Below, in pieces: positions 1 to 64,000 of a stretch of 64,000 bases of DNA (position 1 is the first letter of the stretch; every line of letters begins with the position of its first letter). The translations under genes and the position numbers were made by a program. Below the pieces are notes generated by a model that was not told the origin of the DNA, did not search any database, and saw only the letters and a program-made list of their open reading frames with translations. The DNA is from Anodontia alba (taxonomy: Eukaryota > Mollusca > Bivalvia > Lucinida > Lucinidae): NCBI GenBank assembly GCA_964016985.1, contig OZ024827.1, positions 82,163,835 through 82,227,834 on the forward strand, written 5' to 3'.

Positions 1-1618
1 AGGGCCATAACGGCCAAAAGTTTGCGGACGACTACCGATATCGAACTTACTACCAATATCCAAATTCACCTGTAATTTACAATGATAAACCCTTCTGCCA
101 ACTTCTGATGAAATCGATGAATCCTTTCAAAATTTATTGTACGGAAACCGATATCTTAACCAAACAACAAAAAACTAAAATTTGGCGGATGATTACCAGT
201 ATCGAACTTGACCTGTATTTTACAGATGTATAAGCTTCTGCAGACATTGAATGAAATTAATGCATCCCTTTATAAGTTATTGAAAGGAAACAACAAATGT
301 GGCGCTGCCGACGACGTCGCCGCCGCCGAAAAAATGGCCATAACTCGGCCAACATTTTGCGGATGACTACCAATATCGAACTTGTCCTGTAGTTTACAAT
401 GATATTTTCGGATGCAAACTTCTGATGAAATCGATGCAGCCCTTCAAAACTTATTGAACGGAAACCAATATCTTAACCAAGAAAACAAAAAACTAAGTCG
501 AAAAAGGGTCATTACTCAGCCAAAATTTGGCGGATGATTACCAATATCGAACCTGATCTGTATTTTACAGTGGTATAAACTTCTGCAGATTTTGAATGAA
601 ATCAATGCATCCCTTTATTAGTTACTGAGCTGAAACAACAAGTGTGACGCTGCCGACGACGACGATGCCGGCGCCATCGACGACGGCGCCGCCGAAAAAA
701 GCGCCATAACTCGGCCAACATTTTTCGGATGACTACCGGTATCGAACTTGACCTGTAGTTTACAATGATAAATCCGTCTGCAAACTTCTGATGAAATCGA
801 TGCAGCCCTTCAAAACTTATTGAACGGAACCAATATCTTAACCAAACAACAGAAACCAAGTCCAAAAAGGGCCATCTCAGCTAAATTTTGGCGGATGATT
901 ACAAATATCGAACTTCACCTGTATTTTACAGCAGTATAAACCTCTGCAGACATTGCGATTGCCTCGCTTGGGGAAGGAGAAGCCGGTCTTGGTGTTTTTC
1001 ATGCGTTTGTTCGATTTGTGCTTGTTTGGTTTTGTCGATTTACTTTTCCTCCTGGTGTTTGGGAAGGGCTGCAGTTTGTGATTGTGGCACTCCCTGGACT
1101 TTTCTCTTACCCTTTTTGAATGAAATTAATGCATCTCTTCATAAGTTATTTAGCGGAAACGACAAATTTGACGCTGTCGACGACGACGCCGCCGCCAACG
1201 AGGACGCCACAGGGCCATAACTCGGCCAAACTTTTGCGGATGATAACCAATATCGAGTTTGACCTGACTTTACAATGAAAATCCCGGATGCAAACTTCTG
1301 GTGAAATCGATGTAGCCCGCCAAAACTTATTGAACGGAAACCAGTATCTTAACTAAGTCGGAAAAGGGCCATGATAACTAAACCAAAACTTGGCAGACGA
1401 TTACCAATAATGAACTTGACCTGTATTTTACAGTGGTATAAACTTCTGCAGACTTTGAATGAAACCAATGCATCCTTTCAAAAGTTATTGAGCGGAAACG
1501 AAAAGCGTGTGCGCCGCCGCCGCTGCCAACGCCAAGACCGCCCCGAGGACGACACCGACGATGCCGACGGACAACATGATCTCTGTGTCTGTCTTGCTAA
1601 GCAAGCGACATAAAATGT
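1..1618. repeat. Tandem array, ~345-bp dimeric unit
   Basis: Two related half-units of about 173 bp alternate. Each carries a core like GATTACCAATATCGAACTTG, near positions 25, 183, 356, 529, 723, 889, 1236 and 1390. One half-unit type ends with a short GAC/GCC-rich run (about 310-330, 655-690, 1170-1200, 1510-1570) and a phrase like GGGCCATAACTCGGCC. About four dimers are visible and the array runs off the left edge. The short reading frames inside it are by-products of the repeat and show no recognisable protein. The array is interrupted once, at 954-1118, by a retroelement tail. Confidence 0.85.
954..1118 (+). mobile_element. 5'-truncated Penelope-like family A tail inside satellite
   Basis: The last ~165 bp of the family A 3' tail is inserted in the satellite unit, ending with the family's usual 3' terminus (TGGACTTTTCTCTTACC). 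The satellite text resumes directly: the interrupted phrase reads GCAGACATTG on the left and AATGAAATTAATGC on the right, as in the uninterrupted units at 245-265 and 1450-1470. The insertion is therefore precise, with at most about 3 bp of target duplication (TTG). Confidence 0.8.
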
Positions 1619-1934
1619 TTTAAAAAATTCTAAAAATGTTGGAGTCTCTGTGTAACTGTACAGTTAGATATGGCCCAACCCGGAATTTAATTAAATAGGA
1701 AGTCACCCTTGGTACGTCTTGGTCGCCTTTCCAAAATATCATAAGATTTAAATCACGGAACGTTTACACGTCAGCGTAGAAAAAAAACTTATGGGGACGA
1801 AAATATCCCCTACATTATAAAAATGAGGTCAGCCTGCACCGTGCCCTGTTGCGTGTGGTAAGTCTTCGAACAGGTTCATTTCCTACATGTATATAAGGGT
1901 ATTAGGTTAGTTTATATTTATCGGGAAAAAATTT
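1619..1934. other. No recognised feature
   Basis: AT-rich sequence between the satellite and the first retroelement copy. No coding frame or repeat shared with the rest of the window was recognised. Confidence 0.5.
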
Positions 1935-4232
1935 CAGTGCTTTAAATGATTACCGTACGCGTTGGTGTAAACGAGAGCATGTTGAGTCTAATGCTTTAAA
2001 TAATTGGAAATTAAGGATATTTAAGATCATTGATGAACGTGTGTTATTTTACTATAATAACCTTGATTTTCTCCCTCCTATGCCTAAATTATCTTTTCGA
2101 TATTTGAAGCAAGGTATCCAAGAATTTCTTAGGAAGTAAATTTTGGCTCCAGCTGATAAAGCTGCTAATAATGTTGTTGTTGTGTGACGACTTTATTATA
2201 TCAATACTCTAATACAAGAACTTGGTAGTTCCAAAACATATGAACGGATTTCTACTATTGTTAATGCCCATTCTATCGATATGACTGCTAAAAAAGGTAA
2301 GAGAAAGTTTGCATCGAGTATTAAAGAAAACCAAGACAGACACCTCCTACGTTATATTGGTTACTTCATAAACGACCTTATAAAACACGTTTCATTGCTA
2401 ATTCTAGTTCATGTACGACTTCTGTTTTGTCCAAACTGCTAACTTCATGCCTTACTGCTGTTAAAAAACACTGGATTAGGTAATATGATACTGTTTACGA
2501 AAGGGATGGAATTAACTATTTTTGGTCAATTAAAAATTCCAATGATGTTCTCAATAAATTTAAATCTAAAAACTTTCAGGCTTCTACATTGTTTACATAT
2601 GCTTTTTCTACACTGTATACTACGTTACCTCATCATCTTATAAAAGATAAACTTATTGATTTATTTAACCGAACGTTTATTCGGGAGAATATCCCCTATA
2701 ATTGGCTTGCAACGAAGAATGTGCTTTTCTCACTTCTGCTGTATACAATAATCAGAATTTATGGTCGTGCCAAAAAGTCTGTGATTCCCTTGTTTATCTT
2801 TTGGATAATATGTTTTATTAAATTTGGAATTAAACTCTATAGGCAAACTACTGGAATTCCGATGGGAACTAATTGTGCTCCTCTTGTTGCAGATTTGTTT
2901 CTTTTTTGCTATGAGAGAGATTTCATGAAGTCTCTCTCACGTGAAAATCAGGCTGACATTATTGAGGCTTTCAATTCAACTTCAAGATACCTTGATGATA
3001 TATTAAATATTGACAATAATTACTTTGACCAAATCGTGGACCGCATATATACTACAGAACTCCAATTAAATAAAGCAAATTCTTCCTATACCGAGGCACC
3101 TTTTTTGGATTTGAATCTATGTGTATCTAATGGTACAGTTTCCACCAAAGTTTATGATAAACGGGACGATTTTGATTTTGATATAGTCAATTTCCCTTTT
3201 CTGGATGGCGATGTCCGCCGGCGTACCTCATATGAGGTATACATATCTCAACTTGATTCGCCAGAGTTTCTTCAAATCTTAGTGTCTTCAACTGCCGCAA
3301 TTAAGCCCTTACTGCCAAACTTTTTATTTTAACTTTCGTAAAGCGTTTTTGACATTTTATCGCAGACACAGTGCCTTGGTAGAAAACATATAGCGTCAGT
3401 CTGAAAACAGTTCTGCAACATGGTATATCGGAATCAGAATTTTACGGTGACTTAGTGCACAGATTTAGAAAAAGTAGGAAAATCTAACTTTTCAGAGCAA
3501 TTCAGAAAACTTATTAACCGTTATAAAAGAATAGGCTATAGCCTGAATATTATGCGGCAGACTGCATGCCTAGTTGTCAACCCAACTATTATTGACGGCT
3601 ATGCTTCACTCTTTAATTGCACGACGGCGGTTCGGGCCTCAGACTCAATGACGGCCTCTTCGTAAAACTTTAACCAGTGGGTTCGGGCTTGACAATATGT
3701 CTTTGGCTTGGCCCGCCGTGGTTCAACTATTGGTTTTCATTTACTCTGGCAAACAGTAGAATTAGCCATGAGTACTCGTATTTGTTTATCATAGTGATTA
3801 ATTTGATTTTTATGTTTCCGCTTTGATGCAATGACTGAGTTGGGAGCCTTTATGCGAACCGAAGTTTTATGCGTTATGTATTAGTTGCATCGGGACCCTG
3901 GGTGAAGTTGGCTAGCTGCAAAAGTGCTTCAAACACCTGGTCGTTTATGCTACTGAACATTCTAATGCGGTGGTCCAGGTGTTAGTCTTACTCTTTGTTG
4001 CTTTGTGGTTTATTCTACGAGGCGATTTGTGTTATATCTTATCTTCTGTCACTTTGTTCTTGTATTTTTCAGTACCTTTAGCATTGCCATTACCTCGCTA
4101 GGGGAAGAGAGAGTTAATCTTAGTGCTTTTCGTACGTTTGTTCGATTTGTGCTTTTATTTTTGGATTTGTCAGTTTCACTTCCTCTTGGTGTCTTGGAAG
4201 GGCAGCGGTTTGTGATTGTGGCGCTCCTGGGA
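1935..4232 (+). mobile_element. Penelope-like retroelement, family A copy A1
   Basis: This is the longest copy in the window. It begins inside the N-terminal region of the polyprotein (frame fragments reading WCKREHVESNALNNWKL), passes through the reverse transcriptase, a C-terminal region ending near 3660 (FNCTTAVRASDSMTASS in one frame), and the 3' tail. The final ~30 bp of the usual tail are missing. Frameshifts and stops before 2589 and after 3332 make it a pseudogene. Assignment to Penelope-like elements is from the RT motifs and remembered family resemblance. No GIY-YIG endonuclease is visible. Confidence 0.75.
2589..3332 (+). pseudogene. Reverse transcriptase core of copy A1
   Basis: An open stretch of 247 codons is the best preserved RT segment here. 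Motifs in order are FSTLYTTLPHHLI near residue 6 (palm aspartate region, where the usual aspartate of YDFSTLY is changed), TGIPMGTNCAPLVADLFLF near residue 87, and the catalytic box YLDDI near residue 134. A C-terminal part follows with KVYDKRDDFDFDIVNFPFLDG near 190. The full family ORF is far longer: coding similarity continues on both sides out of frame. It is expected to be inactive. Confidence 0.8.
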
Positions 4233-4247
4233 AGACCCTAGCGTTTA

Positions 4248-4292
4248 CAGGCGTCTGATTAGGGTCTACAGTGTTTGCCAATGTTCCTGCTA
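4248..4292. repeat. P8 short palindrome, half copy
   Basis: Contains GGGTCTACAGTGTTTGCC, one arm of a ~60-bp palindromic repeat that recurs about a dozen times in the window, in both orientations. Confidence 0.5.
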
Positions 4293-4304
4293 TAGCTCTG
4301 TGTT

Positions 4305-4443
4305 CATTACGAAAACACGCCTATTCAAATATATAGAAAATTTTACCTCAAAATCCTAAACTTTTCAGATAAAAAAAACTCTAATATTTTTCACATGTCT
4401 GCTCAAAATATAGATTGTGGGTACTCGTTAGAACCGCCTCGGC
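4305..4443 (-). mobile_element. H element (hairpin MITE), partial
   Basis: It starts with the terminal motif CATTACGAAAACACGCCTAT, runs through the AT-rich flank and stops at the centre of the hairpin (GAACCGCCTCGGC). The second half is absent. Confidence 0.75.
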
Positions 4444-4990
4444 TCACCCAACACCCAAAGATTCTTGTACTATTATAGTTCAGACTCACTCGGCTATCAC
4501 TATTTTAGCGCATTTTGATTAGTCGAGAGCAATAGGAAAGCGGCATTTATTCTCTCGGATCTATTTTCTTTGCGCAAATTTCTAAAATGTACCATTTTAC
4601 CTATGTTTTCTACATAAATATAACCCAGTCAGAGTTATAAGAAATAAATTTAATATTTGTGGACTTTATCGCTGTATAAGCACCGGTGAATCACTCACAA
4701 ACTTCAATTATTCAGTTAATCACGTTTCGCTGGCGTTAACCCATCAATACAATTCACAAAAAATAAAAATTAATACTGTAATATACGTTTTTTACATGTG
4801 TAACAGTACTTTATTGAAAGTGCGGTAAACTTGTTTTAACGAGCATAATACGAGTAACACAAAACGAAGTCAGAAAATGGCATCACCTCTTGATGTTACA
4901 ATACATAATATGACGTAACGGCAATGTTTATATTCGATCTGGTTTATGTCCCTTTTGCGAACCAAGTACGTTGGCATCAAATACATTAAC
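4444..4990. other. No recognised feature
   Basis: AT-rich sequence with no coding signal or recognised repeat. Confidence 0.5.
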
Positions 4991-5097
4991 CCTGCAGGCA
5001 CACAACGTTAACACAACATCAATTCAACATTGAGTCAACGTCAAGACGTTGAATCAACGTTGAATCGACGTTGTTCCAAAGTTTTGTGCGCGCTGGG
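4991..5097. repeat. P3 palindromic element (ACGTTG type)
   Basis: A ~107-bp inverted repeat built from ACGTTGA-like blocks on both sides of a centre at TCAACGTCAAGACGTTGA (about 5034-5051). It is bounded by CTGCAGGCACACAACG and GCGCGCTGGG. Two further copies are at 37803-37925 and 53014-53120. It has no coding capacity. Confidence 0.75.
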
Positions 5098-5255
5098 AAA
5101 GGTTGAAAGCAGACTACGAGTATGAAAACTATGCCGACACAAAAATAATACATGGAAGTTACTGATATCATGCCATCAAACTGTTGATGGAAGAAAATAA
5201 CTAATAAATCTCAATACTTTATTGCTTGTTATATACTAAAGCCGTAACGTGAGAA

Positions 5256-5504
5256 CATCATGAAAACATACCAATATCATTTTGACCCCCATAAACCCCA
5301 CTTTTATATAGTAAAACTGGGTTTACAGGGGTATACAATATGTATCTTATTTCTGCTCAAAACATAGATTGTTGGTATTCGTTAGAACCACCTCGTCGAG
5401 TTTTTTTGAGCAGAAATGTGAAAAATATTAGATTTTTTATCTGAAAATTTTCATTTTTGGTGGTAAAATTTTCAGTATATTTGAATAGGCATGTTTTCGT
5501 AATG
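5256..5504 (+). mobile_element. H element (hairpin MITE)
   Basis: The left end is CATCATGAAAACATACC, followed by the CCCCCATAAACCCC block and an arm of the central hairpin. The right half ends TGTTTTCGTAATG. The hairpin's second arm has largely been lost (junction near 5400). Confidence 0.8.
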
Positions 5505-5944
5505 AAAAATAACTGATGACATACGCGCGCAACGAAAAATAACCCTACGGCTTAAAATCACCCCATGCATTCGCTTGCTCTGAACAGATTTTTTTATGTC
5601 CGCACGAAGCTAATATAATGCAAGAAAATATTTGCGCCGCAATATTAGAAAAGAGTCACTCCTAGAAAATCTACAACGACGTCAACGCAGCGACGCAAGG
5701 TTGTGGCGAAAACGTGTGTTGGTTTGGTAATATTGTAACAAAGGTCTTATATATACTGTGCATCTGTTTATTCTGATCAGGACTTTCTCTGTTCGTAAAT
5801 GTTTTAGAATATTCAATTATTCTGTAGGCAGACAATGAACGATACTTTTGAACATTGCCAAAGAATGTGCTTATTTGGAACTGAATTAACCTACTATGAA
5901 ATAAGGGCTCTTGTCTTTCAATGAGCTTTTTTTTTCCAGCACAC
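5505..5944. other. No recognised feature
   Basis: No gene or recognised repeat. The sequence grades into the minisatellite at about 5945. Confidence 0.4.
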
Positions 5945-6424
5945 ATAACTATTAACCAAGACAAAATACAGGCAGATGTAACCATTTAAAAAGATAAAAT
6001 ACGAGCAGATGTAATATTTACCAAAACAAAATACAGGCAGATGTAAGTATTAACAAAAACAAAATACAGGGAGATATAACTATTTACCAAGATTAAAAGT
6101 AAACAGATGTAACTATTTACCAAGAAAATGTACAAGCAGATGCAACTATTAACCAAGACAAAATACAGGCAGATATAACTATTGACCGAAACAATGTACA
6201 AGCAAATATAACTATTTACCAAATAAAAAATACAGGCAGATGTAGCTATTTACTAAAACAAAATACAGGCAGATATAACTATTTACCAAGACAAAATACT
6301 AGCAGATGTAAGTATTTACCAAGTCAAAATACGAGCGTACAAACAGACGTATCTATTTAACAAAACAAATACAAGCAATATAATAGTTTATCAAAACAAA
6401 ATACAGGCAGACATAACTAAATAA

Positions 6425-6425
<1 letters not shown>
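5945..6425. repeat. Minisatellite, ~32-bp unit (left block)
   Basis: About 15 degenerate units of the form AACTATTTACCAAGACAAAA followed by TACAGGCAGATAT. The same unit resumes at 7081, so one array has been split by the intervening element. Confidence 0.85.
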
Positions 6426-6467
<42 letters not shown>

Positions 6468-6769
6468 TGTATTAAGTTTATAACAATCTCGCTCCCGCTT
6501 ACTTGCAAGAGCTTTTCCAAATGAGAGATGTTAACCATGATAGTGCTGTGTCAAACAAGTTCAGTAGGAAGAATCACATGTTACCACAAGCTAAATGCTG
6601 TGTGGTACAGCATTCCTATTTGGGTAAAGAGCTCGCCTACATTAGAAAGTTTAACATTAACTTTAAAGTGTTATTTAATTGACAGCAATAGTTATGCAGT
6701 TTAAAACCGTTTATGTAATATAAACCACCACCGCCACAAATATTGTTATGCGCTGCTCTTTTATCACTA

Positions 6770-6806
<37 letters not shown>

Positions 6807-7080
6807 ACACAGCTGTATTTGTCTGTTTCTACCACGAATGCATGTATTTGTTCAACAAATGATCTTATCATTTGTATTTACTTAATTGCTTACTCTTATA
6901 TTATGTATGATAATCATCTCACAGTTGCACTTCCGTTGTACTGTACAGTGCTATTGTTTTCGACGATCGTTATGTTTATGTATTTGCTTTAAGAGGGCCC
7001 TAAAGAGTATTGGCTTTTAGCTAATTGGGTTATCCCCCTCTAAATAAAGTACTTGCTTACTTACTTACTTACTTACTTAC
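6426..7080 (+). mobile_element. Retroposon-like insert with ACTT tail
   Basis: This stretch divides the minisatellite. It starts at a run of more than 35 A (6427-6464), contains a TC microsatellite (6778-6802), and ends with AAATAAAGTACTTGC followed by a (TTAC)n run (about 7045-7080). An AATAAA-like signal followed by a short tandem tail is the usual 3' end of a non-LTR retroposon. No coding frame is recognisable, so it may be a SINE or a truncated LINE. The A-run could instead be independent. Confidence 0.5.
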
Positions 7081-7222
7081 AAAATACAAGCAGATATAAA
7101 ATTTTATCAAAACAAGATACAAGCAAATATAACTATTTACCAAAACAAAATGCAGGCAGATATAACTATTTTCAAAGACAAAATACTAGCAGAAAATTCA
7201 AGCAGATATAACTATATTTTAC

Positions 7223-7272
<50 letters not shown>

Positions 7273-7405
7273 AAATATAACTATTTACCAAGAAGACAAA
7301 ATGTAAGTATATATCTACATGTTATTACGAAGGCAAAATATAAACAGACATAACTATTAACCGAAACAAAATACAAGCAGATATACAACTATTTACCAAG
7401 ACAAA
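7081..7405. repeat. Minisatellite, ~32-bp unit (right block)
   Basis: Continuation of the array seen at 5945-6425, with an internal pure A tract at about 7226-7270. Confidence 0.85.
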
Positions 7406-8044
7406 AAGGTCACTGGTTTGTTGTCGGCCCATACGTATTTAAGCTTTCCATTTGGAAGGATGATTCTTCGAAGACCTGCAAATAAGGAACGATTAATTCT
7501 GATCTTGGACCCAATATACATTGGTCTAATAACTATGGTACAGGTATTGTATTTATTGGAAATAGGCTGAGTTTTCATAATTTTGTGTGATGAAGTTTAA
7601 ATGCTCATATTTCAGTTATGTTTTTCCAAATATCTGAGATTTGTTTTCAAAGAGCAATTAGTTCAATATTTTGCCTTTAAGACTGCAGCATTATATTTCA
7701 GGAAAATCAAACAGTTTGTAAACATCAACAGAAACCTAGGTACCCATTTTAGCCATTTTCGGCACTTTTAGCAGAAAATCATCAGAACTTCACCCAAAAT
7801 GAAGGTATAACTTCAATTTTATTAATTGTGACTTAACATTTTTCAACCAAACTTATTAAAAACAATTTATTACAACTTCAGTTAGTATTCAAAATCATTT
7901 TTAATGACCATAATGCTGTAAACTAGTGCTATAATTAAGCCAATACAGCATATTTCGGCAGTCCCGTTAGTGACAAGTCCGGGTATTACTAGGTCTGAGC
8001 TCTGATAAACCTAATTAAAACAAATGAATCGCATCGTCAGAACA
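7406..8044. other. No recognised feature
   Basis: No coding similarity or repeat shared with other parts of the window was recognised. Confidence 0.4.
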
Positions 8045-8190
8045 CATACCTTCGAACATGTGTACCCAGCTTAGAATCAGTCTACTCTTTCACGAAGACA
8101 GATCAGAATCTTCACTGTGCACATTTTGGATAACCAAAGATGCAACGTTTTATCATGTGAACAAGACATGCTTAGATCTATGCGAAGGCT
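8045..8190. repeat. P9 dispersed repeat copy
   Basis: Contains ACATACCTTCGAACATGTG and GATCAGAATCTTCACTG, motifs shared with copies near 10697-10865, 20282-20460, 25090-25260 and 60045-60255. Confidence 0.5.
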
Positions 8191-8194
8191 TATT

Positions 8195-8520
8195 TGATTC
8201 TAATAAAGGGATCAGACATGGTTTTTCATGCCTTACCATTCACCAGGTCCCGTGGGAGGTGTTGAAAACCGAGGCCGGTTTTGTTTCGCCTCTTCACCGA
8301 TGTCTCGCGAACGCAATTTCCACGGGCTATGTTCGTTCTAGGGCCGGGCAGTACACATCTCGTAACGACAGCAAATCTATGGCCCCGGTACGATCATAAT
8401 GAAAGTTGCGTAGCCGTGCATTAACAACGCATGAATTGCCTTGTTAATACACGGCTTTACGCCGGTTAATGCACGGCTGTTAATAACGTGCGACACTGCC
8501 TTTTTATGCAATAATACATA
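8195..8520 (+). mobile_element. P7 element, partial
   Basis: Shares with 24584-25020 and 36590-37045 the blocks CCGTGGGAGGTGTTGAAAAC, TTTCACCGATGTCTCGCG-like text, CACATCTCGTAACG and a region rich in short GTGCATTAAC / GTTAATACACGG inverted arms (8415-8490). The terminal hairpin of the complete copies is missing its second arm here. Confidence 0.65.
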
Positions 8521-9107
8521 ATGACGCATAATTTTGCAGTATTACGGCTTTTGTACAGAGAACAACTGTGTGCTTGATCCATTCAGCTTGGGCAGCTGGA
8601 CGCGTCTTAAACAAATATTACAAGTTACAGTGCTGGAAAATAACTGTCGATTATTAATTATTAATAATCTAGCAGTTCTCCGAATTTCCTCCGTTTGGTT
8701 TCTATTAGGATCTGTAGGAAGTTAGTTAATGAAGTAAATAAAACTAAAGATGCATTGTTTAGGGGAATGGGAGAGGCATTGTAGCGATCCTATGCAAGAA
8801 AGATAAGTTTGAGGAAGAAGGGGAGAGGAGAGCGGGATGAGCGGTGTATGAGTGAAGACATATAATTGAGACCACATTAAACTGAAAGCGGTGCCTAAAA
8901 AATTTGTTGTCTTTAAGGAATAATGAAGAGTCACTGTAAAAAGAATCATTGTACTCACCACATTGGATGTTCCAATACCTTAACCCATTTAAGCCTTGTG
9001 GACTCTTCTACCTTAACTCTTTGGACAGGTCTGTTTCTTATATAAGAGGGGTGTCAGGTTAGTTTTTTTATTCTTATCATGTTTTGTAGAAATTTCTCAA
9101 CTTAATG
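8521..9107. other. No recognised feature
   Basis: No gene or recognised repeat. Confidence 0.4.
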
Positions 9108-9185
9108 CAAACAGCGTAGACCCTGATCAGACGCGTCTGATCTGACTACACTGTTTGCCTTTGTCCCTTTTGTGGAACGCTAGGC
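9108..9185. repeat. P8 short palindrome
   Basis: Arms GTAGACCCTGATCAGACGCG and CGTCTGATCTGACTACACTG face each other, flanked by a TTTGCC motif. A clear full copy. Confidence 0.65.
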
Positions 9186-9249
9186 TTAAATTGGTTAATG
9201 TAAAAAGGTTCATACTAATGTCCGTTCGACATCACCTGGAAAGAGTTTT

Positions 9250-9770
9250 TTGCTTGGCGTTTTATTTTAATGAAAATTATTTTGTTCTGATTGACCATAT
9301 TTAATCAGAAGCCATTTGTCTTTTTCGTTACGGTGTTTTGTTCTCAAATATATACCCTTAACTTAAATTTACGGTCAAAAATTGGTCTGACCTATGCAAT
9401 TTCTATAGAAAAGTTTTGTTTTTTATTTTGCTTAAGAAAATATTTGATACTATTTTTTTGCTGCACCTACCCTACAGCTTTCTGCATAATTTGCCTTTAT
9501 TTAACAATCAATGACTAGAATAAAACTTTTTTGTGCATATACAGTTACGACAAATGGTTTTGCATTAATTTATGACAAAAGTACAAGTTCCCAGTCAGCA
9601 TTCTACGTAAATCTATATCGGGCCGTCATCGGCCCGTCAGGGTAGCTGACGGGCCGATGACGGCCCGATGTAGATTTATGTAGAATGCTAGCTGGGTTTA
9701 CTTCTTCTGTGTTAAGTGCCATGCAAAAAAGCACTTTCTGAAAGTTTTCGAAAGATCAGTAGTTGGACTG
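9250..9770 (+). repeat. Dispersed repeat R, copy 1
   Basis: Shares several blocks in the same order with 34855-35230 (for example TTTCTGCATAATTTGC, AATAAAAC, CAGTTACGACAAAT-like text and CAACTTTCTGAAA-like text). Its first part is also similar to 29225-29360. No coding frame is seen and the class is unknown. It is interrupted by a P2 palindrome at 9590-9696. Confidence 0.6.
9590..9696. mobile_element. P2 palindromic MITE
   Basis: A ~107-bp nearly perfect inverted repeat. It is bounded by CCCAGTCAGCATTCTACGTA and its mirror ending AGAATGCTAGCTGGG, with arms containing GGGCCGTCATCGGCCCGTCA. It sits inside repeat R: the text on either side rejoins as it does in the other R copy at ~35150-35165. 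Confidence 0.85.
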
Positions 9771-10006
9771 GCGTTCACTCTCAAGCACTATACGATCACA
9801 TGGGATTCGAACTTGAACCGCTAGCCATGGCAGAGTTTTCGTTTGGCACACATGTCAGAAGGTATGTTTTATCACATTAAGACTCAAATCTATAATCAGA
9901 TATCAAGGTATGTGCGAATGTACAACTTCGAATCATTATTTTTAGAAATGAATTTCAAAATAATGCTAGACAGGAATCGGTGTCTCTTAACCTTTAAAGC
10001 GCTTAT

Positions 10007-10283
10007 CATCACGAAGACATACCTATATAATTTTGACCCCCTTAAACCCCGCTTTTATATAGTAAAACGCGGGTTTAAAGGGATATACATTACTTTTCTT
10101 ATTTCTACTAAAAACTTAGATTGTAGGTACTCGTTAGAACCGTCTTGCAGAGGTGGTTCTAACGAATAGCAACATCTATGTTTTGAGCAGAAATATGAAA
10201 AAATATCAGAATTTTCATCTGAAAACTTTAAGTTTTTGGTGATGAAATTTTCAGTATATTTGACTAGGCGTGTGTTCGTAATG
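10007..10283 (+). mobile_element. H element (hairpin MITE)
   Basis: A complete copy. It has left end CATCACGAAGACATACC, the CCCCCTTAAACCCC block, a paired arm (CTCGTTAGAACCGTCTTG / AGAGGTGGTTCTAACGA) and right end GTTCGTAATG. Some mismatches in the hairpin show it is old. Confidence 0.85.
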
Positions 10284-10439
10284 ACAAAAACAACCGCGAG
10301 AAGATAACGAAGTACATGCATTTCTTAAATTTTTAGAGAGGCTGGACATTTCATGTGAATCGTCTGCCTAGAAGAGGATTCACATTAAATTTTGTTTTAT
10401 TTTCTCTGAACAATAATAAAATACATATAAGAAGGTCGT

Positions 10440-10661
10440 CTTATTTCTGCTCAAAAACATAGATTGTTGGTACTCGTATTTCTGCTCAAAAACATAGATT
10501 GTTGGTACTCGTTAGAACCGCCTCAATGAGGCGGTTCTAATGAATATCCACAGTCTCTGTTTGGAACAGAAATATGAAAAATATCAGAGTTTACATCTGA
10601 AAATTTTCATTTTTTGGTGGAAAAATCTTCAGTTTGTATGAACAGGAATGTTTTCGTAATG
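10440..10661 (+). mobile_element. H element, partial, with duplicated arm
   Basis: It starts in the left hairpin arm, which is present twice in tandem (TTTCTGCTCAAAAACATAG at 10443 and again at 10480). It then has the paired arm and a complete right end. The left ~170 bp are missing. Confidence 0.75.
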
Positions 10662-10696
10662 TAGGCTCCAAAATCCGTAATACCCATTGAGCCTCA

Positions 10697-10865
10697 ACGT
10701 TAGAAAAGTACCTTCGGACATGTGCATCCAGCGAAGATTCAGATCAGACTGTGCATTTAAGCAGAATCGGAATCTTCACTGGGCCCATTTTAGATGCACA
10801 GGCTGATATGAGTTTCCGTTGAGCCAAAGTGTCGGAAGGCACGTTTATTCACACTGTCACTCCTT
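10697..10865. repeat. P9 dispersed repeat copy
   Basis: Contains TACCTTCGGACATGTGCATC and GCACAGGCTGATATGAG. It is arranged as an imperfect inverted repeat of TCTGATCAGACTGCGC-like arms. Confidence 0.55.
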
Positions 10866-11165
10866 TCACGGTACTTGTTTATTTTGTTTACCGATATATA
10901 AAGTATTCTTCCATAATTGGTCTATAAAGTCATTGATGAAATCCTGTTCCGATCTGGAGTGTATACTGGCAGTTCTCCAGCCATAGCTAGTACACCATGT
11001 TAGGGGAAAAGCCGAATGAGACGATACGTAGCATTTTTTAAACTCTTCCGAGCATACTGAAATATAAACGGCGCATATCTCCAGATAAACTGCTGATATT
11101 TGCTCTATTTTTTTTCACGAAAACGTATGTTGTGGTACGCCTTGGAAGCGCCTAATGTCATTTCG

Positions 11166-11445
11166 TATCACGAAAACATACATATATAATTCTGACCCCC
11201 TTAAACCCCACACTTATATAGTAAGACTGGGGTTTACATGGGGTATATATCATTTTTCTTAGTTCTGCTCAAAAACATAGATTGTGGGTCCTCGTTAGAA
11301 CCGCCTCATCAAAGCGGTTCTAACGAGTACCAACAATCTATGTTTTGAGCAGAAATATGAAAAATATCAGAATTTTTTATCTGAAAATTTTTATGTTTTG
11401 GTAGTATAATTTTCAGTATATTTGAATAGGCTTGTTTTCGTAATG
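11166..11445 (+). mobile_element. H element (hairpin MITE)
   Basis: A complete copy with both hairpin arms. The paired core TTAGAACCGCCTCATC / AAAGCGGTTCTAACGAG is centred near 11306. The right end is TTGTTTTCGTAATG. It directly abuts an H2 element. Confidence 0.85.
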
Positions 11446-11545
11446 TCCACGAAAACATATACTCTGGTATTTATTAGAAGCACCTATTGTCGTATTTATC
11501 CACGAAAACATACGTTGTAGTACTCATTAGAAACGCCTCGCTAAG
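11446..11545. mobile_element. H2 element (H-related hairpin), partial
   Basis: Carries two same-direction arms of the H2 type, CCACGAAAACATATACTC and CCACGAAAACATACGTTG, each leading to ATTAGAAGCACCT or ATTAGAAACGCCT. H2 resembles the H arm but differs in sequence (AGAAGCGCC instead of AGAACCGCC). Confidence 0.55.
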
Positions 11546-11784
11546 ACACTTCTTATGACTCCCCAAATCATATATTTTCTGAGAGAAATGAGAAACATGT
11601 TATGTAAAAACCCTTTTTATCTGGAGATATGGGCGCATCAGAAAATACATGGCAACAAGCTTAACCCATCTATGCGGAATGGACTCTTGTACCTCAATCT
11701 TAAGACAGGTCCATTTTCCAATATCAGGGGTGTCTGGGTATTTTTAATTATTACCCCGTTTTACAGAAATTCCTGGAGTTAATG

Positions 11785-11860
11785 TAAGCAGCAGAGAAGA
11801 CTGATCACACGCTGTGTTCTGTTGCGTCTGATTTGGGTCAACAGTGTTTGCCAATGCCCC
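11785..11860. repeat. P8 short palindrome
   Basis: Contains GACTGATCACACGCTGTG and GTCTGATTTGGGTCAACAGT followed by TTTGCC. A diverged full copy. Confidence 0.5.
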
Positions 11861-11874
11861 ATCTACGGGAGACG

Positions 11875-12118
11875 AGGCCCCAAGGTTATCAAACTTTTAT
11901 GCTCCATTCAGCTCAGCATAAAGTTTTCTCTGCTAATAAATATGAAAATGCCGAAAAACAGCTGGTATTTGCATATTCATAAGCCGTTACTATTTCATGC
12001 TCAGCTATGTTTAGCATGAAAGAATTTGCAATTGTACGTAATTTGAGATTTATTAGCAAGACAAATTTTATGCTCAATCGAGATGAGCATGAAAGTTTTT
12101 TTATAAGCTCAGGGCCAG
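11875..12118. mobile_element. P4 palindromic MITE
   Basis: The ends GGCCCCAAGGTTATCAAACT and TTTATAAGCTCAGGGCC are inverted. The interior contains repeated GCTCAGCATAAA / TTTCATGCTCAGC arms and AAATATGAAAATGCC. Better copies are at 51081-51330, 52604-52844 and 58451-58692. Confidence 0.75.
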
Positions 12119-12519
12119 ACTTCAACGGGTTAAGGTAACTGGATACACTTGGCTGTTCTTCTGCCATTCTTATAAGGGAGACAATATTTGTGACTTCCTG
12201 TTTGCTTTCCTGGGCTCCATGTTCCTTCTGAAAACAGGTACACTCCAAAAGGAAATAATTTGTCAATCAATCTGTCGTATATACTGCCTGATACCCTCGC
12301 GGACATTTCAGGCAGGTGCGCGCTGTCGAGCAAGACAAGGTAGAAAAGTACCTGAAATGAATGATAAAAGCAGGATAGTGCAGGGGATAAAAATGATAAG
12401 TTAAAATGGTGACGTGGAGTTTAAAATCAGGTTAAACTAGAACTTGTGTTTGTAAAACGATATGCCCCCAACTGTATGCTTTCCCTCAAACATGCATTGA
12501 CCGTAATACTTAACACAAA
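12119..12519. other. No recognised feature
   Basis: Small reading frames are present on both strands but none has recognisable protein content. Confidence 0.4.
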
Positions 12520-14150
12520 CAAATGGCTTTGTTCAAAAGTCGAAAAAAAAGTGACAAAAATAAATTGACGATATTACCAAAACCACATGCACATCTACAG
12601 ACCATATGACAAAAGAACCTACAAGCTGTGCACAGAAGGTACCCACGGTAATGCACTTTAATAGTATTTAGGTCCAAAATGGCAAAGTTCAAAAGTCGAA
12701 ATAAGTAACAAAACAAATAAATTGACAATAATGCCACTACCACATGCAATTCTACAGACCATGACAAAAGAGCCCGCATTTCAAATTGATCGGTTTAAAG
12801 TATATGATGAATGGTACACACAAGAAGCCCACCGTCTGTTGTCAAATGCTTGAGCCGTAAAAGGGTAATAACTCCGCAATGAAAAAAAAAGTAAGAGAAA
12901 AGTCCAGGGAGTGCCACAAACACAAACCGCAGTCCCCCCACGCCCCCACCCCAAGAGAAAGAGGAAACCGACAAATCTAAACAAGCACAAACCGAACAAA
13001 CGTACGAAAAGCACTAAGATTAGCTCCCTTCTCCCCAAGCGAGGCAACCGCAACACTAAAAGGACCGAAAAACATAAGAACAAAATGACACACGGGAAGA
13101 CACACAACAAATCGCCCCGTAGAATAAACCACAAAGCAACAAGGAGTAAGACCAACACCGGGACCACCGCCTTAGAACGGTCGGTAGAGCAAACCACCGG
13201 GGGAAAACCTCTACGGAAAAACGAAAAATACGCGTCAGTTTATTTTTCATGTTGATACTATATATAAAATTTCGGGATCCTAGCTCTAAGTGTTCATGAC
13301 GGTAATGAAAGCGTAACGAATGGAAGCACAGAAATAGCTAAGTTCAAAAGCTGAAAACCAAGTGACAAAAATCAAATTGACGTTAATGACAAAATCACGT
13401 GCACGTCTACAGACCAAGACAAAAAATCCTGCAAAGTTTCAAACTGATCGGTATTAAAGTGTAGGAGAAGTTGCGCACATAGTTAATAGTATTTCCGTCC
13501 CAGAAAATGGCTAAGTTCAAAAGTCGTAAAAAGTGACAAAAATTAAATTGACAATAATGCCAAAACCACATGCACATCTACAGACCATAACAAAAGGTCC
13601 TTTAAAGTTTCAAATTGATCGGTATAAAACTGTAGGTCGCGTTGCGCACACAATTTGCTCATGATAATGCACATAAATAACATTTAAGTCCCAAAAATAG
13701 CTAAGTTCAAAAGTCGAAAACTGTAACAAAAAGTAAACTGACCATAATGCCAAAACCACATGCACATCTTCAGACTATGACCAAAGAGCCTACAAAGTTT
13801 AAAACAGATCGGTATAAAATATGATGTCGAAAAAGAGGAATAACTCCGCAAGGAGAATCCCGTCGGAAAAAATTAAGGTCCGCTTATTTTCTATGTTGAT
13901 ACTTTATATAATTTTTTAGGATTCTAGCTCTAAGCATTACTGACCGAATTTAAAGCTAACCGATAGATGGACAGGAATGGCTAAGTTCAAAAGTCGTAAC
14001 ATGGGATAAAAGTCAGATTGACAATAATGCAAAAACCACGTATATCGACCATGACAAAAAAGGCCTGCAAAGTTTAAAATTGATCTGTGTAATGAAATGA
14101 AAAATGTTGCCTTTGGAAACAATGAACACATAACAGGTAGAAAATGGGAG
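12520..14150. repeat. Tandem array, ~170-bp unit
   Basis: Units carry AAGTTCAAAAGTCG (near 12534, 12688, 13341, 13511, 13703, 13982), CCACATGCACATCTACAGAC and CAAATTGATCGGT. A second block type (GATACTTTATATAATTT, then TAGCTCTAAGC) recurs near 13255, 13900 and 14740. A retroelement tail interrupts it at 12884-13205. Confidence 0.75.
12884..13205 (-). mobile_element. Family A tail inserted in tandem array
   Basis: Reverse-oriented family A 3' tail, about 320 bp, 5'-truncated. It begins (its 3' end) at AAAAGTAAGAGAAAAGTCC after AATAACTCCGCAATG, and ends near GAGCAAACCACCGG. The array resumes with AAAACCTCTACGGAAAAACG. Open frames of about 110-138 codons are present on both strands, as in the other tail copies. 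Confidence 0.8.
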
Positions 14151-14163
14151 TCGGTTCAATTCA

Positions 14164-14560
14164 TAAGCAGTAATGAAGTTTGCAACACTGCTCCACCCTC
14201 TAGCGTATACATTAGCTAGACTCCATTTTAAAAATTATCATAATGGGCCTAATGATACCAAAGGAAATGAAAATCTGCACTATGGTGAAGTATGGGGAGA
14301 CTTTTTACGGCCGCCACACGCCACTTACACCAGCTGCAACATGTTAACTTTGAAAACAAAGCACAAATTACAGATACAAAATAGCAGCCTCTGTTTTATT
14401 GGGACTCTTCATAAGCAATTATGAAGTTTGCAATACTGCTCAAGCCCTCTTGCGTATACATGAGCAGATCTCTATTTTCAAAAATACCACAATCGGCCCA
14501 ATGATCCCGAAGAAAATGAAAATACTCTGCACTATGTTGAAGCGTTCTAAGGCCGCCAAA
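14164..14560. repeat. Direct duplication, ~235-bp spacing
   Basis: Two copies of a ~150-bp block (14164-14330 and 14408-14560) share ATGAAGTTTGCAA, CCCTCTAGCG / CCCTCTTGCG, GGCCCAATGAT and ATGAAAAT-CTGCACTATG. Part of the same block is present at 23726-23835 and a trace near 26150-26185. Confidence 0.7.
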
Positions 14561-14608
14561 CGAATGCCTGTCGCAAAAGGAGAATAGCTCCGCAAGGAGA
14601 ACCGAGAC

Positions 14609-14700
14609 GAAAAAAAAAACAAAAAAAAAAAACAAACAAAACAAAAAAAAAAAAAAAAAAAAAAAAAAACCGAAAAAAAAAAAAAAAAAAAAAAAAAAAC
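14609..14700. repeat. A-rich low-complexity tract
   Basis: Long A runs interrupted by C or CG. This produces an apparent phenylalanine-rich reading frame on the minus strand, which is not a gene. Confidence 0.9.
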
Positions 14701-14704
14701 AACA

Positions 14705-15182
14705 TTAATATAGGTCCGCTTATGTTTCATGCTGAAGCTATATATAACATTACTGGAACCTTAGCTCTGAGCATTCCTGGCCGTATGCAAGTCTAACGGA
14801 GGGACAGCCGAACATACAGCTGTCGGACGGACAGGCCCAAAACAATATGTCCCCTTAACTTCTTCGAAGTTGGGGTCATAAAAACAACAATGTTAGAGCT
14901 TGCTAGCCGCGACCTTGAATACTTCAGAGTCTTGCAAGTTGACAACAGATTCTGGTAAAACATTCCGCTATACTATGGCAAGCTGAATAAAAATGAGCAC
15001 TTGTAATAATTCCTAGTTGTTGAGATCCGGTGAAAAGGCATTGATTGGCAGTTCCGCGACACTGTATGTGAAAGCTATAGTGTGGAAGATGTACTATCAC
15101 AAACCCATGGCCACTTCTAAAGAAGAAACATAATCACACATCTGCCAGTCTCTGCTTAAGGGTCCTCAAACCTAATAAGTGC
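14705..15182. other. End unit of the tandem family, then no recognised feature
   Basis: The first part (to about 14880) repeats the GCTATATATAAC / TAGCTCTGAGC block and ends in GGACGGACAGGC and CTTCGAAGTTGGGGTC. From 14880 to 15182 nothing was recognised. Confidence 0.4.
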
Positions 15183-16380
15183 GTCCAAAAAAGGTAAGAG
15201 AAAAGTCCAGGGAGTGCCACAATCACAAACCGCAGCCCTTCCCAGACCCTAAAAGGAAGAGGAAACCGACAAAACTAAACAAGCACAAACCGAACAAACG
15301 TACGAAAAGCACTAAGATTAGCTCTCTCTTCCCCAAGCAAGGTAATCGCAATACTAAAAGGACTGAAAAACACAAGAACAAAATGACACACGGAAAGACA
15401 TACAACAAATCGCCTCGTAGAATAAACCACAAAGCAAGAAAGAGTAAGACTAACACCGGGACCACCGCCTTAGAACGGTCGGTAGAGCAAACCACCGGGG
15501 GGGGGGGGGGGGGGCGGTTTAAAGCACTTTTACAGCTAGCTAACTTCACCCTGGGTCCCGATGCTACTCTTAATACAGAAATACATAAAAATTCGGTTCG
15601 CACAAAGGCTCCCAGCCCAGTCAATGCATCAAAGCGAAAACATAAAAATCAAGTCAATCACCATAATAAACAAAGACGAGCACCCATGGCCAACTCTACC
15701 GTATGCCAGAGTAAATGAAAACCAATAGTTGAACCACGACGGGCCAAGCCAAAGACACACCGCCAAGCCCCAACCCACTGGCCAAAGTCCTCTGAAGAGG
15801 CCGTCATTGAGTCCGAGGCCCGAACCGCCGTCGCGCAATCAAAGAGCGAAGCACAACCACCAACAAGACCGGGCCGACATCCAGGCACGCAGCTCGCCGC
15901 ACAACATCCGGGCCACAGCCAACTCCCCCATAACGGCCAACAAGCCCCCTGAACTGCTCCGAAAAGCTAGATTTACCTACAATTTTTCCAAATCTGTACA
16001 CCAAGTCACTGTAAAACTCGGGTTTCGATATACCTTGTTGCAGAAGCGTTTTCAGACTGACGCAATATTTCTCCAACAAGGCACTGGGTCTGCGACAAAA
16101 CCTCAAAAACGCCCGACGAAGTCTAAAATAACGACAGCTCTGCCTAAGAGGTTTGGCAGTAAGGGCCTTAACACGGCAGCCAAAGCCTCCAAGACCCGAA
16201 GAAGCCCCGGCGAATCCCACAAGTTGAGACACGCACACCTCACACGAGGCACGCCGGGGGACACCGCCACCCAGAAAAGGGAAACCGACTACATCAAAAT
16301 CAAAATCGTCCTGTTTATCACAAGTTTTGGTGGAAACTATACCATAAGACACACATAGACCCAAATCCAAAAAGGGCGCC
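15183..16380 (-). mobile_element. Family A copy A10, A-to-G hypermutated
   Basis: 5'-truncated family A copy: C-terminal half of the ORF (16380 down to about 15800) and the 3' tail (to 15183). A G run of about 18 lies at 15497-15514. Read on its own sense (minus) strand, the segment at about 15650-16350 differs from other copies mainly by A to G changes. In the protein this appears as N to G, D to G, Y to C and I to V, for example the expected FPFLDGD reads FPFLGGG. The distal tail (15183-15640) looks normal. Despite the changes, about 200 codons remain open at 15804-16409. Confidence 0.8.
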
Positions 16381-16452
16381 CCGGCATCGGAAGAACCTGT
16401 CCTATTCAATTGAACTGCGAAACAGTTCGGCGTGCAGACGCACTACTATAGA

Positions 16453-16722
16453 CTATGTGACCAGTGATGTGTGTGACCAAAACTGTGATGGTCCAACAAA
16501 CGCTTGGGTGGTTCGGTGGTTATCCTGAAAACAATAAGCGTTCCGTGATTTGGCAGAGACTATTGACACGGCGACCGTTCCGATAATAGCAACAAAAGAG
16601 CCAATAACGCCAAGTATTCCAATTGCAAGGGGTTGAATCACGAGACATGACGTGAGCCTACAAAATTTGAGATCGCCGCCATTTTGAATTTTGTCTCCAC
16701 TTCGAATTTTATTTCTATCCAT
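16453..16722 (-). CDS. Possible small membrane ORF, unknown
   Basis: An 89-codon frame beginning ATGGATAGAAAT, with a favourable A at -3. Residues about 30-55 (PLAIGILGVIGSFVAIIG and following) form one strong hydrophobic segment. There is no family assignment. It might be a first exon of an unrelated minus-strand gene or a chance frame. No clear donor site was found near its end. It lies just beyond retroelement copy A10 and shares no sequence with it. Confidence 0.2.
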   Translation of the reverse strand: MDRNKIRSGDKIQNGGDLKFCRLTSCLVIQPLAIGILGVIGSFVAIIGTVAVSIVSAKSRNAYCFQDNHRTTQAFVGPSQFWSHTSLVT

Positions 16723-17837
16723 TCTCCGTCTATTTACAAACCAAGCATGATTCTTTTAGTGCATAAGGTACTCTTTCATGTAGATTTTTAGATAACACAT
16801 AAACTTAACGCTCTTTTCATGTGATAATCTATAAAAGCTTCGACACAATAATGTGTTTGTTCGACCGGTTCGTTAATTGTTATTTTTAATGTTTTTTTTT
16901 CTGCTTTTCATAATATGTAGTCTCAAAAAAAACCCCAGAAAAACAAAACCAAAAAGAAACAAAGACAAAAACAAACAAACAGTCAAAACTCCTGAAACAG
17001 TAAAATTGATTTCAGGTAAGCGCACGGAAGTGTATTGTCGTTGTACCTGCCATCGGCAGACACTAGTTTTCGGTATTCGGAAAGCATGGCCCCCGCCAAT
17101 CCGGGCCCGCAAAATTGATGGGCTGCCTAAAGCCTTCATGCTAGTAACTGAGTAGTGCTATTTGCAAACTGAAAGTATAACAAACCCGCTATTCCCCAGC
17201 CGTGAGTTTCAATGAATGGTGCACTGGATTAGTTGATTAGTTGTTTATTTTTTTTTTTTCAGTTTGACTTTGTCATAATCCTTGTCTCTGATTCTTGTAT
17301 GGAGTTAACCAATAAAATAAGTAGATTGTCATGTTCGTGTTTTGTCTTTTCAATACATTTTATGGATTTGGCAAACAAATTGACTTAATTTGCTTTCGAA
17401 ATTATAACATTTCCTAGAATTACACATTGTCTGTATATAGATCAAGCTCAGGCTGTTACTAGTACAAAAAGAGATGACAAATTTAGTAATATGTCATTTA
17501 ATAGATATCGCCACAATACCTTGTATTTTACCAAACTTCTACCGCGGTATCACTATTATTGAGACGTTTTCAAGAAGACATTAACTTATTTTCCTAGCAA
17601 CAATACGTAACGACGTTATTTCCGGCCACGGCGTTTCATAACAGATATATGACAGTTAACTGATAAGCATTTCTGCTTTTAATCAGTTTTGAACATCAAG
17701 TTTATTGAATCGGAGGTGATTGCTTATTGCATAGATGAACTAGGACATGTGTCTTCGCAATGTAAAATTCCTAGAAATGTTGGTGTGATCGCAGACTACC
17801 ATATTTACCCTAAGTATTCAGAAATGATATAGCGTAA
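16723..17837. other. No recognised feature
   Basis: AT-rich with a T run at about 17247-17258. No supported gene or shared repeat was found. Minus-strand frames at 16873-17139 lack recognisable content. Confidence 0.4.
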
Positions 17838-18141
17838 CATTACAAAAATCCGCCTATTTAAATATAAAGAAAATTTCACTTCCAAAACTTGAAAATGTTC
17901 GGATAAAAAACTCTGATAATTTTCAAATTTCTGCTCAAAACATAGATTGTGGATATTCGTTAGAACCGCTTCGGCGAGGCGGTTCTAACGAGTACCCACA
18001 ATCTATGTTTTTGAGCAGAAATAAGAAAAATAATGTATACCCCGTAAATAAAAAAATAATGTATACCCCTTTAAACCCCAGTATTACTATACAAAAGTGG
18101 AGTTTAAGGGGGTCGAAATGATATAGGCATGTTTTTGTGAT
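17838..18141 (-). mobile_element. H element (hairpin MITE)
   Basis: A complete reverse-oriented copy. It has CATTACAAAAATCCGCC at its left, a hairpin core TTAGAACCGCTTCGGCGAGG centred near 17975, and an end in GGCATGTTTTTGTGATT. The block after the hairpin is slightly duplicated (AAATAATGTATACCCC twice). Confidence 0.85.
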
Positions 18142-18542
18142 TATATATACTCTTGATATTCGGACATAATATAGCCTGAGGAAGCTGTATATACCTAGAT
18201 CAAAAACCCAAGCAGTTTTATCAGAGTTTGTACTGGGAACAATTCCGTTAAGACTTTTGAGACACAATACTAGTAAGCCAAATGTGCAAGTTAAAATTTT
18301 AGGACTGGTACGGTAAATATCTAAAGCGTCCGTATTTTGGGTAAATACATTACTCAGCAAGTCCCTCGTAACGTATTTATCTCGGTATTTATACGATCTG
18401 AAAGGCTTGTTCTTATAATTTAGCAAGGGAGGTGGCTATTAGGGAGAATATATAGAAAAATACACGTTTGACTATCAGAAAAGTGGTTATTTGTAGGGAG
18501 GTGGCTGTTGTTGAGAGCTGATCATTAGTAGATGTGCAATGG
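18142..18542. other. No recognised feature
   Basis: A minus-strand open frame of about 95 codons precedes the H element here but has no recognisable domain. GGGAGGTGGCT occurs twice (18428, 18496). Confidence 0.35.
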
Positions 18543-19169
18543 TACGAGGGTCATGCAAAAAGTTCTGTCACTAATAGGCTTCCTAAGTTTTATCCCAGGT
18601 ATATTTTAAAATGCTTCACTGCACTTGAATGGTGTGTTGAATAGCTAACAATACCCATTTATTTCGTGTAAATTGCTTTCTAACTGACCGAGTTATTTCA
18701 AATTGAAACAGATGCAGTCATATACACTGACCAATTTACTTGTTGTAATAAGAAACGACCAAGCAAACAATGGTCATGAGTCCACCTTTTACATGACAAC
18801 GCCTCCTCTCATAAGTGTGAGGTTCACCAGTCTTTTTTGGCTTCTGAAAAGGTGAAAAGTTTTAAAGCATCCACCTTATTCACCTGACCTGAGTCCCTGT
18901 GACCTTTTTATTTCCAAGGCTTAAGAAAATGCTTTATGGAAATAAGTATATGTCTAGAAGTTCTCTTGGCAGCGCTATTTATCAGTGTCTCCAACAGATA
19001 TCAAAAGAAGACTATTTATCTGCTTTTTGCGACTGAGTAAAAAAGGTTACAAAAATATGTTTCAGTAAAGGGGGAATACTTTGAAAGATTTTAATAAAAA
19101 TATGTTTGATAAAACGCAGCACTGAAGTAATCCGGACCCAGTGACAAAACTTTATGCAGGACCCTCGTA
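18543..19169 (+). mobile_element. Mariner-type DNA transposon relic
   Basis: Terminal inverted repeats match: TACGAGGGTCATGCAAAAAG at the left and the inverse of GCAGGACCCTCGTA at the right. Both continue into a TGTCAC-like motif, and TA lies at each end as in the Tc1/mariner target duplication. The ~627-bp length is about half a full mariner, so the N-terminal half of the transposase is deleted. Confidence 0.85.
18775..19060 (+). pseudogene. Mariner transposase C-terminal fragment
   Basis: Pieces in different frames spell the mariner catalytic region: LLHDNASSHK (second acidic residue), then HPPYSPDLSPCDLF (third acidic residue region), then LKKMLYG and a final part. At least two frameshifts and a stop separate them, so the relic cannot encode an active enzyme. 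The upstream first aspartate region was not found. Confidence 0.8.
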
Positions 19170-19338
19170 CATACTGATATTTTAGAAGATTATTAGCGTG
19201 TCTTATTATTATTCTAAATAAATAAATAGATAAACAAATAAATGAATAAATAAATAATTCTTAGCCTTTCATGTTTAGACAGATGAAAGAATAGACCTGC
19301 ATGTGACTTGTATGTATACGGACTGCTTGTAAAAATGT

Positions 19339-19593
19339 TCATAAAACGCTAACATCAGTTATCCAAATAAGCGCTATTTTGTGTCGTCGCAACATGTTCC
19401 TTTTTATGGTAAATGTCCCAAAATTTTGAACACTTAATTTCATGTTATTTTGGTCTAAATTATGCTTTTTAGACAGCTGTTTCTGAAAATACTTAGTGGT
19501 ATGACTCTGATCAGACTGCTCCTTCTGCTGTGTATCTACATGGTTTGCAAATGTCATTTTGTCAGAGACATTGGTGATCGAAATTGTGGACAT
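19339..19593 (-). CDS. Unrecognised 84-codon ORF
   Basis: Begins ATGTCCACAATTTCG after a TAA and ends TGA. The composition is hydrophilic and varied (Q, K, N and H rich) rather than low-complexity, but no domain is recognised. It may be a chance frame in AT-rich DNA or part of an unknown mobile element. Confidence 0.15.
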   Translation of the reverse strand: MSTISITNVSDKMTFANHVDTQQKEQSDQSHTTKYFQKQLSKKHNLDQNNMKLSVQNFGTFTIKRNMLRRHKIALIWITDVSVL

Positions 19594-19855
19594 TTACCGT
19601 AGCGTATTTTCCTAATTTGTCGCTTGACAGACGTAGTGGACTTTAATAGACACATGATTGAGATGATTGAAACTTTAGATCCAGTTTTGCGAAAGGAATA
19701 AAAGGTCACAGGCAAATAACTGATGCTTTGTTAAATTGTGACAGCAAAATATCAACATGACAAGTTTTATAGCCAGCACCAGACTATACACAACGCTAAT
19801 CACTCGAGATGTAATGCTCCATTCCTATATATGAGTTATAACGTCAGATAAAGTA

Positions 19856-19961
19856 CCCAGTAAGCATTCTACATAAATCTATAGCGGGCCGTTATAGGCC
19901 CGTCAACTACCCTGACGGGCCGATAACGGCCCGCTGTAGATTTATGTACAATGCTAGCTGT
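19856..19961. mobile_element. P2 palindromic MITE
   Basis: A ~106-bp inverted repeat bounded by CCCAGTAAGCATTCTAC and TACAATGCTAGCTG. The core GACGGGCCGATAACGGCCC faces GGGCCGTTATAGGCCCGTC. Confidence 0.85.
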
Positions 19962-19967
19962 GTACAA

Positions 19968-20280
19968 ACATCACGAAAACACGCCTAGGGAAAACAACAC
20001 TCGTCGCTAATCCCTCCTTTATTTGAGACATTTATGTGTGTATCATAAGTACTATTAATGAAATAAAATATGTTTAAACCAACACAAACCTATATAATTT
20101 TGACCCCCTTAAACACTTCTTTTATATAGTAAAACTGGGGTTTACCAGGATATACATTATCTTCCTTATTTTGCACACAAAGGAAAAAAGATTGTGGGTA
20201 CTCGTTAGAACCCACACCGAGGCGGTTATAACGAGTACCCATAATTTATGTTTGAGTTGGAGTATGAAAAAGATTAGAAA
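19968..20280 (+). mobile_element. H element with internal insertion
   Basis: The end motif CATCACGAAAACACGCCTA is at 19969-19988. The remainder of the element (CTATATAATTTTGACCCCC) resumes only at about 20089, so about 100 bp of foreign sequence lies between. The hairpin core is altered (AGAACCCACACCGAGGCGG) and the right end is lost. Confidence 0.65.
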
Positions 20281-20281
20281 T

Positions 20282-20460
20282 TCAGATCAGCGTGCACATT
20301 CGCGTGCAGTTTTGATCAGAGCTTTCACTGGGTACATTTTGGATAGCCAATGATGTAAACTTTCTTCATGTGGATAACGGTGACTCTGGTAAGACTGCGC
20401 AGATATGCAGGCTGATTTTTGTCTTCGTTGGGCGTACATATCAGTAGGTACGTCTTCTCA
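20282..20460. repeat. P9 dispersed repeat copy
   Basis: Contains GATCAGCGTGCACATTCGCG, GTTTTGATCAGAGC and the end motif ATATCAGTAGGTACGTCTT. Confidence 0.5.
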
Positions 20461-20738
20461 AGTGGCGGCTTACATATGCCCATCTAATACAAGAAAAAGA
20501 AGTGTACTTACCTCTGAGTACAGAATAAACGGAGCCATCGAAAGAAACTTTATCTGCAAAGTTTAAAATGAATAGCGTTAAAGCTAAAAAGGAGCATATT
20601 CGAACTGCACATGCTCAGACCATGTCCCGTCAGAGCATGCACAACCAAATTAGACTGTTCTTTGGTTTTGTAGATGTAAGCAGTAGAAATGCGCACGTCT
20701 ATATGACATTGTGCATCCCTAAGCCTATCCTATGTTTC

Positions 20739-20786
20739 GTATTTCTGCTCAAAATAGAGATTGTGGGTGCTCGTTAGAACCGCCTT
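20739..20786 (+). repeat. Isolated H element half arm
   Basis: TATTTCTGCTCAAAATAGAG through GTTAGAACCGCCT, only one arm of the hairpin, with nothing else of the element around it. Confidence 0.6.
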
Positions 20787-20789
20787 GGC

Positions 20790-21360
20790 AACTTTAGTCC
20801 TGTCTGAGTTTACTATGTATGCAAAGCAATCGTAAACAAAGTTTTAAAATGATCAGGGAGAATCACTCGACCAACTCTTAAAGGCGACGCACTGCCTAGG
20901 TTGTTTCTAGTAATGCCTTGTGACAGCAAAGTACTTGGTGACGAATTCACAAATTTGATAAATCTGTCAAATTGCAATGAAATCAAATCAGAGTAAAGTT
21001 TTACATCATTTGAATACAAAGGCAGCATAGAAGTGGTATATAAAGAAAATGATCCAGATGTTTGATGGTCGGTTTATTGCTCACTTCAACCTCAGAGACC
21101 CTATAACACATCTTACAAATTTTGAAGCAGGTATTGTAATGTCTATTCAAGAAGACTGTCAGGTGATTTGGACAAAGGAGATGAGATGGCAAAAAACGCT
21201 CATGAAAAAACGATTTATACAATAAAGCTTGAATGACAAGAGAATTACAAGAAAAATTCGAAATGTAAATGTAAAGATAATGGCAGACATATTAATCACA
21301 GTAAAGTATAAATCTAAAACGCTGTCTTTGGTAATAAAGAACACACCACGAGGAATCGGG
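20790..21360. other. No recognised feature
   Basis: Minus-strand frames of 61-73 codons overlap here in different frames without known motifs. Confidence 0.35.
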
Positions 21361-22084
21361 GAATCACGAATCCGTATCGTTACTTAGAATTAATCTAAAT
21401 ATAGATTCCCTGCCCACATCGACTTCAAATAATGTCGGGAAACAATTGCCGGTGCCTTTCATGATTATTCATGTACGCGCTGGCATAAACGAGAGCATGT
21501 TGAGTCTTATGCTTTAAATAATCAGAAATTGAAGATTTTTCACATCACTGATGAACATGTTTTGATTTACTCTAATAACCCTAACCTCCTTTCTAAACCT
21601 AAATTCTCTTTTCAATATTTAAAACAATCTATCCAAGAATTTCATAGAAAAGTGTGGTTTAGCTCGAACTGATAAAGCTACTAATATTGTTGTTGTTATG
21701 TGACGGCTTCGTTAGGTCAGTACCTCAATGCAAGAGCAGGGTGCCGCTCAAATACAAACGGATTTCTATTGACTAGCGGTTTGTTGTTGATAGCCAATGT
21801 ATACATATTTCTGCGAAGTTGCAGTAGATGTAAAAGAAGACCAAGAATACAATGTATTTCCTATTTGCTACCTAAACTTCACAAGCGACATTTAAAGCAT
21901 GTTTCATTTCAAAGTCCAGTTTATGCACGAGTCCAGTTTATGCACGACCAATGTATTGTCCATCCTGTTAACTATATGCCTTACAGCTGTCAAAAACATC
22001 GGATTAGATACTATCAAAATGTTTACGAATGGGACGGAATAAACCATGTTTGGCCAATTGAAAATTCCAGTGCAGTTCTTAATG

Positions 22085-22268
22085 CATCACGAAAACGTAC
22101 CTATATAATATTGACCCCCTTAAACCCCACTTTTATATAGTAAAACTGGGGTTTACATAATTTTTCTTATTTCTGCACAAAAACATAGATTGTGGGTATT
22201 CGTTAGAACCGCCTCAGTTTTTGGAGGTGAAATTTTCTATATACTTGAATAGGCATATTTTCGTAATG
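22085..22268 (+). mobile_element. H element inserted in copy A2
   Basis: Inserted in the retroelement ORF. The flanks CAGTTCTTAATG and AATTTGAATCG rejoin to match intact copies (TTCTCAATAAATTTAAATC at ~2550). The element itself lacks the second hairpin arm, so its right half follows directly after GAACCGCCTCAG. Confidence 0.85.
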
Positions 22269-22842
22269 AATTTGAATCGAAACGTTTAGGCGTCTTTATG
22301 GTCTACGTATGATCTCTCCACAGCGTATACTGCATTACATCATCTGATTGAAGATAAACGAAGACACTTTATTTGGCTCGCAACGAAGAAAGTGCTTTTA
22401 CACTTCTCATGTTATAAGAATTATAAATAATGGTCTTGTTAAAAAGTCTGTAATGCCTTCTTTATCTTTTAGATAACATTTTAATTAGATTAAGAACTAA
22501 ACTTATAGGCAAACTGTTGCAATGCAAACGAATTGTGCTCCTCTTTTTGCAGATTTGCTTTTATTTGTTATGAGAGTTTATGAAGTTTTACTAAATGGTG
22601 GACTGCATATACCCTACTGAACTTTAATGAAATAAAGCCAATTTTTCTGATGCCGAGGCAAGTTTTTTTTTATTTGAATCTATCTATATCTAATGGATAG
22701 TAACAATTTGAATTTATGACAAACGAACAGAATTTGATTTTGATATTATCAACTTTCCTTTATCTGGATGGCGATGTCCTCCGGGAGACCTCATATGGAG
22801 TATACGAATGTCAACTTATTCACTTGGTCAGAGTTTCTTCAA

Positions 22843-22985
22843 AAAAGGATAAAAAAGGGGTGTCAAAATCACAAGTCTCAGCCAATCCCAAACACCAAGG
22901 GGACATAGTGACTTCTATTGTCGTAGTCCAGGGTGTGCCACAATCACAAGTAACAGCCAATCTCAGACACAAAGGAGACTAACCT
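22843..22985 (-). mobile_element. Short tail fragments inserted in copy A2
   Basis: Two adjacent pieces resemble the terminal ~50 bp of a retroelement tail in reverse: CAAAATCACAAGTCTCAGCC and then CAGGGTGTGCCACAATCAC. They interrupt the ORF of A2 (the normal text is at ~3265-3290). Confidence 0.55.
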
Positions 22986-23725
22986 TAAAAATTCCAACTG
23001 TTGTAACAAAGCCCTTACTGTCGAACTATTAAACAGGAATACCTTTATCATAAATCTCGTAAGGCGTTTCCGAAATTTTTATCATAGATACAGTGCGTTG
23101 GTAGAAAAAAACAGAGTGTCGGACTGAAAAAAAAAACTGCAACAAGGTATATCAGAATCAAAATGTTACGTTGACAGTTTACAGAATGAGAACGTGTAGG
23201 GGAAATCTAACTTTTCGTAACAATTCAGAAAGCTAAGTAACTGTTATAAAAGTATATGTTAGAGTCTATTTTGCGGCAGAATGCATGCCTAGTTTTCAGC
23301 CCTACCACTATTTATGCCTATATTTAGCTCTTTAATTGCACGACGACGGTTTGGGCCTCAGAAGCAACGATGGCCTCTTCGTGAAGCTTTAACAAGTTGG
23401 CTGGGGCTTGATGATATGTTTTGGCATGGCCCAGTGTGGTTTATCTATTAGTTTTCTTTAACTCTGGCTCGCAGCTGGTGTAGAATTAACCATGTGTATT
23501 CGTCTTTGTTTATCATAGTGATTTATTTTAAGTTTTCGCTATAATGCATCGACTGTGTAGGTAGCCCTTATGCGAACCATTTTTAAAGGTTTTCATTATT
23601 AAGAGTTGCATTGTGATCTAGGGTAAAGTTGGGCGATTGTAAAAGTGCTTTAGTGTTTAGTCCTTTTAGCATTGCAATTACCTCGCTTTGGGAAGAGAGA
23701 GCTGATCTGTGTGTTTTTGCATTAG

Positions 23726-23835
23726 CGTAAATGAGGTTTGCAACAGAACTCTTTTTCAAAGCTAGCACAATGGGCCAAATGTTCCCAAAGGAAATAAAAA
23801 TATAATCTGCAGTGTAGTGAGGTACGAGGAGATGT
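23726..23835. repeat. Fragment of the 14164-14560 repeat
   Basis: Shares ATGAGGTTTGCAACA, ACAATGGGCCAAATGTTCCC and AATCTGCAGTGTAGTGA with that duplicated block. It lies between two oppositely oriented retroelement relics. Confidence 0.65.
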
Positions 23836-23849
23836 TGTACGGCAGCCTC

Positions 23850-24392
23850 TATAATGTCAGTCTGATTTTCCCGTAAGAAAGACTTCATAAAAGCTCTTTC
23901 ATAACAAAAAAGAAACAAATCTTCAACAAGAGGAGCAAAATTAGTTCCCATCTAAACAATAACAGTTTACCTATAAAGTTAAGTTCCACATCTAAAAAGA
24001 ATAAAATGTTCTCCAAAAGATACACAATGTATCACAGACTTTTTAACACGACCATAAGTTATAATTATCCGTTCTTGAGGACTTAAAAAAGCAAATTTTT
24101 CGTCGCAAGCCAAATAAATTGCTTTCTTCCGAAACAAGCGTTACGTCATTTAACTCAGTAAGTTTCTCTTTCATTAGATGATTGGGTAACATCGTCTACA
24201 GTTTTGAGAAATTAAACATAGACAATATAAAAGCCTTACAGTTAAAGATTTAAATTTATTGAGAACTTCACTGGAATTTTTTATGAATAATTTATTCCGT
24301 CCCTTTCATAAACAAATTAACAGTATCTGATCCAATGTCTTTGACAGTAGTACGGCATGAAGATAACAGTTTGGACAATACAGTTACTATCA
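23850..24392 (-). mobile_element. Family A fragment, minus strand
   Basis: The RT segment only. The minus strand reads GTNFAPLVEDLFLFCYER (23951 downward), preceded by decayed text for the LNKFKS and YDFSTLY regions up to about 24390. No tail is present. It faces copy A2 tail to tail. Confidence 0.75.
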
Positions 24393-24583
24393 AGCAATTG
24401 TATTACAGTTCTGATGTAATGAAGTCGTCACATGATAATAACATTACTAGCAATTTTATCAGCCGGAATCAAAACATACTTCCTTTGAAATTCATTGATA
24501 CCTTGTTTCAAGCATCGAAAAGAGAATTTCGGTTTACATAGGTATTTGTATACGACTGAAATGTTTACAGAACATTTTCATTA
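24393..24583. other. Unrecognised spacer
   Basis: A short unique stretch between retroelement and P7 sequence. Confidence 0.4.
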
Positions 24584-25020
24584 TAGGGATCAATCATGGT
24601 CTTCAAACATTAACATTCGCCAGATCCCGAAGGAGGTATTGAAAACCGGGGCCGGAGGCCGCGGTTTTCAACACCGCCCAAGAGACCTGGCGAATATTAA
24701 TGCATTGAAAAACCATGTTTGATTGCTATTATTGCAGAAAACCTGAAAATATTTGCTACATTTTGCGTTATTTTTTATTTATTTATTTTTTTTGCACTAT
24801 TTTGTTCCGCCTTTTCACCGATGTCTCACACACGCAATTTCCATGGATTATGTTCGGGCGGTAGACATCTCGTGACGGCAACAATTCTATAAACCCGGTA
24901 TACTGAAAGTTGCGTAGCCGTGCATTAAAGCGCGCGAATTGCCTCGTTAATACACGACTTTTCGCCGGTTAATTTACGGATGTTAACTATATGCGGCACT
25001 GCTTTTTATGCAATAATACA
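24584..25020 (+). mobile_element. P7 element, near complete
   Basis: Starts with a strong hairpin: arms AATGTTTGAAGACC-like text and ATTCGCCAGATCCCGAAGGA up to GAAAACCGGGGCCGGAGGCC, facing CCGCGGTTTTCAACACC and GAGACCTGGCGAATATTAAT. It then has a T-rich spacer, TTTTCACCGATGTCTCAC, CATCTCGTGACGG and a second set of short inverted arms (GTGCATTAAAGCGCG / GTTAATACACG), ending near GCGGCACTGC. Confidence 0.7.
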
Positions 25021-25089
25021 AAATATCTTCACTGTTATGTAAAAGACACGGCATTCGTATGTGCCGCGCCAATCAATAACGTGTCTTCG

Positions 25090-25260
25090 TGCATATGCGC
25101 ACAGCGAAAGCCCAAAATAGCCTGCAGATTCATGCAGTCTGATCAGGAGCACCTCTGTCCACAAACAAAATAAATGGATACTAATGAATGTTTCGTGACA
25201 GCAAATGCCCAGATAAGACTTTGAGCATGTGCAGGATTATGTGAATCCGCGCAGTTTGCG
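25090..25260. repeat. P9 dispersed repeat copy
   Basis: Contains AATAGCCTGCAGATTCATGC, GTCTGATCAGGAGC and GAATCCGCGCAGTTTGCGC. Confidence 0.5.
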
Positions 25261-25270
25261 CATATTCTAA

Positions 25271-25580
25271 CATTACGAAAACACGCCTATATAATTTTGA
25301 CCCCCTTCAACCCCACTTTTATATAGTAAAACTGGGATTTACAGGGGTATACATTATTTTAATTATTTCTGCTCAAAAACATAGATTGTGGGTACTCGTT
25401 AGAACCGCCTCGGCGATTGTGGGTACTCGTTAGAACCGCCTCGGCGAGGCAGTTCTAACGAGTACCCACAATCTATGTTTTGAGCAGAAATATGAAAAAT
25501 ATCAGAATTTTTATCTGAAAATTTTCCTTTTTTTTGTTGTAAAGTTTTCAATATAATTGAATAGACATGTTTCCTTAATG
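25271..25580 (+). mobile_element. H element with duplicated core
   Basis: Ends CATTACGAAAACACGCC and TGTTTCCTTAATG. The left arm end ATTGTGGGTACTCGTTAGAA is repeated twice before the perfect paired arm (25443-25490). The extra arm is probably a slippage event at the hairpin. Confidence 0.85.
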
Positions 25581-25784
25581 GGCATTTTCGCTTGAAGCAG
25601 CCCACGTGAGAAAACAATGTCTGCTGCTCCTGGTGTTACAGTGCCCCACAAGAATATGAAAACATTCAAATCTATGAGAACATTTTGACCCACTCACCCC
25701 TGAATTTCTGAAATAGGCTCATACATCTATTTTGGACACATCCATTGTTGCTAATAGTAAAAACCGATGAAAGAATGGCAAATA

Positions 25785-25850
25785 CTGTAAGTCCTGATTT
25801 GACGGCTCATTAAGGGCCGTCTAATCTGGATCTACACTGTTTGCAAAGGA
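25785..25850. repeat. P8 short palindrome
   Basis: Arms TTTGACGGCTCATTAAGG and GGCCGTCTAATCTGGATCTA, then ACACTGTTTGC. Confidence 0.55.
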
Positions 25851-26186
25851 ATCCATGCTGGTCTGCAGAGATAAAAGGATTCAAAATGCTTTTTATAGCA
25901 GAGACCGGTTGCATGTATTGAAAACGTCATTTTTTACCGTTTTGATAGTACGAGTTAATACACAAATAAAATAAAAATCTAAGCGATTGCCTTTAAAAGC
26001 AAAGAACACAGAAAAGAACAAACATCGTAGACTCTTTGTATGCAACACCGTAGTTTGCGAGGCTGCAGACGCACCCTTCCCCCTCCCTATCACTGGATTA
26101 AGAGGTATTCGATTTTCAAAGTAAATAGAAAAGACTGAGGGATTTCAAAGAAAACAAAAGTATAATCTGCACTATGAAGAAAATAC

Positions 26187-26561
26187 CTTCAACAACAGAA
26201 TTAGAGGCCGCAACGGAAGTATGTTCTTTAACACCATATCTTGCACTAAACCCCTCTACCAGTGATCTGCCGTGTGCTTTCTTTATATGATATTCAATAC
26301 GAAACTCTATATCAGTCAGTTTATCAAACGGTCTGTTGGTATTGCAGTATTTGACTTTTCCGATTTGAATGTATGTCCAACTACATCCAATATCAAAATC
26401 GTCAAAATACAGATATATAATTTTTAAGGAAACTGTTTTTATAAGCCAGTATTCATCGTACGTGTGCTGACCCAGGAAGGATTTAGAAATGACGGCAGCT
26501 GACGGCCAGTAGCATCCAGCAGATACTATTTCACGATCGGTAGACATGCAAGTAGGTATAG
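26187..26561 (-). CDS. CUB domain exon (last recognised exon of the modular gene)
   Basis: A 375-nt exon, 124 codons, phase 1 at both ends. The acceptor is TTTTTTTTCAG at 26562 upward and the donor is GAAG/GTATTTTC just below 26187. The translation starts with a cysteine within 4 residues (IPTC), has EIVSAGCYWPS, YDEYWLIKT near residue 40, LYFDDFDIGC near 55, then YIQIG, YCNTN and the closing GFSARYGV near 105. This is the strand pattern and end motif of a CUB domain (about 110 residues, extracellular, protein or sugar binding). The 3' neighbour exons were not found. A stretch of retroelement-like repeat lies just after the donor. Confidence 0.8.
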
Positions 26562-27034
26562 CTGAAAAAAAACAACAACAAAAAACAAAAAGAATATAAG
26601 GATCTATTATGAGTGTCCATACAGGATAGGGTAATTTCACCCGAGGGGAAGGAACTACAACCAGGGACCAGATTTGCCGAGTCCCTGGTTGAAAGTCCTA
26701 CCCCGACGGTGAGATTTCCTTATCCTGTAAGGACTGATTCATGATGAATTCTTTTTCTCCCACCTTTAATTGTTCCTTGGAGTCACATGGTCATGCGAGA
26801 CAGAAGTTTTTGACATGGGCAAAAACATATCTCATATAGGCAAAGGTGGGAGAAAATACAAATTCTTATTTCTGGATTTTTTATCAAATCTTTTATAAAA
26901 ATGTAATTTCCAAACTTTGAATATAAATGCTTACAAAAACTACAGCTCTTGGCATTGTACTTGCTAATGACGGGATAAAAAAAATAAGCCAGCGCACGAC
27001 AACTCCAAAAATAAGAATTGTGCGATTAGTGAAG

Positions 27035-27085
27035 TCTCAGATCAGCCTGCGCATCCGTGCAGTCTGATCAGAGACTTCGCAGATC
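27035..27085. repeat. P9 core palindrome
   Basis: CAGATCAGCCTGCGCATCCG and GTGCAGTCTGATCAGAG form the central palindrome of this family. Confidence 0.55.
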
Positions 27086-27179
27086 GCATCTGCCAATAAC
27101 AGCCTCCGGGCTATCAAAAGAGGAATAAACGAGAACCCTTGCCCACTGGGAGGATGTACTGGGAGGCTGATCTGAGTCA

Positions 27180-27380
27180 TGGCTGGCCACACAGCCCTTA
27201 TGGTAGATTTTGTCTTGCGCTGGTTCAAATATAAATACAGATACTCAGGAAATGACACAATCTCGAATCTCACAACTTTCCTGAGGCACCAAACGGTGAC
27301 GAGGACCAAACACTGGCAAAAAAGAATGCCACATATAAAACCATCGACGAAAAGAACAAGAAAGAATCGCTTCACAGGAA
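27180..27380 (-). mobile_element. Possible diverged retroelement tail
   Basis: Read on the minus strand, GTTCTTTTCGTCGATGG, the GTTTTATATGTGGC-like run and the open frame of about 110 codons resemble the composition and order of retroelement tails elsewhere in the window. The match is weak. Confidence 0.3.
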
Positions 27381-27666
27381 GCAGCGTGTCAAGAATAATA
27401 CAAAAGCTTATTAATCGATGTAAAATGACATGATATAATGTAGATGTTATGTGATAGAATGTATGCCTTGTTGTTCACCCGATTAAGATCAAAGAGCCAT
27501 TTCATCAGTATCTACACGGCTTGCCATTATGTTTTAGAATTTAGACTAAACCCCTATTTCTATTTACGGACGTCTAAATCAAGGGACGAAATACTCTATT
27601 TCAGAAACCCAGGGATGAAAGGTTGAAATTATTTATGTCTGTCGTCCAAAAAGGGCATTTGCAAAC

Positions 27667-27728
27667 AGTATAGACCCAGATGTGACGTCGCAAAACGCGG
27701 CATCTGACCACCGACTACACTGTTTGAA
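27667..27728. repeat. P8 short palindrome
   Basis: CAAACAGTATAGACCCAGAT, then GGCATCTGACCACCGACTAC and ACTGTTTG. Confidence 0.6.
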
Positions 27729-27763
27729 TCAAATAAAGGAATTTCTATTTAACATGTTTTAAC

Positions 27764-27860
27764 AAAAAAAAAAAAAATAATAAAAAAAATAAAAAATAAA
27801 AAAAATAAAAAAATAAATAAATAAATAAATAAATAAAAGAAAATAAATAAATAATAAATA
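27764..27860. repeat. A/T-rich simple repeat
   Basis: Runs of A interrupted by single T, grading into (AAAT)n. It generates an aromatic-rich frame on the minus strand that is not a gene. Confidence 0.9.
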
Positions 27861-28092
27861 CTAACCGGATATCCCTTCTACTTGTAACGGACCCGTCCCA
27901 AAAGTTTGAAGGAGAAAATGTCGATTTATGATTGATTTTGCTTATAAGCTGCATAGCCTGATGCTGCCTCTTGAACAAATTGAATAGAGAATAATCGTTA
28001 GGAACTTCTGTGGCAGATATTCGGTTTGCACATTTTATGTTTTATGTCTGGCTATAAAAGTTACGCCTAAATGACACACAAAAAACATAATA

Positions 28093-29215
28093 GAAGGGAA
28101 GGCAATGATCAGGAACCGATACAATTATCCCTCACCTCCCATCAGAGACATCGAAGGGAAAGAAACACAGACACGAAATAACTATACCCTAATGGAAACA
28201 TCACAAGCGGAAAGCCAAACGGACAGTTGCTGTCCCGCAAAGTGGCCAAATGGCTATCCAAAACAAAAATATGTAAGCGACACACACGTTCAAAGACGAA
28301 GTATAACAAAAATAAAACATGACAGAAGAACCACCTTGGAACGGTCAGTGAAAAATATTTCACTGGGGGGCTTAAACGATTTTACGTGGCCACAATCCAC
28401 GCCTTTACTTCTGCCACGGTTTAGACATATAATTTGTTCAGTCCGCATGACGGCTTCCTAACTCATCAGTGCTACATCTCCAAGAATACAAAAAATCAAC
28501 TAATTACAGAGATGCAACAACGACAGCACGAAACAACTGAAGTGCTGGAGCAAAAGAAGACCAACAGTTAGACTACGGTGGGCCCGACAAAAGATAGAGC
28601 ATCAAGAACCAACCAACATTACCCAAAATTAAATTTTAAGTAAGCCTTTAAGCTGGAACCATCAGAGAATCTGAGGCCTAACCCGCCGGCGTGCAATTAA
28701 AGAGGGAAGCAAAGTTATTAACCATGATTGGATTAACAACAATGCATGCAGTCAGTTGTATAACATTTATGTTGTACCTAATCTTTTTATATCGAAGAAT
28801 GATTTTACGAAATTGGGTTCTAAAGTCATTGCAAGCATATATTTTCCTGCATTTATACACTAAGTCACCATAAAATTCGGGTTCCAATAGGCCTTGTTGC
28901 AGAAGAGATTTTAGTCCAACATTGAATTTTGAAACTAAATCGGAATGACGTTTATAAAACTAAGAAAAAGGCTTTACGTAGTTTATGTTACCGATAACCC
29001 AGATTAAGAAGTTTAGCAGTTAACAATTTATTACGAGTGTTGAAGTCAGTTACGTGACTAGACACTCTGGCAAATCGAATTAATTGTGAAATATAAAAAC
29101 CGTAGGATGCCGCACGAGGAACAGCACCATCCAAGAAAGGAAAATTTACAATCTCAAAATCAAAATCATCGCGTTTGCAGGAAATATTCCGACATCGATC
29201 GGAAAACGGTTTGTG
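28093..29215 (-). mobile_element. Penelope-like family B copy B1
   Basis: 5'-truncated. On the minus strand the C-terminal ORF text (RKAF, EPEFYGDLVYKCRKI near 28880, LFNCTPAG near 28690) is followed by a tail that ends at about 28093 next to AATAGAAGG. The tail differs from family A. It retains the equivalent of TGACCGTTCC but with other 3' sequence (TATCCCTCACCTCCC in plus orientation). Stops and frameshifts are present. Confidence 0.75.
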
Positions 29216-29224
29216 CTGAGCGTT

Positions 29225-29360
29225 TTACCTTAAATGAATATATTTTGTTCTGATTGACCATATCTTCTCAGAACCATTTGTCTTTTCTGTTTTTGTGTTT
29301 TGTTCTCTAATATTTACCCTTGATTTAAATTAACGTCGAATAATTGATTTCATTCACGAG
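29225..29360 (+). repeat. Dispersed repeat R, fragment
   Basis: Shares TTTTGTTCTGATTGACCATA and GTGTTTTGTTCTC with 9270-9350. Confidence 0.55.
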
Positions 29361-29632
29361 AAATCTCATGATCGAATTTTGATCTTATCAGTTGATGGGA
29401 TGAGTGGCAATCTAGTCGAACTGGTAACTTGAACTCCGGATGCTTCCGTCATTTTTCAATACAGAGTAAGGTAAGTGACACACCCGAAAAGACAATCTTC
29501 ATCTCCATGGTGGAAAAAAAACGAACTGATAAATGATTGGATATCTTATAGAGAAAATATCGACATATATCGTTTTACGATTATTTAATCAAACTGAAAA
29601 TAAGCCTTTCAAAGGGCACACATTTTTTGTTA

Positions 29633-30530
29633 TTGAAATAGAAGAAAGGAAGGCAGTGATCAGGAATCGATACAATCACCTAACATTTTCCGTTCCAACA
29701 CACCAAAAGGAAAGAAGGGCGCACTTAAAACAACGGCAGCAAAATCAAAACACTACAAACAGAAAGCCAAAAGGACAGTTTCTTCCCAGAAATGGCCAAA
29801 CAGCTATCCAAAATAAAAATTGCACCGAGACAAACATGCAAAGACATACAATGACAGATATAGTAAACCATAGCAGAAGCACCTCCTAGGAACGGTCAGT
29901 AAAAATACTATTTGGGCGCTAAAATCAATTCTACGTGTCCACAAATCTCGCCCTAAGTTCTGCCATGGTATACATAAGATATTTGTTCAATCCGCGTGAA
30001 GGGTTCCCACCTATCAGTGCAACATCTCCAAAAATATTAAACACAAACGAAAACAGAGCTGAAACAACGATGAGGACTCATCAACAAGAAATAACTGAAA
30101 TGCTGAAACAAAAGAAAACCAACAGTAGAACTCCGGTGGGCCCGACCAGAGCCAGAGCATTAGACACAAACTGACTCATTTTAAAGTCTTTAGATCTGAG
30201 CCATCATAGAGTCTGAGGCCCGCCCGCCGGAGTGCAACCAAAGAGGGAAGCAAAGTTATCAAACCATGACTGGGTTAACTACCATGCATGCAGTCTGTCG
30301 TATTACATTTATGTTGTACCCAATCTTTATATCGAAGAATGATTTTACGAAATTGAGAGTTAAAGTCATTGCAAGCAAATATATTTTCTGAATTTATATA
30401 CCAAGTCACCATAACATTCAGGTTCCGATATGGCTTGTTGCAGAAGAGATTTAAGTCACACTGAATTTTGAAGTCAAATCGAAATGACGTCTGGAAAATT
30501 TAGAAAAGGCTTTGCGGAGTTTATAGTACT
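29633..30530 (-). mobile_element. Family B copy B2, 3' half
   Basis: The tail (from AATAGAAGAAAGGAAGGC) and C-terminal ORF region of a minus-strand family B copy. It stops at about 30530 in the codons that read YYKLRKAF. The matching 5' half of the same copy resumes at 31883, so the element was split by copy A3. Confidence 0.75.
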
Positions 30531-30540
30531 TATATATCTG

Positions 30541-31880
30541 ATTTCATGAAGTCTCTCTCACATGAAAAACAGGCTGCCATTACTACTTCAAGATACCTTG
30601 ATGATTTGTTAAATATTGACAATATTTACTTTGACCAAGTGGTGGACCGCATGTACTCCACTGAACCCCAGTTAAAGAAAGTCAATTCTTCCGGTACCAA
30701 GGCGACTTTTTTGGATTTGATCTACTCGTATGTTTATCGTATGGTACAGTTTCCACCAACATTTATGATAAATGGGACGATTCTGATTTTAAATAAAGTC
30801 AAATTCCCTTTTCTGGATGGCGATGTGCCCCAACCTACCCTATATGGGGTATACATATATCAGCTTAGACTCTCCAGAGCTTCTTCAAATCTTAATGACT
30901 TTAACTGCCGTTATAAAGCCCTTACTGCCAAACTTCTTAGGCAGGGCTACCCATTATTTTAAACTTCGTACGGCGTTTCCGAATTTTTATCGCGGACATA
31001 GTGCTTTGGTAGAAAAATATAAAATCAGTCTGAAAACACTTCTGCAACAAGGTATATCGGAACTAGAATTTTACGGTGACTTAGTGTACAGATTTAGAAG
31101 AAAATGTGGGAAAATATAACTTTTTAGAGCAATTCAGAAAATTAATTAACCATTATAAAAGAAATGGCTATAGCCTGGATATTGTTCGGCAGTCAGCATG
31201 CCTAATCATCAACCCAATCATGGTTGATGGGTATGCTTCACTCTTTAATTGCACGACAGGGGTTCGGGCCTCAGACTCAATGACGGCCTCTTCATAATTT
31301 TAACCAGTGGGTTGGGGCTTGACGATTTGTTTTTGGCTTGGCCCGCCGTGGTTCAACTGTTGGTTTTCATTTACTTTGTCACACATTATAATTAGCTATG
31401 AGTACTCGTCTTTGTTTATCATAGTGATTAATTTGACTTTTATGTTTTCGCTTTGATGCAATGTCTGAGCTGGGAGCCTTTATGCGAACCGAATTTTCAT
31501 GTATTTCTGTATTAAGGGTTGCATCGGGACCCATGGTGAAGTTGGCTGGCCGTAAAAATGCTTTAAACCCCCGGTGGTTTATTCTACTGACCGATCTAAG
31601 GCGGTGGGCCCGGTGTTAGTCTTTTTCTTTGTTGTTAGTAGCTTATTCTACAAGGCGATTTGTTTTATGTCTTACTATGTATTATATTATTCTTGCGTTT
31701 TTTTTTCAGTCCTTTAACATTGCGATTACCTCGCTAGCAGAAGAGAGAGCTAATCTTAGTTCTTTTCGTACGTTTGTTCGATTTGCTTTCGTTTGGTTTT
31801 GTCTGTTTCCTCTTCCTCTTGGTCTGGGAAGGGCTGCGGTTTGTAATTGTGGCTCTCTCTTGACTTTTCTCTTACTTGTT
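30541..31880 (+). mobile_element. Family A copy A3, nested in B2
   Basis: 5'-truncated plus-strand copy. It starts at GATTTCATGAAGTCTCTCTC (the RDFMKSLS codons just after GIPMG), retains YLDDLLNID, FPFLDGDV, LLQQGISELEFYGDLVYR and VRASDSMTASS with frameshifts. It ends at the usual terminus CTTTTCTCTTACTTG. It is a pseudogene and the catalytic half of the RT is missing. Confidence 0.8.
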
Positions 31881-31882
31881 TT

Positions 31883-33310
31883 TAAAGAAATTTAGCAGTT
31901 AACAATTTATTTCGAGTGTTGAAGTCACAAACATGACTATACACTCTGAGCCGAATAAGTTACGAGATATAAACACCGTAGGATGCTCGACGAGGACTAT
32001 CCCCATCCAAGTAAGGAAAATCTACGAACTCGAAATCAAAATCATCGCGTTTAATATATAACTTTTGTATGAAATAAACCTATCTAAAATAGATAAATGC
32101 AAGTCCAAAAACGGAGCTTTAGTTTTAGAAGAATTTGTTTTATTTAATCTCGGAAGGATAAATTTGACTTATCAAACCATCAGAATACTTATTATCAATA
32201 TTTAATAGTAGTTCAAATATCTAGACGTTGAGCTGAAAGATTTAATAGCTTGAGATTGCTTTTCATCAGAAAGAGATATCATGAAGTTTCTTTCATAACA
32301 GAAAAAGAAAAAATCAGCCACAAGCGGGACGCAATTCGTACCCATCGGAATACCAACAAATTTTCTAAATAGTTTAGTACCAAATCTTATATAAATATTG
32401 TCGTGTAGAAAAGTGAGAGCTTCACACATTTTCTGACATGACCATAATGTATACTTTTAATGCTTTTCGAAGTAGTTGCGGTCATGGTACCAAAGCCGTA
32501 ATCCAAAATCATTAATCCATAAACGAATGACGAATCAGAATGTTCAGACCAACAGACATGGACCCCAGAACAAAGGGTGTAATCAGGCGTCCGCGGATAG
32601 TAAGCATTACTTGGTAAGCAAGCTTCGCCCACCATGCCCATGGGCCTGAACGAAGGAAATATCGGTAGAAGCGTATGTCCGGGATTTGGGAAGTCTACTT
32701 ATGGCGCGTCACTGGCAAAAACATCAGAAACAATTCTGGAAACTGCCACATTGTAGGGATTGACTAGATCGAAAGTGAAAAAAAAAAAAAACAAACAAAC
32801 AAACAAAAAAAAAAAAAAAAAAAAAAAGAAAACAACAACAAAAAAAAAAACCCCACATTTTTTTCCGTTACATGCAACATTACAACCTTCCCTATTAACT
32901 GTCTATTCAATTTAATCATTAAGTCTTTTTCTTTCAAAAGATTATGCGGTAGTGTAGGGTAAAGCGAAGAAAAGTCATACGTAGACAGACTTGATGCACG
33001 AAAACTTCTGGATTTTAGTTTATTCAAAACTCCATTCGAATTTTTAATAGACAAATACAGACCCTTACCTGATCTTTCATAGACCTTGCCGCAATATTTA
33101 ATTACATGCTTTCTGATGGCAGTAAGACGAGGTAAACAACTTAGAAATTTCAGCAGTGATATAAGAGCTTGAATTTGCAATAAACCGTGCTTTGTGTGGA
33201 CTTTTGTGAAGTTTAGGCAAAAAATAAACGTAGGAAGCTTATCTTCACTTTCATTAACACTTACAGCAAACTCGGTGACTGCATGATAGACATGATTATT
33301 AACCACCTCT
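31883..33310 (-). mobile_element. Family B copy B2, 5' half
   Basis: On the minus strand, from 33306 downward: KLPTF (the equivalent of LPTLYWLPKLHK, frameshifted), LSTYDFSSLYPTLPHNLLKE near 33000, VGIPMGTNCVPLVADFFFFC near 32365, the STSRYL part of the catalytic box near 32225, and FPYLDGD near 32020. It is cut at 31883 after LTAKFL. An A-rich tract (32780-32850) lies within it. Confidence 0.75.
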
Positions 33311-33482
33311 CTTCAATCAAGTTTTGTAGTTCAAAGGTTTAAGTACCACCAAGTGCTTGCTGAAGAATGTTGACATAGTGGAACCGTCAAACAACGATGT
33401 CATTATTTGCGCTAGCGCACCACAAATATATCTACTAGACGGGTCATTCAGAGAAATCAAGCATAATTCCGTTCCATGAAAA

Positions 33483-33873
33483 ATAGAAGGAAAGGCAATG
33501 ATCAGGAGTCGATACAATTATCCCACACCTCCCATAAGAGACATCAAAGGGAAAGAAACACATACACGAAATAACTAGACCCTAATGGAAACATCACTAG
33601 CAGAAAACCAAACGGACAGTTACGTTCCCACAAAGTGGCCAAATGGCTATCCAAAACAAAAAGATGTAAGCGACACACACATTCAAAGACGAACTGTAAC
33701 AAAAATAAACCAAGACAGAAGAACCGCCGTGGAACGGTCAGTGAAAAGTATTTCATTTGCGGGGGGGGGGGGGGGGGGGGGGCGGAGGGGGGGCGGGGGG
33801 CGGAGGGGGGGGCGGGGGGCTTAAATCGATTTTACGTGGCCACAATCCTCGCCCGTACTTCTGCTGCGGTTCA
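33483..33873 (-). mobile_element. Family B tail (B3)
   Basis: The same tail text as B1 and B2 (GCAATGATCAGGAGTCGATA in plus orientation), 5'-truncated at about 33873. Its terminus at 33483 faces the upstream end of B2, about 170 bp away, in the same orientation. A G-rich tract (33763-33820) is expanded inside it. Confidence 0.7.
33763..33820. repeat. G-rich tract
   Basis: Runs of 6-20 G separated by single C or A. It is part of the tail and is expanded compared with the short G run at the same place in B1 (28363-28369). It could form G-quadruplex structures. The same tail position holds a G run in copy A10 (15497-15514). Confidence 0.85.
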
Positions 33874-33874
33874 T

Positions 33875-34512
33875 CGTTGATGGCTATGCTTCACTCTTTA
33901 ATTGCACGACGTCGGTTCGGGCCTCAGACTCAATGACGGCCTCTTCGTTAAACTTTAACCAGTGGGTTGGGACTTGACGATATGTCTTTGGCTTGGTCCG
34001 CCGTGGTTCAACTATTGGTTTTCATTTACTCGGGCATACAGCAGAATTAGCCATGAGTATTCGTCTTTGTTTATTATAGTGATTAATTTGATTTTTATGT
34101 TTTCGCTTTGATGCATTGACTACGTTGGGAGCTTTTAAGAGTAGCATCGGGACCCAGGGTGAAGTTAGCTAGCTGTAAGTGTGCTTTAGACCCCCCGGTG
34201 GTTTGCTCTGCCGGCCGTTCTGGGGCGGTGGTCCCGATGTTAGTCTTACTCTTTGTTGCTTTGTTGTTTATTCTACGAGGCGATTTGTTGTATGTCTTTC
34301 CGTGTGTCATTTTGTTCTTGTGTTTTTCAGTCCTTTTAGTATTGCGATTACCACGCTTGAGGAAGACAGAGCTAATCTTAGTGCTTGACGTACGTTTGTT
34401 CGGTTTGCACTTGTTTAGATTTGTCGGTTTCCTCTTCCTCTTGAGGTCTGGGAAGGGCTGCGGTTTGTGATTGTAGCACTCTCTGGACTTTTCTCTTACC
34501 TTTTTGGACACA
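33875..34512 (+). mobile_element. Family A copy A4, tail
   Basis: Starts abruptly at TTGATGGCTATGCTTCACTC (C-terminal ORF), then has the complete tail ending TGGACTTTTCTCTTACC at about 34510. It joins B3 head to head at 33874. The tail's plus-strand frame (34159-34470) and opposite-strand basic frame (34095-34511) are both open. Confidence 0.8.
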
Positions 34513-34534
34513 TAATCTGTTTTTTAATAAGCGT

Positions 34535-34620
34535 AACGATGCAGTGGTTATGTCTCCTGACTCTGAAGGGCTAGGCGCTGCCGTCGTAGTCGGTGTGGGT
34601 TCGAACCTCACGCAGCACAG
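34535..34620 (+). other. tRNA-like sequence (SINE head candidate)
   Basis: Contains GCAGTGGTTATGTCTCC (D-arm/A-box like) and GTGGGTTCGAACCTCAC, an excellent T-arm/B-box hairpin. The acceptor stem does not pair and the anticodon arm is irregular, so it is not a functional tRNA. It is followed by a TA repeat, as in many tRNA-derived SINEs or tRNA pseudogenes. Confidence 0.5.
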
Positions 34621-34629
34621 TTGTAGTAT

Positions 34630-34631
<2 letters not shown>

Positions 34632-34700
<69 letters not shown>
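34632..34700. repeat. (TA)n microsatellite
   Basis: About 34 TA units, following the tRNA-like sequence. Confidence 0.95.
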
Positions 34701-34702
<2 letters not shown>

Positions 34703-34854
34703 CGGTTCCATTGTTTTTTTTTGTTTTTTTTTTCAATAAAGACCATTTTCTCTGAAGAACAGACCTTTGTAATAAATATCATCAAAAAGTATGATGTTAA
34801 GTTTTCCTTTAACATTTACCATTTATAATTTTAGTCCACCTGGTCGCTGGCCAT

Positions 34855-35230
34855 GTTTAGGTTTCTTCAATATGTGTCCTATGCGATTTCAATAGAAAAG
34901 TGATATTAGGAATTGTTATCTAAGAAAATATGGTTTCTTTGGTGATTTCAATTGCTTTATGACAATTTTGTGAAATGTCGGAAAAAATGAACAAGTGGAA
35001 CGTTTTTTAAACCCATTTTAAGTTTACCTACCCTCTCGATTTCTGCATAATTTGCAGCCATTGTTAGTATGGGTAGAAAAAATTATTTTAACTAAAATAA
35101 AACGTTTTGTGTATAGATAGTTATGACAAATAGTATATATCACAACAATGCAAATTTACTTCCTTTCTGTTTAGCGCCAGGCAAAAACCAACTTTCTGAA
35201 ATATGTTAAAAAGAGACTAAACAAAAGTAC
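34855..35230 (+). repeat. Dispersed repeat R, copy 2
   Basis: Lacks the P2 insertion and therefore shows the undisturbed target (GCAAATTTACTTCC at ~35150). Confidence 0.6.
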
Positions 35231-35835
35231 TGAACAATATTCGCCATATTTGGCATTCCGTAAACATTTTTAGACAAATAAAATGTTTTTATTTTCTAAG
35301 TTGTAAGCATAATAAATAGTAAGAGCTGAAGCTGTTAAGGTTTTAGGATTATTCATAGACCTAGATAAAAATGATGGCAAAATACATAGTCGCCGGTAAA
35401 AACTAATGTGTTAGGGCTTATTGGAAATGATCGGTAAAACATTCCTTCTTAAAAGTAATGACTACATATGATAGGCAACACACGAAAAAAGGTCCTTTTA
35501 CAACATAGATCCAGATCAGCATGCACAACTATGCAGTGTGATCTGAGTATTCTCGGTTTTTCTACAATTTATCAGTGATTCTGTAAGCGGACAATGAAGG
35601 CCCTGATCGAGGCCTGCATTGTTTGCAAAATGCATAAGGACCCTTTTTTGCGCGTTGTGAATCAATATTATGGTTTTGCTGAGAAATACTGCACTTGTCC
35701 ACCTAGCATTCTACTTTAAAAAAAATCTATATTTGACAGTTACTGGCCCGAGAGGATTAGAAATGCTCACAAAAATATAAGTGACGGTACCGAGAAAATG
35801 CAACAATCACGAAACAAGGACGCCGAAAGAGAGAA
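35231..35835. other. Mostly unrecognised; short repeat pieces
   Basis: Holds a P8/P9-like piece near 35500-35625 (GATCAGCATGCACAACTATG, GCAGTGTGATCTGAG) and a P2 end-like piece near 35698-35745 (CACCTAGCATTCTAC). Otherwise nothing was recognised. Confidence 0.4.
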
Positions 35836-35837
35836 TT

Positions 35838-35895
35838 CCTAGTAAGTATTCTTTATAAATCTATAGCGAGCCGGATTTATAAAGAATGCTAGGTT
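35838..35895. mobile_element. P2-like short palindrome
   Basis: CTAGTAAGTATTCTTTATAA faces TTTATAAAGAATGCTAGG around a short centre. Same end motif as P2 with a reduced arm. Confidence 0.6.
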
Positions 35896-35935
35896 TGAAA
35901 GATGAGTAACAAATAAGAACTAGACACACGCCTCA

Positions 35936-36450
35936 TATAAAGAAAGGTAAGAGAAAAGTCCAGGGTGTGCCAGAATCACAAGCCGCAGCCCTTCCCAGAC
36001 ACCAAGACGAAAGATAACAGACAAAACCAAACAAAGCCCAAATCGAACAAACGTTCCACAGACGCACAAAGAATGAAGAACTACAACAAAAAAGACTTGC
36101 CTTAGAAAGGTCAGTAAGAGAAGTATTGGGGCGGGAGTGGAGGTGTGGGGGCGCGGCAGTTTTAATCGCACGAAACATCACTCTCAATCCTGATACAGCT
36201 CCAACTTAAAAATATATGTTCGGTCCGCGTGGAGGTCTTCTACCCCGTCTGTGAAACATCACCGTGCAACAATTGTAATCAAAAACACTGTTGTAAAACA
36301 AAGCAAAGGGCTCAATGACGATCTCAAGCTAGAACAGAAGACAGCCTACAACAATACCACGATGAACCCAACCACAGACATTGATAATCAGGCACTGACC
36401 ATCTGAAACAGATTGAAGAGGAAGCCGGCCGTCATTTAATCTGAGGATAA
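35936..36450 (-). mobile_element. Diverged retroelement tail
   Basis: Reverse tail starting AAAGGTAAGAGAAAAGTCCA. It keeps GCCGCAGCCCTTCCCAGAC, then CTTAGAAAGGTCAG and, near 36430, GGCCGTCATTTAATCTGAGG (the end of the ORF). Between these it resembles the family B tail more than family A, so it is an intermediate lineage. Confidence 0.65.
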
Positions 36451-36589
36451 ATGATCAACAACATTAGTTGGTCATCAATAAAAAAAGATATTAACAAACA
36501 GATCCATTAAGACACAAACTAAAAATCTTCCAATGCTTTCTTTGTCCATGAAACTATAGAATGAGATGCTATGTGAATCGGCTGTATAG
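36451..36589. other. No recognised feature
   Basis: Short AT-rich spacer. Confidence 0.4.
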
Positions 36590-37045
36590 CTTACGGTTTA
36601 CAGTAATTATTGCATAAAACGCAGTGTCGCGCGTTATTAACAGCCGAGCATTAACCGGCGAAAAACCGTGAATAACAAGGCAATTCACGCGCTGTTAATG
36701 CGCGCCTACGCAGCTTTCAATATGCTCGTACCGGGGCCACTGAATTGCTGCCATCACGAGATGTGTACTGCCCTGTCTCAGAACGAGCATAATCCATGGA
36801 AATAGCATTCGCGCGACATCGGTGAAAAGGCGAAACAAAATAGTGCAAGAAATAACGCGAAATATAGCAAATGTTTTCAGTTTGTATGCAATAATAGCGA
36901 TCGAACATGATTTTTCAATGCATTAACATTCGCCGGATCCCTTGGGAGGTGTTGAAAACCGCGGCCTTCGGCCTCGGTTTTCCACACCTCCCACGGGACC
37001 TGGCGAGTGTTAATACATGAAAAACCATGTTAGATCCCTATATTC
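36590..37045 (-). mobile_element. P7 element, complete
   Basis: Reverse orientation of the copy at 24584. Inverted short arms come first (GTTATTAACAGCCG / GTTAATGCGCGCC), then CATCACGAGATGTGTACTGC and the terminal hairpin GTGTTGAAAACCGCGGCC / GGCCTCGGTTTTCCACACC. It ends GAAAAACCATGTTAGATCCC. Confidence 0.75.
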
Positions 37046-37069
37046 AAAGATTTAAGTGAAGCTATCCAG

Positions 37070-37275
37070 AAACTGTCAAAATCAAGAAGCACGGTCTACC
37101 CAAGGCACCAAAAGAAGAAGATGAGACGAGGAACAAGTAAAAAAAAAAAAAAAAAAAAAAAAACCGAAACAGACCAGACGTCACATATGAAACCACTGAT
37201 GAACTGACAAAGAAGAACTGCAACACTGCAACACTGCAACACAGGGAATGCCTCGGAACGGTCAACAGAAAATTA
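37070..37275 (-). mobile_element. Diverged retroelement tail
   Basis: Reverse text containing AGGCACCAAAAGAAGAAGAT, ACGAGGAACAAG, a 24-A run (37140-37163) and CCTCGGAACGGTCAACAG, which corresponds to CCTTAGAACGGTCGGTAGAG in family A. A mirror-image piece (GTTCCTCGCCTCTTCTTC) occurs at 37555-37575. Confidence 0.5.
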
Positions 37276-37802
37276 AAGCCTTATTCAGAAGCATCCGTTT
37301 TGTATGAAGTGCCAAGCCATATTTTCTCGAAAAAAAAAAAGAAGAATAGAATGTCGTCTGCTGCTGCTGTAACTTGGCCTTCCCATATTCGGACCGAACA
37401 TATGGTTGTAATATGGCGCTGCATCAGAATTAAAGGTGATGCTTTTCACGAGTTTAAACCTTACAGTACGCACTATTCCAAAGTTTCTCTAAAGTTGTTC
37501 ATCTTTGTTTGTGCATCGGTGGTTTTACATGTGGTGTTTGTTTTGACATTGTTTTTGTTCCTCGCCTCTTCTTCTTTTGGTGTCTTCATTTATATTTGTT
37601 ATTGGTAATTTCCAGTCTAAATAATAAACACAGCATTACTACTGTGACAGTAATTTTATTTATTGGTCTGTATGGCACCTCGTGGATATTCCCATATGTC
37701 TGCCCGAAAGCAGGTTATGTAATCCTATGATCTGGTAACATCCACTCGACGTGGATACAGATCATGTTACTGTATTTATAATGTGACCCATTTATCATTT
37801 CA
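37276..37802. other. Possible inverted tail piece, otherwise unrecognised
   Basis: 37500-37600 on the plus strand is the rough inverse of 37097-37140. The rest has no recognised content. Confidence 0.3.
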
Positions 37803-37925
37803 GAATGTCGCATTAATGTCAATGCAATGTCGACATTCTATTAACGTCATGACGTTGCATCGACAATATTGCGACGCTATTTAAACGTCATGACATTGCA
37901 TCGATGTTAATGCGACGTTGTATAA
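37803..37925. repeat. P3 palindromic element
   Basis: Composed of CATGACGTTGCATCGAC / GTCGATGCAACGTCATG type blocks. Its right end reaches to within about 8 bp of the splice donor of the exon at 37933, so the intron's first bases are repeat-derived. Confidence 0.7.
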
Positions 37926-37932
37926 AGCTTAC

Positions 37933-38263
37933 CAGTAGAATGAACTAGAGCTCTGAAACCATAACCAAGTCGGTCAGCTTCTTGTGGGACGTTTGAGTGG
38001 AACATAATATAAACTTTCTCGGCGTCTGTCCTAAAAACAGGGTTCTCACTGTTATATGAGCTATCGACAATTTCGATGCCTTGATAAAAATTTTTCAGTT
38101 GGAAATCCAGTTTGAAGTAAGTAAGATAGGAGAGCATAGGTACTGTTCTAGGAGCGTCATAATGTACTATGTCTTTATAAAAATCTGAGTTAAAGATATA
38201 CAGTCGGTCGGCATGGTCACTAAATCTTTGATGCTGCTCTTCAAACACTGTCTCTGACTCTTC
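37933..38263 (-). CDS. CUB-like domain, second exon
   Basis: 331 nt, phase 0 at the 5' end and phase 1 at the 3' end. The acceptor is TCATTTCAG above 38263 and the donor is ACTG/GTAAGC at 37933. The translation begins EESETVFEEQHQRF, continues with DRLYIFNSDFY near residue 22, YFKLDFQLKNFYQGIEIVDS near 50, KVYIMFHSNV near 85, and closes GYGFRALVHS near 100. The VYIxFHSN and GYGFRA motifs are the typical last strands of a CUB fold. It joins the exon at 39384-39595 in frame. Confidence 0.8.
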
Positions 38264-38819
38264 CTGAAATGAGAGAAAATACGTGTTTGTTCGGTTGTTT
38301 ATCACTCCTGTAATAACATACACCATAACAGATATTGGTCCTTCGATATGTATAATTTAAAAATATTTGTAAGAATTAGTCTTGGCTAGACAGTGATATT
38401 TATACTTGCTTTATTTAGGTATCACCATGCTTTTTCCGACAAAAGAAACAGATACCGATACACTTAAGGTCATAGTATGTGATATAAATCTATACAGAAT
38501 AAAAGTAAATTGATATTATGCAGAAGTCGCAACGCCAGGGCTCGGTGAGATTACGATTTCATTCAAACTTATAATGATAAATAAGTACCCCAGGATCGGT
38601 CAAATGTAATAGATTCCAGAATCCAAAAGCGTAACATTGAAGATATAACAGCACATTTTGGTGATCAGCGTTAACAGTTAACTGATTTGTTTTTCAACCA
38701 AAATTAGGATTTGGAATGGCAGATAAAGTAAAACATCCACTAAAATGTATCGATTAAGTATGTTCATAGACATCAGTCTGTTTATAAATGGATCAGGCAA
38801 AGAAGCGTACAACAATTGC
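38264..38819. other. Intron, no recognised repeat
   Basis: Part of the intron between the two CUB-like exons. Confidence 0.4.
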
Positions 38820-39165
38820 ATTTTGTGTCTTTTGATCGTTTATAGTTTATTTTGTCGAGACATAAGCACAACTTTCTGCCACGAGCCGTACGGTGTCCTA
38901 AAGGACCTCAAAATCTTCATAAAAGCGTACGGCTCCCGTACGGTACGCTTATCTTTCATGTTTTTTTTTCTGTTCATTGTCTTATTGTTATGTTTAGTGG
39001 ATTCTGTATAGCATTGTTATCACTTGGGGAAGATGTAGCTGATATTTCTTTGCTTTTTCTTAGGTCTATGGTTTGTGTACTGTCTACCATGGTTTGTTTT
39101 GTATTCCTCTTTGTGTCACTGATAGGCTATGATCTGTGATTGTGGCTCTTCCTGGATAAATAAGA
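38820..39165 (+). mobile_element. Diverged retroelement tail (family C)
   Basis: Shares with family A the order GTTTATAGTTTATTTTGTCGA-like text, TAGCATTGTTATCACTTGG, GGGGAAGATGTAGCTG, TTCCTCTTTGTGTCAC and GATCTGTGATTGTGGC. It also carries CTGTCTACCATGGTTTG, the motif that is amplified in the 54830-56815 array. It lies in the CUB intron, opposite to the gene. Confidence 0.6.
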
Positions 39166-39383
39166 GGCAATTCTAATGAGTACACACAACTTACAATTTC
39201 ATAATAAAATAAGAAATTTTCCCTCAATATTTGTTTTCATGAACTATCGAAAACAAATCCGTAGGGACTCAAAAATGAGTGCCTTCCTTTCTACTTCGAA
39301 TAAGCCATGGTAAACGAGCCATCGGTGTTCGAGCCATTGAAATTCGACTGTATAATGAAATGGTATATCAAAAGAATACTTAC

Positions 39384-39595
39384 TGGGTACGTGTTGAGAG
39401 ATATGTTAAGGAAGAGTATGTTGACATATTTCCCTTGTCCGAAAAATATCTCCCAGAGCAAAACAGATCCACGTGCGTAATGAAAAGGAAAGTCAGGATT
39501 TGTTAAGTAACACTGTTCGTTTATCTGTATTTTGGCATTATCCATCTCTTCTTCGGACATCAACAACACAGAAGATGTGTGTGTCTGATGCTCCT
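39384..39595 (-). CDS. CUB-like domain, first exon
   Basis: 212 nt, phase 1 start (acceptor ACATATTCAAG, a weaker consensus) and phase 0 end (donor CCCA/GTAAGT). The translation has EHQTHTSSVLLMSEEEMD, then NEQCYLTNPDFPFHYARG near residue 30 and VNILFLNISLNTYP at the end. The cysteine followed by TNPDFPxxY and the hydrophobic alternation fit the first strands of a CUB domain. The acceptor choice rests on phase, and an alternative start nearer the cysteine is possible. Confidence 0.7.
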
Positions 39596-39667
39596 CTTGA
39601 ATATGTAAGAAGGATCCATTGTTAGCATGTTGACATGTGAAAAAAAAGAAAAAAATACCTCTTTAAA

Positions 39668-39919
39668 CATCACGAAAACATTCCTATATAATTCTGACCC
39701 CCTTAAACCCCACTTTTATATAGTAAAACTGGGGTTTACAGGGGTATACATTATTTTTCATATTTTTGTTCAAAAACATAGATTGTGGTTACTCGTTAGA
39801 ACCGCCTCGCCGAGGCGGTTCTAACGAATACCCACGATCTATGTTTTGAACAAAAATATGAAAAATATCAGTATTTTTCATCGGAAAATTTTCATTTGAA
39901 TAGGCATGTTTTCGAAATC
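39668..39919 (+). mobile_element. H element (hairpin MITE)
   Basis: A complete element except for a short deletion near the right end. The hairpin core TTAGAACCGCCTCGCCGAGG is perfect, centred near 39810. It begins 73 bp upstream of the CUB exon acceptor. Confidence 0.85.
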
Positions 39920-40224
39920 AGACTATGAAATGAGACTATGTGAATTTGCAGGCTAGAAGTGCGATATAGATTAAGCAATATTTTAGTTGTTTGGACGGGC
40001 AATAGAAAATATATACTAATTATCAGCAGCACTTTTATATACAAAGGATTGAAAGAAACTCAAATAACTTACTTAAATCTGTAACACAAATTAAACACAA
40101 ATTAAATTATTGCTTGTTTTTAAAAGAAGCATACACATTACAATTTACGATCATGTCAAAACATTTCATAAGCTTTAAGTGATTGTTGCGTTTCCTAGGT
40201 ATATTTACTTATAGTTTAACTCAC

Positions 40225-40430
40225 GCCAACCCCTCCCTTAATTCTGGTGGAGCTCAATATTACAAATATATAGTCAGTCCGCACAGGGTCTTCTGTCTAA
40301 TTTGTGAATTATTACAGTGATACAGTGAAACACATATAATCAAGATCGCTGTATGCAGATATCTGGTGACCGCCTTGATATCGATAGTCTTTATTTTAAA
40401 CGAATGACTTATAATAACTTTCCGATGAAA
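40225..40430 (-). mobile_element. Possible diverged tail piece
   Basis: Text such as CAAATATATAGTCAGTCCGC and GGGTCTTCTGTC parallels the family B tail (TATTTGTTCAGTCCGCATG region near 28431). It lies directly ahead of copy A12. Confidence 0.35.
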
Positions 40431-40431
40431 A

Positions 40432-41245
40432 AAAGGTAAGAAAAAAGTGCAGAGAGAGCCACAATTATAAATCGCAACCCTTCCCAGACATCAAGAGGAA
40501 GAGGAAACGGACAAAGCCAAACAAGCGCCAATCAAACAAACATATGAAAAGCACTAAGATTAGCTCTCTCTTCCCTAAGCGAGGTGATCGGAATGCTAAA
40601 AGGAAAAACACAAGAACAAAATAACACAAGGCAAGACATAAAACAAATAGCCTCGTAGAATAAACGACAAATCAACAAAGAGTAAGACTAACACCGCGGC
40701 CACCGCCTTATAATGGTCAGTAGAATACATTACGAAAATACGCCTATTCAAATATACCGAAAATTTTACCACAAAAAAAAAAAAAAAAAAATCAGATAAA
40801 AAATTCTGATATTTTTCCTATTTCTGCCCAAAACATAGATTGTGGATACTCGTTAGAACCGCCTCGGCGAGGCGGTTCTAACGAGTACCCACAATCTATG
40901 TTTTCGAGCAAAAATAAGGAAAATAATGTATACCCCTGTAAACCCCAGTTTTACTTTATAAAAGTGGGGTTTAAGGGGGTCAAAATTATATAGGCGTGTT
41001 TTCGTGATAAAACCACAGGGGTTAAAGCCCTTTTACGGCCAGCCAACGTCACACTGGGTCCCGATGCAACCCTTAATACAGAGATACATACATTCGCATA
41101 AAGTCTCCCAACTTAGTCAATGCATCAAAGCAAAACTTAAAAATCAATATTCATGACTATGATGATCAAATGCGAGTACTCATGGCTTACTCTACTGTGT
41201 GACAGAGTAAATGCAAACAAACAGATGAACCACGGCGGAATAAGC
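40432..41245 (-). mobile_element. Family A tail copy A12, split by an H element
   Basis: Reverse tail starting AAAGGTAAGAAAAAAGTGC, through the tail to 40729, then an H element, then the tail continues (AAACCACAGGGGTTAAAGCC) to about 41245. The ORF end is lost. Confidence 0.8.
40730..41008 (-). mobile_element. H element inserted in copy A12
   Basis: A full element with the perfect core CGCCTCGGCGAGGCG at about 40860-40872. The interrupted tail reads GTCAGTAGAATA on the left and ATAAACCACAGG on the right. Intact copies read GTCAGTAGAGTAAACCACAG (48341), which suggests a 3-bp ATA target duplication. An A run (40771-40790) is expanded in the left flank. Confidence 0.9.
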
Positions 41246-41249
41246 CAAA

Positions 41250-42845
41250 CACAAATCGTCAAACTACCATTTAATAAAGCTAATTTTACTGATACCAAAG
41301 TACCTTGGTTTGAGTTGAATTTATTTAGGCTAATCAATAGTATAATGTCTTCAAGAGTGTTGATTTTGATTGCTGCTTTTAATTTTTTATAGTGTTATTC
41401 CTCGGTTTTCTTCGTATGGCTTTAAACATTTTTTTAGTTCCCCTGATTCTTGAGATTGTAATGATTCTAAATTTTGTTATCAACCAGCGGGTCATATTGT
41501 CACTGGTAACTTGAAGATTATAACTGATTCACGAATCCGTGTAGTTATTTCAAAAGATTCCCAGCCCACATTGATTTCAATAAATGTCAGGAAACAATTG
41601 CCAGTGCTTTAAATGATTATTGTAGGCGTTGGTGTAAACGAGAGCATGTTGAGTCTAATTCTTTAAATAATTGGAAATTAAAGATTTTTAAGATCATTGA
41701 TGAACGTGTGTTATTTTACTCTAATAACCTTGATCTTCTCCTTCCTAAGCCTAAATTATCTTTTCGATATTAGAAACAAGGTATCCAAGAATTTCATAGG
41801 AAGTATGTTTAGGCGCCAGCTGATAAAGCTGCTAATAATATTGTTGTTGTGTGACGACTTTATCATATCAATACTCTAAAACAAGAACTTGGTAGTACCA
41901 AAACATATGAACGGATTTCTACTGACGAGAGATCTATTGTCAATATCCATTCTATCGATATTACTGCTAAGTTTGCAGGGAGTATTAAAGAAAAGCAAGA
42001 CAGACTTCCTACGTTATATTGGTTACCGAAACTTCATAAACGACCTTATAAAGCACGTTTCGTTGCTAATTCCAGTTTTTGTACGACTACTGATTTGTCC
42101 AAACTGCTAACTCCATGCCTTACTGCTGTTAAAAAACATTGGATTAGATACTATGATACTGTTTAAGAAAGGGACGGAATTAACTATTTTTTGGTCAATT
42201 AAAAATTCTAATGATGTTCTCAATAAATTTAAATCTAAAAACTTTCAGGATTCTAAATTGTCTAGGGTTGGGGCTTGACGATACATCTTTGGCTTGGCCC
42301 GCCGTGGTTCAACTATTGGTTTTCATTTACTCTGGCATACAGTAGAATTAGCCATGAGTACTCTTCTTTGTTTATTATAGTGATTAATTTGATTTTTTAT
42401 GTTTTCGCTTTGTTGCATTGACTGAGCTGGGAGCATTTATGCGAACCGAATTTTTATGTATTTATGTATTAAGAGTAGCATCGGGACCCAGGGTGAAGTT
42501 AGCTAGCTGTAAAAGTGCTTTAAATCCCCCCGGTGGTTTGCTCTACCGACCGTTCTAAGGCGGTGGTCCCGGTGTTAGTCTTACTCCTTGTTGCTTTGTG
42601 GTTTATTCTACGAGGCGATTTGTTGTATGTCTTTCCGTGTGTCATTTTGTTCTTGTGTTTTTCAGTCCTTTTAGTATTGCAATTACCTCGCTTGGGGAAG
42701 AGTGAGCTAATCTTAGTGCTTTTCGTACGTTTGTTCGGTTTGTGCTTGTTTAGATTTGTCGGTTTCCTCTTCCTCTTAGGGTCTGGGAAGGGCTGCGGTT
42801 TGTGATTGTAGCACTCCCTGGACTTTTCTCTTACTTTTTTTTTTA
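41250..42845 (+). mobile_element. Family A copy A6, internally deleted
   Basis: Carries more of the 5' region than A1 (GGTAACTTGAAGATTATAAC at 41508, codons for GNLKIITDS), the N-terminal ORF, and ORF text up to about 42258 (codons for NKFKSKNFQ). It then jumps directly to the end of the ORF and a full tail ending at ~42840. About 1.4 kb including the whole RT palm is deleted. Several stops are present. Confidence 0.8.
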
Positions 42846-43151
42846 CACATATCAATGCATTCCTCTTGCAATTCTTTTCTCATGTAAGTCATTTTGACAA
42901 TCGAAATAATGTATATACTCCTTTTACAAGTCTATTGGTACCATAAACTCCATATTTTTGTTTTAAGAAGTTAGCGCCGACACGCAGAATCGATTGATAA
43001 TACGAACAGTTACCTTAAAACACTTCTGCAGCAAGCTAAATGGGTGACATCGTGCACATATTTTGGAAAATGGTTGGTAAATCCAGTTTGAGAGAGGTTC
43101 GATTTGATCAAATTTCTGCATCTACTCTACCTGTTCGGAAAGACAAGTCTA
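42846..43151. other. No recognised feature
   Basis: Unique AT-rich sequence. Confidence 0.4.
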
Positions 43152-43222
43152 AGCAAACAGTGTACATCGAGATCAGACGCCAAAAAGGCGGATTGCGATC
43201 AGGGTCTATACTGTTTGTCACT
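43152..43222. repeat. P8 short palindrome
   Basis: CAAACAGTGTACATCGAGAT with GGATTGCGATCAGGGTCTAT and ACTGTTTG. Confidence 0.65.
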
Positions 43223-43422
43223 TATCCAGGAATTATACACACATTCATTGATAGTAAAATGAACTCGTTGAATACAAGTATAAGTAAAGCGTAAGAGATG
43301 TGAATCTTTAGGCTACAAACATTATCCTGAATTTATCAAGTTTAACAAAAAATATCTAATGCAAATTAAATATTGAATCAAAATGACCCCGAACCCACTC
43401 TGAATCCGCCCCTGAATATCAC

Positions 43423-43701
43423 CTGATGAGCACACTCGCATATATGCCACTTGAGTGTCATTGTCAACTGTATACACTTGATAGTCTCTGCTTGCCGATT
43501 CCGTGAAGTAGAAACACTGTTGTTTCTGTGAGTCAAACACAATCGCTGAACAAAACTCTGTCTCATTCATACAGTGCCTTCTGCAATTATCGGCCGTGAC
43601 TATAGGTTCATCTGAAGACTGTATCGGGAAAGAAACGAAAAGGCTCTTGACAGAATACCAGCTACTGACAGCTTTCCCTGCACACTGAAGGTTTACGGTT
43701 C
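43423..43701 (-). CDS. PAN/apple domain exon
   Basis: 279 nt, 93 codons with split ends, phase 1 to phase 1. The acceptor is TTTATTTTCTAG above 43701 and the donor is CATCAG/GTGATA below 43423. The translation has six cysteines: VNLQC near residue 6, then TADNCRRHC near 39, EFCSAIVFD near 49, QQQC-like KQQCFYF near 60 and the last in YMRVC near 90. The pattern CxxxC...C.A..F.......C.F is that of a PAN/apple module, which binds proteins or carbohydrates on extracellular molecules. It lies between the discoidin and CUB modules of the same gene. Confidence 0.8.
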
Positions 43702-44117
43702 CTAGAAAATAAACAAGTGTCAGCTTTTTCAAAAAATTAGCGGATCGTTTAGCTTCAACAATTTCATGTACGCTTATGACGCTTATACCGCACATGATGA
43801 CGTATGTAGCAAGAGTCACTGAACTAACCTAAATGACTCCAGTTGCTTTCCGAGTTTTGGTTCACTCCGAACTGTCAAATTTACCTCTGATGGTACGCAG
43901 CTAATAGGTGCCACAATTACTTTTACCCTGTGAGTTTTGCAACGTTTTGACTATAGCAGATGACAAGATGATAGCTAGTATTAGCTGATTCGACAATGCA
44001 ATGCTTTCATTTTAATGCTGGTAAAGATGCACTTTAGGCAGGTTCATTTCAGGGTTAAAGGGTGCCTGATTTGTTTTTTTGGAATTATCATTTAATGTAG
44101 AGGTTTGTGAGCCTAAT
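43702..44117. other. Intron, no recognised repeat
   Basis: Nothing recognised. Confidence 0.4.
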
Positions 44118-44180
44118 ACAGTGTAGACCTATATCAGACGCCGCGTCTTGTAGCGTCTGATCTAGATGTATACTGTTTGC
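44118..44180. repeat. P8 short palindrome
   Basis: AGTGTAGACCTATATCAGAC faces GCGTCTGATCTAGATGTATA, then ACTGTTTGCC. A good full copy. Confidence 0.65.
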
Positions 44181-44529
44181 CGCTGTCTCTTTTATGGGAC
44201 GCTAGGCATAAATGGGTTAATAGATACTCGTAAGAGACCATGCGGATAATAAATCATTCTATTCTATTCTATCAGATGCACGACTACTTTGTCAACATTC
44301 TTGGTGGTTACATCCGCTTCCGAGTTCGGATTAATTCCCGTATTTGATGAGTGATTAGCATAACTCCCATACATGCGGATCTCCAGGTTGACCGGCAATA
44401 ATTATAAATACCGCTCATGTATGATTCGCGTTTATGATGACATATATAAAATATATCTTTCAAGAGAATAGCATTCAATGCGTAAAATATCAGCCAAACA
44501 AAACCTCTTAAACTTAATAAAAACAAACG

Positions 44530-44605
44530 ACTAGACCCTGGTCAGACGCCGCATTCTTTGGCGACTGATCTGGGTCGAACGTTTTGCCTTTTTGCTTTCC
44601 CTTTT
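44530..44605. repeat. P8 short palindrome
   Basis: ACTAGACCCTGGTCAGACGC with GGCGACTGATCTGGGTCGAA. Confidence 0.6.
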
Positions 44606-44740
44606 GTGGGACGCCAGGAATAAATAGGGTTATTTTCCTAAATGACTAAGAACAGCTTTCTTCCGCATGTCACTTTCTATATCTCTACAGGGAGTGTGTT
44701 GTGGGCCGGGGGTCACACTCGGTGTCTTGGTACATTGTAT

Positions 44741-44954
44741 ATAAAGTTTGACCCCCTTAAACCCCACTTTCATACAGTAAAACTGGGGTTTACAGGCTCA
44801 TCGAGGCGGTTCTGAGTACCCACAATCTATGTTTTGAACAGAAATAAGAAAAATAATGTAATACAATTTGCATGAAAATAATGTTTTATCTGAAAATTTT
44901 CATTTTTTGGTGGTAAAATTTTCAGTGTATTTGAATAGGCATGTTTTCGTAATG
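44741..44954 (+). mobile_element. H element with central deletion
   Basis: Left end missing the terminal CATCACG. CCCCCTTAAACCCCACTTTC is present, then a jump from GGGTTTACAGG to GAGGCGGTTCTGAGTACCC, removing most of the left arm. The right end TGTTTTCGTAATG is intact. It lies 69 bp downstream of the discoidin exon donor at 45023. Confidence 0.8.
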
Positions 44955-45022
44955 TCTGAGGATTGTTGAAAAAAAAAATAAAAAAAACGGACAAAACCAC
45001 TGCACATAATTCATACACCTAC

Positions 45023-45182
45023 CTGTCTGAATACATCCAATTAGTTCCACTTTGAGACATTTCAACTCGTTTTGTTTTATCGGAGTCAAAGGGTAAACTC
45101 GGATACTTGTCGTTGTAATTGATGATGTGAATAGAAATGTCTGAGCTGTCTCCAGTGGCAAACTTCTATCTAAGTTATAAGC
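45023..45182 (-). CDS. Discoidin (F5/8 type C) domain, third exon
   Basis: 160 nt, phase 0 start and phase 1 end. The acceptor is ATCATCATTGTAG above 45182 and the donor is GACAG/GTAGGT at 45023. The translation begins AYNLDRSLPLETAQTF, continues FTSSITTTSIRVYPL near residue 18-32, and ends CLKVELIGC near 42. IRVYPL and LKVELxGC are the classic closing motifs of F5/8C domains, which bind phospholipid or glycans. It completes the domain begun in the exons at 57515 and 49829. Confidence 0.85.
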
Positions 45183-45235
45183 CTACAATGATGATAGCTT
45201 CAGACAAGAGCGGGCATCAATATAATAATTTTCTT

Positions 45236-45345
45236 ATTTCTTAATAAAATATATGCTGTGGGTACACATTAGGAGCGCCTTGTTGAGGTGCATCTAATGA
45301 GTACCAACAACATATGTTTTATTGAGGAATAAGAAAAGTATTTGC
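45236..45345. mobile_element. H2 hairpin element
   Basis: ATATGCTGTGGGTACACATT through AGGAGCGCCTTG faces AGGTGCATCTAATGAGTACC and AACATATG. A free-standing hairpin without the H element flanks. Confidence 0.65.
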
Positions 45346-45419
45346 ATTTTTTCGCTTGAAAAATAGCACCTTATCTGGTGCTATGAATATTGAGTGTAGA
45401 ATCTTAAGGGGAAATGATA

Positions 45420-45535
45420 CAGGGGAGTTAACTGTCAAAATGGATCATAATCCCCTCTTAAAAGGAGTCTACTCTCGAAGAAAAACATTTGCTCCTACTG
45501 AAAGCAAATTATTTCCTTTTAGAGAAGACCCCTGA
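45420..45535. repeat. Imperfect inverted repeat
   Basis: AAAAGGAGTCTACTCTCGAA with GCTCCTACTGAAAGC. Similar in layout to 62185-62285 (CCTTTTATG / ACCCCCTTTT arms). Confidence 0.4.
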
Positions 45536-45574
45536 AAAACAGAACGGTCGTGATCTGCGGGAAGCACAAAAAAC

Positions 45575-45607
45575 AACAACAAAAAAACAAAAACAAAAAA
45601 AAAAAAC

Positions 45608-45638
<31 letters not shown>

Positions 45639-45675
45639 CACACGCACACGCACACGCACAAACACACACACAAGA
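45575..45675. repeat. A-rich tract and (CA)n microsatellite
   Basis: Runs of A with C, then about 22 CA units with CG variants. Confidence 0.95.
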
Positions 45676-46734
45676 TGGTTTCCTTGTGAACAATAGTGAA
45701 TTATATATGAAGAATGGTCAAATATCTATGAAGAATAGCCAAATATCAATTTAAAGCGTTACCAGTGTCCTTACGATTAGGCTGTTGTATTTATAGTTTG
45801 TTTCCTGATTTGTATGGAGATTTTGTTCACCGGGATATGTCCTACCTTTGCAAAAATGTAGATCTAGACCACTAAACTGATTGGCTGAAAATTAGAAGTG
45901 GACGTGGCATATACATGTACCTGTAATTGTACAAATGTTCGCGGCGTATTAATGTTCGCGAATTTCGCGATCAGCATAAATCCGCGAACTTTAACACACG
46001 CGAACCATATATTTTTTTTTGTAAAGAAATATTACTAAGGCCAATTTACAAGTCCGCAAATTTTAATACCAGTGAAAAATTGAAAATGTCTAAAATTATA
46101 AAATCGCGAAAACTTATCCCCGCGAACATTTATACAATTGCAGTGATGTTTTAAACACGACAATGGTTAATATTCCGGCGCTGTGACAACCGCATATGTA
46201 CAATATGGTCAGAGTCTTCACTGGTGAAAGTCAGTACTGGTCGTCTAAAGAAACCGTTGATCATTGTGTATCCAATGAGTGCCAACAAAGACTAATAATA
46301 CCTCATGGACTCACAGTTAATATGAATCGATCTGTACAATGCATTTAACCCCATTCCATCGTAGAATTTGTCATTGCGCCGGAAGCACTTTATCAAAGGT
46401 CAAGGACGGGTCCAATGTTATTTTCCATGGACCGCTAAATGTTATTTAAACCAAGTATTAGCATTTACAGATGAAAGCTTGACCTAAGAAGAAGTTTTTT
46501 GTCCAGCTATATTTCCTTTCACTACTGCGTGTATTTGTGAATCATGTTGCTTCTCGCTGCAGTGCTTCTTTCGTCATTCGTCCTCTTTGTGCACAGGAAG
46601 CCACAAAAGTTGTCTCCGTTGGCGGTAATGGCGGAAAATCTATCAAGTGTATCTAGATTCTTAATATCCGTGAAGTCTGAAAGCAGGGCTGTGGTAATGA
46701 TCATGCCCGACTTGTCCATTTTCCTGAGGACAAG
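45676..46734. other. Intron, no recognised feature
   Basis: A minus-strand frame of about 70 codons upstream of the H element (46522-46730) looks protein-like but lacks a donor site and known motifs. Confidence 0.35.
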
Positions 46735-47006
46735 CATTACAAAAACATGCCTATTCAAATATATTGAGAATTTTACTACCAAAATATGATGAAAATTTTC
46801 AGATGAAAAATTCTGATATTTTTCTTATTTCTGATCAAAACATAGATTGTGGGTACTCGTTACTAACGAGTACCCACAATCTATGTTTATAAGCAGTTTT
46901 TGAGCAGAAAATAAGAAAAATAATATATACCCCTGTAAACCCCAGTTTTACTATATAAAAGTGGGGTTTATGGGGGTCAAAATTATATAGGCATGTATTC
47001 TTGATG
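46735..47006 (-). mobile_element. H element (hairpin MITE)
   Basis: A complete reverse copy. The GC core of the hairpin is lost so that ACTCGTTACTAACGAGTACC forms the centre. CAGTTTTTGAGCAG is partly duplicated. Ends CATTACAAAAACATGCC and TGTATTCTTGATG. Confidence 0.85.
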
Positions 47007-48055
47007 TTTAACATTTCAATTTACGTGTCCTGGGTCAAGTTCACAGACAGCGCCCAGACTATGTTGTATCTAAACAAACATGTATAAAGCATATCAAAAC
47101 ACGACCATGAAAGGTCTCTTATTGTATTTAAATTGTGAATTTTGGTTTTAATACAACCCAATTATTTACCCGACATAAGTTGCAATCAGTTAAGCGAGAC
47201 GTTTACAGTTATTCACAAACAAAAGAAAACTTTCCTTCGTTTTTGACAGTTTTCTTGGGAAGGTAGAGAATATCCACAATCTAATCTTAAGCTGACTTTT
47301 GGCACATCCAAAATAGCGGCCTTTGAAAATATTTTGTTGTATGTTTGTTCGTAACAAAAATATGGAAATGTTAACTGGTTTGATATTATCTATTCGATTA
47401 TTCGATTTCTTTGATTCTACATGAAATTAAGAATTATTGATATAATTATTCGATATAATTTATTTTAGCTTATATAAAAACTTGCAGAGAATAACGGCGC
47501 CTTTCTAATGTGAGGTCACATAAGATTTAATTTTTACAATAGCCTTTCAGAACTTGGGAAAACGTTTTGAAAAACTCTCATGTGTGATTTGATTCACTGA
47601 ACTCGGCCCTGATTTTAAGTTTACACAAATGGACAGAACCGAAACCATTTTATTGAAACGGGCTGACATGAACACTCATTTTAGGATGTAAACATTAGGA
47701 GCTCATTAAAATGATGATATGCTTCCTATTGTAGTTGCTTTAGAAACTACAGAGATGTTCAAATGGTTAACGGAGATTTTGCGACTTGCAAATTTGCAAT
47801 ATGTACAGTTTCGCTCCTCAAACAATTTCACGGAAAGAGGTGTGCATTTCTAGCACATCTCTAATCGCTTATTGGAAAGTCTTTTGAAAAGCCCAAGCTA
47901 TTTGCGAAAGCTTATACTTATTGGATAGTAATTTTGCGTTTGGGATCATTTCAGCTGATTTCGGCAAACTTATATACACCGCAGCGATAGTCAGAGAAGA
48001 GAAGTATCCGTATCAGTTTTGGCTCCTAAAGCCAAGAACGAGTGCTATTTAGTAA
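47007..48055. other. Intron, no recognised feature
   Basis: About 1 kb of AT-rich sequence without recognised repeats or coding text. Confidence 0.5.
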
Positions 48056-48059
48056 AACA

Positions 48060-49080
48060 AAAAGATAAGAAAAAAGTCCAGAGAGTACCACAATCACAAA
48101 CCGCAACCCTTCCCTGACAAAGAGGAAGAGGAAACCAATAAAACCAAACAAGCACAAGTCATACAACGTACGAAAGGACTAACATTAGCTCTCTCTTCCC
48201 CAAGAGAGATAATCGCAATGCTAAAATGACTACAAAACACAAGAACAAAATAACACAAGGTAAGGCATAAAACAAATCGTCTCGTAGAATAAACCACAAA
48301 GCAACAAAGAGTAAGACTAACACCGGGACCACCGATTAGAACGGTCAGTAGAGTAAACCACAGGGGGTTTAAAACACTTTTACAGCTAACCAACCACCCT
48401 GGGTCCCGATGCTACTCTTTATACAGAAATACATAAAAATTCGGTTTGCATAAAGGCTCCCAACTCGGTCAATGCATCAAAGCGAAAACATAAAAATCAA
48501 ATTAATCACTATTATAAACAAAGACGAGTATTCGTGGCTAATTCTTCTGTATGCCAGAGTAAATGAAAACCAATAGTTGAACCACGGCGTACAGAAATAT
48601 ATAAAACTTCGGTTCGCATAAAGGCTCCCAACTCGGTCAATGCATCAAAGCGAAAACATAAAAATCAAATTAATCACTATAATAAACTAAGACGAGTACT
48701 CATGGCTAATTCTACTGTATGTCAGAGTAAATGAAAACCAATAGTTGAACCACGACATATCGTTAACCCGCTGGTTAAAGTTTTGCGAGGAGGCCGTCAT
48801 TGAGTCTGAGGCCCAAACCGCCGTCGTGCAATAAAAGAGTGAAGCATAGCCATCAACAATGATTGGGTTGACAACCAGGCATGCAGCTGTCGCACAATAT
48901 CCAATCTATAGCCAATTATTTTATAACGGTTAATAAGTTTTTTTAATTGCTCCGAAAAGTTAGATTTTCCTACATTTTTTCTAAATCTGTACACAAAGTC
49001 ACCGTAAATTTCTGGTTTCAATATATCTTGTTGCTAAAGACGCTATATTTTATTCTACCAGGGTACTGTGTCTGCGATAA
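48060..49080 (-). mobile_element. Family A copy A11 with internal duplication
   Basis: Reverse tail (48060-48590), a second copy of its proximal ~170 bp (48594-48762, repeating AATTCGGTTTGCATAAAGGC-like text through CCAATAGTTGAACCACG), then the C-terminal ORF region (minus strand: EIYGDFVYRFRKNVGKSNF near 49010) to about 49075. It is a normal, non-hypermutated comparator for copy A10. Confidence 0.8.
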
Positions 49081-49189
49081 AATTTCAAAAGTAGTCTGCA
49101 CTGGAGCAAAAGCGCTCTATTTTAAAGTGAACACAATGAAAAGGTCCTGGGACCTTTTCAATTAGCTTTACCGCTTAGCATTCTGCGTC

Positions 49190-49290
49190 GAGATTTTGAA
49201 TTTTTTTTTCTTATTTTTTATTTATTTTCTATTTTTGTTTTTATTTTATTTTATTATTTTTTTTTATTTTTATTTTTATACAGAAAACAG
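49190..49290. repeat. T-rich low-complexity tract
   Basis: Runs of T interrupted by A. No other content. Confidence 0.9.
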
Positions 49291-49597
49291 GTTTTGACAC
49301 TTCATGCAAATTGTATCCAATAGAGACAGTCTGCATGAAATGTACGTAAATCCTGTTGTCTTGTAAAAATAAGGAAAATATCATCAATTTGTCGTCTGCT
49401 GGACCAGAGAGTGGTAAATATTATGCATGTTATGTCTTACTCATGCAATATTATATTGGTTCTCGGTACCGACGCACTGGGATCCGGCGAGCTGGGTCAG
49501 TTTACGGAAAGCATTGGGCTTTCGGGTGGCGCACCATCGCCTGCGATCTTTTATTACCCCTTATATTTCTAAGTCCAACACAAACATCTTTATAAAC
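49291..49597. other. No recognised feature
   Basis: Short frames only. Confidence 0.35.
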
Positions 49598-49642
49598 TGT
49601 GCAGACCCAGATGAGACGCCTCGTCAGGATCTACACTGTTTG
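49598..49642. repeat. P8 short palindrome
   Basis: AAACTGTGCAGACCCAGATG then CGTCAGGATCTACACTGTTT. Confidence 0.6.
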
Positions 49643-49828
49643 CCGGTTTGTTTTTGACGCGAGACTGAAACCCCTATTTGCGTCAGTGGACATGTCCAGA
49701 TCTCGGGATGGAAATGTTTTCTTCAGAAGCTCAAGGATGAAAAGCTAAATGAGTCCGCACTCGTTTCAATCGGGACAAAACTTATTTTCGAGTACACATT
49801 GGCTTTTTCGTGTAGCTATCAAGCTTAC

Positions 49829-50005
49829 CTGTCTTAATTTATAAGTATGAATATCTTGTCCTGGAGGGAGGTATGTAATGCTGAAATTATATACTCCCAT
49901 CATTTTGTGATGTGGCCACAATCCTGAAGAGTTTCTAACATAATGAATTTTGTTCCAATTTGAAATTTGTACCCCTTCTATTGTTGTCGGTTGTAGGAAG
50001 TTGAT
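49829..50005 (-). CDS. Discoidin (F5/8 type C) domain, middle exon
   Basis: 177 nt, 59 codons, phase 0 at both ends. The acceptor is ATGGTTGCAG above 50005 and the donor is AGACAG/GTAAGC at 49829. It translates INFLQPTTIEGVQISNW at the start, and MMGVYNFSITYLPPGQDIHT near residue 36-55. These match the F5/8C core (hydrophobic strand, GVQ, then F-I-Y strands and the GxD turn). The previous exon ends HPYIQ, so the junction reads PYIQ-INFLQP, as expected for the family's QxxVDL strand. Confidence 0.85.
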
Positions 50006-50087
50006 CTGCAACCATATTAGAAAATAGACGTAAGTAATGAGGCCAAAGTGGTAAATTAAAAACTTTGGCTGACTTCTAAATAAATAT

Positions 50088-50319
50088 CTGGGCCCAGTTG
50101 TTCAAAGCTAACGACATGGTTAGCTAACGATTCGTTAAAATTTACATCGAGTGGTACGCAAATATACTGAAATATTTTGCTGAAAAAATGTGAGTAGCTT
50201 TTGCAGTGCAAAAGCTACTCACATTTTTTCAGAAAAAATATCAGAATATTGTTTACTGAATCCGCTAAAACGGTTAACAAAATGATCTTTAACGAGCTCG
50301 TTAAACAACTGGGCCCAGA
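50088..50319. mobile_element. P5 palindromic MITE
   Basis: Terminal inverted repeat CTGGGCCCAGTTGTTCAAAG versus GTTAAACAACTGGGCCCAG. Inside, AAAAAATGTGAGTAGCTTTT faces AAAAGCTACTCACATTTTTT. The outer arms carry GTTAGCTAACG / CGAGCTCGTTAA. Second copy at 62304-62572. Confidence 0.85.
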
Positions 50320-50489
50320 TCTTGATCTTAGGCCAAAAAAAATATATGTGTGTTTAGGGGAACATGTTAGAAAAAAGATGTGTATACCATATATATATTT
50401 AGACCCGGCACTATTATTCATCTAAAATTTTAGCAAGGCTGTTTGACTACCCTTTGATGTGTCTAAAAGTACTAACAGAATGAGAAGCA

Positions 50490-50540
50490 GTGTAGACCCT
50501 GATCAAACTGCTTCTTTTTGTCTTATCTACACTGTTTGCT
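50490..50540. repeat. P8 short palindrome
   Basis: CAGTGTAGACCCTGATCAAA with GTCTTATCTACACTGTTTGC. Confidence 0.65.
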
Positions 50541-51080
50541 CAAACCTACTTATCCAAATATTAAGCACGAATATGATAGCACAAATATTGTTATCCAGGA
50601 ACATCTGGATTTTTGTGTTGATAAAAAATGCTAGGTTTCACCAGGAGAATTTGGTAGGGTTACCATTAACACACATATATTTTTATTTGGCCTTAGTTTG
50701 CTTTCGCTAAAAAAACTCAGCTTCGCATGGCGCTTCTAAACTGAACCGCGCTATGTAAAAACAACCATTATCCATTTGTGGATAATGAAGACCCTTAAGA
50801 CTTAGCACATTCTGATTAGGGTCATTACTGCACATTTAAGGTAATAGGACATTGTAGAATGTATCGGTGCATTTCAAAAATCATTATCTGATTATGCGGA
50901 TTGCTAGCTGATTTGGGGTTTTACTAACTGTGTAGGTTCCAAGATTCCACTTCGTATGACCACTATCCAACACGCGAGTAATAGTCCTTTACATGGAACA
51001 TATACAATTTCAAGTGAGATAATTATTCAAAATCAGTTTATCTCCTAATGAAAAGGAGAGCATGTGCTTTCAAAGGAAAC
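50541..51080. other. Intron, no recognised feature
   Basis: Nothing recognised. Confidence 0.4.
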
Positions 51081-51330
51081 TGGCCCCGAGGTTATAAAAC
51101 TTTTTTCATGCTCAACTCAGCTGAGCATGAAATTTTCTCTGCTAATAAATATGAAAATGCCAACAATAGTTGGCATTTTCATATTTATAAGCAGAGAAAT
51201 TTTCATGCTCAGCTATGTTTAGCAAGAAAGAATTTGCATTTTGTTATTTGATTGAAATTTATTAGCAGAACGAATTTCATGCTCAGCTGAGTTGAGCATG
51301 AAAAAAAAAGTTTTATAACCTCAAAGCCAG
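51081..51330. mobile_element. P4 palindromic MITE
   Basis: Ends TGGCCCCGAGGTTATAAAAC and GTTTTATAACCTC. Inner arms AAATATGAAAATGCCAACAA and TTGGCATTTTCATATTTATA are perfectly paired around ATAG (51165-51170), flanked by GCTCAGCTGAGCATGAAA-like arms. Confidence 0.85.
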
Positions 51331-51569
51331 ATCCTTTCTTTTTAGAAGATACATTTTCAAAAGGCGATTGGCATAGAGGATAGGAAATAGGAAGTCAAAG
51401 AAATTTTCTCCGTAGTAACTAGTGTTGCCGTCACTTTTGCCTCTTGTAACTAATGATCGGAAAGAATTTTTAAAAGGCTCCGTATTTCTCAAAAAAGACA
51501 TAATATTATTTAAACAAAATTTTTAATAAATTGTTATAGTGGTATTAATACAATCATAAAATGAGGCAC

Positions 51570-51765
51570 CTGACAGCCTGTAAAAGTTCAGTTATCTTGC
51601 TCTTGAAATGAAATGATGATTTATATCGTATCTCTGAATTATCTGAATTAATGTTGCAAAGATTAATTCAGAGATGCAATAAAAAATGATTTCATTTTTT
51701 GATCCAGTTCAAAAACAAGAGACTAACTGAAATTTTACAGGCTTTCATATGCCACATTTTATGAT
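51570..51765. repeat. Large imperfect inverted repeat
   Basis: GCCTGTAAAAGTTCAGTTAT, TTGCTCTTGAAATGAAATGA and CTCTGAATTA on the left face TAATTCAGAG, AATGATTTCATTTTTTG, CAAGAGACTAACTGAAATTT and TACAGGC on the right. Ends ATGAGGCACCTGAC / GCCACATTTTAT-like. Only one copy is seen, so the family is unknown. Confidence 0.6.
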
Positions 51766-52029
51766 CGCACTAATACTATATATCAATTTATTAAACCTTT
51801 CCTGGATTAAACAAAAATGTGTATTTTATGAGGAATATGGAGCCGATTAATCGGAAAATTATATTTTTAGATACATTTTTTCTCTCTTTTGAATATAACC
51901 GGCAAATTGTAAAAATGAAACAATAAGCTGTCTATTTGAGTAATTTTAGAATTGTGGTCAATAAAGTAGAAGAATTCGGATGAAATTGCCTGAAATAAGA
52001 CACTTTATTCCAATCGAAAAATACTGATT

Positions 52030-52285
52030 CATTACGAAAACAAATGAAAACACGCCTATTCGAATGTATAGCAAAATTTCACCTCCAAAAGCTGAAAGTT
52101 TTCCGTTAAAAACTCTGATATTTTTTCATATTTTTGCTAAAAACGAGGCGGTTCTAACGAGTACCCACAATCTATGTTTTTGAGCAGAAATAAGAAAAAT
52201 AATGTATACCCCTGTAAACCCGAGTTTTACTATATAAAAGTGGGGTTTAAGGGGGTCAAAATTATATAGGTATGTTTTCGTGATG
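52030..52285 (-). mobile_element. H element, left arm lost
   Basis: Terminal CATTACGAAAACA is followed by a 12-bp partial repeat of itself (AATGAAAACACGCC). The first hairpin arm is deleted (TTTGCTAAAAACGAGGCGG) and the right half is intact, ending TATGTTTTCGTGATG. Confidence 0.8.
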
Positions 52286-52289
52286 GTTT

Positions 52290-52400
52290 CTTATTTCTCC
52301 ATGAAAGCATATGTTGAGGATGTTCATTAGAAGCGCCTTGCCAAGGCGTTTCTAATGCATACTCACAGCATATGTTTTCGTGGAGAAATAAGAAAAAAAT
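52290..52400. mobile_element. H2 hairpin element
   Basis: The best H2 copy. TTTCTTATTTCTCCATGAAA, then ATTAGAAGCGCCTTGCC paired with AAGGCGTTTCTAATGCAT and TTTCGTGGAGAAATAAGAAA. It is a nearly perfect ~105-bp hairpin that abuts the H element. The outer ends also pair, so this is a simple foldback. Confidence 0.8.
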
Positions 52401-52603
52401 TCTTTGGATAATCCTCTTAACGATCTGGAGCCATGAAAAGGAAAAGGAGAAGGGCTAAAATCAGAATAATATATTTTCTACAAGTCAACTATTATGATCG
52501 ACTATAAAAGTTTGACCAAGTCCCAGCACTACTAGTAACAGATAGGCCGTTCGGAAAATCAACCAACTGTATCCAGTCGTTTCAAGCCCTCGCTTAGTAA
52601 GAT

Positions 52604-52844
52604 CAGGTCCCGAAGTCATAAAACTTTTTATGCTGAACTAGCATGAAATTTGTCCTGTGATAAATCTAAAATTACTTTCAATTGCAAATTGTTTCATGCT
52701 AAACATAGCTGAGCATAAAAAAGTCTCCTCTAATAAATATGAAAATGCCTACTATAATTGTCATTTTCATATTTATTAGCAGAGACAATTTCATGCTCAG
52801 CGGAGTTGAGCATGAAAATAGGTTTATAACCTCGTGGCCTGGGC
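52604..52844. mobile_element. P4 palindromic MITE
   Basis: CAGGTCCCGAAGTCATAAAA and GTTTATAACCTCGTGGCCTG as ends, with AAATATGAAAATGCC facing GTCATTTTCATATTTATTA. Confidence 0.85.
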
Positions 52845-53013
52845 CTAACTAGAAACAGCAGTACGAGTTTGTTTGGCTTTCCTTTTTCAGCTAGCGGTTT
52901 CGGTTATCTCTGATTGTCAGTTTCGGAAGTGATTGTCAGTTTCGGAAGTGTATACCACAGGTACTCATTTTATAAGCTCACCAGAGCCTTTGTCTCACTA
53001 GTTGAGCTAATAA

Positions 53014-53120
53014 CCCAGCGGGCACATGACGTTTATACAACGTCGGCTCAACGTCGATGCAACGTCATGACGTTGCATCGACGTTGAAGCGACGTTGTAT
53101 TAACGTCATGCGCCGCTGGG
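53014..53120. repeat. P3 palindromic element
   Basis: Ends CCCAGCGGGCACATGACG and ATGCGCCGCTGGG. The centre is CAACGTCATGACGTTG. The most perfect copy of the family here. Confidence 0.85.
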
Positions 53121-53149
53121 AATATGAGTAGGTTTCGTTATCATCATTT

Positions 53150-54540
53150 GTCGTCAATCATGTCTCATTTTCAAAGATCTTCTCCTCTGAAACCACGAGG
53201 CCGATTGGAGTCAAATTTCATTTGGCGCCTTCCTGGAATAATGGAACAAAAGTTTGTTCAAACGGTCTTGGTCACATGACCAAGGTGGCCGCCATGACCA
53301 TATGTGTTAAAAAACATTCAGGCATCTTCTTTTCTGGATCTTGTGAGCCGATTGCCTTGAAACTCTGTATGTGGGGACTAAGCTATAATATAGTTTATAT
53401 AAATAATGACTATGAGTTGATATTGACTTATTTTACGCCATGGTCAATTTTGTCACTTATGATTTTGTATGGGAAATGGTAATTGTTAAGTTTTTAAAAT
53501 TTGTTGTTCCCTGTGAAAGTTGGTATATGCAACCAGCTAAATGCGTTACTGAAACTGCATGGGCACCAAAGGTAAAGGTCTATATCTGACTTTGGTCCAA
53601 AGGAACTCAGACAGTAAAATAAAATCTTTTCTGTTTTTTAACAGTTGGGTAAACTGAAGCCAAATTTTACATGAAGTCTCTTAGGATAGAGGAAAAGAAG
53701 TTTGTTGAAATGGTCTAGGTCACATGACCAAGATGGCTTCCATGGTCATATATGGTAAAACCCATTCAAAAATCTTCTTCTCAGAAATACAATGGCCGAT
53801 GACCTTGAAACTTGGTATGCAACATGAAGGATTCCGATCCTACCAAGTTTGTTCAAATGGTGACCCTTGATTGACCTTGACCTGTTTTATGTCAAAGTCA
53901 AGTTTTGTCACTTATACTTTTGTATAGAAAAAGGCCTACCAGTGGAGTTTTCTATTGTAACCTGTGACATACAAGTTGCCATAAACAAACAGCTAAATAA
54001 AGTTGTACAGATACCAAAGGTCAAAGTCATTTACTGACCTTTATCTTGGTTGCCTAATATGGAGTATTGTTTACTTTTTCTTAAACTACCGGGCTTATTA
54101 AAAACCAAATTACTTGTGGAGCCTGCATAGGATGAGAAAAAGAATATTTGTTCATGTGACCTTAGTCACATGACCAAGATGGCCACCATGCCCATATATT
54201 GTAAAAACCTTCTAAATATCTTCTCCTTACGAACTGAATGACTGATAACCTTGGTATGCAGCACTGGGAAATGGGCTTTATCAAGTTTGTTAAAGCGATG
54301 ACCCTTGATTGACCATGACCTATTTTGCGTCAAGGTCGAATTCAGTCTCTTAGGCATAACAGCGGAGTTAAATCACACCGAGCTTTCGGATCACTGGTAA
54401 GTTTATATTATAATACGAGTATACGAGTAGGCTCCGTTGTCGTCGTCTGTAGTCTGCCAACATTTTGAAACATTTTCTCCTCTGAAAACCACTATGCCGA
54501 TTAAAATCAAATTTCATGTGGATCCTCCCTGGGACTGACT
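53150..54540. repeat. Tandem array, ~450-bp unit
   Basis: Three diverged units share GGTCACATGACCAAGATGG (53268, 53728, 54165), GCCGATxxCCTTGAAACT-type text and TTCTTCTC-rich runs. A partial fourth is at 54460-54530. Spacing is 460 and 437 bp. No open frame is conserved between units. Confidence 0.75.
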
Positions 54541-54713
54541 GTAGATAAAAATCTAAGATACCTTATAAAAGATTTTCATGTATGCATGCATTTACAGCCA
54601 CATACACTAAGCATATGAACAGTCCATGGGACATTCTATCATGTATTCAAATCCATTATATATTAACTCAGCTCAGGTCGGCGGTTTAGGACCATTGATC
54701 CTCTGGTTTCATC

Positions 54714-54830
54714 ACGGTGATTAATTTGATTTTGAAGTTATCTTATTGTTGTTCATTAAATAATCTTTCTTACTGTTGTCACCTCGTTGGGGAAGAGAGT
54801 GCTGGTTAGTTTGCTTATCTTTGGTTTGTG
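54714..54830 (+). mobile_element. Diverged retroelement tail leading into the 57-bp array
   Basis: GGTGATTAATTTGATTTTGA and TGTTGTCACCTCGTTGGGGA correspond in order and spacing to the middle of a family A or C tail (GTGATTAATTTGATTTTTAT and TTACCTCGCTTGGGGAAGAG). Confidence 0.65.
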
Positions 54831-56815
54831 TCTTGTGAGCTGTCTGTCATGGTTTGTTTGCTTTTCCTCTTGGTGTCATAGGTATGCTATATTGTGAACT
54901 GTCTGTCATTGTTTGTTTGTTCTTCCTCTCGGTGTAATTGGTGTGCTAGATCGTGTGCTATCTGGCATGGTTTGTTTGCTCTTGGTGCCATAGGTGACAA
55001 TGGTTTGCTAGATTATGTGGTGTCTGTCAAGGTTTGTTTGCTTTCTTCTTGGTTGCATTGGTATGCTAGATTGTGTGCTGTCTGTCATTGTTTTTTTGTC
55101 TTTCATTTTGGTGTGATAGTATGCTAGATTATGTGGTTTGTCACGGTTTGTTTGCTTTTACTCCTGGTGTCTAAGGTATGCGCTAGATTGTGTGCTGTCT
55201 GTCATGTATTTTTTTTCTTTTTCCTTTTGCTCTTCCTCGGTGTCATTTCATTTATATGCTTGATAATGTGCTTTGTAGCATGGCATTTCTGCTGATTCTC
55301 CTGGTGTCATAAGTATGCTAGATTGTGTGCTGTATTTCATGGTTTGTTGCTTTTTCTCTTGGTTCCATCGTATGCTAGATTTTTTGCTGTCTGTCATGGT
55401 TTGATTGCTCTTCCTCTTGATTACATTGGTATGTTAGATTCTGTGCTATCTGTTATGGTTTGTTAGCAGCTGTCATATGCTAGTTTGTGTGCTGTCTGTG
55501 ACGGTTCGTTGCTCTAACTCTTGATGTTATAGGTAGGCCGGATTGTGTGCTGCCTACCATGGCTTGAGTGCTCTTCTTCTTGGTGGCAGTGGTATGCTAG
55601 ATTGTGTGTTATTGTGTGTGGGCTGTTATTGGTAATATAGATAGTGTGCTTTCTGTCACATGTTTTTTGCTCTTCATCTTGGTGTCATAGTAATGCTAGA
55701 TTGTTTGCTGTCTGTCATGAATTGGTCGCTCTTCCTGTTGATGTCTTTAGTATGCTTGATTTCGGGGCAATGTGGCATGGCTTTTCTGATGATCCTCCTG
55801 GTGTCATTTGTATGCTCCATTGTGTGCTATCTGTCATGGTTTGTTTGCTCTTCCTCTTGGTGTCATATGCTAGATTGTGTCCTGTCTGTGACGGTTTGCT
55901 TGTTCTACCTCTTGGTGTCATATGCTAGATTGTGTCCTGTCTGTGACGGTTTGCTTGTTCTACCTCTTGGTGTCATATGTAGGCTGGATTGTGTACTGCC
56001 TGCCATGGTTGTGACAATGGTTTGCTGGATTGTGTGCTGTGTTATGGTGTGTTTCGTCTTCTTATTATTGTTATTGGTGTGCTTCATTGTGTGATGCCTG
56101 GCATGGTTTATTTGCTTATTCTCGTCTTGTCATAGGTATGCTAGATTGTATGCTGTCAGTCATGGTTTGTTTGCTCTTATTCTTGGTGTCTATGGTCTGC
56201 TAGATTGTGTGCTTTCTGTCAAGATTTGTTTGCTCTTCCCGTTGGTGTCATTGTTTTGCTAGATTGTGAACTGTCTGCCATGGTTTGTTTGTGTTCTTCC
56301 TCTTGGTGCCATTGATATGCTAGATTGAGTGCTGTCTGTCATGGTGTGTTTGCTTCTCCGCTTGGTGTCGTTGGTATGCTAGATTGTGTGCTTTCTGTCA
56401 TCTTTTGTTTGTTTTTCCTCTTGGTGTCATTGGTATGCTAGATTGTGTGCTTTCATGCATGGTATGTTTAGTCTTTCTCTAGGTGTCATTGATACTCTGG
56501 ATTGTGCTGTCTGTCAGGGATTGTTTGCTCTTCATCTTGGTGTCATTGGTATAATAGACTGTGTGCTGTCTGTCATGGTTTATTTGCTGTTCCTGTTAGT
56601 GTCATAGGTATGCTAGATTGTGTGCCTTTTGCAGTGGTTTGTTTGTTTGTTCATTTGGTTTAATAGGTATACTGGATTGTGTGCTATCTGTCATGGTTTG
56701 TTGTTCTTCCTCTTGGTGTCATTGGTATGCTAGACGCTGTGCTGTCTGTCATTATTTGTTTGCTCTTTGTCTTGGTATCAGTGGTATTCTGTGTTCTGCT
56801 ATTGTTGCGTATTCT
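54830..56815 (+). repeat. 57-bp minisatellite, about 35 units
   Basis: Unit of the form TGTGCTGTCTGTCATGGTTT, GTTTGCTCTTCCTCTTGGTG, TCATTGGTATGCTAGAT. Units vary by substitutions and small indels. The unit corresponds to the sequence just after GGGGAAGAGA in family C tails (compare 39055-39140). Because 57 is a multiple of 3, long frames occur in several phases (for example 55660-56094) but encode only the repeat. Confidence 0.9.
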
Positions 56816-57514
56816 TAGACACCTTCTATACTTAGTCGACCCCCGTTATTTCGACTTCGCTTATCTTAAATAACAGCTTTTCTCAAAGTGAAGAAGTGGT
56901 TCTTGTTTTAACATGTAAATTTTTCACCACCAAATAACAAAATATTGCGCAAAAGAGAACAGCTTGCTCCTCAGGAGCAATTTCTCCTCCTTTTCACAAT
57001 ATTTAAATATATCTCTAACTTCAGGAGAAAAATGTCATATTCACTTCTAAAATGTGGCTGTTCAATTTATTTTAGACTCCGCAAATCTGATATGTCGAGG
57101 TTCGGATATCTCGAAGTATTTCAGAGTCCCTTGGATTTTAAGATAAGGTGTGTCGATTGAACATAGAAAATTGATATGATAGATAGAATAAAAAGATATG
57201 GCAACCCATCATGTCCTGATCAGACTGCACGGAAATGTTTGACTGAACTTTGGTACATGCATTTGACATCAAGCATTTTTTTTTCGGGTTGTGAACCAAC
57301 TGAAATTAAGTTTAAGGACAGACAGCCCGAATGAGCAGTTGAAAACACACAAAAGATACCACAGATGCAGCATCTGATCAGGGTCTACTCTATGTGTGAC
57401 TTATCCAGCTGATTATAGAAAAGCATTGTATGGAGTTTAAATGCGTCATAATTTATAAATATGATATATCTGAATTTCGGGAATGCTTTTAGAGGACACT
57501 GTGTCTAGCTGTAC
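56816..57514. other. Intron, mostly unrecognised
   Basis: A P8-like piece is present near 57350-57400 (ATGCAGCATCTGATCAGGGT). The rest is unrecognised. Confidence 0.4.
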
Positions 57515-57690
57515 CTGTATATAAGGATGTACATCAATGGACTTCGCACACCAGCCGCTTTTTCTTGGTCTTACGTTTACTGCAGGAAATCCTTCAAATT
57601 CCGACGAGGCAGAAATTTGGAAATCTTTGATGAAACCTCCTCCCATGCCCATAATTTGTCCGCAGTTTCGATTCATGGATTCCCTAAGTC
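57515..57690 (-). CDS. Discoidin (F5/8 type C) domain, first exon
   Basis: 176 nt, phase 1 start, phase 0 end. The acceptor is TTTATAATTCAG above 57690 and the donor is ATACAG/GTACAG below 57515. It translates NRNCGQIMGMGGGFIKDFQI near residues 8-27, then SASSEFEGFPAVNVRP and WCAKSIDVHPYIQ at the end. CxxxxGMxxGxIxDxQIxASS followed by W-A and an aromatic strand is the F5/8C start. The usual LGM leucine is replaced by methionine. Confidence 0.85.
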
Positions 57691-58394
57691 CTGAATTATA
57701 AAGTAAAATATATATCCAAGACAAAATACAACATTTCTGAACTGCATAGAAAAAAGTAGTATTAACAATGGTACTGCTGAACCCGGATATGCTCTGCCTT
57801 TGCAAACAGTATATATACAGATCAAATGGCTTCTGAAGAAGCCAACTGTTTGTCATGAGGTTATGAATTTGTATAAAAATTCGATCTAGTCGTCCGTTTG
57901 GCTTAAATTCAAAGATTTGCGTAACATCTTATTATATTCAGAATGGCAAGAGTTAATACATTATCGTCCTGTTATAGTGGTGATCTATTTACACCTGTTG
58001 GTCCACAACTTTTTGCGTTTGTACTCTATATCGAGGAATGAGCGGTTGTGTTTTGGACGATCGAGATAGGAAAAAACCCGGGTGTGGCGTAAGGTATTAA
58101 TCTTCATTTCGTTTGCCCGTATGATTCCATACTTTTGTGAATGGGATGGAGTAGTGGATGGGGTGGGAGTTGGGGAGAGGAGGCGCGGGGGTGGGAGGCG
58201 GTTAGTAAATTATGAGGCATTCTTTGTTTACTGATAATTGATTAGATATTTCAGCTTTTCCTTAAGTTCAACATTAGATAATTTTCAAATGCTACATATT
58301 GGTATCAAAACACTTATTTTTGAAGGTCATTCGGAGCCTGTAGGCTGTTGGAACAAATAAAACGATTTCGTCAGTTATCACAATATACCAAGTT
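57691..58394. other. No recognised feature
   Basis: A GGGTGGGAG-rich run lies near 58150-58200. No gene or shared repeat. Confidence 0.4.
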
Positions 58395-58925
58395 GTCGGG
58401 CCTCAGACTGCTTGACGGCTCCTTTCTCAATCCGGTTTAGAAGGTTGAAGCCTGGCCCCGAGACTATAAACCTTTTCGTGCTTAACTCAGCTGAGCATGA
58501 AATTTTCTCTGTTAATGAATATGAAAATGCCAGCAATAGTTGGCATTTTCATATTCATTAGCAGAGAAGGTTTCATGCTCAGCTATGTTTATCAAGAAAA
58601 CAATTGCACTTGAAAGTAATTTGAGACTCGTAGGACAACTTTAGTGCTCAGCTGAGTAGAGCAAGAAAAATGATTTATAACCTTGAGGCTGACAAGCAAT
58701 GTTTAATGGGGCCAATTATGGTCCCATATGTGGTGTTTCAGATCAACATCGAGTATATTGCATTCTGTCATCATATCATTTTGGCCACAAGCGCTCATCC
58801 GTTTTGATCGCAGTGATTTGATCGTTTACATGTTTTCCTGTTATGTTAAACTGATTGAGTTAGGAAGCTACTATATGAGCCGAACAACCATTTTGTATTT
58901 TGTACAACATTCGAACATAGAATGA
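58395..58925 (+). mobile_element. Old retroelement tail split by a P4 element
   Basis: Left piece: TCGGGCCTCAGACTGCTTGA (58398), the counterpart of TCGGGCCTCAGACTCAATGA. Right piece (58700-58925): CGCAGTGATTTGATCGTTTA and TGATTGAGTTAGGAAGC, the counterpart of CATAGTGATTAATTTGA and TGACTGAGTTGGGAGC. Similarity is low but collinear. Confidence 0.5.
58451..58692. mobile_element. P4 palindromic MITE
   Basis: Ends CTGGCCCCGAGACTATAAAC and ATTTATAACCTTGAGGC. AATATGAAAATGCCAGCAAT is perfectly paired with ATTGTTGGCATTTTCATATT-like text. It lies inside the old tail at 58395-58925. Confidence 0.85.
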
Positions 58926-58957
58926 AAATTTTGTACCAGTAAAGTAAATAAGTAAAC

Positions 58958-59395
58958 GCAGGAACTGATACAATCAGTTCAACTTCAAGCTCTCAACATG
59001 AAAGCAAAAGGCGGAATAATATAATAAGACCGCCATAAAAAAAGAACAGATGGAAAGCGAGTAGACAGCCTTTTTCCAAGACGGTGGCAACTCTGTTATC
59101 CAAACTCAACTGAATATATTTTTAAATTACATAATTGTTAAAAGAAAGAAAACAAGTAAAGTAAAACACATCAGAACATTTAAAAAATATCAAAGTGAAA
59201 TGGTCATAAAATACTTCGGAGCTGTACGGGATTCCAGGCCTCGCCCTCAGCTTCAATAGTTGTAAAAAGATATTTGTTCGGTCGGCTTAGATGTCTCCTT
59301 AATCATCCATGAATCATCACAGGTAAGACATAAGCCACAGATAAAACCTATAATACAGCACTCAACAGAAACAACGTGTTGAGACACTTGGACAT
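58958..59395 (-). mobile_element. Diverged family B-like tail
   Basis: GCAGGAACTGATACAATCAG (family B: TCAGGAACCGATACAATTAT), then CCTCGCCCTCAGCTTCAATA and AGATATTTGTTCGGTCGGC in the order of the B tail. Relic only. Confidence 0.55.
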
Positions 59396-59421
59396 CCCTA
59401 AGGTGTCAACTCAATTGATTA

Positions 59422-59703
59422 CATCACGAAAACATGCCCATATAATATAGGCCCCCCTTAAACCCCACTTTTATATAGTAAAACTGGGGTTTACAGGGGT
59501 ATACATTATTTTTCTTACTTCTGATCAAAACAAAGATTGTGGGTACTCGTTAGAACCACCTCGCTGAGGCGGTTCTAAAGAGTAGCCACAATCTATGTTT
59601 TTAGCAGAAATACAAAAAAAATTAGAGTTTTTATCTGAAAATTTTCAGTTTTTAGAGGTGGAATTTTCTATATATATTTGAATAGGCGTGTTTATACGTA
59701 ATG
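59422..59703 (+). mobile_element. H element (hairpin MITE)
   Basis: A complete copy, ends CATCACGAAAACATGCCC and TGTTTATACGTAATG. The hairpin TTAGAACCACCTCGCTGAGG is centred near 59566 with few mismatches. Confidence 0.85.
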
Positions 59704-59734
59704 AAAATCTTACATTTGTTTAACTACTGACATT

Positions 59735-60015
59735 GTAAGGCGTTGGTGCTAATTATATCCGTTTTCAATAGGGCTACTTGGTGTTGGAGGACTGCTCGAT
59801 GGGGTATTGTTTTTCATGTCTTGTCCTGTTTGTTATCTTGCTTGGTGTTGGGTGGGTCCTTTTTGGCTATTCAGCTTATTGGGGAAGAGGGAGCTGGTTA
59901 TTCGCTTTTCATTGGTTTTCATGATGTGTTCTCTGTTTGGTTTGATAACTGATTCTCTTGATGTTGGTTAGCTATGCTCTGTCATTATGGCTTCTCTTTG
60001 ACATTTTCTCTACTT
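59735..60015 (+). mobile_element. Old retroelement tail (family D)
   Basis: Reads TTATTGGGGAAGAGGGAGCT, GGTTTTCATGATGTGTTCTC, CTTGATGTTGG and CTTCTCTTTGACATTTTCTC, following the order of the tail but diverged. Confidence 0.5.
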
Positions 60016-60044
60016 TCTTTCTGATCACATTGGCCGTGCCATGC

Positions 60045-60255
60045 GACAAGGTATCTTTGAGCATGCGCAAAATACATAGATTTAGATTCAGCCAGCGCAT
60101 GCGAAGTCTCATCCTGTCATTTGCTCTTTACTGATACAGTTTACAATGTCCAATGATTCTGTTAGCGAACCGGAGGCCCTGATTGGACTGCGCGTATGCA
60201 CAGGCTGATCTTGGCTTTCGATGTGCGCATATACTTGAAGACACGTTTTTATATG
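60045..60255. repeat. P9 dispersed repeat copy
   Basis: CAGCCAGCGCATGCGAAGTC, GCGTATGCACAGGCTGATCT and ATACTTGAAGACACGTTTT. Arms form a loose palindrome. Confidence 0.55.
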
Positions 60256-60259
60256 GCAC

Positions 60260-60366
60260 CCCAGCTAGCATTCTACGTAAATCTACATCGGGCCGTCATC
60301 GGCCCGTCAGCTACCCTGACGGGCCGATGACGGCCCGATATAGATTTACGTAGAATGCTGACTGGG
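60260..60366. mobile_element. P2 palindromic MITE
   Basis: Ends CCCAGCTAGCATTCTACGTA and TACGTAGAATGCTGACTGGG. The arms match over about 50 bp almost without mismatch. The youngest-looking P2 copy. Confidence 0.9.
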
Positions 60367-61076
60367 ACGACCCACATGCGTCCTGCAATAATATTTCATT
60401 GATCGTGTAGAGAACCTCTACGCGGACCGAAATAAACGTGCTATTGAATCTGACTTATGGACAAGGGTTTGCACGAGTAATACTAGTAAGTAGTCCTTCA
60501 CACTTTCTTCTGACCGGTACAATGCGGATTCTCAGTTGCAGTAATTTTTGTTCGTTTATCAGTTATTGCAATGTGATAACTTCATGTTCTTGTTTGTTTC
60601 GCATCTCTTCATTTATAATACCTCTGGTAGGCTATTCTTCATGAATGTGACATTGTCTGGGTAATTTTATTTATAGGTTTGGAACGGACAGCAGTATGTG
60701 TGCGTATGTAGAGATGTATCAACAGATTAGTGATTGAAACAAACGATCACTTTTGTTTTCAAAATATGGCCAGAAAACGCGAACTGGTAAAGCGTTGTAG
60801 GTGTCTAGTTGAAGCCTTCGAGCACCTGAACTGTCCAAGGCAGTTCCTTTGTTGCATTACCTATCTGTATTTATATTTTGGTGTCGCATATGTGCTTTCT
60901 GTCTGTGCTTCGTGATAGTGGCATTGTTTGAGTAACTTCACTAATATATTTGGATGACGGAATAAAGAAAAAGCCAAGTATACATTTTTTTAAAGCAAGT
61001 GCACTACACTCGTTATATGATGATATATGTACTATAATAACTCTTAGTACTCGGACAGACATGCCTGAGCAAAGAG
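60367..61076. other. No recognised feature
   Basis: Possible very old tail remnants (TTCATGTTCTTGTTTGTTTC near 60580) but too weak to call. Confidence 0.35.
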
Positions 61077-61133
61077 TGTAGACCCAGATCAGTTGCCGTA
61101 GAACGCGGCATCTGATCGGGGTCTAGACTTTTT
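61077..61133. repeat. P8 short palindrome
   Basis: GTAGACCCAGATCAGTTGCC with CATCTGATCGGGGTCTAGAC. Confidence 0.65.
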
Positions 61134-61389
61134 GTCACCCTTCCCGTAGTTTTACAGATGTATCAGCAAGTAAATATCGAAGAGCTGAATAGCCCTGGAC
61201 CAATTCTGTGAGAAACTAATACATTTTAGACAACCATTTTGTCCTCCATATAAGCTTGTGAGAAACTTCTCCGTCGAAAAAAATACCTGTAGCGAACAAA
61301 ACAGGCGCTAATTAGTCTGCGTGGACGCGCAGATTTATCTGCCCTTTTGTTGTTTGCACCTGCATTAAAGCAGGGCTTCTCCCGCTGAA

Positions 61390-61850
61390 GACTTGATTAA
61401 TTTGATTTTTATGTTTTCGCTTTGATGCTTTGACTGAGGGAAACGATTTTATGTATTTCTGTAGTAAGAGAAGCATCGGGACCCAGGTTGATGTTGGCTA
61501 GCTGCTTTAGACCACCCCCTCCCCCCCCTTCCCCACCCCACGGTGGTTTATTCTACTGACTGATTTAAGGCGGAGATCCCGGTGATAGTCTTACTTTTTG
61601 TTGCTTTGTGGTATATTCTGCGAGGCGATTTGTTTTAGTTTTGCTTGGTGTTATTTTGTTCTTGTGTTTTTCATTCCTTTGAGCATTCGGATTACCTCGC
61701 TAGGGGAAGAGAGAATTACTCTTAGTGCTTTTCGTACGTTCGTTCGATTTGCGCTTGTTTGGCTTTGCTGTTTCCTATTCCTCTCGATGTCTGGGAAGGG
61801 CTGCGGCTTGTGATTGTGGCACTGGACTTTTCTCTTACCTTTTTAGAATC
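61390..61850 (+). mobile_element. Family A tail copy A7
   Basis: Begins at TTGATTAATTTGATTTTTAT and ends ACTTTTCTCTTACC at about 61838. It includes a C run (61519-61538) where A10 has its G run on the opposite strand. Only the tail is present, 5'-truncated. Confidence 0.8.
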
Positions 61851-62184
61851 ATAGATCAAGCAAAAGTCACACTACTTTTGAACTGATACCTCTTCATGGG
61901 CGTATTAATACACACGTGGTCTACGTTTTTGCGCGGATAACTACAGAAGTCAGTAGAAATCAAAGCCACTTTCTCTAAAACCCTGCATGGCATCGAATAA
62001 TGACGGACAGAAGCTGTAAATAATAAAAATGGAGTTGTTTCAGATTTTGGATGAGTATGGTACGGAATTATGGTGCCCCAATAAGATAAATAAGGTACAT
62101 GTATAGGTTAGGGACAAAAAGCAAATCAATAAAGGGAACTGATGCGAATTTAATAGGACAACTCTGTCAAATTGTTTTGCTCCT
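61851..62184. other. No recognised feature
   Basis: Unique sequence. Confidence 0.4.
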
Positions 62185-62290
62185 TTATGAAAAGGGGTGC
62201 GCTCTTAAGGGAAAGAAAGATTTGCTCACAAGCGAGCAAATAAAAGTGTTTTCTTTTACGGAGTACACCCCCTTTTAAAGGTGTTAGTGT
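62185..62290. repeat. Imperfect inverted repeat
   Basis: CTCCTTTATGAAAAGGGGTG and GAAAGATTTGCTCACAAGC face GCGAGCAAATAAAAGTG and GAGTACACCCCCTTTTAAAGG. Confidence 0.55.
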
Positions 62291-62303
62291 ACAGGAAAAT
62301 ATA

Positions 62304-62572
62304 CTGGGCCCAGTTGTTCAAAACTAACGATGTCGTTAGTTAACGTATCGTTAAAACTTTGATCATTGAATATGGCATATATGCTAATAGTTTTGCTAAA
62401 AAAAAGTAGAGTTGCTTTTGTTAAAAAAGTAGAGTTGCTTTTGCATTTGCAAAAGCTACATACATTTTTTCAGTAAAAATACCTGTGAATTAGATATTGT
62501 CCTTATTAGAACAGTTAATATTTTAACCCTTAACGAGCACGTTAAGCTAACTACGCTTTGAATAACTGGGCA
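62304..62572. mobile_element. P5 palindromic MITE
   Basis: CTGGGCCCAGTTGTTCAAAA at the left and AACTGGGCA at the right. Inside, AAAAAAGTAGAGTTGCTTTT is duplicated (62400 and 62426) and faces GCAAAAGCTACATACATTTT. Confidence 0.8.
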
Positions 62573-62753
62573 AAGACATTACAAAAGTTGTTTCCTTTGG
62601 CAAGCTTGTGAAAACCAATTAAGTGTATCATTTTACTTTAAAAGACAGGCAAACTATCATGAAATAAGATATTTGCGGAATGAATACAACAGTGATTGGA
62701 AAACACTTATGTTATGTCGATAGGAACACTTCTCATCTAATAAAAACACTCAC

Positions 62754-62969
62754 CTGGCCTTATTATTATCCTATAATTTAAATATCTAAGGTTCGCAAGT
62801 AATTCGGATTCCGTCAGTCCCCTGATAACAAAGGTAATGAATCTCCCAACAGAAGAGTAGTCATTAAAGCAGGTGAATAGAAACGTCGCTAATTCCCAGT
62901 ACTTAGGGCCATAAGTGATATTCGGAATCGTAATATATCTTAATTTTCGATAGTAGAGGCACTGTGACG
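62754..62969 (-). CDS. Possible laminin-G-like exon (first recognised exon)
   Basis: 216 nt, phase 1 at both ends. The acceptor is TTCCATAATGCAG above 62969 and the donor is GGCCAG/GTGAGT at 62754. The translation reads SQCLYYRKLRYITIPNITYG near residues 2-21, then YWELATFLFTCFNDYSSVGR near 25-44 and LRYLNYRIIIRPG at the end. YxTIPNxxxGxxYWELxxxxxxxxDYSSxGR resembles the first strands of a laminin-G/concanavalin-like domain, but it is one exon only and the assignment is by impression. Splice phase agrees with the downstream modules. It was placed in the same gene on strand, phase and module type. Confidence 0.55.
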
Positions 62970-62997
62970 CTGCATTATGGAAGACACCCCATTTTGT

Positions 62998-64000
62998 TTG
63001 ACTTATCAAGATGGTCATACTCTCAAATGTCTCCTTATCTGTAACAAAAACGATCTAATTAAGGTAAATGGATACATTAAATGTCTCCTTGTCCGTACAG
63101 AAAACGCTCTACTTAAGGTAAGTGGACACATCAAGTGTCTTCTTGTCTGTAACAAATAACGCTCTAATTAAATGTAGACACCAAATTTCTCATTGTCTGT
63201 AACAAACAGGCTCTAGTAAAGGTAAAATGACACATACAAATTCCTTGTTACTAGCAAAATTGTTCTTGGTAAGGTGAACTTTTCCATGTCTGTAATAAAC
63301 AACGCTTTATTAAAGGTAAACGGATTAATTAAATGTTTCCTTATCGGGAATATACAGCTCTCTAGATGATGCAACAACAATCACTGAAGTTAAGGTGAAT
63401 GAACACATCAAACGCCTCTCTTAAAAACAACTCTCTAGTTAAAGTGAATTTTTACATCAAATGTTTCATTGTCTGTAACAAACAATGCCCTAGTTATAGT
63501 GATTAGACACATCAAATGTCTTAGTATCTGTACCAAACAACGCTCTATTTATGTAAATAGAAACATCAAATGTCTCATTATCCACATTATATTTATTAAA
63601 CAACGCTCTTGTTAAGGTGAATGGATACATCAAATGTCTCATTGTCTCTAATAAAGAACGGTCTAGTTAAGGTGAATGGGCACACCGTTGTCTGTAACAA
63701 ACAACGCTCTAGTTAAGATGAATAAACACATCAAATGTCTTTTTGTCTGTAACGAACAACGCACTAGTTAAGGTGAATGATCACATAAAATGTCTCATTG
63801 TCTGTAACAAATAACGCTCTAGTTAAGGTGAATGGGCACACCAAAAGTCTCGTTGTCTGTTACAAACAAAGCTTTAGTAAATGTGAATAGCTACCTCAAT
63901 GTCCCATTGTCGGTAAAAAACAATGCTCTAGTTATGGTGAAAGACACATCAAACGTATCATTATCTGTAACGAACAACGCTATAACAAAGGTGAATGGAT
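62998..64000. repeat. ~55-bp minisatellite, about 18 units
   Basis: Unit of the form GTAACAAACAACGCTCTAGT, TAAGGTGAATGGACACATCA, AATGTCTCATTGTCT. It starts about 30 bp upstream of the splice acceptor at 62969 and runs off the right edge. Units vary from about 45 to 60 bp. Confidence 0.85.

What the first reader, a model, noticed from the sequence alone, without database searches (positions are those of the whole stretch)
15650..16350. A-to-G hypermutated retroelement copy, consistent with ADAR editing before reverse transcription
On its sense (minus) strand this copy differs from sister copies mostly by A to G. In one ~80-base stretch near the ORF end (15841-15920 against 3538-3618) I count about 17 A to G changes among about 25 differences. 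In the next ~55 bases against 48905-48960, roughly 15 of 17 differences are T to C on the plus strand, the same direction. Conserved residues are hit in the matching way (FPFLDGD to FPFLGGG, SYEVYIS to SCEVCVS), so this copy is the derived one. The distal tail (15183-15640) is not affected. Clustered A to G on the sense strand of one copy fits adenosine deamination of a double-stranded transcript followed by integration. APOBEC-type DNA editing would give G to A instead.
Basis: partly seen in the sequence, partly recalled or inferred. Interest (0 to 1): 0.75.

Follow-up and report, generated by a model that had tools for sequence, protein, structure and literature searches.

The report
RNA-edited retroelement copies written into genome
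Copies of one abundant mobile element carry dense one-way A-to-G changes, which most likely means that the animal's RNA-editing enzyme had altered the element's RNA before it was copied back into DNA, leaving a lasting genomic record of editing acting on a transposon.

Summary
Against the majority base of 38 other genome copies, the window copy has 89 A>G against 6 G>A, 6 C>T and 5 T>C, all between window 16321 and 15603; its tail has 0 of 58. It is not alone: at least 32 copies in the host genome (1.86 Gb) carry 31-180 A>G each. Their edited sites differ; 1 of 496 pairs looks like a duplicate, so this is no subfamily. The 5' neighbour order is T>A>C>G, with 5' G disfavoured in 31 of 32 copies, as published for ADAR, mollusc ADAR1 included. 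A pattern with three A>G changes has 33 hits (0-1 mismatch), its T>C mirror 0. The genome holds A_deamin domains. Best reading: sense RNA of the element, duplexed with antisense RNA, was hyperedited by ADAR, then reverse-transcribed and integrated, repeatedly. Enzyme, RNA stage and duplex partner are inferred. Ten literature searches showed no such archive.

The parts
15183..16412 (-). Focal retroelement copy F, 5'-truncated 3' part of a reverse-transcriptase element
   Evidence: blastn to sister copies; 46 matches in the host genome, 40 candidates scored
15603..16321 (-). A>G hyperedited stretch of F (89 of 193 majority-A sites up to the last edit)
   Evidence: 16350-16412 lies outside the reference used
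15187..15602 (-). Unedited 3' tail of F (0 of 58 majority-A sites)
15804..16409 (-). Open frame of F (201 aa); 40 of 57 departures from residues conserved in at least 80% of homologues can be made by A>G alone
12884..13203 (-). Tail-only copy with 11 of 34 adenines changed to G
   Evidence: 13 A>G against 3 G>A, 2 T>C, 1 C>T versus copy 42262-42845
33871..34512 (+). Copy with a short A>G cluster in its 3' half (weak case: 9 A>G against 5 G>A, 4 C>T, 4 T>C)
3040..4232 (+). Unedited sister copy (RT frame 2589-3332 overlaps its start)
30660..31886 (+). Unedited sister copy
42262..42845 (+). Unedited tail, 92% identical to the F tail
48055..49110 (-). Unedited sister copy with a duplicated 168-base piece

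Best explanation
An abundant reverse-transcriptase element of an animal genome is transcribed; part of some sense transcripts pairs with antisense RNA of the same family; the host's ADAR deaminates up to most adenosines of the duplexed part to inosine; the element's reverse transcriptase copies inosine as guanosine; and the cDNA integrates. Each event leaves one copy with a dense, strand-specific, patchy A>G record. F is one of about 31 events told apart here. Shown: direction, strand, clustering, sharp patch edges, derived state, independence, 5' context, recurrence, and A_deamin domains in the genome. Inferred: that ADAR did it, that RNA was the substrate, that the partner was antisense RNA in trans, and that the edited copies are dead.
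For: Spectrum: pooled over 32 copies, 3547 A>G against 217 G>A, 229 C>T and 115 T>C; 48 unedited copies show 128, 199, 181 and 92. Up to 180 of 253 adenines changed (L069). Context: edited fraction by 5' base T 0.60, A 0.545, C 0.48, G 0.37; odds ratio for 5' G below 1 in 31 of 32 copies; site level p = 1.4e-5. Passages of PMC6651903 (mollusc ADAR1: T, A or C upstream, GA weak, no strong downstream preference) and of PMC5625713 (upstream G depleted across Metazoa) agree. Independence: 1 of 496 pairs near-identical, the next 34% discordant. Patch edges differ between copies, with long unedited runs beside dense patches. Strand control: A>G pattern 15 exact and 18 one-mismatch hits, matched T>C pattern 0 and 0. 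Protein level: of 166 homologues with at least 8 departures, 5 have at least 60% of them explained by A>G, none by G>A, C>T or T>C. Specificity: 0 of 91 non-element repeat pairs skewed at p<1e-3. A_deamin domains at four genome places.
Against: No RNA data, so enzyme and substrate are not observed. No duplex partner was identified. 5' G is disfavoured, not excluded (0.37 against 0.60). The 3' base is nearly flat, slightly highest for G, whereas PMC5625713 reports 3' A for invertebrates. PF02137 by recall also covers ADAD and ADAT1, so the genes are not proven editors, and some of the pieces contain stops. An RT that misinserts C opposite A in patches is not formally excluded. 29 of the 32 copies were picked by a pattern that asks for edited sites (they keep at least 25 A>G outside it), and L048 was picked for its edited protein. 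At two mismatches the A>G and T>C patterns hit alike (107 and 91), as single ordinary changes would. Edited copies diverge more apart from A>G than unedited ones (2.6% against 1.7%).
Confidence: 0.92

Rival explanations
1. Ordinary lineage divergence: the G states belong to a subfamily, or are ancestral with the sisters decayed (for example CpG loss).
For: Other copies do carry G at some of the same sites.
Against: The majority over 38 genome copies is A at these sites; conserved residues such as Y, N, D and K are hit; edited copies do not share sets of sites, one pair apart; decay would be symmetric between strands, but T>C stays low.
Confidence: 0.02
2. Reverse transcriptase error: the enzyme misinserts C opposite A over stretches, like the adenine-directed mutagenesis of diversity-generating retroelements, or through biased nucleotide pools.
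For: Would also give A-specific, sense-strand, patchy changes at the cDNA step; not tested directly.
Against: A>C and A>T stay rare (43 and 127 against 3547 A>G), unlike DGRs (recalled); the 5' neighbour order T>A>C>G is that published for ADAR; in L064 a dense patch follows about 360 adenines with 3 changed.
Confidence: 0.04
3. ADAR acts on DNA, in the RNA:DNA hybrid or in the genome, rather than on RNA before reverse transcription.
For: ADAR action on the DNA strand of hybrids in model substrates is mentioned in PMC12925331 (passages).
Against: Editing of the first cDNA strand would give T>C in element sense; the T>C pattern found no dense hit at the one site tested.
Confidence: 0.02

Closest known systems
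A>G hyperedited Rous-associated and avian leukosis viruses, HTLV-2 (PMC12925331, passages)
   Same: ADAR-type A>G clusters in retroviruses; nearly half of the adenosines changed in the avian cases
   Different: Exogenous retroviruses; here a resident retroelement with at least 32 genomic copies
APOBEC DNA editing of retrotransposons (PMC2873906, abstract and passages)
   Same: Host deaminase leaves clustered one-way changes in integrated copies
   Different: G>A from cDNA deamination; in its retrotransposon test that study set A>G / T>C clusters against the DNA-editing ones
Metazoan RNA hyperediting (PMC5625713, passages)
   Same: Dense A>G in repeat-derived duplex RNA with 5' G depletion
   Different: Seen in RNA, with 3' A preference in invertebrates; here it is in genomic DNA, with a nearly flat 3' base
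Mollusc ADAR1 editing of malacoherpesvirus RNA (PMC6651903, passages)
   Same: Same 5' preference and weak 3' preference
   Different: Viral RNA, not an integrated retroelement
Diversity-generating retroelements (recalled)
   Same: Adenine-directed change through an RNA copy
   Different: They change A to any base by RT; here almost only A>G

Membership tests
ADAR hyperediting | Clustered A>G on one strand | tested here: met
ADAR hyperediting | 5' neighbour G disfavoured, T and A favoured | tested here: met
ADAR hyperediting | Double-stranded RNA substrate | tested here: inconclusive
   Inverted piece over an edited part in 3 of 31 loci; no correlation with self-folding
ADAR hyperediting | Enzyme encoded by the host | tested here: met
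   PF02137 (A_deamin) at four genome places; ADAR, ADAD and ADAT1 were not told apart
ADAR hyperediting | Inosine seen in RNA | not testable with these tools
   no RNA data
APOBEC DNA editing | G>A excess on the sense strand | tested here: not met
   6 G>A against 89 A>G in F
Diversity-generating retroelement | A changed to all three other bases | tested here: not met
   A>G 3547, A>T 127, A>C 43
Reverse-transcriptase retroelement | RT domain | tested here: met
   RVT_1 above cut-off in homologue P0096; below cut-off in the window frame 2589-3332
Penelope-like element (lead by recall) | GIY-YIG endonuclease | tested here: inconclusive
   No GIY-YIG among the Pfam hits of the frames scanned; full-length element not examined
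Penelope-like element (lead by recall) | Hammerhead ribozyme motifs | tested here: not met
   no Rfam match at gathering score in the window, none at E<=1 in 12000-17000

The most novel reading that the evidence does not exclude
This genome holds a large heritable archive of ADAR acting on a live retroelement in the germline: about 0.5-1% of copies at the site counted are hyperedited before integration, so editing of sense-antisense duplexes works as a mutational barrier to this element, the A>G counterpart of APOBEC restriction, and it can be dated and mapped molecule by molecule.
Probability: 0.55. Interest if true: 0.9.

Novelty: new variant of a known kind. Interest (0 to 1): 0.82.

Why it matters
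ADAR editing is normally seen in RNA and leaves no inherited trace. Here each edited transcript that was reverse-transcribed appears frozen as a genomic copy, giving single-molecule records of which stretches were duplexed, how dense editing was and which neighbours were preferred, over evolutionary time. It makes testable whether ADAR limits retroelements in the germline through the edits themselves; [quoted passage not shown]

Tried and rejected
Rfam scan for ribozymes: nothing. Viral contigs: 12 stretches matched a pattern, none a relative. PDB sequence search: only weak hits, mostly VP4, taken as chance. Target-site duplication of F: nothing longer than 5 bases in the flanks tried. Self-folding as source of the duplex: no correlation. 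Neighbouring inverted copies as the duplex: few, without A>G or T>C excess. A control on a foldback repeat family was planned but the genome machine did not complete. An unbiased sample of copies by sequence could not be fetched, so the edited share rests on pattern counts: 33 edited hits (15 exact) against 3113 exact unedited hits of one 23-base site. The three one-mismatch hits without a locus and the 107 two-mismatch hits were not examined.

Full report
What is there. Window 15183-16412 (minus) is a 5'-truncated copy of an abundant reverse-transcriptase element; sister copies lie elsewhere in the window. The family is RT-like: a homologue scores above the RVT_1 cut-off, and the window's own RT frame matches below it. 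It looks like a Penelope-like element, but that name is recalled; no GIY-YIG and no hammerhead were found in what was scanned.

Check of the observation. Against other window copies F has 90 A>G and at most 9 of any other class. Among 271 repeat pairs of the window with at least 8 transitions the five most skewed all involve F. Against 38 other genome copies (L009-L047 without L044; L009, L015 and L016 are 99% alike) the figures are 89, 6, 6 and 5, p = 7e-43 against the share in 48 unedited copies (L024 was also left out of that set). Edits span 16321 to 15603: 0 of 58 adenines beyond the last edit. The reference does not cover 16350-16412.

Derived state. In the protein, 57 residues of F depart from positions conserved in at least 80% of homologues; 40 can be made by A>G alone, 6 by G>A, 3 by T>C, 1 by C>T. 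A search with F's own frame gave 691 proteins; of the 120 listed, none but F itself exceeds 70% identity, so no close subfamily shares the changes there. Of 262 proteins collected, 166 have at least 8 departures; 5 of these (F, P0144, P0176, P0230, P0149) have at least 60% explained by A>G, none by another transition. The four others came in through the search with F, so they are not an unbiased sample.

Recurrence in the genome. P0144 lies in the same genome, 100% identical (L048). A pattern requiring three A>G changes at two conserved codons gives 140 hits with up to two mismatches, 15 exact (F among them) and 18 with one; the reversed control gives none. The 29 fetched pattern loci other than F have 31-180 A>G each, at least 25 outside the pattern. 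L044, not picked by the pattern, has 61 A>G of 67 differences; L024 has 15 of 19. L049-L059, picked by similarity to P0144, have 0-5. With 29 pattern loci, L044, L048 and F that makes 32 copies with at least 30 A>G. The mirror pattern with three T>C changes gives 0 exact and 0 one-mismatch hits; its 91 hits all have two mismatches, as against 107 for A>G. The unedited 23-mer has 3,113 exact copies, so roughly 0.5-1% of copies are edited at this site.

Independence and shape. Of 496 pairs of edited copies one (L064 and L082, 4 kb apart) shares its sites; the next pair is 34% discordant and the median is 64%. So 32 copies stand for about 31 events. Patches start and stop at different places: in L087 and L072 nearly all edits lie in the first 300 columns, in L044 57 of 61 lie between 236 and 544, and L084 has separate patches. 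Upstream, L073 is edited for about 1.4 kb, while L064 has 3 of about 360 adenines changed before an onset near -250.

Context. Edited fraction by 5' base: T 0.60, A 0.545, C 0.48, G 0.37; 31 of 32 copies have 5' G disfavoured, 21 of them at p<0.05 by Fisher's test; the 3' base is nearly flat, G slightly highest. This is the order described for mollusc ADAR1 in PMC6651903 and fits the G depletion in PMC5625713 (passages); the 3' A preference which PMC5625713 reports for invertebrates is not seen. In F alone 5' G is disfavoured too (11 edited, 27 not; p = 0.01).

Mechanism. Dense change is seen only as sense-strand A>G, so the edited molecule was probably the sense RNA, before first-strand synthesis (inference). 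In 33 of 403 adenine-rich 60-base bins at least 90% of adenines are changed, in 65 less than 10%, which suggests long but partial duplexes. Site frequency does not follow self-folding (rho 0.018). Among 31 edited loci other than F, 5 have an inverted piece of at least 80 bases in the held flanks (L069, L071, L075, L087, L088), in 3 of them over an edited part (L071, L075, L088); none of the 5 shows an A>G or T>C excess, and unedited loci have such pieces as well. Antisense RNA in trans is therefore the likeliest partner; this is not shown. Edited copies carry changes at residues that look functional: L053 reads YLDD where L073 reads CLGG; that YxDD is the RT catalytic motif is recalled. The host has A_deamin domains at four places, one in two pieces without stops that together cover the whole profile.

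Controls and limits. Of 91 non-element repeat pairs between the window and held loci none is skewed at p<1e-3. Median divergence apart from A>G is 2.6% in edited and 1.7% in unedited copies, 0.65% in L044; the events are therefore probably not ancient, though the edited copies come out the more diverged. No RNA data and no raw reads were available. Literature: ten searches (on the element family) showed no report of heritable A>G hyperedited retrotransposon copies on this scale in their listings; the library lacks most subscription journals and preprints. Seen of papers: abstract and passages of PMC2873906; passages of PMC6651903, PMC5625713, PMC12925331, PMC6757416, PMC3185545, PMC5974252 and PMC9044936; the rest as listings.

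Noticed in passing
window 15499-15517: A run of about 19 G (C on element sense) sits inside the unedited tail of F where most sisters have only a few C.
   Followed up: no
window 41587-42845: A short copy seems to join the 5' part (like 1921-2595) directly to the 3' tail, as a non-autonomous deletion derivative would.
   Followed up: no
window 17927-18032, 40810-40925, 10442-10583: Abundant foldback repeats with inverted arms, possibly another source of duplex RNA; the planned genome control did not complete.
   Followed up: partly
window 54833-56790: Degenerate satellite with a period near 59 bases, strongly T-rich and A-poor on the plus strand.
   Followed up: no
window 952-1118 and L024 (reference columns 992-1082): Tail stretches with small A>G clusters that may be further, weaker editing events; the window piece also has 6 G>A.
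   Followed up: partly
window 43322-43819: Frame with a PAN domain (PF00024), minus strand.
   Followed up: no
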